Shown here one piece after another: positions 1 to 37,570 of a stretch of 37,570 nt of DNA; position 1 is the stretch's first letter; each line of letters begins with the position of its first letter. Under the pieces are notes generated by a model. It did no database searches. It was not told the DNA's origin and saw only the letters and a list, made by a program, of their open reading frames with translations. A program made the translations under genes and the position numbers. Origin of the DNA: Candidatus Ruminococcus equi (GTDB lineage: Bacteria > Bacillota > Clostridia > Oscillospirales > Acutalibacteraceae). The stretch is taken from the NCBI GenBank assembly GCA_018065465.1, contig JAGHTC010000030.1, forward strand, positions 1-37,570, read 5' to 3'.

Positions 1-32
1 CAATGAATATTTGATTTTTTTTACACAATATA

Positions 33-61
33 TGGACAAATAAAGTATTTTTATGTATAAT
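33..61 (+). promoter_or_regulatory. Sigma-A-type promoter for the first lipoprotein gene
   Basis: TGGACA at 33-38 and TATAAT at 56-61 are separated by exactly 17 bases, a near-consensus housekeeping promoter. The next gene starts at 96 with a GGGCAGG-type ribosome site, leaving a leader of about 30 bases. Confidence 0.75.
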
Positions 62-95
62 AGTTTAGTTAATAAAATAAAGGGCAGGTAATTTT

Positions 96-1286
96 ATGAA
101 AAACTATATGAAAATTGTCGCAGTAGTTTTGGCTTTGGTTATCGCTTTATCGGCGGCTTCATGCTCACTTTCCAAAGATTATTCCTACAAAACAAGCGAC
201 ACAGAACTTCCTATCGGCGTTTATATCTATGCTTTGTACTCAGCCTATAATCAGGCTCAGGGCTTTGCTCAGAAACTCGATACATACGATTCCGAAAAAG
301 GAACCTACGACGGAAAAAAATCTTTCCTTAAACTCGAAATCACAGACGACGACGGCAACAAGGCTACCGCTGACGAGTGGATTAAAGACAATGCCGACAA
401 AACAATGAAAGATATTCTTGCAACACAGAAACTTTTCAAAGAACTCGGTGCAACAGTTGACGAAGCAACTTTGTCAGGTTACGAACAGTCTTGTAAAGAA
501 TACTGGGACTACGGTCCGTACTACGCATACTACGGCGAACAGTACAAAAATCCGTACAAAGACATCTTTGAACCTCTCGGTGTTTCATATGATTCTTTCT
601 ACACAGCAACATATTACAACTCTGCACTCAAAGAGGCTGTTTTCGACAAACTCTACACTGAAGACGGAACAAAGGCTGTCCCCGAAGAAGAACTTACAAA
701 ATACTTTACAGACAGCTACACAAGTTACAAATACTTCAGCACTAACCTCTATGAGTCACAGCCTCAGAATGCAACCACTGAAACAGGCGAAGTATCACAA
801 GAAAACGCTGATGTTGCTTTCTCCGAGGAAAAAGTCGCAGAATACACATCTGCTTTTGAAAACTATGCCGCTTCTATCAATGCAGGCGAAAGTTACAAGA
901 GCGTTGTTGAACGCTATATGTCCGACTACTCTGTTGAAAATGACCCGACAGTAGAAAATGTCGAGATTATGAAAGACTCGACTATCGGCGAGGACCTTGT
1001 CGCAGAAATCGAGAAACTATCTGAGGGTACTGCTTCAACAAAGGTTATCGGCGAAGGAAACACAGCTGTTCTTTACCTCTTCTACAAAGAACCTATCTCC
1101 GAGCAGATAAGCACTTACATCGGTGACAAAGACAAGAAGAAAGCTGTTTTACAAAGTTACAAGCAGGAAGAATTCGACAACTATATCAAAGAAGTAGGCG
1201 AAAGCCTTGAAATTACTATCAGTTCTTCTGCAAAGAACTTCTCACTTAGCAAATTTGAACAGGAAAATAAAACAAGTACCAAATAA
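96..1286 (+). CDS. Secreted lipoprotein, possibly PrsA/SurA-like
   Basis: A 396-aa exported lipoprotein. The N-terminus is a typical lipoprotein signal (charged MKNYMK, a hydrophobic core, then a lipobox-like SAASC with the Cys at about residue 23). The mature part is acidic and rich in Tyr, Asp and Lys. It begins with a segment of the kind seen in clostridial SurA/PrsA-type foldases (PIGVYIYALYSAYNQ), but I see no clear parvulin PPIase domain, so chaperone function is only a guess from the N-terminal style. It has its own promoter and lies 49 bases before the next gene, also exported and on the same strand, so the two may be co-transcribed. An equally safe name is hypothetical lipoprotein. 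Confidence 0.7.
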   Translation: MKNYMKIVAVVLALVIALSAASCSLSKDYSYKTSDTELPIGVYIYALYSAYNQAQGFAQKLDTYDSEKGTYDGKKSFLKLEITDDDGNKATADEWIKDNADKTMKDILATQKLFKELGATVDEATLSGYEQSCKEYWDYGPYYAYYGEQYKNPYKDIFEPLGVSYDSFYTATYYNSALKEAVFDKLYTEDGTKAVPEEELTKYFTDSYTSYKYFSTNLYESQPQNATTETGEVSQENADVAFSEEKVAEYTSAFENYAASINAGESYKSVVERYMSDYSVENDPTVENVEIMKDSTIGEDLVAEIEKLSEGTASTKVIGEGNTAVLYLFYKEPISEQISTYIGDKDKKKAVLQSYKQEEFDNYIKEVGESLEITISSSAKNFSLSKFEQENKTSTK

Positions 1287-1335
1287 AAAGAATTTTTGAC
1301 CATAAATTGCGGATTATAGTCAGGGAGTGATATTT

Positions 1336-2127
1336 ATGAAAAACTTAATTAAAATTATATCTCTGTCAGTCTGTTTGATTATGTGTTTATCCATATTCGC
1401 TTTTGCCGCTTTTGCAACCGACGGTGTTGCCGAAATCGGTGACGCGGGAGATATTCCACCGGCTACCGAACAGCCCTATACCCAATATCAACCGCAGACA
1501 GAAGAACCGCCACAGCCGCAAACGCAATATCAACCCGAAACGGTTTACACACCACAGCAGGTCGAAACCGAGTACATTCCCCAGCAAGAGAACTACATCA
1601 CGGGCGACGGCAACTACGATTCTGACGGAAACTATGTAGACTCAAACAATTCAAACGGTAATGCGGGCTCTGTTTCCGACTACGCTTCAAGTCTTTACGG
1701 TATCAGTGACATCAACGATAAAGACCTTGAATCAAACCAGTGGAGTGCAATCCAGATTGACGACAAAAAAGATGCCGGCTCTGCCGAAGACTTTTCGTCA
1801 ATTAAGGACAATAAAGAAAAAGGCGACAACGGTACGTGGATACTCTACACAGGCGTTGTACTAATCGGTCTTTCAATACTCGGCATTATCTTCTTTATTG
1901 TTGCTACCGCTACATACAGAAAGAAACTCAAAAAACTCCAGGCTCGTAATTCACGCGAGCGAGGAGACTACAAAAATGAATCAAGAAGCAGAGCAGACTA
2001 TAGCGATGCTTACAAAGTTGATTCTCCGAGAAAAAGACATTATTCAAACGACAAAGATTTGAGCTATTCCGAAAGGAAAAGACTCAAAGCAGATACAGCG
2101 GATATTGTCCTTCCGCGTCAATACTAA
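1336..2127 (+). CDS. Membrane-anchored, Pro/Gln-rich secreted protein
   Basis: I place the start at the ATG at 1336 rather than the track's GTG at 1327, because GGGAG at 1323-1327 overlaps the GTG but is well spaced from the ATG. This gives 263 aa. It has an N-terminal signal peptide ending near AFAAFA, then a low-complexity stretch rich in Pro, Gln, Thr and Tyr (about residues 35-85), an acidic Asn/Ser/Asp-rich region, a single membrane segment (about 172-196, ILYTGVVLIGLSILGIIFF) and a basic cytoplasmic tail of about 65 residues with many Arg, Lys and Ser. The topology is type I: Pro-rich ectodomain outside, basic tail inside. I do not recognise a family. It follows the upstream lipoprotein gene by 49 bases and ends at a strong terminator. 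Confidence 0.65.
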   Translation: MKNLIKIISLSVCLIMCLSIFAFAAFATDGVAEIGDAGDIPPATEQPYTQYQPQTEEPPQPQTQYQPETVYTPQQVETEYIPQQENYITGDGNYDSDGNYVDSNNSNGNAGSVSDYASSLYGISDINDKDLESNQWSAIQIDDKKDAGSAEDFSSIKDNKEKGDNGTWILYTGVVLIGLSILGIIFFIVATATYRKKLKKLQARNSRERGDYKNESRSRADYSDAYKVDSPRKRHYSNDKDLSYSERKRLKADTADIVLPRQY

Positions 2128-2133
2128 ACAACA

Positions 2134-2167
2134 AAGGTGCAACCAATTCGGTTGCACCTTCTTTTTT
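2134..2167. terminator. Bidirectional intrinsic terminator between host genes and phage operon
   Basis: AAGGTGCAACC (2134-2144) pairs perfectly with GGTTGCACCTT (2150-2160) across a 5-base loop, followed by CTTTTTTG on the plus strand. It ends the plus-strand pair of genes. On the minus strand it lies directly after the last phage-type gene (stop at 2169), with a weaker T-rich tract (TTTGTTGTTT), so it probably also ends the 11-kb operon. Confidence 0.85.
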
Positions 2168-2168
2168 G

Positions 2169-2636
2169 TTATCGAAACAAAATCAACATATATTGACCGT
2201 ATTCTTCATTAAGGCAGTTTATTATTCCGTCTTCTGCCTGTGCGTCCTGCGACACCGTCACCTTACTGCTTGAAATGGTAATTCCGCTTGTGCCGCCGCT
2301 TCCGTAGTATGCAATTCCACTGCGTACCAAGGTGTTACCATCGTTATCTACCGTAACGGGCGGATAGAATTTTTGCACGACTATCGCAAGTTTCGGAGTA
2401 TTTTCAATGCTTATCTCCTTTGTGCTTTCTCCGTCTCCGACATAGGATATAATCGAATAGGGGTTTGTAAATTTTGCCCTCTCCGCCGATGTCACATGCA
2501 TTGTGGTATTTGCAAGGTGCGAACCGACAGTTGAATCAATTATACTGTTATCCGAAACGAAATCGGCTCGCTTTGGCTTGTCGCTTCCGTTCCATTTGCA
2601 CAAGCCGAGATTCGGTGTATATTCAGTAGATGCCAT
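2169..2636 (-). CDS. Short tail fibre / collar-type protein
   Basis: A 155-aa protein at the 3' end of the operon. The N-terminus (NLGLCKWNGSDKPKRADF) and the NTTMHVTSAERAKF segment match what is commonly seen at the start of tail-fibre or collar proteins encoded just after tail protein I in clostridial phages. The C-terminal half is beta-rich (SGGTSGITISSSKVTVSQDA) and could be a small adhesin tip. At 155 aa it is much shorter than most receptor-binding fibres. GGAGGA lies 6 bases before the ATG, and the start overlaps the previous stop by one base (TAATG), so translation is coupled. It would sit at the periphery of the baseplate. No chaperone or lysis gene follows it; the host terminator comes directly after. 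Confidence 0.6.
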   Translation of the reverse strand: MASTEYTPNLGLCKWNGSDKPKRADFVSDNSIIDSTVGSHLANTTMHVTSAERAKFTNPYSIISYVGDGESTKEISIENTPKLAIVVQKFYPPVTVDNDGNTLVRSGIAYYGSGGTSGITISSSKVTVSQDAQAEDGIINCLNEEYGQYMLILFR

Positions 2637-3208
2637 TATTCGTCCTCCTCTGTTAAGTTATCAAAATCGTCCCACGACATATCAAGAGCATCAATTTCCG
2701 TAAATGTCATATCTTTTTCGTCGAGTTCATCCCACGAAATGCTATTAAACAGCACCTGCCATTCAAGATGAGCGGGAAGTATTTTTTCGACCTGTGACCT
2801 TATCCATTCTTTTTGGGCCTCGGTGTAATCGCCTTCGGCATAAACCATAACACGATTAAACCGCGGGAATTCGTCTATCACATAGTCCAGATTAAAACTC
2901 GACAACGCCTTGTCAAATCCCGACAAGGTGAAATCTTTGCGACAGATACTTTCGCGCTTTATAAGCATATCCCTTCGTTTATTCAGTGGCAGGTTGTCCA
3001 TTGTCGGGCCGTAAATAAGTTCGTAATTTGTAAGTCCGTAGGTCGACGCCGTCTGGAAAAATGCCTCGTTTAGCATTCTGTTAAGAAGACTGTCAAGCCT
3101 TTCAATTTCAACAGCGTATGCCGAAATCTCACAGTTAACCGTGGTATTTTGAAAGTCATACAGCCCTGTGTCAAAGAGGGCTTTTTTCATTGAAATATAC
3201 GGTCTCAT
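2636..3208 (-). CDS. Baseplate wedge / tail protein I-like (XkdU, DUF2313 type)
   Basis: A 190-aa protein of the XkdU/YqbT-neighbour type (DUF2313, P2 gpI-like). The helical N-terminal half (EIERLDSLLNRMLNEAFFQTAS), the middle part describing tail-end geometry (LSGFDKALSSFN) and the YTEAQKEWIRSQVEKILPAHL motif are characteristic. In contractile tails this protein joins gpJ to the fibres at the baseplate edge. The C-terminus is a very acidic tail (WDELDEKDMTFTEIDALDMS) with a repeated DMxF/SW-type pattern. It starts 4 bases inside the end of the upstream baseplate J gene and its stop overlaps the fibre gene start. Confidence 0.75.
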   Translation of the reverse strand: MRPYISMKKALFDTGLYDFQNTTVNCEISAYAVEIERLDSLLNRMLNEAFFQTASTYGLTNYELIYGPTMDNLPLNKRRDMLIKRESICRKDFTLSGFDKALSSFNLDYVIDEFPRFNRVMVYAEGDYTEAQKEWIRSQVEKILPAHLEWQVLFNSISWDELDEKDMTFTEIDALDMSWDDFDNLTEEDE

Positions 3209-4269
3209 TCTCCCACCTGCCTGAATATGATGTCATACGGATAAACATACTGGTACTGATACGGATGCACATCCATACTGGCGGAAAGAAAAGTAAAGTT
3301 TTTCACTCCGTCTGTATGATAAATTATCTCGCCGATATCTTTCAGCAGAACATCTACGCCGATACCGAGAGAATTTATATACTCACACAGTTTGTTTCTT
3401 ATGGTGATACTTAATTCATCAAAATCATAGCCGTCTTCCTGTTCGAGTCTTACATACAATGTGTAATTCAGTCGTGTTGCCTGATAAACTTTGACATCAA
3501 CATTCAGTTCTCTCGATACATCCATAATATCCTGAACCTGACTTAATACAGAAGCAGTGACAGGTCCGCCTTTTGCGGCGACATATACATTCACCGTTCC
3601 CGTTCCTCGCGCTTTCGGATATACTCCCGCAGAATATACTCCGTCTATACTTTGAGCAAGTTTCTTATAATATACGGAATTAGTACCGTTTGATATATCC
3701 TTGTAACTTTCGAGGACTCTTTTTCGCAAATTTTCGTCATTCTCGGCATTTTCTCCGCCTTCAAACGCATTAAGATTTTTTACGCTCGTAATTCCAACAA
3801 CAGGTGTTACGATAACAGATACCGCACCCGCTTCGACATTTCCGCTTTTTCCCGCAACTTCTGCTGTTACGGGAGCGGTTACCGTTCTTACATTATGGTA
3901 CATAGTTACATCTTCATCGGTTACAAATCTTATTGCTTCATCAGAAGAAGTGCAAATAACCGTACCCGCGCTGACTGTGATATTTTCTGTCGGTATTGTG
4001 TCGGCATAAAAAGTTACCACACCTTTTGCTTTTGTCGCGTCTTTTCTGTTAAGACCTCTACGCTGGGCGTGCATATCAAGATACTCGCCTGTCGCTGTAT
4101 TTACAAACATCTGCCTGAGTACAAAATCAGCCTGAACATTTTGTTTATACAATTCTCCTGCGAGTACTTTGAGCCTCAGCATTATGTCTGATTCATCGTT
4201 TATTTTACACTGTGCCTTGCTTTCATATTCTTCTACCATATTATGTAAAATCTCATCAAAACTACTCAA
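3205..4269 (-). CDS. Baseplate J-like protein (XkdT/gpJ family)
   Basis: A 354-aa baseplate protein of the P2 gpJ / PBSX XkdT family, the main wedge component of contractile baseplates. It shows the typical N-terminal helix (ILHNMVEEYES), the YLDMHAQRRGLNRKDATKAKG segment, a beta-domain (AGTVICTSSDEAIRFVTDED), the GKSGNVEAGAVSVI strand and the GGENAENDENLRKRVLESY motif that marks the family. Length is normal. The start is TTG at 4269: GGAGGTGAT lies 5 bases before it, and no ATG is suitably placed. It overlaps the gp25-like gene upstream by 8 bases. Its presence argues for a contractile-type baseplate even though no sheath gene is found. Confidence 0.9.
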   Translation of the reverse strand: MSSFDEILHNMVEEYESKAQCKINDESDIMLRLKVLAGELYKQNVQADFVLRQMFVNTATGEYLDMHAQRRGLNRKDATKAKGVVTFYADTIPTENITVSAGTVICTSSDEAIRFVTDEDVTMYHNVRTVTAPVTAEVAGKSGNVEAGAVSVIVTPVVGITSVKNLNAFEGGENAENDENLRKRVLESYKDISNGTNSVYYKKLAQSIDGVYSAGVYPKARGTGTVNVYVAAKGGPVTASVLSQVQDIMDVSRELNVDVKVYQATRLNYTLYVRLEQEDGYDFDELSITIRNKLCEYINSLGIGVDVLLKDIGEIIYHTDGVKNFTFLSASMDVHPYQYQYVYPYDIIFRQVGE

Positions 4270-4609
4270 ACACTATCACCTCCGTACCTATATCCTGTCC
4301 TTTGTAATTTATTCTTATGTTCACCGTATAAGCATCATTTTCATCCGTTATCGAAACAACTCCAACATAAATATCGGGGATATTCACTACGGCTTCATTT
4401 AGAATAATTTCAAGCCTGTCCTTTGCATTTTCAAAAGAAAAGATGTTTTCCGATACCTCTGCTCCAAACTCTCTGTCATAGACAAAACTGCCCTTTTTTA
4501 CCGAGCAGGCAAGTTTTACTCTTTGGCGGATTTCGTCCGTTCCCGTTATGTAAACCGTGTCACCGTTATCAAGAGTTTTTATGTCTTTATTCTCAATTTT
4601 TACATCCAT
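4262..4609 (-). CDS. gp25-like baseplate protein (XkdS, lysozyme-like fold family)
   Basis: A 115-aa protein of the gp25/XkdS family, which in contractile tails bridges sheath initiation and the baseplate wedge. The diagnostic middle is DEIRQRVKLACSVKKGSFVYDREF, followed by a conserved-style acidic start of the second half (GAEVSENIF) and a C-terminal beta-hairpin (YTVNIRINYKG). It starts at ATG 4609 with GGAGG about 12 bases upstream, and lies between the OB-spike and gpJ genes as in PBSX. In known contractile systems gp25 contacts the first sheath ring, so its retention without a sheath gene in the operon is notable. Confidence 0.8.
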   Translation of the reverse strand: MDVKIENKDIKTLDNGDTVYITGTDEIRQRVKLACSVKKGSFVYDREFGAEVSENIFSFENAKDRLEIILNEAVVNIPDIYVGVVSITDENDAYTVNIRINYKGQDIGTEVIVFE

Positions 4610-4610
4610 A

Positions 4611-4949
4611 TCAGGAATTAACCTCCTGTCCGTTGATAAGAACTTTTCCGTTGTTTTTCAACAGAATTGTTGCTCCGCCCGAAGAAAAAAGCATCAATTC
4701 GCCCGGCTCTAAATCCCTTTGCTGTGCTACAACACCCAAGCATACATCCCTGTCATCTGTCGGCAAAACAACACATTTTTCGCCGACTTTCGGAACATAG
4801 GCTATGCCGTAGGGTGCAACACAGCAAAGATTAAATCGGTCATTTGTCGCTCCGACAGAAACTTCATTATTCGATGCACTTGTGACATTGCCGAGCGACG
4901 CATCATCTTTTGAAAAAGAATTTTTCGTTACATAATCAGTCAGCCACAT
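4611..4949 (-). CDS. Baseplate spike OB-fold protein (XkdR/gpV-like)
   Basis: I prefer the ATG at 4949 (112 aa) over the track start at 4958, because AAGG touches the upstream ATG but sits 9 bases from this one. The protein is short and beta-rich. It carries the OB-fold pattern of small baseplate spike or hub proteins (YVPKVGEKCVVLPTDDRD) and ends in the repeating-strand segment GELMLFSSGGATILLKNNGK-VLINGQEV that caps many gpV/gp45-like spikes. It would form the membrane-facing tip beneath the hub. It is flanked by the gp27-like hub gene and gp25, in the standard order. Confidence 0.7.
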   Translation of the reverse strand: MWLTDYVTKNSFSKDDASLGNVTSASNNEVSVGATNDRFNLCCVAPYGIAYVPKVGEKCVVLPTDDRDVCLGVVAQQRDLEPGELMLFSSGGATILLKNNGKVLINGQEVNS

Positions 4950-4950
4950 A

Positions 4951-5883
4951 TCAGACATCCTTCCTTTTCAGCACGACAGTAGTCACATCTTTTTTTGAAT
5001 TCAGCACATAGCGAACTTCGCTGACATAAAGATTTTCTTCATCAGAGCAAAATTCACTTTTTACTTTTGCACTCCTGCCCAAAATATCGAGGTATCTGCC
5101 CTGACAAATAAGTTTTATATTAAAACTGTTTTTTCGTCCGTTTGATATCATCATATCGGCACATTTCATCGGGGTATCTGTCAAAACTGCGTTGAGATAT
5201 CTCTCCCTTGTAATGCCTCTTTTTTGTGCATCTTCGTTTGTCACTTTGCAAAAATATCCGGAGGAATTTGTAACTTTGATATTCACTCTTGATATTTCTT
5301 CGCACCGCTTTTGTGTCTGTGTCAAAGAGATATAGTTAATATCACCGTCACCTGCGGAAAATACGACTTCGTCTCCGTATGGTGATAAAAAATCAAGTTC
5401 GCCTCGTATATTTATTCTCGGTGTCTTTGAAAAACAGTTGTTGAAAAAGTTGTACACCGCCTGCCAGTTTGACATACCCTTGCTGATTACAAGTTCACCG
5501 AAGTATGTGCTGTCGCTTCCGTTGTATTTTGAAATACCGAAAGGCTTTGCGTGTTTCTCAAAAATAAGATTTGCGTTGGGGTGGTTATATGTCACGGGAA
5601 TACTCTCGTTATCTATCAAAACAGCCGCCATAGAACGGGCACAGATTTTCAAATATGCCCCATCCGTTGAGACTATAGTTTGCTGTTCATCAACAACGCC
5701 GGTAAAAACAATCATATCGTCATCGTATACAACAACGCTTTTCAGTTGTGGTACTTTTTCATAAGAGAAAACCGCCGTCATATCGTCACAGGGAATGTTT
5801 TCTTCCTGATTTATCGACAACGCAAGCGGGCAAAATAAAAGCACCTTTGTATCTTCAATATCTGTAAAAACAAATTTCAGCAT
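4951..5883 (-). CDS. Baseplate hub protein (XkdQ/YqbQ, gp27-like)
   Basis: A 310-aa hub protein of the XkdQ/YqbQ family. The first half has the two-barrel pattern of gp27-like hubs (VVVYDDDMIVFTGVVDEQQT, then YLKICARSMAAVLIDNE); the middle has the family's FNNCFSKTPRINIRGELDF segment; the C-terminal part carries the second barrel with LYVSEVRYVLNSKKDVTTVV. Length is close to the PBSX homologue. It would form the ring that joins the tube end to the spike. It starts at ATG 5883 with AAGGTGAG upstream, overlapping the LysM gene by 7 bases. With no tube gene recognised, what it docks onto is an open question. Confidence 0.8.
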   Translation of the reverse strand: MLKFVFTDIEDTKVLLFCPLALSINQEENIPCDDMTAVFSYEKVPQLKSVVVYDDDMIVFTGVVDEQQTIVSTDGAYLKICARSMAAVLIDNESIPVTYNHPNANLIFEKHAKPFGISKYNGSDSTYFGELVISKGMSNWQAVYNFFNNCFSKTPRINIRGELDFLSPYGDEVVFSAGDGDINYISLTQTQKRCEEISRVNIKVTNSSGYFCKVTNEDAQKRGITRERYLNAVLTDTPMKCADMMISNGRKNSFNIKLICQGRYLDILGRSAKVKSEFCSDEENLYVSEVRYVLNSKKDVTTVVLKRKDV

Positions 5884-6395
5884 ACTCTCACCTTCTCTAT
5901 ATCTGTCAGGTCGTCTATATATCTTATCTGCGGATTAAGACTTACTAAACTTTCTATCTTTTTCTCATACATATTTGCAATATCCCACAGCGTTTCTCCC
6001 TGTGATACGGTATGTATAATACTTGTATCATCTTCGGTGTTCTCGCTTTTTGTCTCTTTGAAAACGAATTCATAGGTAAGCACATTTTCCTTTGCTTCGC
6101 CGATAAGAGAAAGTTTCTCAAACAGAGCATACATACAGATTGTTTTCGAAATACTCAGTATTCCCTGCTTTTTCAGTTTATAAACCTTTTCAAGGTTTCT
6201 GTATTCTTCAAGGCAGTTTTCGCCGTAGAGTTCACCTACCCCGCTGACGGTCCGAAGATTTTCTCCGAAATCTTTTGAAAAATGCTTTTGATACGGTGAG
6301 CAAAGATTTACAACATCTTTGTCGCTGATAATCTTAATCGACTTTGGATTGTGGTGCCAAGTGTATGAGCAAAATCTCATGGGTACAAGTTTCAT
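5877..6395 (-). CDS. LysM-containing tail hub protein (XkdP-like)
   Basis: A 172-aa protein with two parts. Residues about 1-105 resemble the hub proteins found after the tape measure in clostridial contractile prophages: FCSYTWHHNPKSIKI near the start, then the GELYGENCLEEYRNLEKVY segment and the strand VLTYEFVFKE. Residues about 125-172 are a LysM-type domain (HTVSQGETLWDIANMYEKKI, with SLVSLNPQIR), which in PBSX XkdP lies beside the hub. The start ATG overlaps the stop of the newly found 46-aa gene as ATGA. In PBSX this gene directly follows the tape-measure gene; here only a 46-codon gene and a 126-codon gene precede it. Confidence 0.75.
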   Translation of the reverse strand: MKLVPMRFCSYTWHHNPKSIKIISDKDVVNLCSPYQKHFSKDFGENLRTVSGVGELYGENCLEEYRNLEKVYKLKKQGILSISKTICMYALFEKLSLIGEAKENVLTYEFVFKETKSENTEDDTSIIHTVSQGETLWDIANMYEKKIESLVSLNPQIRYIDDLTDIEKVRVC

Positions 6396-6532
6396 TTTAC
6401 GCTTGCCTCCTGTTCGTCAAGAAATGCTCGCACAAAGCGTCTTGCGTCCTGCTCCAAGAATTCCGACAATATGCTTACGCTGTCATCGGGAGCAAGTTCA
6501 TCGGCAAATTCATAATATCTTTCGTTATTCAT
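6392..6532 (-). CDS. Small 46-aa acidic helical protein in the tape-measure position
   Basis: Not in the ORF track. Reading the minus strand from ATG 6532 to TGA 6392 gives 46 aa beginning MNNERYYEFADELAPDD and ending RRFVRAFLDEQEASVK. The start overlaps the preceding stop by 8 bases and its own stop overlaps the next start as ATGA. GAGG lies 6 bases before the ATG. This coupling on both sides argues that it is translated. The sequence is Glu/Asp-rich and looks helical (SILSEFLEQDARRFVRAFL). I do not recognise it. It occupies the position where PBSX-type phages carry the tail chaperone and tape-measure genes, so it could be a minimal length-determining peptide, an adaptor or a chaperone. Confidence 0.75.
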   Translation of the reverse strand: MNNERYYEFADELAPDDSVSILSEFLEQDARRFVRAFLDEQEASVK

Positions 6533-6905
6533 CTTCTACCTCGCTTTGTGTCATATTTTTTGCAGTAATCGTATATTTATCGCAAACATTCTTTGCACCG
6601 TCTGCTACTCGCTTTTTCTCTAAAAGATTACAGCCTTCATATGTATATGTTCTGCTTTTGTCGCAAACGGTCAGGGTAAAGTTACTGCTTGACAGTACAT
6701 CAAAATCGAAAAGCGAAAGAGCGACAAGTTCGAGTACATAATGCTTTTGCTCATTTACCGTGTCAAAAGGCTCACCTGACAAAAACTCGTTTATATCATA
6801 GTGCGAATACTTTTCGTCCGACACAAAATCGGTCACACCGTAGAGCGCAGTTTCGTTGACGGAAAGTGAGATATCCGTGCCTTTTGTTATCCTCAAATGG
6901 TTCAT
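6525..6905 (-). CDS. Unrecognised beta-rich tail protein, 126 aa (candidate tube or tube-initiator)
   Basis: A 126-aa protein I cannot place in a family. Its pattern is mostly alternating strands (ITKGTDISLSVNETALYGVT, then HYVLELVALSLFDFDV, FTLTVCDKSRTYTYEGCNLL and DKYTITAKNM), compatible with the small beta-sandwich or barrel of tube-like tail proteins. At this size and position, between a tail-terminator-like gene and the LysM hub, it is the only candidate for a tube subunit or an adaptor ring in the operon. The start overlaps the upstream stop as ATGA; GGAGG lies upstream. Tube proteins are usually 130-150 aa or longer, and this one lacks any motif I would call diagnostic. Confidence 0.6.
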   Translation of the reverse strand: MNHLRITKGTDISLSVNETALYGVTDFVSDEKYSHYDINEFLSGEPFDTVNEQKHYVLELVALSLFDFDVLSSSNFTLTVCDKSRTYTYEGCNLLEKKRVADGAKNVCDKYTITAKNMTQSEVEDE

Positions 6906-7339
6906 ACACTTGCCTCCTCATAAAGGCAGTAGCAAAGGTTAACACTGACATCTCTGTATACGGTACGCATTGTGCTTTCGTAAGAAATCGGAAAAAGTTT
7001 TATTGAAGAACAGACTTTTGACACATCGTTTCTTTTGATTGCATCATACAAAGCGTTTGCACATAATGACAGCGAATCACCCGAGTCAAAAGACTTTGCA
7101 TACACACGAAAACGCAGGGTAATATCATACATTCTTCCGACAAGGTTTTCGCCTGCAGATTCACCGATAAACTCGGTACTGATTTGGGTATCGAGAGTAT
7201 CTACCACTATCATTACTTTGGTGATGGGATTCGGGATTTTTTCGCCGGAATATCCCTTTACAAATGTGTATTCACTCAAATGTTCATCGTTTTTTATTCT
7301 CTTTACAAACTCATCAATGTTTTCCTCAATCTGTGTCAT
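6902..7339 (-). CDS. Tail terminator / completion-like protein
   Basis: A 145-aa protein with the build of tail-terminator (neck) proteins: an N-terminal helix (IEENIDEFVKRIKND), a strand region with a conserved-looking PITKVMIVVDTLDTQIS, then YDITLRFRVYAKSFDSGDS followed by a helix (LCANALYDAIKRND) and final strands (VYRDVSVNLCYCLYE). In phages it caps the tube and joins the tail to the head-closure ring. The ATG at 7339 has GGAGG 6 bases upstream, and the start overlaps the head-closure gene by 14 bases. The assignment rests on pattern and position, not on a strong motif. Confidence 0.55.
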   Translation of the reverse strand: MTQIEENIDEFVKRIKNDEHLSEYTFVKGYSGEKIPNPITKVMIVVDTLDTQISTEFIGESAGENLVGRMYDITLRFRVYAKSFDSGDSLSLCANALYDAIKRNDVSKVCSSIKLFPISYESTMRTVYRDVSVNLCYCLYEEASV

Positions 7340-7685
7340 AATCGTCCTCCCTCATTTTCTGATATTCAAGAAGAATTGCCCAAATATAGATTATGTCTTT
7401 CCCGACTTTGAACTGTTCACTTGTCACTACTGTATATTTTTGTCCCTCGTGGGTGATAAATGTATTCATCCCTCTTTCAAAAGGATGTGTGGGGTCGCCG
7501 ATATACAGAACATACTGATTATCGAAATATCCCGACGGAATAATCTTGTCGTTTATATAAAGTCTGTGTCGGCGTCTTAACGGCTGGATAAACGCTTTGC
7601 TGTATGTAGTCTGTCCGTCTTTTTCGATTTTAACAGAACTTGCATACTTTTCCATTGCATACCTTATTGTGCTTTTTATACTCAT
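7326..7685 (-). CDS. Head-closure / head-tail stopper-like protein
   Basis: I choose the ATG at 7685 (119 aa) rather than 7700: it overlaps the upstream stop by one base (TGATG) and GGGTGG precedes it. The protein has an N-terminal helix (SIKSTIRYAMEKYASSVKI), a beta-barrel-like middle (YSKAFIQPLRRRHRLYIND, then YVLYIGDPTHPF) and a C-terminal helix. This is the usual look of the head-closure proteins that follow the connector gene in siphophage and myophage head modules (XkdI-like position). It would seal the portal channel and receive the tail or baseplate. Confidence 0.6.
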   Translation of the reverse strand: MSIKSTIRYAMEKYASSVKIEKDGQTTYSKAFIQPLRRRHRLYINDKIIPSGYFDNQYVLYIGDPTHPFERGMNTFITHEGQKYTVVTSEQFKVGKDIIYIWAILLEYQKMREDDYDTD

Positions 7686-8041
7686 CAGACCACCCGACAA
7701 AAAACAAAGTCGTCAGAGCCGACAAGATCAGACACTTCTTCTTTTTCACAAAGCCAAAGTTGCTTTGCCTTGTTTACTGTATCTTCATCAACGGAAAACT
7801 CAACATCGCCCGCCTTAAAACGGCTCAGATTTTCTGCCGACATACAGCAATTTACTTTGTAGTAGGCAAAAACGGCACAAGCGTGAACAAGCCTTTTTCT
7901 GTCCGTTTTACTTGTGCTTTCACTTATCTTCTCATTGAAAAAGCCCATACAGTCAATAATAATCGGCAGGTATTTTGAAATTTCTTCTTCACTTTGTCCC
8001 GACACCAGAGCATATCTCTTTATGACTTCATTAAGACTCAA
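7685..8041 (-). CDS. Head-tail connector / adaptor protein (gp6-like)
   Basis: The track starts at GTG 8050, but GGAGG (8054-8050) overlaps that codon; a TTG at 8041 lies 8 bases after the GGAGG and is the likelier start, giving 118 aa. The protein is helical, with an alpha-helical bundle pattern (LNEVIKRYALVSG, EEISKYLPIIIDCMGFFNEK, RKRLVHACAVFAYYKVNCCM) like the gp6/gp15-type adaptors that sit under the portal and directly follow the capsid gene. Several Cys residues (CCM, LWLC, VFC) are spread through it. It is coupled to the head-closure gene by a one-base stop/start overlap. Confidence 0.6.
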   Translation of the reverse strand: MSLNEVIKRYALVSGQSEEEISKYLPIIIDCMGFFNEKISESTSKTDRKRLVHACAVFAYYKVNCCMSAENLSRFKAGDVEFSVDEDTVNKAKQLWLCEKEEVSDLVGSDDFVFCRVV

Positions 8042-8056
8042 GGTGCCCACCTCCGA

Positions 8057-9064
8057 TTAGTATGTCAGTTTCTTTGAAGCACCGACAAAAATCTTTGCAA
8101 AACCTGCGATACAGCTGATTGTTGCACGCTCTAACTGGCGGTCAATGAGCTTGTCGTAGTCGGTTGTAACATCGCCCGCTTTGACCATTTCGAGAGCGCA
8201 GTTTTTGTCAAGACCGATAATAAGGTCGGAAGAAATGGAAGAAGTGTGAATGAGGTTTGCACCCAAAGGTGTTACCATCTTGCCGCTGCCCTGGAAATTG
8301 AGTCCCGCTACAGCGTCTTTCATCTCGTCCATTTTGAGAATCTGTGTCATTGCGCCTGTCGGGGCAAGGATAGTATTGAGTTTGTAAGGTGACAAACTCG
8401 CCCAAAGGGAAACAAGGTCAGCGTAGGTGATTGTGTCTGCTGTTGCGGTAGAGATACCGGAACAAGCGTTGTTGTTGCCGTCACCGTTTAAAATTACATT
8501 AACGGCGTCGTTTAACTGTGCTTTTGCAATATATGCACCAATCTGCTTAAGTGTTACCGTAAACAGGTCAAGACGCTGGAAACGAAGAGCCTCGTATGAT
8601 GATACAAGCATTCTTCCGCGCTTTTGAAGTTTTACAAGGTTTTCCTGGGTTTTTACAACTGTCTGGGGAATGACTGCACCCTCGCCTACTGCTGCAAGTG
8701 ACTTGTCATCGTCTGTCGGATTTGATGTGATTGAACGGTAGTCCATACCGTCAATCATGGTTACGGTTGCAACAATATCGGAAAGAGCGTCTGCTTCTTC
8801 CATACCCTGCATTACCGCTCTGCTGACATATTCGGGGAAAAGTGCCGATGAATTTGAAGTCTGAAAAAATTTCTCAACACAGTCGGAACCTACTCCGCTT
8901 ACTTTGATGTCAAATCTTTTGAGCTGTCTTGAAAATGCGTCTAAACCGTCAAGTTCGGTGCCCTTGTAGTTTTCGCTCGGGTCTATTTTTTCGAGTACAT
9001 CTGTCAGGCTTTTGCCTGTCTGGTACATACCTTTTTCAAGTGTTATGTTTTCATATAAAGCCAT
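8057..9064 (-). CDS. Major capsid protein, HK97 fold
   Basis: A 335-aa capsid protein of the HK97-fold type. It has an N-terminal segment with a helical start, a central region typical of the spine helix and P domain (IAKAQLNDAVNVILNGDG), and a C-terminal A-domain-like region (GLDKNCALEMVKAGDVTTDY, then RATISCIAGFAKIFVGASK). There is no long cleavable scaffold region; that function is probably in the protease gene's C-terminal extension. The decoration gene lies immediately upstream and the connector immediately downstream. GGGAGG sits 8 bases before the ATG. The frame is fully open, and the protein should be the most abundant one if particles are made. Confidence 0.85.
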   Translation of the reverse strand: MALYENITLEKGMYQTGKSLTDVLEKIDPSENYKGTELDGLDAFSRQLKRFDIKVSGVGSDCVEKFFQTSNSSALFPEYVSRAVMQGMEEADALSDIVATVTMIDGMDYRSITSNPTDDDKSLAAVGEGAVIPQTVVKTQENLVKLQKRGRMLVSSYEALRFQRLDLFTVTLKQIGAYIAKAQLNDAVNVILNGDGNNNACSGISTATADTITYADLVSLWASLSPYKLNTILAPTGAMTQILKMDEMKDAVAGLNFQGSGKMVTPLGANLIHTSSISSDLIIGLDKNCALEMVKAGDVTTDYDKLIDRQLERATISCIAGFAKIFVGASKKLTY

Positions 9065-9079
9065 AATTTTGCCTCCCTC

Positions 9080-9412
9080 TTAAAGAATAATGCCGACACG
9101 GTCTGTGCCGACTGTTACGACAAGATAACTTTTTCCGCTTTCTGCTGACTTTACGCCAGTTGAAGCCGCTACAAGGATGTTGTAGCCCGCTGTGATTGTT
9201 GAATCGCTAGTTGCAAGTTCAACGTAGCCCTCTAGCTGTACAGTTGCGTAACCGTTTCGAACGCCTACGCATACGCCGATAAAGTCATCGTTTGCACTGC
9301 ATGGTGTAACGGTATCGGATGCACTCATTTTTACGAGTGAACCTGCTTCTACCGTACTGCTTGCAATAAATGTTGCTACGTTTTCGCCGTAGCCCTTAAA
9401 ATTTACATTCAT
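9080..9412 (-). CDS. Capsid decoration-like protein
   Basis: A 110-aa, Gly/Ala/Ser/Thr-rich beta protein with the pattern of small head-decoration or DUF2190-like proteins (TVEAGSLVKMSASDTVTPCS, FIGVCVGVRNGYATVQLEGY, TAGYNILVAASTGVKSA). It lies between the protease and capsid genes, the normal place for capsid cement proteins. Such proteins bind the outside of the capsid at three-fold sites and stabilise it. GGAGG precedes the ATG at 9412 by 6 bases. An alternative is a second structural protein of the shell. Confidence 0.7.
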   Translation of the reverse strand: MNVNFKGYGENVATFIASSTVEAGSLVKMSASDTVTPCSANDDFIGVCVGVRNGYATVQLEGYVELATSDSTITAGYNILVAASTGVKSAESGKSYLVVTVGTDRVGIIL

Positions 9413-9426
9413 GGTTTACCTCCGAA

Positions 9427-10392
9427 TTAAATTGTGAATTGGGTATTGTTATGAGTTTTTTCGCCTTCACTTTTAGAAAAAAGTTGAGGCTTTACGGGCA
9501 TTGTTTTTTCTGCCCTTTTTTCATACGCCGCTTTGAGTTCTTTTATCTCGCTGGTACAAAGCTTTGACAAAATTTTTTCAAGTGTTTCGGTTTTCAACTC
9601 GTTGTCGCAAAGGGCTGAGAGTTTTACTACCGATTTTGTCAAATCTTCTCTGTAAAGTTTTGCGTCCTCTGCACCTTTTTCAAGAGTAACTATGTACTCA
9701 AAAAGGTTTTTCGACTGCGACTTTGAAAGCGTGATTTCTTCGCCTTTTTCAAGGGCTTTTCTGATATTTTCCATATAATCTGCCTTTCCTTTATGTGCCT
9801 TTATTACGCCCGCACCTTTTTGTGCCGGTACGGCAACAAAACTGAATTCATACGCATCAGTAGGTGAAATAAGTTCGCCGAAGCATAACTTTGAGCCGTA
9901 TTTTTCGCCCTTTGTATGACTGCACGCGTTTGAGTGAATATCGTTTGAACAAATTGAGCAAACGACCTTTTCTACGGCACAGCCGACAGACACTTCCTTT
10001 AATATTCCCGTGTCTATCATATCGATAAAGTCTTCGTTTTTCTTTGTTATCGGAATATACGCTCTTGCAACAAGTCTGAAATAGTCGTCACCGAGCATTG
10101 TTTTTCTGCCTTCTATCGCTTCGACAGAACAAGAAATTATCCTTGCTGTCATATTCTCTGCTTTCATACTGTGGTCAACTATGCCCGTTTTTCCGACAAA
10201 AAGTTTTTCGAGTTCAAAAAGAGATTCCACCGTAAAGCGTTCGTTATCTCTGTCGATATCGTTGTCGCAAAGCACAACCGAGAAAAGATACACATCTTCG
10301 CTTTTGAGTTCTTTTCTTGAATAAGAATTTACGAGTGCCATTTCTTCTTCGCTGATACTGTCAAAAGTTTTTAACACCTGTCCCGTTTTCAA
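9427..10392 (-). CDS. Prohead protease with fused scaffold-like C-terminus (XkdF-type)
   Basis: A 321-aa protein. Residues about 35-205 look like an HK97/XkdF-type prohead protease: the likely catalytic His is in GIVDHSM and the Ser in LKEVSVGC; the family's PTDAYEFSFVAVPAQKGAGV motif ends the domain. Between them is a Cys/His-rich insert (CSICSNDIHSNACSH, then LCFG), also seen in related clostridial phage proteases, that may bind a metal. Residues about 210-305 are charged and helical (ENIRKALEKGEEITLSKSQS, LEKILSKLCTSEIKELKAAY), a likely scaffold. The start is TTG at 10392, with GGGGGTGA upstream, overlapping the portal stop by 4 bases (TTGA). Confidence 0.8.
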   Translation of the reverse strand: MKTGQVLKTFDSISEEEMALVNSYSRKELKSEDVYLFSVVLCDNDIDRDNERFTVESLFELEKLFVGKTGIVDHSMKAENMTARIISCSVEAIEGRKTMLGDDYFRLVARAYIPITKKNEDFIDMIDTGILKEVSVGCAVEKVVCSICSNDIHSNACSHTKGEKYGSKLCFGELISPTDAYEFSFVAVPAQKGAGVIKAHKGKADYMENIRKALEKGEEITLSKSQSKNLFEYIVTLEKGAEDAKLYREDLTKSVVKLSALCDNELKTETLEKILSKLCTSEIKELKAAYEKRAEKTMPVKPQLFSKSEGEKTHNNTQFTI

Positions 10393-11546
10393 TTTTTCAC
10401 CCCCGAAAGTTCAGTTTCGATTTTCTCTGCTTGGGCGTTTGTGAGTCTTGCGTTTGCAAGTTCTGTTTCGTCTTGCAGGTTGATATTGTTCCAGACTATA
10501 TCAAAGTCCGAAGTTTCTCCCGTAAGTCGCAAAAAAGTTTTTACTATCTTTTTTATTACGGGATTTATAAGAGTTCTGTAATAGTCGATTTCACTTGTGA
10601 GAATATCCGCTTGCTGGGCGCTCATTCTCTCGGTTGTTGACCAAGAAAGCCCGAGTAAAAACGGCGGAATAGACAGTTTTGATACAATCTGTTCCAAAAT
10701 GTGTTTTATCGGAACATCGTAGTCAAGTACCTGATTATCCGCACCGATTGCTTTTATCGACACATCACCGACAGATACAAAGTCGCAAACTTGCGATGTG
10801 TCACGCATAGCTTTGCTCCATTCCTTCGCGATTTCTTCTGCCTTTTTTCTTGAATTTGAAGAAGGAGAATTATCCGAAGGCTTGTATGTAACCGCAAAGC
10901 GAACATTTCCGACACGCTCGAAATTTAAACCCATTGTGTTGAAAATTTTCAGGAGTATCCCCGACACAAAGGGCAGCCCGCAAAGTATTGAATTGCCGAC
11001 AAGCGTTCCGGGAGTCGGATTTAAAAGAGAGAGTAAAATCAACTGCTGATACTGTACTTTTTCTGCTTTTATGCCGTCGGTCTTTACATACACAATCGGC
11101 TCTAAAATGCTCGTTTCGTAACCGATTTCGATATCCTTTAGTGATGCGTTGTAAAGAGAGTCAACAGACGAATTATCGCTTGACAAAACGATTTCGCCAA
11201 CCGCTGTACCGTATGTCAGAAGCTGGTCGAAATAGGTGCTGATAAACTGCCCTATTCCTATTGATGTCCCGTTTACTTTGACATTTTTCAAAAATGAATT
11301 TACGGCATTTTCAACTTTCTTTTTTTCGCAAGTTACAGAGAAAGTTCCCAAAAGCCGCACTATTTTTGATATAGCGGCATCAATTACCGGCACCGCTTCT
11401 CTTAAAGATGAATAAAGAGAAATCTGCGGATTTGAACACGGGTTGTATCTGTTTATCTCATAAAACGGATGTCCCATAAAGGTTGACGGAGAAACCACAC
11501 AAGTTTTTTCATCTGATGTTTTCTTTTTTGATGATATAAGTTTCAA
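10389..11546 (-). CDS. Phage portal protein
   Basis: A 385-aa portal protein, the dodecameric DNA channel at the capsid vertex. Recognisable features are the N-terminal IYEINRYNP-type segment (FYEINRYNPCSNPQ), the helix with VPVIDAAISKIVRLLGTF, the strand region of the wing, the LNPTPGTLVGNSILCGLPFV stretch, and the long stem/crown helices with the polar loop region LEQIVSKLSIPPFLLGLSWS-TTERMSAQQADILTSEID. Length is on the short side but within range for the PBSX-like group (XkdE position). The start is TTG at 11546 with GGAGG 5 bases upstream; a 19-base gap separates it from TerL. Confidence 0.85.
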   Translation of the reverse strand: MKLISSKKKTSDEKTCVVSPSTFMGHPFYEINRYNPCSNPQISLYSSLREAVPVIDAAISKIVRLLGTFSVTCEKKKVENAVNSFLKNVKVNGTSIGIGQFISTYFDQLLTYGTAVGEIVLSSDNSSVDSLYNASLKDIEIGYETSILEPIVYVKTDGIKAEKVQYQQLILLSLLNPTPGTLVGNSILCGLPFVSGILLKIFNTMGLNFERVGNVRFAVTYKPSDNSPSSNSRKKAEEIAKEWSKAMRDTSQVCDFVSVGDVSIKAIGADNQVLDYDVPIKHILEQIVSKLSIPPFLLGLSWSTTERMSAQQADILTSEIDYYRTLINPVIKKIVKTFLRLTGETSDFDIVWNNINLQDETELANARLTNAQAEKIETELSGVKN

Positions 11547-11565
11547 TGTAACCTCCGTGATTTAC

Positions 11566-12807
11566 CTATCTTTTTGCGGCGATTGCAAAACACGAATCGC
11601 CGTTTTCCAAATAAGTTGTGACAAAATATCTTATGTCATCCATAGCGTGGTCGTTTTCTTTGAGTACCGTGTCTTTGCTTTTCTTTTCATCCCATCTGTA
11701 AAGCGAAAACTCTCTTTTTGCGTCTTCGCAGTTATCACAGATAACGATTCGTTTTTCTTTCAGTGCAGAAGATGTTTTGCGTATGCCGTCAAGCACATTA
11801 TTGTCAGCCGTCATAACAACGAATTTTCCTTTTCTTTTGATAACCTCAATGAAACTTTTGGCTGACGGGTCAACAATAATTGCTTCGATAGATCGTTCAC
11901 CGATAAGACTGATAAGAGCGTCATAATGCTCTTCGTCAGTACGCATAACGCCTTCTTTTTTTGAATCAAAGTAGTACTCATCTATTCGATACCACACAAA
12001 ATCTTTTCTGCCCCAAAGACCAAACGACGAGGGATTTACAGTGCCGTAATCGCAGGATACGACAAATTCGTGAAACTCCTCATCTGGCACAGGGCAAAAC
12101 ATACTGCTGTCCATAAAGGGATAGACAGCACCCGACACCGACACCCATTCACCTTTGACAAAACGGCGATAAAACGCTCCCGAGTACAGGCTCTCGTAGC
12201 GACTTATCATTTCATCACTCAATGACGGGTTGTCCTGCATCGTAAAGTGGATATACAAAGCACGTTTATCATCGCACTTTTTTATCCATTCTTTGTAGAA
12301 CCAATGGTAGGGATATTCGGGATTACAGTTGAAGAAAAATTTTGAGCCCGAAACGGAACAGCGCGCAAGAGCCTGCTCAACAAAGGAACGAGGCATCAAG
12401 GCGACTTCATCAAAAAGAACACCTGAAAGTGTCACGCCCTGAATAAGCGAAGCGCTTGACTCGTCTTTCCCCGAAAAAAGGATAAGGGTAATTTCTTTTT
12501 TCTTATCGCTTACCGTTATCCTGCTCGAAGAAATGTTGTCTTTGACAGAAAATCCGAGTTCTTTGAGAATAGGCAAAAGTGGGATTACCACATTTCGCCT
12601 AAGTGATTTTATCGTCTTTCCGCAAAGCCCGAACAGCCCCCCGTCGAATGTCGAAAATGCCCAAAGCACGAACGACAGCGACAAAGAGAATGTTTTTCCC
12701 GAACGCACCGCACCGTCACAGATAATTGCGTTATAGTTTTTGTATTTCGAGTTTTTCCACCAGGAAAGTGCCTGCAACTGCTTTTTCGAAAACGGCTTAT
12801 ACTCCAC
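11566..12807 (-). CDS. Terminase large subunit, PBSX type
   Basis: A 413-aa DNA-packaging motor and nuclease. The ATPase part has Walker A GAVRSGKT (residues 32-39), Walker B GVLFDE (129-134) and a coupling-type motif FFFNCNPEYPYHW (157-169). The nuclease part keeps the acidic triad: Asp253 in VSCDYGT, Asp313 in IIVDPS and Asp390/391 in HAMDDI. All catalytic residues being present suggests an active enzyme. Length is normal for the PBSX terminase family, which package chromosomal DNA in B. subtilis. The start is GTG at 12807, preceded by GGTGAT, and it overlaps TerS by 11 bases. Confidence 0.92.
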   Translation of the reverse strand: MEYKPFSKKQLQALSWWKNSKYKNYNAIICDGAVRSGKTFSLSLSFVLWAFSTFDGGLFGLCGKTIKSLRRNVVIPLLPILKELGFSVKDNISSSRITVSDKKKEITLILFSGKDESSASLIQGVTLSGVLFDEVALMPRSFVEQALARCSVSGSKFFFNCNPEYPYHWFYKEWIKKCDDKRALYIHFTMQDNPSLSDEMISRYESLYSGAFYRRFVKGEWVSVSGAVYPFMDSSMFCPVPDEEFHEFVVSCDYGTVNPSSFGLWGRKDFVWYRIDEYYFDSKKEGVMRTDEEHYDALISLIGERSIEAIIVDPSAKSFIEVIKRKGKFVVMTADNNVLDGIRKTSSALKEKRIVICDNCEDAKREFSLYRWDEKKSKDTVLKENDHAMDDIRYFVTTYLENGDSCFAIAAKR

Positions 12808-13288
12808 TTATATCACCGCACTCATCAAAGGCATTCTCCGCTTGGCTGCTCAACGCATCCAAAAGCGTGCTTGCAGATGTGCTTTCCTTTTCGTCAAGAG
12901 TAGAAAGTTTTTCAAGCGCTTTCACTCTGTCGAAAAACTTTATCTCCACCGATTTGTCAGTTCTTTTTATCTCCGAAACAGAGAAAAGGTCAAGCGAATT
13001 TATCAACTCTTTTGTCGGAGCGTTTTCATACAAAAGGCTCACCGCATCTGCAACATTTGAGAATGCAAGACGGTAAAGTCCAATCAAAACAAACGATGAT
13101 TTCAGTTTGTTTTTTTCTTTTACCATTCTCGCGATTTCATCACAAATGTCTGACCTGCAAATAAGTTTATTTGAAGCCTTTTTCGGATTTTGAAAACCCG
13201 CAAGTTTTGCCGAATGCTCCATATCTCCGTTTTCACAAAAATAAGAACAAAAATCTTTTTCTTTTTTTGTCAGTTTTTTCTTTGACAA
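12797..13288 (-). CDS. Terminase small subunit (Terminase_2-like)
   Basis: A 163-aa first gene of the operon. The N-terminal 75 residues fit the terminase small-subunit helix-turn-helix (LTKKEKDFCSYFCENGDMEH, then SAKLAGFQNPKKASNKLICR and DICDEIARM); the C-terminal part is helical and charged and should mediate oligomerisation and TerL contact. It decides which DNA is packaged. The start is TTG at 13288 with AAAGGA 8-9 bases upstream; there is no upstream ATG in frame. Only about 45 bases separate this start from a minus-strand terminator-like hairpin, which limits where its promoter can be. Confidence 0.75.
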   Translation of the reverse strand: MSKKKLTKKEKDFCSYFCENGDMEHSAKLAGFQNPKKASNKLICRSDICDEIARMVKEKNKLKSSFVLIGLYRLAFSNVADAVSLLYENAPTKELINSLDLFSVSEIKRTDKSVEIKFFDRVKALEKLSTLDEKESTSASTLLDALSSQAENAFDECGDISGV

Positions 13289-13327
13289 TTTTTACATCCT
13301 TTCATCGTTCTACTACTTATCGCCATA

Positions 13328-13358
13328 AAAAGAAAAAAGTTGCATACGGATATGCAAC
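13328..13358 (-). terminator. Minus-strand intrinsic terminator upstream of the phage operon
   Basis: On the minus strand GTTGCATA-TCCG-TATGCAAC (13358 down to 13339) forms a perfect 8-bp stem and is followed by TTTTTTCTTTTT. On the plus strand no U-tract follows. It therefore stops transcription heading into the phage operon from the right. The only upstream minus-strand genes are spmA and spmB, beyond the oppositely oriented spoVAF-like gene, so it could be an insulator or an attenuator for the operon. Confidence 0.7.
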
Positions 13359-13429
13359 CTTGAAAATTTTATTTATTAAAACAGAAAAATTTGGTAATAC
13401 TAATAGAAATTTCTTGAAAGGACAACAAA

Positions 13430-14824
13430 ATGTTTACAGAAAATTTTGAAGATAATAAAAAACTACTGCAAACCACATTGCGAAGCAGTGAATGTTTTGA
13501 CATCATCGAAAGGAACATCACGATAGCGGGCAAAAAAGCCGTGATGTTCTACATTGACGGACTGTCAAACGACGCGATTATGGAAAAGATTATGGAGTTT
13601 TTCTACAAAAATACAAAGGCGGAAAATTTCGAAGACGCCCGCACATTTGCAAGCGAGTGTGTTCCGTATATTGAAGTAGATGTAATCGGCGACCTTGACA
13701 CCGTGGTTAAAAATATATTAAGCGGTATTTCCTGCATTATCGTTGAGGGCTTTACCGAGTGCGTAATGCTTGATATGCGCTCATACCCCCAACGAGTTAC
13801 AAGTGAACCCGAAGACGACAAGGTGCTTCGAGGAAGCAAAGACGGTTTTGTTGAAACGCTTATTTTCAACTGTGCATTACTTCGGCGAAGGATAAGGGAC
13901 ACAAACTTTACTACTCGTGCTTTCACGGTGGGAAAAGAATCGAAAACCGATGTTATTCTTTGCTATATGGACAACCGCGTTGACAAAAAACTGCTCGACA
14001 ATCTTTCAAAAAGAATAGACAGACTTAATATCGACTCGCTTTCGATGAATCAACAAAGCCTTATTGAGGCGTTGTATAAAAAGAAATGGCTCAACCCTTT
14101 TCCGAAAGTAAAATATACAGAACGCCCCGATGTTGCGGCGGCTGTTGCACTGAAGGGAAATATCGTAATACTTGTTGACAACTCCCCCTCTGCCCTGCTT
14201 TTACCGACTTCTATTTTCGATTTGCTCGAAGAAGCAGACGACTACTACTTTCCCCCTATCACGGGAACATATATCCGCTTTACGCGAATACTGATTTCGA
14301 TTTTCTCCGTAATTCTCACCCCGCTGTGGCTGCTCGCCCTGCAAAATCCCGATTCCGTACCCGAGGCGTTACGCTTTACTATTGACACAGGACCGCAGAA
14401 TATTCCGATTTTTCTGCAACTGCTGATTATCGAAATAGGCGTTGACGGACTGCGCCTTGCGGCACTTCATACGCCCGAAAGCCTTACCTCTGCGCTCGGC
14501 ATTATCGGTGCTATTGCTTTCTCCGAATTTGCGGTTGATTCAGGCTGGTTTGCGGCGGAAGCAACCTTATATATGGCGTTTGTCACTATTGCGAACTTCT
14601 CGCAGACCAACTACGAATTCGGCTACAGCCTGAAATTTATGCGAATACTGTTGCTCATACTGACAAGGGTGCTGAACTCTCTCGGGTTTGCGATAGGCGT
14701 AGTAATAAACATTATTCTACTGTTTACAAACACAACCATTTCGGGAAAAAGTTATATGTATCCGCTGTTTCCTTTTCACGGAAAAGAACTACTCGGAAAA
14801 CTTCTGCGAATTCGCTTTAAGTAA
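13430..14824 (+). CDS. spoVAF: SpoVAF / GerA-family spore membrane protein
   Basis: A 464-aa protein of the GerA family, most like SpoVAF. The soluble N-terminal half has the hallmark motif YPQRVTSEPEDDKVLRGSKD followed by GFVETLIFNCALLRRRIRD. The C-terminal half has about five membrane segments, with RFTRILISIFSVILTPLWLL and the family's EIGVDGLRLAALHTPESLTS. SpoVAF and its partners form a channel in the inner spore membrane that amplifies germination. The gene stands alone rather than in a spoVA operon. ATG 13430 has AAAGGA upstream; AATACTA at 13396-13402 vaguely resembles a sigma-G -10 box, but I see no good -35. Its 3' end overlaps the convergent spmB gene by 8 bases. Confidence 0.75.
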   Translation: MFTENFEDNKKLLQTTLRSSECFDIIERNITIAGKKAVMFYIDGLSNDAIMEKIMEFFYKNTKAENFEDARTFASECVPYIEVDVIGDLDTVVKNILSGISCIIVEGFTECVMLDMRSYPQRVTSEPEDDKVLRGSKDGFVETLIFNCALLRRRIRDTNFTTRAFTVGKESKTDVILCYMDNRVDKKLLDNLSKRIDRLNIDSLSMNQQSLIEALYKKKWLNPFPKVKYTERPDVAAAVALKGNIVILVDNSPSALLLPTSIFDLLEEADDYYFPPITGTYIRFTRILISIFSVILTPLWLLALQNPDSVPEALRFTIDTGPQNIPIFLQLLIIEIGVDGLRLAALHTPESLTSALGIIGAIAFSEFAVDSGWFAAEATLYMAFVTIANFSQTNYEFGYSLKFMRILLLILTRVLNSLGFAIGVVINIILLFTNTTISGKSYMYPLFPFHGKELLGKLLRIRFK

Positions 14825-15326
14825 AGAAAATACTCACGGTAACAACACTCATAATAACTGCCGTAAAATCCGCCGCAAGCGCCGATATCAAGGTGTGGCG
14901 GATTTTCTTTATGCCTATACTTCCAAAGTACATTGTTATCGCGTAAAATGTTGTTTCGGATGAACCTGCAAGAACGCTTGCACATCTACCTAAAAAACTG
15001 TCTGCACCATAATCTTTATATATTCCCGTCAAAAGTGCCGTAGCCCCCGAGCCCGACACGGGTCTTAATACAGCCATAGGAAGTATCTCCGACGGAAAAT
15101 GGAAAAAATCCGTCACAGGCTTTACCAAAGTTACAATAAAATCGGTAAGTCCCGATGCTTTCAGCATATTGACACAAACTATAAGTCCTATCATTGTCGG
15201 TGCGATTGAATATAAAGTGAAAAGTCCCTGCTTTGCTCCGTCTGTAAATGCATCAAAAACATTTATCCTTTTTACAAGACCGAAAACGACAGTGAACACG
15301 AGAAAAGCGGGGATTATGTACTCCAT
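14817..15326 (-). CDS. spmB: Spore maturation protein SpmB
   Basis: A 169-aa inner-membrane protein with about four to five hydrophobic segments and the nucleoside-recognition (Gate) domain pattern: LYSIAPTMIGLIVCVNMLKA, then LRPVSGSGATALLTGIYKDY and RCASVLAGSSETTFYAITMY. SpmA and SpmB are made in the developing spore and are needed for core dehydration and spore heat resistance. Length is normal. It overlaps the 3' end of spmA by 13 bases, so the two are translationally coupled. No terminator lies between it and the convergent spoVAF-like gene; transcripts from either side must run into the other. Confidence 0.92.
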   Translation of the reverse strand: MEYIIPAFLVFTVVFGLVKRINVFDAFTDGAKQGLFTLYSIAPTMIGLIVCVNMLKASGLTDFIVTLVKPVTDFFHFPSEILPMAVLRPVSGSGATALLTGIYKDYGADSFLGRCASVLAGSSETTFYAITMYFGSIGIKKIRHTLISALAADFTAVIMSVVTVSIFFT

Positions 15327-15898
15327 TTTTTACGCCCTTTCAAAGTTTTTGCAAGAATAAGTCCGACGCTGACGGAAACAATTGATGAAATCCATACACA
15401 GAAAATCACATCAAAAGGTGACTTGCTCCCGTAACTTGCACGAAGTGACGCAACCGTTGTCGGCAAAAGTTGTATTGATGCTGTATTGAGTACAACAAAA
15501 GTGACCATACTATCCGTTGCTGTGTCGAGTCTTTTGTTCCCTTTTAACTCTCGCATAGCAGAAAGCCCCAAGGGAGTTGCGGCGTTGCCGAGTCCCAAAA
15601 GATTTGCACTTATATTCATAGTAATATATGAAAAAGCGTCGCTTTGTTCATCTACATCGGGGAAAAGTCTTTTTATCACAGGGGACAGAATTTTTGAAAA
15701 AACTTTCGTCAGTCCGCCCTTGTTTGCTATTTCCATAAAGCCCGACCACATACACATTATCCCGCAAAGCGTAATTAAAAGTTCTACCGCCTCTTTTGCG
15801 CCGTCTATTACCGATTGGGACAGCGCAGACATATTCCCCGAAAACGCGGCATAGACAAAACTCAGTGTTATCATTCCCGCAAAAATATACGAAATCAT
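15314..15898 (-). CDS. spmA: Spore maturation protein SpmA
   Basis: A 194-aa membrane protein, the first gene of the spmAB pair. The family motifs are GFMEIANKGGLTKVFSKILS, YITMNISANLLGLGNAATPL and MVTFVVLNTASIQLLPTTVA. It acts with SpmB in the forespore membrane during spore core dehydration. The ATG at 15898 has a strong TAGGAGG 6 bases upstream. A TATAAT-like sequence (minus strand, 15928-15923) lies about 25 bases before the start, but I did not find a convincing sporulation-sigma promoter. Confidence 0.92.
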   Translation of the reverse strand: MISYIFAGMITLSFVYAAFSGNMSALSQSVIDGAKEAVELLITLCGIMCMWSGFMEIANKGGLTKVFSKILSPVIKRLFPDVDEQSDAFSYITMNISANLLGLGNAATPLGLSAMRELKGNKRLDTATDSMVTFVVLNTASIQLLPTTVASLRASYGSKSPFDVIFCVWISSIVSVSVGLILAKTLKGRKKWST

Positions 15899-15934
15899 AG
15901 TGCCTCCTATATCACTTTTGGCATTATATAACTG

Positions 15935-15963
15935 TTGACAAAATTGGCGAGTTTTGGTAAAAT
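15935..15963 (+). promoter_or_regulatory. Consensus sigma-A promoter for the AbrB-type regulator
   Basis: TTGACA (15935-15940) and TAAAAT (15958-15963) are 17 bases apart, with an extended TGG before the -10. The regulator starts at 15994 behind AGGAGGAG. Confidence 0.85.
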
Positions 15964-15993
15964 TATGTCATAAAAACAGAAGGAGGAGTTATT

Positions 15994-16236
15994 ATGAAAC
16001 CCGCAGGTTTTCTCTGCAAAATTGACAAACTCGGCAGAATTGTCATTCCAAAACCCATTCGAAAAACCTATAACCTTAACGAAGATGACACGGTTGAACT
16101 TTTCACCGACAATGACGGCATTATCATCAAGCGTTACGGTATGAAATGCACCTTCTGCGAAAACTCTGATGACCTTACAAACTTCAAGGGCAAACCCATT
16201 TGCAGTTCGTGCTTGAAGGCTCTGTCATCAAAATAA
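15994..16236 (+). CDS. AbrB/SpoVT-family regulator with C-terminal zinc-ribbon-like motif
   Basis: An 80-aa transcription factor. Residues about 5-50 are an AbrB/SpoVT swapped-hairpin DNA-binding domain (IDKLGRIVIPKPIRKTYNLN, then DDTVELFTDNDGIIIKRY). Residues about 51-75 carry two CxxC pairs (CTFC and CSSC) around FKGKPI, a probable zinc ribbon common in clostridial members. It probably works as a dimer or tetramer that controls stationary-phase or sporulation genes. It has its own near-perfect promoter and lies 56 bases before the dCMP deaminase gene, so the two may share a transcript. Which transition regulator it corresponds to in Bacillus is not clear. Confidence 0.85.
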   Translation: MKPAGFLCKIDKLGRIVIPKPIRKTYNLNEDDTVELFTDNDGIIIKRYGMKCTFCENSDDLTNFKGKPICSSCLKALSSK

Positions 16237-16292
16237 CTTTGTAAATTATATAAAAAAACTATAAATAATATTCAAAATCGGGGGATGAAGTT

Positions 16293-16781
16293 ATGACAAG
16301 AATTGATAAGGAAAACTACTATCTTGATATTGCCGAAACCGTTTTGGAGCGTGGCACCTGCCTTCGCCGTAATTTCGGTGCTATCATCGTAAACCAAGAT
16401 CAGATTATTTCTACAGGCTATGTCGGTGCACCCAGAGGACGCAAAAACTGTATCGACCTCGGTCACTGTATCAGGGAGGAAAAGAAAATTCCCCGTGGCG
16501 AAAGATACGAACTTTGTCGCAGTGTTCACGCCGAGGCTAACGCAATCATCCACGCTCCCCGTGACCAGATGTTGGGCGCCACTTTGTACCTTGTCGGCAA
16601 GGAAGTCACAACAGGCAACTATGTCGAAAATGCAAGTGCCTGCTCAATGTGTAAGCGTCTTATCATCAACGCCGGCATAAAAAAAGTCATCATCCGCACC
16701 ACAAAAACAACATTCAAAGCACTTTATGTTGAAGAATGGATAGAAAATGATGATTCATTAGAAGGTATTTTAGGTTACTGA
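16293..16781 (+). CDS. dCMP deaminase-type cytidine deaminase
   Basis: A 162-aa zinc-dependent deaminase of the ComEB/dCMP deaminase family, converting dCMP to dUMP for thymidylate synthesis. The zinc and proton-shuttle residues are in VHAEANAII (His79, Glu81), and the second motif is ASACSMCKRLIINAGI (Cys117, Cys120). The family's usual PCxxC is ACxxC here, a mild change. The substrate-loop motif GYVGAPRGRKNC is present. Length is normal. The start has GGGGGATGAAG upstream. It ends at two successive hairpins. Confidence 0.88.
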   Translation: MTRIDKENYYLDIAETVLERGTCLRRNFGAIIVNQDQIISTGYVGAPRGRKNCIDLGHCIREEKKIPRGERYELCRSVHAEANAIIHAPRDQMLGATLYLVGKEVTTGNYVENASACSMCKRLIINAGIKKVIIRTTKTTFKALYVEEWIENDDSLEGILGY

Positions 16782-16793
16782 TAATACATAGTT

Positions 16794-16824
16794 AAAGGCT
16801 GTGACGCTTTCATCACAGCCTTTT
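16794..16824 (+). terminator. Intrinsic terminator after the deaminase gene
   Basis: AAAGGCTGTGA (16794-16804) pairs with TCACAGCCTTT (16813-16823) across an 8-base loop, followed by a short T-run. Confidence 0.8.
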
Positions 16825-16852
16825 AGTATATAGTTTTTAGTTTTACGATAAT

Positions 16853-16890
16853 AAAAAACTGCAACGGATTTGGGTTGCAGTTTTTTGTTT
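16853..16890. terminator. Bidirectional terminator for the convergent deaminase and phosphoesterase genes
   Basis: AAAAAACTGCAAC (16853-16865) pairs with GTTGCAGTTTTTT (16874-16886), giving a perfect stem with U-tracts on either strand. It lies 16 bases past the stop of the minus-strand phosphoesterase. Confidence 0.88.
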
Positions 16891-16902
16891 ATGTTTGATA
16901 TT

Positions 16903-19182
16903 TTACGAATAAGTCCAAGATTTAACTGACCAAGTTTTCGGGTCAGCCGTTGTATCGGAGCCACCTGTTACCTTGTCGGGATACCAAGCCATATTTTCGC
17001 TAAACGGTCCCTTAATATCCTGGGTTTTTGCTGAGCCTGAATTACTGCGCCAGATAAGTCCCTGTGCATCTGCGGGAAGGTCACAGCAGTAAATCTTCTG
17101 TCCGTAATCATTTGTCTTTACATAGGTGCAGGTAGGACTTGTCTCCCAAGTCGGGTTTTCACTTGCTGAACCCCACCAGTAAGCTTTTACGACAGACCAG
17201 TTATCGCCGTTTGTAAAGTATACTTTTACTGTCTTCGGCGGGTCGCCGACAAGTTCTTTGAACTCTGTGTAAAGGTTGTTCAATTTGTTGTATGCTGTGT
17301 CGGATGTGTCACCCGATTTTTCAAGTTCTTTGACATATTTTTTGAGTGCCTGATACTGGTTATATGAAGCGTAAAGGTAACTTGCTGTCAAATCGCTCTT
17401 TGACTTCTTTATTAAAGCCGCGATATCGTTTGCACCGGTTACTGCGTAGTCGTTTGAAGAAGTCTTTGCAAGTTGTTCTTCAACGGGGAATTTGTCGATA
17501 AGTTTTGCAAGTTTCTTTTGGATTAAAGTTGCATCGACAATATTAAGAACATCGGTACCGTCTACTCTTGCCAAAACAAGCTGGTCAGGTGACAGTGTAA
17601 TCATCTTTGCAAGGGCTTTTTGAATAAATGTTGCGTCAACAATTTCAAGTAGATTATTCTCGTCAACATCGCCGTAGAGCAAAGGCTTTTCGGTTGTGGG
17701 CTGTGTAGTGGGTTGAGTAGTAGGCTGTGTTGTGGGCTGAGTTGTAGGCTGTGTAGTCGGCTGTGTGGTAGGCTCGGTAGTCGGCTCAACTCTGTTGCCT
17801 TTTACGAAATAACTTGCTGTCGGGATAATCTCGTTGTAGTAGAGGTTAGTTCCGTTGAATACTGTATGGTCTGAGTAAACATCAACAATATATCCTTCTG
17901 TCTTTTCGAGTGATGTATCGTTAACTCTTGTTGTGCCGTTCTTTATCATTCTTACAGCACCGACAGACGAGTTGTGGATGATAAGTGCAGATGTACTGCT
18001 GTTATCCGAGTAGTTTAACTGCTGGTCAAGACAAAAATGAGTATGACCTGTGATTACAACAGCATTCTTATATGTTTTGAGGAGGTTCTTGAGTTTTACC
18101 GTTGAAGGCATTGTATCTTTCAGCGGGATATCATAAATCGGTCTGTCAATCTGGTCGCCTGCGCCCCATTTGTAGAAGTTGCTGTGTTCAACGATAAAGC
18201 AGTTTTTGCCGTCGTTTTGATATGCTTTGAGTTTTGATTCAAGCCAGGAAAGTTGAGCATCTGTAAATTCATCTACTCTGTCGGTGTAGAAACCGCCTTC
18301 AAGCGCCAACATAAGGAAGTGGTCGCCTGTAGTAGGCTCTGTGAATTCGTAGTATGCTTTGCCCGCTTTGATTGTTGCGCTGTTTGAATCAAGGCCTGTG
18401 CTCTTAATAAAATATTTTGTGCCGACAGACGGGTCTTTTCTATAATCCGATTCGGTATCGCCGTTCCAAAGTTCGTGGTTGCCGATTGCTTCATATATCG
18501 GGTTGCAGTAATCACTTTCGGACAAGATTTTCAGATATCTGTTCCATTCTGCAGCATAGTACGGGTTTGAATGAGAACTTCCGGAATCGGCTCTTTGGTT
18601 ATTTACATGGTCACCGCTTGTGACAATAAAGTCAACTTTTCTGTTAGCGGCGGTTTTGAACGCAGAAGCAAGGTGCTGTTCATCGTAAGGATAACTTGAA
18701 CTTCCGCCTTCGCACATATGAATATCGGACAAAGCTTCGAAACTGTAAAGTTTAGAGGAACTTTTCTTTGTCGGAAGTTTTGAATCCGGTATTGTATATA
18801 CAGCCGCAGCAGAAGTAACTGTCTTTGTAGTCGGCTTTGATGCTGATTTAATGGCGATTAGTTTTGTTGCATCGGCTGGGATAGCCGTTTGTGCAGGCAT
18901 AGTAAAAGTTGCCTTTCCCGAAGATGCTGTCACCTGTGCTATTTCGGCATAACCCGAAAGTGCAGAAGTGTTGTCAGCCCAGTAAAGCCAGTATGAAGTA
19001 GGCGAAGCGGTAGAGTCAACGGATAGAGTAATAGTGCCCTGTGCATAGCCTTTGTCATTTTTGTTATTTCCCGAAAAAGCGTATGCTATCGAGGACGAGG
19101 CGCCGGCTGTAATAGTAAAACCGGTACACGCTAATGACAAAAGTATCATGGCAACAAGACACAAAGAAATCAATTTCTTCAT
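16903..19182 (-). CDS. Secreted metallophosphoesterase with dockerin-like segment and starch-binding-like C-terminus
   Basis: I choose the ATG at 19182 (759 aa): GGAGG lies 8 bases upstream and a signal peptide (MKKLISLCLVAMILLSLACT) follows at once; the track's nine extra residues are spurious. Domains in order: signal peptide; Ig-like phosphatase N-domain (about 25-130); calcineurin-type phosphoesterase (about 135-450) with SDIHM, TSGDHVNN, GNHELW and GHTHFCL metal motifs; a Thr-Pro linker of PTTQ repeats; a two-loop dockerin-like segment (GDVDENNLLEIVDATF and ARVDGTDVLNIVDATL); a helical FIVAR-like region; and a C-terminal module (VYFTNGDNWSVVKAYWWGS) resembling CBM26-type starch-binding domains. 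It is probably an extracellular phosphatase held in a complex or on polysaccharide. The substrate is not visible from sequence. Confidence 0.82.
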   Translation of the reverse strand: MKKLISLCLVAMILLSLACTGFTITAGASSSIAYAFSGNNKNDKGYAQGTITLSVDSTASPTSYWLYWADNTSALSGYAEIAQVTASSGKATFTMPAQTAIPADATKLIAIKSASKPTTKTVTSAAAVYTIPDSKLPTKKSSSKLYSFEALSDIHMCEGGSSSYPYDEQHLASAFKTAANRKVDFIVTSGDHVNNQRADSGSSHSNPYYAAEWNRYLKILSESDYCNPIYEAIGNHELWNGDTESDYRKDPSVGTKYFIKSTGLDSNSATIKAGKAYYEFTEPTTGDHFLMLALEGGFYTDRVDEFTDAQLSWLESKLKAYQNDGKNCFIVEHSNFYKWGAGDQIDRPIYDIPLKDTMPSTVKLKNLLKTYKNAVVITGHTHFCLDQQLNYSDNSSTSALIIHNSSVGAVRMIKNGTTRVNDTSLEKTEGYIVDVYSDHTVFNGTNLYYNEIIPTASYFVKGNRVEPTTEPTTQPTTQPTTQPTTQPTTQPTTQPTTEKPLLYGDVDENNLLEIVDATFIQKALAKMITLSPDQLVLARVDGTDVLNIVDATLIQKKLAKLIDKFPVEEQLAKTSSNDYAVTGANDIAALIKKSKSDLTASYLYASYNQYQALKKYVKELEKSGDTSDTAYNKLNNLYTEFKELVGDPPKTVKVYFTNGDNWSVVKAYWWGSASENPTWETSPTCTYVKTNDYGQKIYCCDLPADAQGLIWRSNSGSAKTQDIKGPFSENMAWYPDKVTGGSDTTADPKTWSVKSWTYS
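17692..17785 (-). repeat. 12-bp tandem repeats coding a PTTQ linker
   Basis: About seven to eight imperfect copies of a 12-base unit (minus-strand sense, CCNACNACNCAR) code for PTTE/PTTQ repeats between the phosphoesterase and the dockerin-like segment. Third-base variation between copies shows selection at the protein level. Copy number may vary between strains. Confidence 0.85.
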
Positions 19183-19227
19183 AAATCTTACCTCCAATAT
19201 TGATGACATTATAATTTTTCCGATTTC

Positions 19228-19233
19228 ATTATA
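19228..19233 (-). promoter_or_regulatory. Possible extended -10 element of the phosphoesterase gene
   Basis: The minus strand reads TGATATAAT, an extended -10, about 45 bases before the start codon. No good -35 is seen, and a second TATAAT lies at 19208-19213, so the exact start site is uncertain. Confidence 0.4.
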
Positions 19234-19344
19234 TCATATTTGCTCTTAAAAATAAAGATATTAACTTATTTTTAGGAGTTTCCAACAAAGAACACGGCAA
19301 AAATGTGTATAACATTACAAGTAAAAATTTTTTCGCGTAATTGT

Positions 19345-19373
19345 TTGACACAAAAAAGAATACATTGTATAAT
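19345..19373 (+). promoter_or_regulatory. Perfect-consensus sigma-A promoter for sortase and LCP genes
   Basis: TTGACA (19345-19350), 17-base spacer, TATAAT (19368-19373): an exact match to the housekeeping consensus. The predicted transcription start near 19380 is downstream of the ORF-track start at 19303, which shows that the annotated sortase start must move. Confidence 0.92.
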
Positions 19374-19410
19374 CAATATGAAATATTGTATAAAAAATGG
19401 GGCATGTTCT

Positions 19411-20232
19411 TTGGACAAAAAGCCGAAAAAAACAATATGGATAATTTTGCTGATTATCTTTATTATTATACTGATTTTGGGACTTTTGTTTGTGCTGAAA
19501 AGCTACGGCATCATTTTTGCCGACAAAACTCCGACACGAGCAGAAACGACAGAAGAGCCCACCACCATAGCCACCATAGCCACACAGCCACCGACAGAAC
19601 GCTTTGATTATCCGCTTGCACCTGAGCCCGATATGAGTTCTGTTGACTTTGATGAACTCGAAAATATCAACGAAGACATCTACGCGTGGCTGTATATTCC
19701 GAACACAAATGTAGATTTGCCTGTTGTGCAAAGCATCAAAGACCGCGATGACTTCTTCTATCTTTCGCACAACATCTACAAGGAATATCAATTTTCGGGC
19801 GCTATTTACTCCGAAATACAAAACAGCACCGATTTTTCGGACCCTGTTACCGTGCTGTACGGTCACAATATGATAAACGGTTCGATGTTTGCAACGCTTC
19901 ATAAATTTGAAGACGAAGACTTTTTTAACGAAAACACTACTATGTTTGTCTATACAAAGCACAAATTGCTTACTTACCTTATTTATGCGGCGTATGAAAC
20001 CGACGACAGACATATTCTCAATTCTTTTGAACCAAGGACAAAAGAAGGGTTCAGGGAATTTCTCGATTCTACTCTTTCTCCGCGCTCGTATAACTGCAAT
20101 GTGAGAGATGTAGAACTGAATACTAATGATAGGATTTTAACATTGAGTACCTGTTCCAATACCGTAAGCGGTAACAGGTATTTAGTTCAAGGGGTGTTAG
20201 TACATGAGCGAACAAGAAAACAAGCAAAATGA
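19411..20232 (+). CDS. Class B-like sortase
   Basis: A 273-aa membrane-anchored transpeptidase if started at TTG 19411, the first usable in-frame start after the promoter (GGGG lies 8 bases before it); the ATG at 19378 would be leaderless. An N-terminal membrane anchor (about 8-30, IWIILLIIFIIILILGLLF) is followed by a Thr-rich linker and the sortase barrel. The catalytic residues are His152 (LYGHNM), Cys248 (LSTCSN) and Arg256 (GNRYLVQG), the order and spacing of class B enzymes. Such enzymes attach sorted proteins to the wall or to pili. No sorting-signal substrate is encoded nearby. The 3' end overlaps the LCP gene by 29 bases. Confidence 0.88.
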   Translation: MDKKPKKTIWIILLIIFIIILILGLLFVLKSYGIIFADKTPTRAETTEEPTTIATIATQPPTERFDYPLAPEPDMSSVDFDELENINEDIYAWLYIPNTNVDLPVVQSIKDRDDFFYLSHNIYKEYQFSGAIYSEIQNSTDFSDPVTVLYGHNMINGSMFATLHKFEDEDFFNENTTMFVYTKHKLLTYLIYAAYETDDRHILNSFEPRTKEGFREFLDSTLSPRSYNCNVRDVELNTNDRILTLSTCSNTVSGNRYLVQGVLVHERTRKQAK

Positions 20233-21670
20233 CGGTTCAACACAGGAAAAAATTGATAAGTTAAATTCGCTTATCAGCGATTTGCAGGATACTGTCGAGA
20301 AAATGAAAGAAGATATCAAAGAAAGCGAAAAGCCCGAAGGCAGTGATGAAATAAATACGAAAGAGCAAGAAAGCGAAACTGCACAAAGCACCGAAGCAGA
20401 AACGGTCGAACCTAAACTTGTTATCACAAAAGGTGATTTGCAAAAGGCTGACCCCGATGCAGAAGATTATGTTATGCCAAGAAACATTAAAAACAAGCGT
20501 ACAGGGCGTCGTCATCACCATCATCATTCTTCTCACAGTTCAAATTCACACAGAAGCAATCTGACACAAGAGGAGATTGAAAATATGGAAAAAGGCTTTG
20601 TGTATCATACAAGCGGAAAACACAGAAAAAATCGCAAAAAACGCAAAGTACTGAAAATTATCGGCATTATTTTTGCTATCCTTTTCGGCATTATTATCGT
20701 TGCTTTATCTACCGTACTGATACTCAATCAAGTCGGTAAAAACCAAATGCACGACTATAATGATATTGATATCACCGTTCCCGAAAACCTCGTGAATGAC
20801 TTGTTTGTTGAGAATAATGGTAAAACCATCAAATATGACGGTAAGACCTATTCTTTCAACGAAGATGTTTCTACAATAGCCTTTTTGGGCATTGACCGTG
20901 ACGAATTCATAAACGAAGGCGGAAATATGGCAGACGCCATATATATTGCCGTCATTGATGAAAAAGCAAGCAAAGTTCGCCTTATCTGTGTATCCCGTGA
21001 AACTATGGCAGATGTTGATGTCTATTCCGACAAGGGCACTTTCGTCGATACACAAAAATTGCAGATTTGTCTTGCTTACGCCTACGGCGACGGCAAAGAA
21101 ACAAGTTGTGAAAATGTTACCAGATCACTTTCAAGGCTGTTCTACGGTATTCCGTTCAAAACCTATTTCGCGATAGACTTTAACGCACTGAAAACCCTCA
21201 ACGATACTGTCGGCGGAGTCACCGTTAAATCTTTGATTCCCTTTAAGTCAAAAGTTACGGGACAACAGGTAAATGTCGGAGATGAAGTTACTCTCTACGG
21301 TGAAGATGCACTTGTATATGTTCGCCAAAGAGACACAAAGAAACTCGAAAGCAACAATGACCGTATTGCCCGTCAGGAGCAATATATAGACGCATTTTTG
21401 TCAAGCGTTATCCCTGCGGCAAAAGAAAACATTTCCGTTGTATCCGACCTTTACAACACAATCGCCGCGAACTCAACAACATCACTCACTTTGCCGAAGA
21501 TTACTTATCTTGCTTCATCCGCTTTGTCAAATATCAGCGGGGCTTCCGATATCGAATTTATCAATATCCCCGGTGAAATCGTAGCAGGCGAAAAGTTCGC
21601 CGAGTTTCATGCCGATGATAAGGAACTTATCAAAATTATGCTTGATGTCTTCTACGAAGAAGTAAAATAA
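20204..21670 (+). CDS. LytR-CpsA-Psr (LCP) family cell-wall glycopolymer ligase
   Basis: A 488-aa membrane protein. Residues 1-145 are a long cytoplasmic region: an acidic coiled-coil-like stretch (KLNSLISDLQDTVEKMKEDI), then a His-rich basic patch (five consecutive His at 104-108, more at 111 and 116). One membrane segment lies at about 149-174. The extracellular LCP domain follows, with TIAFLGIDRDE, MADAIYIAVID, VSRETMADV and the arginine motif YVRQRDTKKL with NDRIARQEQY. The family transfers lipid-linked glycopolymers to peptidoglycan. The start (AAGGGG, then ATG at 20204) is inside the sortase gene, so the two are coupled. Pairing a sortase with an LCP ligase suggests joint work on wall attachment. 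Confidence 0.85.
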   Translation: MSEQENKQNDGSTQEKIDKLNSLISDLQDTVEKMKEDIKESEKPEGSDEINTKEQESETAQSTEAETVEPKLVITKGDLQKADPDAEDYVMPRNIKNKRTGRRHHHHHSSHSSNSHRSNLTQEEIENMEKGFVYHTSGKHRKNRKKRKVLKIIGIIFAILFGIIIVALSTVLILNQVGKNQMHDYNDIDITVPENLVNDLFVENNGKTIKYDGKTYSFNEDVSTIAFLGIDRDEFINEGGNMADAIYIAVIDEKASKVRLICVSRETMADVDVYSDKGTFVDTQKLQICLAYAYGDGKETSCENVTRSLSRLFYGIPFKTYFAIDFNALKTLNDTVGGVTVKSLIPFKSKVTGQQVNVGDEVTLYGEDALVYVRQRDTKKLESNNDRIARQEQYIDAFLSSVIPAAKENISVVSDLYNTIAANSTTSLTLPKITYLASSALSNISGASDIEFINIPGEIVAGEKFAEFHADDKELIKIMLDVFYEEVK

Positions 21671-21678
21671 TTGCAAAC

Positions 21679-21709
21679 AAAAACCGCCCTTCATATAGGG
21701 CGGTTTTTT
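21679..21709. terminator. Bidirectional terminator between the LCP gene and the permease gene
   Basis: ACCGCCC (21683-21689) pairs with GGGCGGT (21698-21704), with flanking A- and T-runs extending the stem. It serves both convergent genes. Confidence 0.88.
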
Positions 21710-21715
21710 ATGTTC

Positions 21716-22642
21716 TTATTGTTTTTTTCGATGTAGTTTTTCCATGGGAAGTTGAGCAATAATTATTGCCGTAAACATTATAAGACAGCCGACAATTTCT
21801 CTCGTTGAAAAATGCTCACCCGAAAACATCACTCCGCCTACTGCCGCAAATACCGACTCAAGACTCATAACGATAGAAGAGACCGTCGGCGAGGTGCTGT
21901 ACTGCTGACCGATAATCTGTAATGTATAGGCAACGCCCGACGACATAACCGCAAGGTAGAGTATGTCTTTCCAAACTGAAAGGATAGAAGAAATATCGGG
22001 CTTTTCGAATATAAACATCAGTATAAGTGAAATAATACCACAGACTAAAAACTGTATGCACGAAAGCTTTAGCCCGTTGACATACTCACCGTAGTAGTCA
22101 ATACAGATAATCTGAAAAGAAAAGGCAACGGCACACATCAGTATTACCACGTCACCGAGATAGACAGAGCCTATGCCGTTTGAAAGGCAAAGAACATAAA
22201 GTCCGACAATCGCCAAGGCAACACAAAACCAAATATGCAGACCGACTTTTTTATGAAAAAACAACCCGATTATCGGAACGATAAGAATATACAACGCGGT
22301 GATAAATCCGCTTCGACCTGAAGTATTTGCATTGTCGGGGTAAAGCGCAATGCCGAATTGCTGAATATTTGCGGCAACGCTCAAAAAAAGTCCGCAGAAT
22401 ATACCCGCTTTTATAAGCATCTTTCTGTCTTTCTTTGTTTTTTCAAAGACAGGACGATTTTTTACTTTTGCCAAGACAACAATAATCGGTGCGAGTACAA
22501 AAGCACCGATAATAAACCGAATAGCGTTTAATGTGAATGTATCCACCTTTTCGGCTGCGTTATCCTGTGTTACAAAAGCAAAACCCCAGATTAACGCCGC
22601 AAGCAGTAATGCTGAGGTTGAAACAAATTTTCTTCTTTCCAT
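21716..22642 (-). CDS. EamA/DMT-family permease
   Basis: A 308-aa inner-membrane transporter, starting at ATG 22642 with GGAGGG upstream; the ten extra residues of the track start are not supported. It has about ten hydrophobic segments in two EamA repeats: the first begins with ALLLAALIWGFAFVTQDNA and ends near AIVGLYVLCLS; the second begins with LGDVVILMCAVAFSFQIICI and contains LAVMSSGVAYTLQIIGQQYS and VMSLESVFAAVGGVMFSGE. Members export or import small metabolites; the substrate cannot be told from sequence. The gene is single, on the opposite strand to both neighbours. Confidence 0.88.
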   Translation of the reverse strand: MERRKFVSTSALLLAALIWGFAFVTQDNAAEKVDTFTLNAIRFIIGAFVLAPIIVVLAKVKNRPVFEKTKKDRKMLIKAGIFCGLFLSVAANIQQFGIALYPDNANTSGRSGFITALYILIVPIIGLFFHKKVGLHIWFCVALAIVGLYVLCLSNGIGSVYLGDVVILMCAVAFSFQIICIDYYGEYVNGLKLSCIQFLVCGIISLILMFIFEKPDISSILSVWKDILYLAVMSSGVAYTLQIIGQQYSTSPTVSSIVMSLESVFAAVGGVMFSGEHFSTREIVGCLIMFTAIIIAQLPMEKLHRKKQ

Positions 22643-22731
22643 TTTATCCCTCCGAATAACGAAAGGATACACCGATTTATGTTTTTAGTCAATAGTGAAA
22701 AAGCATTATTGTCGTATAAGGGCGGTTGTTG

Positions 22732-22760
22732 TTGAAATAGAAAAATTTTTGTGGTATAAT
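22732..22760 (+). promoter_or_regulatory. Sigma-A promoter of the GH3-like gene
   Basis: TTGAAA (22732-22737), 17-base spacer, TATAAT (22755-22760) with the extended TGG before it. The gene starts at 22790 behind TTGGAGG. Confidence 0.9.
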
Positions 22761-22789
22761 GACTGTAATTATGGAATTGGAGGCATATT

Positions 22790-23998
22790 ATGAAAAAATT
22801 TGCTATCGTTTCTACAATTATTCTTGTTCTCTGTGCAGGTTTATTCGGCTTTTCGCTGTATCACTATATTGATGTTACAAAAGGCGATGCAACACCCGAT
22901 GAAACAGTTGCCGAAACAACGGCAGAAAAGCAGGAAACAACCAACGGGGCTTCTTCTGTACCGCAGGAATGGAATGACGGCGGTATTTTCTCACAAAATT
23001 ACGAGAAAGCCTACACGGAAGTAAAAAATATGTCAACAGAGCAGTTGGCAGGTCAGGTTCTTATCGGCGTTTGTAAAGCCGATGATACACACAAAAACGA
23101 CTACGAAACCTATGCTTTGGGTGGCTACCTGTTTACTATGGATAATTTTTCGGGCAAAACAAAAGACGAGGTTAAAGCCCTTCTTGCCACATATAAGTCC
23201 AAGTCAATGATTCTTTCCGTTGAAGAAGAAGGCGGAAGCGTTACAGCAGTCTCCGACCTCGATATTTTCCCCGAATACGATTTCTATTCTCCGAGAGATA
23301 CTTTTGCATCAGGCGGTATCGATGCACTTACCAAGATGGAAACCGACAAAGCGACTATGCTTTCTTCAATCGGTATCAACTTGAATCTTGCCCCCGTTGT
23401 AAATATTGCAGATGAAAATGCAATTTCAATGTATCCACGAACTCTCTCCGATGACTCTAAAACCGTTTCCGATTATGCGAAAAAGGCTGTTGAGATAAGT
23501 CAGTCAAAAAGCGTTTCGGCAGGGCTTAAATTCTTCCCGAGTTGCGGTAACCTTGAAAATTCCGAATATGGCATTACAGCCGACACAAGAAAACTTTCCG
23601 ATATTCGTACAAAAGAATTCTCGGCATTCAAGGCGGGAGTTGACCAAGGCGTTCACTGTATCGTAATGTCAAATGTGCTTATTCCCGATATCGACCAAAA
23701 GCGTATTGCTTCGCTTTCCCCCGATGTAAACAAGTTGGTTCGTGACGACTTGAAATTCACAGGACTTTGCATAGCCGATAACCTCAACAAAGCAAACTAT
23801 TCACAGTACGCCGACAACAACGATGTAGCGGTACAATCCCTTGTTGCAGGCAACGATATGCTTATTGTCAGCGACTATCAATCGGCGTTCAAGAGTATCG
23901 TCTCGGCAGTAAACGCTAAGACACTTGATGTAAATGTTCTTCAAAAAGCGTGTATGCGAGTTCTGGCATTCAAATACACAGCAGGAATAAAGAAATAA
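22790..23998 (+). CDS. Exported GH3 (NagZ-like) protein with degenerate catalytic loop
   Basis: A 402-aa protein with an N-terminal membrane anchor or signal (about 4-26), a Thr/Glu-rich linker, and a glycoside hydrolase family 3 TIM-barrel (about 75-400). Matches to NagZ-type N-acetylglucosaminidases are LAGQVLIGV, LSVEEEGGSV (for the family's DQEGG), GINLNLAPVVNI and GLKFFPSCGN, which occupies the KHFPGHGD position. The last is altered: the His residues of the catalytic loop are replaced (FFPSC instead of HFPGH). Asp330 in GLCIADNL is at the usual nucleophile position. So it may be a non-catalytic sugar- or wall-binding relative, or an enzyme with changed chemistry. It has its own promoter and terminator. 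Confidence 0.8.
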   Translation: MKKFAIVSTIILVLCAGLFGFSLYHYIDVTKGDATPDETVAETTAEKQETTNGASSVPQEWNDGGIFSQNYEKAYTEVKNMSTEQLAGQVLIGVCKADDTHKNDYETYALGGYLFTMDNFSGKTKDEVKALLATYKSKSMILSVEEEGGSVTAVSDLDIFPEYDFYSPRDTFASGGIDALTKMETDKATMLSSIGINLNLAPVVNIADENAISMYPRTLSDDSKTVSDYAKKAVEISQSKSVSAGLKFFPSCGNLENSEYGITADTRKLSDIRTKEFSAFKAGVDQGVHCIVMSNVLIPDIDQKRIASLSPDVNKLVRDDLKFTGLCIADNLNKANYSQYADNNDVAVQSLVAGNDMLIVSDYQSAFKSIVSAVNAKTLDVNVLQKACMRVLAFKYTAGIKK

Positions 23999-24010
23999 CA
24001 TAATAAAACT

Positions 24011-24046
24011 AAAGCGGAGTGAAGAACATCTTCACCCCGCTTTTTT
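24011..24046. terminator. Terminator between the GH3-like gene and the GH13 lipoprotein gene
   Basis: AAAGCGGAGTGAAG (24011-24024) pairs with CTTCACCCCGCTTT (24030-24043) with one A/C mismatch, followed by a T-run. It is placed between convergent genes. Confidence 0.85.
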
Positions 24047-24051
24047 GTTTG

Positions 24052-25506
24052 TTATTTTACGAATATTAAGTATTCCCAAGGCTCAAAGTTTTTCAAATTA
24101 AAATCGCTTTCGGAATACGGTTTTTCGTCAGCCGTGAAGCCGTCTTTTGTATAATGCAGTGCACATTTTGTACCCGATAAATCAAGGCTGTACTTTGCAT
24201 TTTCGACCTTGTTCGTGCTCAAATTTCCGACAAAATACACCGTGTTATCACCGTTTTCGTCCTGCCTTGTATATATGAGCATTTCGGGATTTTCGACATC
24301 AACAAATTCGATTTCACTGCTTGTTGCGTTGTAAATTGCTTTGTTGTTCGCTTTGATTTTTGATAAAGCTGAGAGCAAATCCTGATATTTATGCTCGCCC
24401 CATTTTACAGTATCTTTTTCAAAAAACTCTAAACTATGGTCGTAGAAATCCTCATTTGATGTATAAATCATCGGCATACCCGGCATTGTAAAAATCACGC
24501 CGAGCATAGGCGCGTAGGAGTCGCCGTAGTTAGTTACTATCGTGTCGTTGTATGAGTTTTTGTCGTGGTTGTCGAGGTAGTTCATCGCAAAGGAATTGCC
24601 TTCTAATTTGCTGTTTTTCTTCATCGCTTCCTGCATACTTTGCGGTGTTATATTATTTTTTATCGGCAACGATTGCTGATAGAAATTATCGTTGTAGCAG
24701 GAGTCAAAAGCATACATCGTCAACGCCGGCGCAGGAGAAGTTTCCGCAAGGAGCATAATCTCGCTGTTGATAGATTTGAGTTTATAAACCGCCGCATTCC
24801 AAAACGGTCCCGGAACACCGATAGCGTGGTCGCAACGAAAACCGTCAACCCCGATTTCTTCTATCCAATACTGCATACATTTTATCATTTCGTATCGCAT
24901 TTCGTAGTTTGTGTAGTCAAGTTGCGCGGTGTCTGTCCAATCAAACGGACTTTCGATTTCGCCGTTTTTGTTGTGAACATACCAGTCGGGGTGTTCTTCT
25001 ATCCAAGGGTTATCCCAGCCCGTGTGGTTTGCTACCCAGTCGAGAATTACATGAAATCCCATATCGTGCGCTTTTTTTAAAAGGGCTTTGAAATCGTCCA
25101 TTGTACCGAACTCGGGATTTACTTCCATGTAATTTTTAACTGCATAGTATGAGCCGAGCGTTCCTTTTCTGCCCTCTTTTGAAATCGGATGAATAGGCAT
25201 AAGCCACAAAGTATTTATCCCTGTATCTTTGAGCCTTTGCAGATGTTCGGAAAAAGCGTTGAATGTACCTTCTTCAGTATACTGCCTGATATTTACTTCG
25301 TACAAAACCGCCGTATCGCACCAGGACGCGGTGGTTTTTTGAAGTATTTCGTCATCGGCGGCAATATCCGTCATAACGGAATTGATAACCGAGCCTTCTT
25401 TTGAATTCTCGCTCATTTTATATTCGTTCTTTTTGCTCTGTCCGTTGCACGATACAAGCGAAAGGACAAGCAAAAGGCAAAGGATAAGTGCTATTGATTT
25501 TTTCAT
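24052..25506 (-). CDS. Extracellular alpha-amylase-family (GH13) lipoprotein
   Basis: A 484-aa lipoprotein: signal sequence with lipobox LSLVSC (Cys20), a short linker, then a GH13 barrel. Conserved regions are DWVANH (156-161), GFRCDH with the nucleophile Asp226, LLAETS with the acid/base Glu255, and LDNHDK with Asp315. A small beta domain C follows at the end (SLDLSGTKCALHYTKDG). All catalytic residues are present, so it should hydrolyse or rearrange alpha-glucans outside the membrane. There is no dockerin or starch-binding module in it. The ATG at 25506 has GGAGG upstream and overlaps the stop of the upstream pseudouridine synthase by 4 bases, an odd pairing of functions. Confidence 0.9.
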   Translation of the reverse strand: MKKSIALILCLLLVLSLVSCNGQSKKNEYKMSENSKEGSVINSVMTDIAADDEILQKTTASWCDTAVLYEVNIRQYTEEGTFNAFSEHLQRLKDTGINTLWLMPIHPISKEGRKGTLGSYYAVKNYMEVNPEFGTMDDFKALLKKAHDMGFHVILDWVANHTGWDNPWIEEHPDWYVHNKNGEIESPFDWTDTAQLDYTNYEMRYEMIKCMQYWIEEIGVDGFRCDHAIGVPGPFWNAAVYKLKSINSEIMLLAETSPAPALTMYAFDSCYNDNFYQQSLPIKNNITPQSMQEAMKKNSKLEGNSFAMNYLDNHDKNSYNDTIVTNYGDSYAPMLGVIFTMPGMPMIYTSNEDFYDHSLEFFEKDTVKWGEHKYQDLLSALSKIKANNKAIYNATSSEIEFVDVENPEMLIYTRQDENGDNTVYFVGNLSTNKVENAKYSLDLSGTKCALHYTKDGFTADEKPYSESDFNLKNFEPWEYLIFVK

Positions 25507-26177
25507 AATATACCTCCGAAAATTTCAAAATATCCGTTAGTCGGAATGGATTCTATCTCAATTTTTTTATGAGTTACGGGATGAACAAAGGAAAGTTTAC
25601 CGCAGTAAAGCATAATACCGTCTGTATTAAATTTACTGCCGTAGCGTCTGTCACCGACAATCGGCATTTTTCGTGAAGAAAACTGAACTCTTATCTGATG
25701 TGTTCGCCCTGTCATCAGCGAAATTTTTACTAATGACACAGACTTGTTTTCTATTGTACTTTGCGATAAAGTTTCAAAAGACAAAAGTGCTTTTTTTACA
25801 CCTTTTCTTTCTCTTTTTACGACAAAAGACTTGTTTTTTGTCCTGTCGTAATACAAAAGGTCACAAAATTCGCCTTTGTCGGTTTCGGGTTTGCCCTCGA
25901 CTATTGCAAAGTAGGTTTTGTCGATTTCGCCTTTCTGAAACATCTCACACAAAAGCACAGTTGTTTTCTCATCTTTTGAATACATTACTATTCCCGAAGT
26001 AAGTTTATCGAGTCTGTGCACCGTGCCGACATAAGAATTCTCGCCTTTATTTGAAAAATATTCTCCTATTTCGTCTGCAAGGCTCTTTGTGTTTTCGTTT
26101 CCCTGCGAGAGGATATTCGGCTTTTTCAAAGCACAAATAATGTACTCATCTTCGTATATTATTTTGATATTTTCCAT
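25503..26177 (-). CDS. RluA-family RNA pseudouridine synthase
   Basis: A 224-aa enzyme isomerising uridine to pseudouridine in rRNA or tRNA. The catalytic motif is VHRLDKLTSGIVMY (Asp in HRLD), with the later motifs LMTGRTHQIRVQF and VGDRRYGS. There is no N-terminal S4 domain, so it belongs to the short RluA/RluC-like subgroup; the target position cannot be told. It is the first gene of a two-gene unit with the amylase-type lipoprotein. The ribosome site is weak (GGAAAG), and the start is ATG 26177. Confidence 0.9.
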   Translation of the reverse strand: MENIKIIYEDEYIICALKKPNILSQGNENTKSLADEIGEYFSNKGENSYVGTVHRLDKLTSGIVMYSKDEKTTVLLCEMFQKGEIDKTYFAIVEGKPETDKGEFCDLLYYDRTKNKSFVVKRERKGVKKALLSFETLSQSTIENKSVSLVKISLMTGRTHQIRVQFSSRKMPIVGDRRYGSKFNTDGIMLYCGKLSFVHPVTHKKIEIESIPTNGYFEIFGGIL

Positions 26178-26404
26178 AACTTTCCATAACCCATATTCTT
26201 TTGAAAAAGTATATCATAGTAAACCCAAGAAATCAAATATATATTCAGCATAAAAAGTACAAAGCAATAAAAAGAAAAATTGTGTCATATTTTGTCTTAT
26301 AATTCTCAACAGGAATTAAAAAGATCCTTTTTTCGTATAAAATTATAGATAATAATTATAAGGGGAAGAATTTTGCGATACAGCAGGATTCAAGGGTGAT
26401 GAGT

Positions 26405-26977
26405 ATGAAACTTTTGCAGGAAAAAATCTTAAAAGACGGAAAAATCGGCGAAGGCAACATTTTGAAGGTTGACAGTTTTGTTAATCATCAAATTGATGTA
26501 AAATTTATGAACGAAGTCGGCAAAGAATTTGCCCGTTTGTTCAAAGACGAAGAAATCACGAAAATTCTGACTATCGAAGCATCTGGCATCGGTATTGCAT
26601 GCATCGTTGCACAGTATTTTGATGTTCCCGTTGTTTTTGCAAAGAAAAGCAAAACCATCAATATCGCCGGTGATGTCTATGTATCAAAAGTAGAATCATA
26701 CACCCATAAAAATGTTTACGATATTATAGTATCAAAAGAATTTTTACATAAAGAAGACAAAGTGCTGATTATTGACGACTTCCTTGCAAAAGGCTCTGCG
26801 CTCAACGGACTTATCGAACTCATCACAGCAGCAGGTGCTACTATTGTCGGTGCAGGCATAGTAATTGAAAAGGCATACCAAAACGGCGGTGAGCTCATCA
26901 GAAGCCGCGGCGTAAGGGTAGAATCTCTCGCAAGAATCAGCAGTATGTCTGACGGAAAGATTGAATTTATTGACTGA
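26405..26977 (+). CDS. xpt: Xanthine phosphoribosyltransferase
   Basis: A 190-aa purine salvage enzyme making XMP from xanthine and PRPP. I choose the ATG at 26405, aligning with Xpt starts; AAGGGTG lies about 8 bases upstream, and the three extra codons of the track are unneeded. The family signatures are ILKVDSFVNHQID near the N-terminus, TIEASGIGIAC, and the PRPP loop VLIIDDFLAKGSAL. Length matches B. subtilis Xpt. It lies 16 bases before the L,D-transpeptidase gene. The 227-base upstream region is AT-rich and contains no purine riboswitch that I can recognise, unlike the arrangement often found for xpt. Confidence 0.92.
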   Translation: MKLLQEKILKDGKIGEGNILKVDSFVNHQIDVKFMNEVGKEFARLFKDEEITKILTIEASGIGIACIVAQYFDVPVVFAKKSKTINIAGDVYVSKVESYTHKNVYDIIVSKEFLHKEDKVLIIDDFLAKGSALNGLIELITAAGATIVGAGIVIEKAYQNGGELIRSRGVRVESLARISSMSDGKIEFID

Positions 26978-26993
26978 TTTTCAGGTGATATAA

Positions 26994-28448
26994 ATGAAAA
27001 AAACTTTGCTTTTTAAAGTTTTGCCGTTTGTTGTTTTGACGCTTGTTTTGATAGCGGTTTTCCTTATTCCGATTATCACCGCAAACAGCGCAAAAACTGC
27101 AACCGCCTCAAACAGTGAAGCAAAAATTGAAAACACAGAAAACGCAAGTGGGGACGCCTCACTTGTTCCCCTGTCCCAAAACGGAACCGCAGATAAAAAT
27201 ATCGAAAATTCAAGCGGTAAGATTATGAACATCTACAAAGAAAGCAACGAATCAGACAGCATTACGATTTTTTGGGACAGCGTTGAAAACGCAACGGGAT
27301 ATAAAGTCTACTTCCAAAGGATGGACGAATCCGACGATTATGAATTTCTCGGTACCGTCAAAGACACGACATATACTGTCAGCGACCTGCCAAGTTCTTC
27401 GCGCTTTTCGTTTAAAGTAACCCCTGTGTTTGATTTTGGGGCTTTGCTTGTTGAAGGTGAGCCTACCGTACTCAATACGGCAACTCATCCCGATACTGTC
27501 GGTGCAATAAGGCTGAAAAAATCGGCTTTCACTATCGGTTTTGCTTTTTCACAGGTTGAGCATGCCTCTGCTTATGAGATTTACCGCATGTGTTACAAAA
27601 ACAAGGGCGAGTACGAACTCTACGACACCATTACCGATAACAGTATAACCGAGTACGAAGACAAAAATGTCGAAGACGGCAGGTCATACTACTATAAAGT
27701 AAGGGCTATTCTGAAAACCGAAAACGATACCGAATATTTCGGTGAATTTTCCGATTTCAAAGCGGTTTGCGGTTTGTATGCTCCGAAACTCAACTCCGTT
27801 ACCACACAACTTCGCCGAGTCAGTTTCAACTGGAGCAAAAGCAAATATGCAGACGGCTATGACATATACTACTCAAAAACTCCCGACAACGGATTTCAAC
27901 TTTTAGGCACTACAACCGATTTGTACTTTAACTCTCCGAGACTTGAAGCAGGAACAAAATACTATTTCCGACTTGCCCCCTATAGTCTTGTAGGCGATAA
28001 TAAAGTGAAGATTATCGGCTCGTGGGACAGCGTAGCAGAAACTCCGACAAAAGAAGCTTTTTCCGTTGATTGCGGTGATACATATATCGAAGTCAGCCGT
28101 GAACAGCAAAGACTGTGGTACTATATTGACGGCGAACTTTTTGAAACCACCCCCGTTGTAACGGGTAATTTCGGCTCTATGGATACGCCCAAAGGCTGCT
28201 ACAAGATTTTCCAGCGTACTGCCCCCGCCACACTTCGAGGTCCCGGTTATGTTACCTATGTTAACTACTGGCTCGGATTTACAACAAGCGGTTGCGGAAT
28301 TCACGATTCCAACTGGCGCTCAGGCGGTGAATACGGCGGAAGGACCTATGTCGGCAACGGCTCTCACGGTTGTGTAAACACGCCCATTGAGTCCGTTAAA
28401 AAAATCTACGACAAAGCGACTATCGGCACCTATGTCGTGGTATATTAG
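26994..28448 (+). CDS. L,D-transpeptidase (YkuD) with three fibronectin-like domains
   Basis: A 484-aa exported wall enzyme. It has an N-terminal membrane anchor (about 7-30), a Ser/Asn/Glu-rich linker, three fibronectin type III-like repeats (about 75-165, 170-260 and 265-355; recurring YKVYF, YEIYR and YDIYY strands), and a YkuD domain (about 365-484). The catalytic motif is GSHGCVN with His458 and Cys460; the upstream GCGIHDSNWR matches the family. It would make 3-3 cross-links in peptidoglycan or attach proteins to it. The start has AGGTGAT 4-5 bases upstream and follows xpt by 16 bases, so they form an operon. Confidence 0.92.
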   Translation: MKKTLLFKVLPFVVLTLVLIAVFLIPIITANSAKTATASNSEAKIENTENASGDASLVPLSQNGTADKNIENSSGKIMNIYKESNESDSITIFWDSVENATGYKVYFQRMDESDDYEFLGTVKDTTYTVSDLPSSSRFSFKVTPVFDFGALLVEGEPTVLNTATHPDTVGAIRLKKSAFTIGFAFSQVEHASAYEIYRMCYKNKGEYELYDTITDNSITEYEDKNVEDGRSYYYKVRAILKTENDTEYFGEFSDFKAVCGLYAPKLNSVTTQLRRVSFNWSKSKYADGYDIYYSKTPDNGFQLLGTTTDLYFNSPRLEAGTKYYFRLAPYSLVGDNKVKIIGSWDSVAETPTKEAFSVDCGDTYIEVSREQQRLWYYIDGELFETTPVVTGNFGSMDTPKGCYKIFQRTAPATLRGPGYVTYVNYWLGFTTSGCGIHDSNWRSGGEYGGRTYVGNGSHGCVNTPIESVKKIYDKATIGTYVVVY

Positions 28449-28475
28449 TCACAGCAAAGGACTTGCAGTTTATTC

Positions 28476-28501
28476 TTGACTTTTTTGCAATATAGTATAA
28501 T
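28476..28501 (+). promoter_or_regulatory. Probable promoter upstream of PEP carboxykinase
   Basis: TATAAT at 28496-28501 is a clear -10. TTGACT at 28476-28481 is only 14 bases away, so the -35 assignment is uncertain (TTCTTG at 28473 would give 17). The gene starts at 28556 behind AAGGAGGA. Confidence 0.5.
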
Positions 28502-28555
28502 AATTGAGTTAGATAAAATCTATAGTGATTTTTCATATATCAAGGAGGAATAATT

Positions 28556-30223
28556 ATGTCAACAAAAGCGTTTTATCCGCTTAATGAAATAGGAAAGGAC
28601 AAGGTAGGTTTTGCAAAAACCAGGAGTATTATCGAAGCACCTTTTTACGGCAACAATGTTGTTATGGTAAACAGCCTTGCACAGGCGTATGAACTTGCTA
28701 AAAATTCTCCCGGTACTGTCGTTACCGATATGCCCGTTTACCGCGGTGAGGAATTCGGACTTCCCTCTGATGCAAAAGTACTTTTGTTCAACGACGGCTC
28801 TATCACAGGCAGATATGCCGCTGCAAGAAGAATTGCAGGCGAGCCCGGTGTTGATACCGATGCTCTTGACAAGATTGTTATGGATGCCGTTTATGATACT
28901 CGTTTCAAAAAGATGTATCACGCACAGGTTTATATCGGACTTGACCCCGAATTTATGGTAAAGGCTCATCTTCTTATCCCCGAAGGTGAAGAAAACCTTT
29001 TGTATTCTTGGATGCTCAACTTCCAGTATATGAATGAGTATTACAACAAGATGTACAAAGAATCAAAATACTATTCCAACGAACCCGATATCTACATTTT
29101 CTCCGACCCGCAATGGAAGGGTACAACCCGCACCGATGTTTGTGACGGAAAATGCCTTGCATACTTCAACACAGGCACAAACTGTGCCGCAATCCTCGGT
29201 ATGAAATACTTTGGTGAGCACAAAAAAGGCACGCTTACTATCGGCTGGGCTATCGCTAACCGCAACGGCTACGCTTCATGCCACGGCGGTCAGAAAGAAT
29301 ATACTCTCTCGGATGGCTCAAAATATGTTGCTTCCGTATTCGGACTTTCAGGCTCGGGTAAATCAACTATCACCCACGCTAAGCACGGCGGTAAATACGA
29401 AGTTACGGTTTTGCACGATGACGCTTTTGTTATCAATTCCGAGACCTGCTCTTCTGTTGCTATGGAGCCTACTTATTTTGACAAAACTGCCGACTATCCG
29501 ACAAACTGCCACGATAACAAGTTCCTGCTCACAGTACAGAACTGCTCCGCAACCCGCGACGAAAACGGCAACATCGTTCTCGTTACTGAAGATATCAGAA
29601 ACGGCAACGGCAGAGCTATCAAGTCAAAACTTTGGTCACCGAACAGAGTTGACAAGATTGAATCTCCCGTTAACGCTATTTTCTGGATTATGAAAGACCC
29701 GACAATCCCGCCTGTTGTTAAACTCAAAGGTGCTTCGCTCGCTTCCGCTATGGGTGCTACTCTTGCTACAAAGCGCAGCTCCGCAGAAAGACTTGCAGAA
29801 GGTGTTGACCCCAACGCTTTGGTTGTTGAGCCTTACGCAAACCCGTTTAGAACTTATCCGCTCGTAAACGACTATGAGAAGTTCAAGAAACTCGTTGCCG
29901 AAAAGAATGTTGACTGCTACATCATCAACACAGGCGACTTTATGGGCAAAAAAGTTCAGCCGAAAGATACTTTGGGTATCATCGAGGCTATCGTTGAGAA
30001 GAAAGCCGTATTCAAAAAATGGGGCAACTTCGACGATATCGAAATCTTTGAGTGGGAAGGCTTTGTTCCCGATTTCAGCGATGAAGAATATGTCAAAGCA
30101 CTCAAAGCAAGAATGCAGGACAGAGTTGACTTCATCAAGTCAAGAGAAACAGCAAAAGGCGGTTTCGACAAACTCCCCGAGGACGCTTTGCAGTCAATCG
30201 AAAAAGTTTTGGAACAAATCTGA
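28556..30223 (+). CDS. pckA: ATP-type phosphoenolpyruvate carboxykinase (divergent)
   Basis: A 555-aa cytosolic enzyme interconverting oxaloacetate plus ATP and PEP plus CO2 plus ADP. In fermenting anaerobes the reverse, CO2-fixing direction is common. The P-loop is VFGLSGSGKST (about 261-271), where most ATP-PEPCKs have GLSGTGKTT; the metal/kinase-2 region is VLHDDAF. Other matches are LTIGWAIANRNGYAS, LASAMGATLATKRSSAE and YIINTGDFMGKKVQPKDTLG. The protein is divergent but full length. It has its own promoter and is closed by a strong hairpin. Confidence 0.82.
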   Translation: MSTKAFYPLNEIGKDKVGFAKTRSIIEAPFYGNNVVMVNSLAQAYELAKNSPGTVVTDMPVYRGEEFGLPSDAKVLLFNDGSITGRYAAARRIAGEPGVDTDALDKIVMDAVYDTRFKKMYHAQVYIGLDPEFMVKAHLLIPEGEENLLYSWMLNFQYMNEYYNKMYKESKYYSNEPDIYIFSDPQWKGTTRTDVCDGKCLAYFNTGTNCAAILGMKYFGEHKKGTLTIGWAIANRNGYASCHGGQKEYTLSDGSKYVASVFGLSGSGKSTITHAKHGGKYEVTVLHDDAFVINSETCSSVAMEPTYFDKTADYPTNCHDNKFLLTVQNCSATRDENGNIVLVTEDIRNGNGRAIKSKLWSPNRVDKIESPVNAIFWIMKDPTIPPVVKLKGASLASAMGATLATKRSSAERLAEGVDPNALVVEPYANPFRTYPLVNDYEKFKKLVAEKNVDCYIINTGDFMGKKVQPKDTLGIIEAIVEKKAVFKKWGNFDDIEIFEWEGFVPDFSDEEYVKALKARMQDRVDFIKSRETAKGGFDKLPEDALQSIEKVLEQI

Positions 30224-30238
30224 TATTTGCATAAGAAA

Positions 30239-30277
30239 ACGCTCATCAAGTTTAGGCTTGATGAGCGTATTTTTATT
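30239..30277. terminator. Terminator between pckA and the feo operon
   Basis: ACGCTCATCAAG (30239-30250) pairs perfectly with CTTGATGAGCGT (30257-30268) across a 6-base loop, then ATTTTTATT. In the minus direction it is followed by TTTTC, so it probably also ends feoAB. Confidence 0.9.
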
Positions 30278-30419
30278 GCTTTTTGCTTTTACAAAGTTCG
30301 CAGTTACTGCACGAACAGCCAACGCATTTCCCGTCTTTTTTTCGCTTTACTATATACCTTACGGCAAAGAAAACAAGCACCGCAAGTACAAGAATGATTA
30401 TGTAATCAAAAATGTTCAT
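30273..30419 (-). CDS. FeoB-associated small Cys-rich membrane protein
   Basis: A 48-aa protein starting at ATG 30419, whose A overlaps the feoB stop as ATGA; the longer track ORF start inside feoB is not supported. One membrane segment (IIILVLAVLVFFAVRYI) is followed by a basic stretch and a Cys cluster (CVGCSCSNCELC). This matches the FeoB-associated Cys-rich membrane protein family, found after feoB in many Firmicutes. It may bind iron released by FeoB on the cytoplasmic side, or fill the role of FeoC; neither is proven. Confidence 0.88.
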   Translation of the reverse strand: MNIFDYIIILVLAVLVFFAVRYIVKRKKDGKCVGCSCSNCELCKSKKQ

Positions 30420-32425
30420 ATTATCAAACTTCCTATTGTGTAAACGATGAAAGCAGATACCCACGCAACCGCACATTGAAGTACAACTACGCCCAAAGTC
30501 TGTATGCGAGAGTCAAGTTCCTTGCGAATGGTAGTAACAGCCGCAACGCAGGGTGTATAAAGCAAAGTAAAAATAAGGAAAGAAAATGCCGAAAGCGGAG
30601 TAAATAAAGTATGCAGTGCGGGACCTAAATCAGCAGTACCCGTATTTAGAAGTACCGACATAGTAGACACAACCGCCTCTTTTGCAGAGAAGCCGGAAAT
30701 CAAAGCGGTAGTAACCCGATAATCGCCAAAACCGAGCGGTTTGAATATCGGAGAGATAAACTGACCGATAAGGGCAAGTAAACTGTCAGATGAATCGGTG
30801 ACAACATTGAGCCTTGTGTCAAATTTAGTCAAGAACCAAATAATCATTGACGCTAGAAAAATAACGGTAAACGCACGGGATAAAAAGTCTTTTGCCTTTT
30901 CCCACAGGAGAAGACCGACATTTTTTGCCCCCGGCAGGCGGTAGTTCGGCAGTTCCATAACAAACGGAACAGGATGACCTTTGAACGCCGTATTCTTCAA
31001 AATCAAAGCAAGGATAATACCAAGTACAATGCCGATAACATAAAGCCCTATCATAACAAGCGCGCCGTGTTTTGGGAAAAATGCTGCGGTAAATACAGCA
31101 TAAATCGGGATTTTTGCCGAACAACTCATATAAGGAGTTAAGAGTATTGTCATCTTTCGGTCGCGGTCGGAAGATACCGTTCGTGTTGCCATAATCGCAG
31201 GAACGGAACAACCGAAACCGATGAGCATCGGAACAAAACTTTTGCCCGAAAGTCCGATTTTTCGAAGGAGTCTGTCCATAACAAAAGCAACCCTCGCCAT
31301 ATATCCCGTATCTTCCAAAATTGATAGGAAGAAAAACAGGGTAACGATAATCGGCAGGAAAGTCAGCACCGAGCCGACTCCGACAAAAATGCCGTCTATT
31401 ATCAAAGAATGAACAACCTCGTTTATGCCATAAGCGGTCAGCGCGTTGTCGACAACCATAGTCAGTTGGTCTATCCCGAGAGTCAACAGGTCGGAAAGCG
31501 CCGAGCCGATAACATTGAATGTCAGCCAGAATATAAGGAACATTATACCGAGAAAAACAGGAATCGCCGTATATTTTCCGGTGAGGATATTATCTATTTT
31601 TACCGAGCGGATATGCTCTTTACTTTCGTGGCATTTCACAACCGCTTTTGATACTATCTTCTCAATGAAAACATATCGCATTTCAGCCAAAGCGGCGTTT
31701 CTGTCGAGTTTACACTCGTCTTCCATCTCAACAATACAGTGCTCCAAAAGTTCCTTTTCGTTTTCATCGAGTTCGAGTGCTTCCTCGATTTTTGTATCAC
31801 CTTCGATGAGTTTTGTCGCACAAAATCTTTTGGATATGCCCGCACGCTCGGCGTGGTCTTCGATAAGATGCACAACCGCGTGGATACAGCGGTGAACAGG
31901 AGAGTCGGAAGAACAAAAGTCCCATACAGCGGGTTTTATCTTTCCTTTTGCGACCTTTACAGCCTGGTCGATAAGTTCGGAAACACCCTCGCCTTTTGAC
32001 GCGCTTATCGGTACAACGGGGATACCGAGTTCCTTGCTCATTTTATCAACATCAATCGTACCGCCGTTTGAACGGACTTCGTCCATCATATTAAGGGCTA
32101 AGACCATCGGTACACGAAGTTCAAGAAGTTGCAAAGTAAGATAGAGGTTTCTTTCGATATTCGTAGCGTCAACAATATTGATAATTCCGTCGGGCTTTTC
32201 GTTTATGATAAAATCTCTTGTGACAATTTCTTCCTGTGTATACGGGCGAAGTGAATATATACCCGGCAGGTCAACAACAGATGCATTCTTTACATTTTTT
32301 ATTGCACCGATTTTTTGGTCAACGGTGACGCCGGGAAAATTTCCGACATGCTGGTTCGAGCCTGTAAGGGCGTTAAACAGCGTGGTTTTTCCGCAGTTTT
32401 GGTTTCCTGCAAGTGCAAAAATCAT
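30416..32425 (-). CDS. feoB: Ferrous iron transporter FeoB
   Basis: A 669-aa inner-membrane ferrous iron permease with a cytoplasmic GTPase domain at the N-terminus. G1 is GNQNCGKTTLF (about 7-17), followed by the family's HVGNFPGVTVDQ; G3 is DLPGIYSL and G4 is NMMD. The spacer helical domain is followed by two Gate repeats and further membrane helices (GCSVPAIMATRT, YMSCSAKIPIYAVFTAAFF, TALISGFSAKEAVVSTMSVL). The length is typical for Gram-positive FeoB. It overlaps feoA and the small Cys-rich gene by 4 bases at each end, so the three genes are one operon controlled by the operator upstream. Confidence 0.97.
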   Translation of the reverse strand: MIFALAGNQNCGKTTLFNALTGSNQHVGNFPGVTVDQKIGAIKNVKNASVVDLPGIYSLRPYTQEEIVTRDFIINEKPDGIINIVDATNIERNLYLTLQLLELRVPMVLALNMMDEVRSNGGTIDVDKMSKELGIPVVPISASKGEGVSELIDQAVKVAKGKIKPAVWDFCSSDSPVHRCIHAVVHLIEDHAERAGISKRFCATKLIEGDTKIEEALELDENEKELLEHCIVEMEDECKLDRNAALAEMRYVFIEKIVSKAVVKCHESKEHIRSVKIDNILTGKYTAIPVFLGIMFLIFWLTFNVIGSALSDLLTLGIDQLTMVVDNALTAYGINEVVHSLIIDGIFVGVGSVLTFLPIIVTLFFFLSILEDTGYMARVAFVMDRLLRKIGLSGKSFVPMLIGFGCSVPAIMATRTVSSDRDRKMTILLTPYMSCSAKIPIYAVFTAAFFPKHGALVMIGLYVIGIVLGIILALILKNTAFKGHPVPFVMELPNYRLPGAKNVGLLLWEKAKDFLSRAFTVIFLASMIIWFLTKFDTRLNVVTDSSDSLLALIGQFISPIFKPLGFGDYRVTTALISGFSAKEAVVSTMSVLLNTGTADLGPALHTLFTPLSAFSFLIFTLLYTPCVAAVTTIRKELDSRIQTLGVVVLQCAVAWVSAFIVYTIGSLII

Positions 32426-32661
32426 AGAACATCACCGCCATCTGCCGAAACTTCGATTTTTTTAGCGTCGTGGATACGAAGTGTCAGCTCATATCCGCGA
32501 ATTCGTATTTCAATAGGGTCGCCCATCGGGGCGATTTTTTCCAAAGTTACTTTTGTGTTCGGGATAAGTCCCATATCCAGCAAACGGCAACGCAGTACGC
32601 CCTCGCCGTTTACCGCGGTAATTATTCCGCTTTGCCCTACCTTCATTTCGTTTAGTGTCAT
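32422..32661 (-). CDS. feoA: Ferrous iron transport protein FeoA
   Basis: A 79-aa SH3-like cytoplasmic protein that works with FeoB. I place the start at ATG 32661 (MTLNEMKVGQSG), because GGAGG is 5 bases before it, whereas the track start at 32673 includes that GGAGG as codons. The pattern (LLDMGLIPNTKVTLEKIAPM, PIEIRIRGYELTLR) is typical. It overlaps feoB by 4 bases. Transcription should start inside the palindrome just upstream, with a short leader. Confidence 0.93.
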   Translation of the reverse strand: MTLNEMKVGQSGIITAVNGEGVLRCRLLDMGLIPNTKVTLEKIAPMGDPIEIRIRGYELTLRIHDAKKIEVSADGGDVL

Positions 32662-32671
32662 ATATGCCTCC

Positions 32672-32701
32672 ATAATGAGTTAGCCTTTGCTAACTCATTA
32701 T
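32672..32701. promoter_or_regulatory. Palindromic operator of feoAB (DtxR/IdeR-like)
   Basis: A perfect inverted repeat with 13-base arms, ATAATGAGTTAGC-CTTT-GCTAACTCATTAT. Its core GTTAGCxxxxGCTAAC resembles iron-dependent DtxR/IdeR-family sites. It overlaps the -10 box and the presumed transcription start of feoAB, so a bound repressor would block polymerase. In RNA it would also form a hairpin just before the ribosome site. Assignment to DtxR rather than Fur is inference. Confidence 0.8.
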
Positions 32702-32725
32702 ATCACCGAGAAAAACCGTTGTCAA
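32697..32725 (-). promoter_or_regulatory. Consensus sigma-A promoter of feoAB
   Basis: On the minus strand TTGACA (32725-32720), a 17-base spacer and TATAAT (32702-32697) with extended TGA form a perfect housekeeping promoter. The -10 lies within the palindrome's right arm. Confidence 0.92.
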
Positions 32726-32792
32726 GGCAATAATCCCTTGTTGCGTGATTTTTTCTCCGTTCTTCATAAAAATTGCGACAGTTGAAAATCTC

Positions 32793-32821
32793 TTGAAAAT
32801 ATCGGTATCGTATGATATGAT
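32793..32821 (+). promoter_or_regulatory. Sigma-A promoter of the FecB-type transporter operon
   Basis: TTGAAA (32793-32798), 17-base spacer, TATGAT (32816-32821) with TGA before it. The first gene starts at 32888 behind TTAGGAGG. No copy of the feoAB palindrome is seen here, so iron control is not evident. Confidence 0.75.
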
Positions 32822-32887
32822 TATTATATACTCAAAATGCTTTGGGTTGTTGTGTAAAAATCGTTGTATTTTTAGGAGGATAACGAT

Positions 32888-33967
32888 ATGAAAAGATTAG
32901 TTTGTTTTGTTCTGCTCGGTGTAATGATTTTATCATTTTGCTGTTCGTGTAAAAAAAGTGATGAGGTCGAAAAAATCCCTTATACTCCGACAAATTCTTT
33001 TATCGACTCGTGCGAAAGAGAAGTGGAAATTCCCGCAAAAATCGAAAAAATTGCACCAACAGGTTCAAGTTCGCAAATGATTTTGTTTCCGCTTTGCTCT
33101 GACCTTTTCTGCGGTATCAGCAGTGCTGTCAGCGAAGACGAAAAAAAGTTTTTTCCCGAGGACTTTTGCTCTTTGCCCGTGTTCGGTCAGTTTTACGGCA
33201 GTAAAGCAACCTTAAATATGGAGGCACTTTTAAGCGAAAGCCCCGACCTGATTATTGACGCAGGCGACCAAAAAAGCACCCATAAAGAAGATATGGATAT
33301 GATTGGAGAGCAGACGGGAATTCCCACCGTTTTTGTAAAAGCAACTCTTTCCGACTACCCGACTGCATACAGGACTTTGGGCAGGATTTTAGGACGAACC
33401 GAAAAGGCCGAAAAAATCGCTTCCTATATTGAAGAAAAACTGAAATTCGCAGAAGATTTGAAAAGCAAAATCAAAGATGATGAAAAAGTAAAAGTAATGC
33501 TGTCAGTAGGTGCAGACGGATTATCAGTTAATGCAAAAGGCTCCGTGCAGTCGGAAATTTTGGAACTTTGCGGTATTGAAAACGCCGTTGTCGCGGACAA
33601 AATCAGCAACAAAAACGGCGGTACTGTTCTTGATATGGAACAAGTCTACAACATAAATCCCGATGTGATTATTTTTGATGATGCGGGCGCTTATGATATG
33701 GTAAAAAATGACGACCAATGGAACAAACTTTCCGCTGTACAAAACGGCAGATACTACGAAGTGCCTTCTGTTCCCTATTCTTTCCTTTCGAATCCGCCGT
33801 CCGTAAACAGGATTATCGGCATTATGTGGCTTTCAAAACTTCTGTACCCTCAATACTGCGACTTTGTTTTAGAAGACGAAATGAAAGAATACTACTCACT
33901 TTTCTGGGGCTATGACTTAACAGACAACGAAGCAAAAGAAATGCTTTCAAAATCAATTTATAAATAA
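32888..33967 (+). CDS. ABC transporter substrate-binding lipoprotein (FecB/BtuF type)
   Basis: A 359-aa lipoprotein: signal sequence with lipobox FCCSC (Cys near residue 19-21), then a periplasmic-binding-protein fold of the helical-backbone type (cluster A-II). Family features are the N-terminal DSCEREVEIPAKIEKIAPTG, ESPDLIIDAGD, the long helix (AEKIASYIEEKLKFAEDLKS) and YNINPDVIIFDDAG in the second lobe. It delivers a metal chelate, cobalamin, heme or oxyanion to the permease encoded 10 bases downstream. The substrate cannot be told; the XdhC neighbour makes molybdate or tungstate worth considering, since FecCD-type molybdate importers are known (Haemophilus MolABC). Confidence 0.88.
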   Translation: MKRLVCFVLLGVMILSFCCSCKKSDEVEKIPYTPTNSFIDSCEREVEIPAKIEKIAPTGSSSQMILFPLCSDLFCGISSAVSEDEKKFFPEDFCSLPVFGQFYGSKATLNMEALLSESPDLIIDAGDQKSTHKEDMDMIGEQTGIPTVFVKATLSDYPTAYRTLGRILGRTEKAEKIASYIEEKLKFAEDLKSKIKDDEKVKVMLSVGADGLSVNAKGSVQSEILELCGIENAVVADKISNKNGGTVLDMEQVYNINPDVIIFDDAGAYDMVKNDDQWNKLSAVQNGRYYEVPSVPYSFLSNPPSVNRIIGIMWLSKLLYPQYCDFVLEDEMKEYYSLFWGYDLTDNEAKEMLSKSIYK

Positions 33968-33977
33968 GAGAAAAATT

Positions 33978-34982
33978 ATGAAAAAGAACACATCATACAA
34001 GTTAAGATTTATTCTGCTCTTTGTCCTATTTATTGCCGTGTTTTTCCTTTCGTTTATGCTCGGGCGGTATAAAATTTTCCCCGACGAGTTGGTAAAAATC
34101 ATATTGGGACTTGAAACAGAAAACATAGATGCGGTTACGGTTGTTCTTAACATCCGTTTGCCTCGCGTTCTTGCTGCCCTTCTCATCGGTGCATCGCTTT
34201 CTGTTTCGGGAGCATCATATCAGGGAATGTTTCGAAATCCCCTTGTTTCTCCCGATATTTTGGGAGCATCAAGCGGGGCGGGTTTCGGCGCGTCACTTGC
34301 GATAATTTTGTCGCTGTCGTATTTTTCGATATCCCTTTTTGCGTTTTTGTTCGGACTATTAAGCGTTATTCTTGCGTATATTTTGAGCAAAATCGGCAGA
34401 GGAAATTCTACCCTTTCCATGGTGCTTTCGGGCATAATGATAGGCTCGCTTTTCTCGGCTATGACATCATTTATCAAGTTGATAGCCGACACAAATTCCG
34501 TATTACCGCAAATTACATATTGGCTTATGGGTAGCCTTTCATCAATCAAAAAGGCAGACATATATTTCTTGCTCCCGATAACTGTTATCTGTATGCTTCC
34601 GATACTTTTGCTCCGCTGGAGAATAAACCTGCTCACGACAGGCGATTTTGACGCAAAAAGTATGGGCGTAAATGTAAAACTTTTAAAGTTCATTATTATT
34701 ATTTGTGCAACACTTTTGACGGCTTCGTGTGTAGCGGTCAGCGGTATGATAGGCTTTGTCGGACTTGTAATTCCGCATTTTGCAAGGCGGATTTTCGGCT
34801 ATGATTATCGCAGGGTTTTACCCGCTTCGATTTTGCTCGGAAGCACATTTTTAATGCTGACAGATGATATAGCAAGAACGCTGACAACAAGCGAAATCCC
34901 TTTGGGAATACTCACATCATTTGTCGGTGTACCGGTGTTCATTTATCTTATCATAAGCAGGGGTGAACGATATGAGTATTGA
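33978..34982 (+). CDS. FecCD/BtuC-type ABC permease
   Basis: A 334-aa membrane protein with about ten hydrophobic segments, the permease of a type II importer. Recognisable motifs are LNIRLPRVLAALLIGASLSV-SGASYQGMFRNPLVSPDILG near the start, DTNSVLPQITYWLMGSLSSI, SCVAVSGMIGFVGLVIPHFA-RR (coupling region) and SEIPLGILTSFVGVPVFIYL at the end. It follows the binding-protein gene by 10 bases, and its last codons overlap the ATPase gene by 11 bases, so the unit is translationally coupled. Confidence 0.93.
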   Translation: MKKNTSYKLRFILLFVLFIAVFFLSFMLGRYKIFPDELVKIILGLETENIDAVTVVLNIRLPRVLAALLIGASLSVSGASYQGMFRNPLVSPDILGASSGAGFGASLAIILSLSYFSISLFAFLFGLLSVILAYILSKIGRGNSTLSMVLSGIMIGSLFSAMTSFIKLIADTNSVLPQITYWLMGSLSSIKKADIYFLLPITVICMLPILLLRWRINLLTTGDFDAKSMGVNVKLLKFIIIICATLLTASCVAVSGMIGFVGLVIPHFARRIFGYDYRRVLPASILLGSTFLMLTDDIARTLTTSEIPLGILTSFVGVPVFIYLIISRGERYEY

Positions 34983-36465
34983 TGTAAAAAACCTTTGCTT
35001 TTCATACGGCGAAAACAAAGTCCTCGACGATGTATCTTTCTCCGCTTCTGACGGCGATTTTCTAATGCTCCTCGGTGAAAACGGCGCAGGAAAAACAACG
35101 CTTTTTAAATTACTTTTGGGCTTTCTGTCAAAGTATTCGGGCGAAATAGAAATAAACGGACAAAACACAAAAAATATGTCGGCAACCGACTTTGCAAAAA
35201 ATGTTTCCTATGTGTCGCAGATGTCGTCGCCTGTGTTTGACTATACCGTGCTTGATACCGTTTTGATGGGTATGACAAACTCACTGCCGAAATTTTCTTC
35301 CCCGAAAGCAGAACATATTAAAAGGGCAAAAGAAATACTCTCCCTGCTATCCATAGAGCATTTGGCACAAAGAGGAATAGGGCAAATATCGGGCGGTGAA
35401 AGGCAACTGACAATGCTCGCCCGCGCACTTGCCCAAGGTGCAAAAATTTTAGTCCTTGACGAGCCTTGTGCAAACCTTGACTACGGAAACCGTTTCAAGG
35501 TGATGAACAAAATAAGCAGGCTTACAAAACGAGGCTACACCGTGATTATGTCAACCCACGACCCGAATCAGGCATTTTTATATTCCAACAAAGTTTTGAC
35601 ACTGAAAAACGGTAAGGTACTTTCTTTCGGAAAGCCGAAAGAAACCCTCAACGAAGAAATTTTGTCACAACTTTACGGCATAACGGTAGCAAAAGAAGAA
35701 GTCACTTTGACTTCGGGGCGAGAGTTCACCGTTTGTATTCCCGAAGGCGGAAAACGAAACACGGTGTCCCAATGGGCGGATGATATGGTCTTATTTATGA
35801 CAAAGGCATCTCTCTACGGTAACTATAATTCAAGTCTTGCCGATATTATCTCAAAACACCTCGACAAAAATGACACCATCTGTGACGCGGGTTGCGGACT
35901 TGGTTTTCTCTCGATTGAACTTGCAAAAAAAGGTTATGATGTTACCGCCGTTGATTCAAACGAAAAGGCTATTTCGGTTTTGAAAGAAAATTCAAACGGA
36001 CTTGCAAATATCAATGCAATTTGCACCGACCTGTTTTCGTACAAAACCGATGAAAAGTTTTCCGCGATGATATTCAACTATTTCGGTAATATTGAAGAAA
36101 TCATCACCCTGTCAAAAAAACTTTGCAAAGGCAAAATCATCATAGTAAAACGCAGTGATAAAAAATCGGGATTTTCGCTCGACCAAGGTGAAAACAGAAA
36201 TTCATTTTCAAAAATTTCAGAGTATCTCGACAAAGAAAAGATAAGATATAAAGCAGAGCAGGCAGAAATCGAATTCGGTCAGCCATTTGAAAACGCAGAT
36301 GAAGCAATTCGCTTTTTTGAACTATACAAAAATCCCGATACTCCAAAGGCGACAAAAGAAGATGTTATGTCACTGCTCATAAAAACCGACGACGAAAAAT
36401 ATCCGCTTTATTATCCGCACAAAAAGCATATAACCATAGCGGTTATTGATGTAAAGGACTTGTAG
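34972..36465 (+). CDS. ABC ATPase fused to a SAM-dependent methyltransferase
   Basis: A 497-aa two-domain protein, starting at ATG 34972 behind GGGGTGA. Residues 1-245 are a FecE/BtuD-type ATPase: Walker A GENGAGKT (35-42), signature ISGGERQ (139-145), Walker B LVLDEP (160-165), H-loop STHDP (194-198). After a linker (about 246-280), residues about 285-497 are a class I methyltransferase with motif I CDAGCGLGFLS (304-314) and an acidic motif II end VTAVDSNE. The frame is continuous with no stop between the two, so this is a true fusion or a fused gene pair. The methyl acceptor is unknown; it may be the imported ligand or chelator. The XdhC-like gene follows one base after the stop. Confidence 0.9.
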   Translation: MSIDVKNLCFSYGENKVLDDVSFSASDGDFLMLLGENGAGKTTLFKLLLGFLSKYSGEIEINGQNTKNMSATDFAKNVSYVSQMSSPVFDYTVLDTVLMGMTNSLPKFSSPKAEHIKRAKEILSLLSIEHLAQRGIGQISGGERQLTMLARALAQGAKILVLDEPCANLDYGNRFKVMNKISRLTKRGYTVIMSTHDPNQAFLYSNKVLTLKNGKVLSFGKPKETLNEEILSQLYGITVAKEEVTLTSGREFTVCIPEGGKRNTVSQWADDMVLFMTKASLYGNYNSSLADIISKHLDKNDTICDAGCGLGFLSIELAKKGYDVTAVDSNEKAISVLKENSNGLANINAICTDLFSYKTDEKFSAMIFNYFGNIEEIITLSKKLCKGKIIIVKRSDKKSGFSLDQGENRNSFSKISEYLDKEKIRYKAEQAEIEFGQPFENADEAIRFFELYKNPDTPKATKEDVMSLLIKTDDEKYPLYYPHKKHITIAVIDVKDL

Positions 36466-36466
36466 T

Positions 36467-37471
36467 ATGAAAGAACTTTTTTCAAAATTATATGAACTTT
36501 TGCAAAATGGTAAAAATGCCGTTTTGTGCACTATTATCGAAAGTTTCGGCTCAACTCCGCGAAAAGCGGGCGCAAAAATGCTCGTCTACGGTGACGGCGA
36601 AATGCTCGGTACAATCGGTGGCGGGGTTGTTGAGTTCAACGCAATAAACACGGCAAAAGAACTCCTGAAAACCGAAGAATCGAAAACAGAAACTTTTTCA
36701 CTTAACCGTGAAGAAGTGCTTGACAGCGGTATGGTCTGCGGCGGAAAAGTCACAGTATATTTTCGCTGTTTCTCCCACGATAACAACGACGATAAAATTG
36801 TAATAAAAGCGATAAATGACAGCCTTTTGGGCGAAAAAAACTTGTGGCTCATTACCGAAATCTGTGAAGGCAAAAAAGGCAAAATCTTCCTTTTTGATAA
36901 AGAAAACGGAGTAAGTTTTTCAAAAATCGGTGAAAACGAAATTAAGCCGTATATCAAAAACAATGCCACTTTGATAAACAAAAAATACTTTGCAGACCCG
37001 CTTGTCAGCGGTGGGTTTGTCTATATTTTCGGCGGTGGGCATATATCACAGGCTCTTGTCCCCGTTATTTCAAAAGTAGATTTTCGCGCGATTGTTGTCG
37101 AAGACAGAGAAAAATTTGCCGACAAAAATCTTTTTGACGGAGTACACGGCACGATATTAACCGACTTTTCGAAAGTCAAAGACAGAATAAAAGTAACCGA
37201 CAACGACTACATCGTTATTATGACACGAGGCCACGAAAAAGATTTTGAGATACTCGAGTTTGCACTTTCAACAAAGGCAACCTATATAGGGCTTATCGGC
37301 AGCCGTCACAAATGGGCGTATACAGAAGAAAAGTTAAGGTCCGACGGCTATACAAAAAGTGATATAGAAAGGGTAATAAATCCCATCGGACTTCATATAA
37401 TGGCACAAACACCGAACGAAATTGCGATAAGTATTGCCGCCCAGATGATAAAACACAGGGCAGAAAACTAA
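36467..37471 (+). CDS. XdhC/CoxI-family protein
   Basis: A 334-aa protein of the XdhC/CoxI family, which helps mature molybdenum hydroxylases by holding and modifying the molybdenum cofactor. The N-terminal XdhC domain has CTIIESFGSTPRKAGAKM and GTIGGGVVEFNA, with the family Cys in DSGMVCGGKV. The C-terminal Rossmann domain has YIFGGGHISQALVPV, VVEDREKFA, YIVIMTRGHEKDFEIL and YIGLIGSRHKW. It starts one base after the ATPase-methyltransferase stop, so it is the last gene of the transporter operon. No molybdenum hydroxylase is encoded in the window. Length is within the family's range. Confidence 0.9.
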   Translation: MKELFSKLYELLQNGKNAVLCTIIESFGSTPRKAGAKMLVYGDGEMLGTIGGGVVEFNAINTAKELLKTEESKTETFSLNREEVLDSGMVCGGKVTVYFRCFSHDNNDDKIVIKAINDSLLGEKNLWLITEICEGKKGKIFLFDKENGVSFSKIGENEIKPYIKNNATLINKKYFADPLVSGGFVYIFGGGHISQALVPVISKVDFRAIVVEDREKFADKNLFDGVHGTILTDFSKVKDRIKVTDNDYIVIMTRGHEKDFEILEFALSTKATYIGLIGSRHKWAYTEEKLRSDGYTKSDIERVINPIGLHIMAQTPNEIAISIAAQMIKHRAEN

Positions 37472-37480
37472 AAATTTTTT

Positions 37481-37524
37481 CTCCCCCTCGGCGGTTTCGC
37501 TTTGGGGGAGATTTTTTATTTTTT
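37481..37524 (+). terminator. Intrinsic terminator of the transporter-XdhC operon
   Basis: CTCCCCC (37481-37487) pairs with GGGGGAG (37504-37510) across a 16-base loop that can itself fold (GGCGG/CGCTTT region), followed by ATTTTTTATTTTTT. It lies 10 bases after the stop. Confidence 0.88.
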
Positions 37525-37570
37525 GGTAAAATATTTTTTCAAAAATTATTGTATATATAAACAATATATG

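Follow-up and report, generated by a model that had tools for sequence, protein, structure and literature searches.

A GTA-like gene cluster of a Ruminococcus-like bacterium that probably derives from a contractile-tailed phage and may encode a one-ring tail

Introduction

What remains of a contractile tail when nearly the whole tail shaft is missing? This question is raised by a locus in the window, the stretch of 37,570 nucleotides from Candidatus Ruminococcus equi that was analysed here (contig JAGHTC010000030.1 of assembly GCA_018065465.1). In its operon the place of the sheath, tube, chaperones and tape measure of a contractile phage appeared to be taken by two small genes, encoding proteins of 126 and 46 aa. 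An earlier note on this DNA had proposed that the first could be a tube-like or adaptor ring, that the second could be a minimal ruler, plug or chaperone and that the tail would then be extremely short. The nature of both products, the number of tube rings and the kind of element that carries them are considered below.

Results

The gene cluster and its host flanks

The cluster comprises 18 genes on the minus strand, with TerS (13288) at its start and a fibre-like gene (2169) at its end, and all have a start codon that lies at most 20 bases from the previous stop or overlaps it. The head genes encode the small terminase TerS (163 aa, 12797-13288; Pfam Terminase_2, E 1.5e-10), the large terminase TerL (413 aa, 11566-12807; Pfam Terminase_6N, 9.8e-17; phrog_2, 6e-49), the portal (385 aa, 10389-11546; phrog_30703 portal, E 1e-120), a prohead-protease-like protein (321 aa, 9427-10392; phrog_16951, which has no assigned function, E 1e-95, and weakly the head maturation protease family phrog_18299), a decoration-like head protein (110 aa, 9080-9412; phrog_4588 virion structural protein, E 2e-18) and the major capsid protein, MCP (335 aa, 8057-9064; phrog_3922, E 4.5e-96; Pfam Phage_capsid_4). 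They are followed by two putative head-tail connectors, assigned by position in a conserved gene order: an adaptor of 121 aa (7685-8050), for which no family match was found, and a stopper of 124 aa (7326-7700). The next protein, of 145 aa (6902-7339), was placed at the tail-terminator position by its location and by fusions in relatives.

Beyond the tail-shaft interval, the 172-aa LysM protein (5877-6395; Pfam LysM, 2.6e-5) would be an XkdP-like piece joining tube to hub; its homologue in sheathed relatives matches LysM and DNA_circ_N. It is followed by the baseplate hub (310 aa, 4951-5883; phrog_177 baseplate hub, 7.6e-15), a spike-position protein (115 aa, 4611-4958) that is gpV-like by position and matches phrog_25991 (2e-13), a family of unknown function, a gp25-like sheath initiator or wedge protein (115 aa, 4262-4609; Pfam Sheath_initiator, 2.8e-7, slightly under the cut-off; phrog_120 wedge, 3e-12), the Baseplate J wedge (354 aa, 3205-4269; Pfam Baseplate_J, 2.7e-50) and a Mu gp48-like wedge protein (190 aa, 2636-3208; Pfam Phage_Mu_Gp48, 2.8e-10). 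The product of the final gene (155 aa, 2169-2636) matches phrog_33092 with its N-terminus (5e-5); the gene is conserved as the last one, a position that suggests a fibre role. The feature of a contractile-type tail, a gp25, J and I baseplate wedge with a hub, is present in the cluster.

Host genes lie on both flanks, and integrase, replication and lysis genes were not found near the cluster. On one side are the spore germination gene GerA (13430-14824, plus strand; Pfam GerA, 1e-131) and two 'Gate' genes, on the other a 266-aa gene (1327-2127, plus strand), which is a conserved neighbour in same-genus loci, and beside it a 396-aa gene (96-1286). The flank at 13430-15898 is sporulation related, the two 'Gate' (nucleoside recognition) proteins probably being SpmA and SpmB. 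Farther along, an 80-aa MazE-type antitoxin-like gene (15994-16236), whose toxin partner is not evident, has a cytidine/deoxycytidylate deaminase as the next annotated gene, and positions 16903-19209 encode a 768-aa calcineurin-like phosphoesterase with PT repeats and a starch-binding module CBM26, adjoining a sortase gene. Elsewhere in the host assembly a weak capsid-family match (L298, G000:C97:3264-3515; E 4.6e-4) in a 434-aa frame perhaps belongs to an ordinary prophage.

Two small genes fill the tail-shaft interval

The interval from the 145-aa gene at the terminator position to the 172-aa LysM gene holds the 126-aa gene (6525-6905, minus strand) and the 46-aa gene (6392-6532, minus strand) only. 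The 145-aa and 126-aa genes overlap by 4 bases, the 126-aa and 46-aa genes by 8 and the 46-aa and 172-aa genes by 4, which leaves no room for another gene; the interval likewise offers no ORF space for a long tape measure. Upstream of the 126-aa ORF and of the 172-aa gene there is a strong AGGAGG or GGAGG, and a weaker GAGG lies ahead of the 46-aa ORF. The sheath families PF04984 and PF17482 had no match anywhere in the host assembly, and the control genomes of E. coli, B. subtilis and Synechococcus all gave matches with these profiles. Coordinates, overlaps and sheath search confirm that the two genes stand in the place of sheath, tube, chaperones and tape measure.

The 126-aa family was found in 21 of the 36 same-genus genomes, the window's own being counted. 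Conservation of the 46-aa ORF, on which the earlier proposal had been staked in advance, was also found: its family numbers 142 ORFs among the fetched loci, from more than 100 relatives, some genomes having been fetched twice. The 126-aa gene had a dN/dS of 0.05-0.28 in most close pairs; for the 46-aa gene most close pairs gave 0.05-0.36, and a single 48-codon pair gave 0.90. Judged by these ratios the 46-aa ORF is under purifying selection in nearly all tested pairs, and given family conservation and dN/dS both ORFs are, as sequences, far above chance expectation.

The 126-aa protein as a tail-tube homologue

A Pfam search with the 126-aa protein gave no match, and a PHROGs search gave the unknown family phrog_27038 alone (E 1e-6). 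When 20 sheathless tube sequences were aligned as a profile to 10 sheathed ones with hhalign, the two matched over 120 columns with Prob 99.2 and E 1.2e-19. In the sheathed relatives the homologue of the 126-aa protein is encoded by the gene after the sheath, which we take to be the tube in such operons. Against solved structures the sheathless tube profile matched the tail tube of phage 812 (8q01, E 0.01); the sheathed tube alignment used alone matched none. An AlphaFold2 model of the 126-aa protein, built from a 67-row alignment, reached pLDDT 88.3 and pTM 0.77. The top Foldseek matches of this model were tail tubes, that of phage 812 (E 1.2e-7) and next monocin, and further matches were lambda gpV, phiCD508, Pam3 and RcGTA. 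Membership of the phage tail tubes is judged by fold and by homology to known tubes, and both were found; on the sheathed-tube profile match, the match to 8q01 and the predicted fold, the 126-aa protein is homologous to tail tubes, so that its proposed tube-like character was borne out.

A scan of genome contigs with peptide patterns of the 126-aa protein recovered no relatives because the sequence is too divergent, and they were recovered instead by a scan with an MCP alignment. No tube homologue was detectable in a small number of sheathless loci that have a baseplate, which implies that the ring is perhaps dispensable or has diverged too far to be seen.

Sheathed relatives and the origin of the 46-aa protein

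In relatives from other families of the order, the homologues of the 145-aa and 126-aa genes are separated by a gene of about 1 kb. In L045 this gene encodes a phage sheath (PF17482, E 1.3e-13; PF04984, 2.2e-10). The sheathed relatives (e.g. L045, L079, L277-L282) resemble the window in their head genes, tube homologue, LysM protein, hub, J and I, and like the window cluster they have no long tape measure. They differ from it in the sheath gene of about 1 kb, in mostly possessing 127-aa-type and 97-aa-type genes, and in a gene of 95-229 aa at the tape-measure position. Sheath presence undergoes at least six changes on a quick head-gene tree in which several forks are open. The gp25-like 'sheath initiator' is retained by nearly all sheathless clusters despite the absent sheath.

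Family searches with the 46-aa protein gave no useful match. Its family follows a pattern like (L/I)SExxExDxRR(Y/F)xRxxxEEEEA, and the end of the protein combines an (E/Q)xDxRR(Y/F) motif with an acidic tail. The tape-measure position, directly before the LysM gene, is occupied in most sheathed relatives by a gene for 95-229 aa, whose product has at its C-terminus the motif of the 46-aa protein ("RDxRRY", e.g. ..LDRAFQRDARRYDGGFELY). Because this C-terminal motif is shared, the 46-aa protein is best read as the retained C-terminal end of a tape-measure-position protein of which the remainder was lost. Position and general knowledge of tape measure proteins would place the motif at the hub or in the lumen. 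A surviving C-terminal end fits a plug or anchor better than a ruler; of the roles suggested earlier for this product, the plug is therefore kept, with an anchor beside it, and the minimal ruler is disfavoured.

Ring number and loss of the tail

With profiles rebuilt on unfused members of the 145-aa and 126-aa families, both domains were detected in one continuous ORF in 26 ORFs from about 22 distinct loci, and this fused state undergoes at least five changes on the head-gene tree. A fused terminator-tube protein implies equal copies of the two domains and hence one tube ring, unless internal starts in the linker are used; in-frame internal start codons are found in the linkers of the fused ORFs. 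The two genes are separate in the window, so that more rings are possible there. At an MCP identity of 65-75%, tube identity is 67% in sheathed pairs and 19% in sheathless pairs, whereas hub identity only goes from 39% to 30%. This suggests that constraint on the tube was lost specifically where the sheath is gone, as if the tube had been freed from stacking or sheath contacts. Moreover, with the ruler gone nothing would set the length of a polymerising tube, and a single ring does not need such control. We infer from these sequence comparisons a one-ring tail. The extremely short tail of the earlier note is thus favoured by the terminator-tube fusions, the missing ruler and the relaxed evolution of the tube, as far as genes can tell.

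In seven ORFs (L251, L260, L268, L271, L240, L071, L078) the terminator is fused to the C-terminal domain of the fibre, which is a single change on the head-gene tree. In the complete loci that were inspected (L251, L260, L268, L271) the genes that come next are not phage-like, and the fusion is not followed by any gene for tube, hub or baseplate. By gene content, one clade is without the whole tail.

Distribution, inheritance and genomic setting

The MCP gene was found in 112 of 200 genomes of the family, representing 79 of its 135 sampled genera, and in 43 of 295 sampled genomes across the order. It was present in exactly one copy in each of the 112 family genomes and never had an internal stop. 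Distances of four head genes correlated with those of rpoB in 27 genomes (Mantel r 0.83, a value that none of 2000 permutations reached). Nearest neighbours agreed with rpoB in just 16-18 of the 27, which makes occasional transfer possible. Within the window's genus the cluster is often at one chromosomal site, and in many same-genus loci it lies between the same GerA gene and the same 266-aa and 396-aa genes. For all cluster genes dN/dS in close pairs was mostly 0.02-0.36. Features of a GTA are thus found here: structural genes without integrase or replication genes lie between host genes, in single copy, with vertical inheritance, though some transfer is possible, and under purifying selection. 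The cluster is most plausibly a GTA-like element of the chromosome that passes mainly by vertical descent, and not an ordinary prophage. The description of the locus as the operon of a contractile phage probably holds for its descent, but the operon does not look like one that belongs to a phage, the element being single-copy, mainly vertical and GTA-like. Since gene content, inheritance and selection are what is known of it, the designation is kept to 'GTA-like'.

The relatives that carry names are rumen and gut MAGs assigned to uncultured Ruminococcus, Ruminococcaceae, Anaeromassilibacillus and Clostridia. Two human faecal records labelled 'Bacteriophage sp.' also belong here. The scaffold MT835952 has the cluster with its host flank, GerA being upstream, and the 46.7 kb record MT835508 (L044) has head genes and terminator only, beside a ribosomal protein operon. 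Such records would fit packaging of host DNA if they come from purified virus-like particles. Virus-like particles from Mexican faeces have been described (PMC8361208), which fits the faecal scaffolds, but that text is without MT accessions.

Discussion

The reading that we consider reasonably probable is that the cluster from 13288 to 2169 is a domesticated, GTA-like particle operon from a contractile-tailed phage, with a one-ring shaft and the 46-aa protein as plug or anchor. The tail shaft would consist of one hexameric ring of the 126-aa protein between the terminator ring of the 145-aa protein and the LysM and hub baseplate, and the 46-aa peptide would be lodged within the lumen or against the hub. 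If only one ring is laid down, ruler, chaperone and sheath become unnecessary. The retained baseplate wedge and fibre could serve as a fixed adsorption plate, from which DNA would be ejected without contraction; such particles would package DNA and may carry it from cell to cell. Several observations weigh against this reading: a gp25-like sheath initiator persists where no sheath exists, lysis genes were not found nearby, some sheathless loci that have a baseplate show no tube homologue, and separate genes in the window, like the internal starts of fused ORFs, would allow more than one ring. More tentatively, and at slightly less than even confidence, this can be extended to a family-wide GTA of gut Clostridia in which repeated sheath losses led to a single-ring tail with a 46-residue plug, and of which the end state is tailless, with a terminator that bears the receptor-binding fibre.

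A domesticated particle could also have a short non-contractile tail of several rings, in which 126-aa rings are stacked and the 46-aa protein is a mini ruler. In favour of this, the 126-aa protein retains the tube fold and has its own separate gene in the window. The ring pitch of a tail tube is 4 nm, and a helix of 46 residues is shorter than 7 nm and would span about one to two rings; terminator-tube fusions in relatives imply 1:1 copies, and the tube has diverged as if stacking constraints were gone, which makes a multi-ring tail unlikely. We likewise see little likelihood in a headed killing particle like PBSX, which would package host DNA and act as a bacteriocin through baseplate and fibre without delivering genes. 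The full baseplate and the fibre-like gene are retained, and by analogy with PBSX this possibility was raised for FpGTA (PMC12946183), but the contractile sheath that PBSX-type killing needs is absent from both cluster and genome.

The lack of integrase, replication and lysis genes nearby, and the further tail genes gone in some relatives, could also mark a decaying prophage remnant in which sheath and tape measure were deleted and the remainder is drifting. Against this, many genera have kept the genes intact, the MCP gene is without stops, dN/dS is well below 1 in nearly all genes, the 126-aa and 46-aa ORFs among them, and the same reduced arrangement is seen in one genus after another, tidy terminator-tube fusions included; decay is thus very improbable. 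That the cluster is a small temperate phage still active in Ruminococcus-like bacteria, or a satellite, with replication supplied by host or helper, is hardly credible: although IMG/VR lists relatives, mostly on viral contigs of 4-14 kb, and others occur in human faecal 'Bacteriophage sp.' scaffolds, there is one copy per genome in 79 genera, the site recurs within the window's genus, inheritance tracks rpoB, and the faecal scaffold MT835952 bears the same GerA host flank.

On the preferred reading of a domesticated, GTA-like particle operon, these loci record, step by step and in testable form, the dismantling of a contractile tail, from sheathed to one-ring, to fused terminator-tube and finally to a tailless state in which the terminator bears the fibre. 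The cluster is a candidate source of GTA-like DNA packaging among Ruminococcus-like bacteria besides Faecalibacterium and, if the particles work, a myovirus baseplate would be able to deliver DNA without sheath or ruler.

Among known systems, PBSX-type prophages and the contractile prophages of C. difficile (phiCD508, diffocin) share gene order and tube fold with the window; in PBSX the connectors are followed by tube, LysM protein, hub, gp25, J and I. These prophages have sheath, chaperones and tape measure, which the window cluster does not. GTAs of the RcGTA type have their structural genes in a compact cluster that is inherited vertically and contains no replication genes. In this compactness and inheritance the alphaproteobacterial GTAs of this type resemble the window, but RcGTA has a siphovirus-like tail with a tape measure and belongs to an unrelated host phylum, whereas the baseplate of the window is contractile-type. 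The nearest in kind is FpGTA of Faecalibacterium, likened here by its published description. Its 40 nm particles have no visible tail, hold about 8.5 kb of host DNA and contain baseplate and fibre proteins; it was termed the first podovirus-like GTA-like element (PMC12946183, Nat Commun 2026). For Ruminococcus callidus, GTA-like packaging of fragments of 4.6 kb is also reported there, but no cluster is named for it, and neither a sheath nor a one-ring tube is mentioned for FpGTA (PMC12946183). FpGTA I/II of Faecalibacterium prausnitzii is a domesticated element, near-ubiquitous in its genus and thought to be podovirus-like. It shares with the window a host among the gut Clostridia, a short operon with TerS, TerL, portal, MCP and few tail genes, and baseplate and fibre proteins. 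In another family of the order, L290-L296 consist of head genes, hub and little else, and resemble FpGTA I in content only; L290, L291 and L293-L296 have head genes, one or two connectors and the hub only, and then host genes. FpGTA is arranged in two separate operons with lysis genes, operon I having ten ORFs, whereas the window has a single 18-gene operon without lysis genes, in which a full contractile-type baseplate is attached and a sheathless tube protein is encoded.
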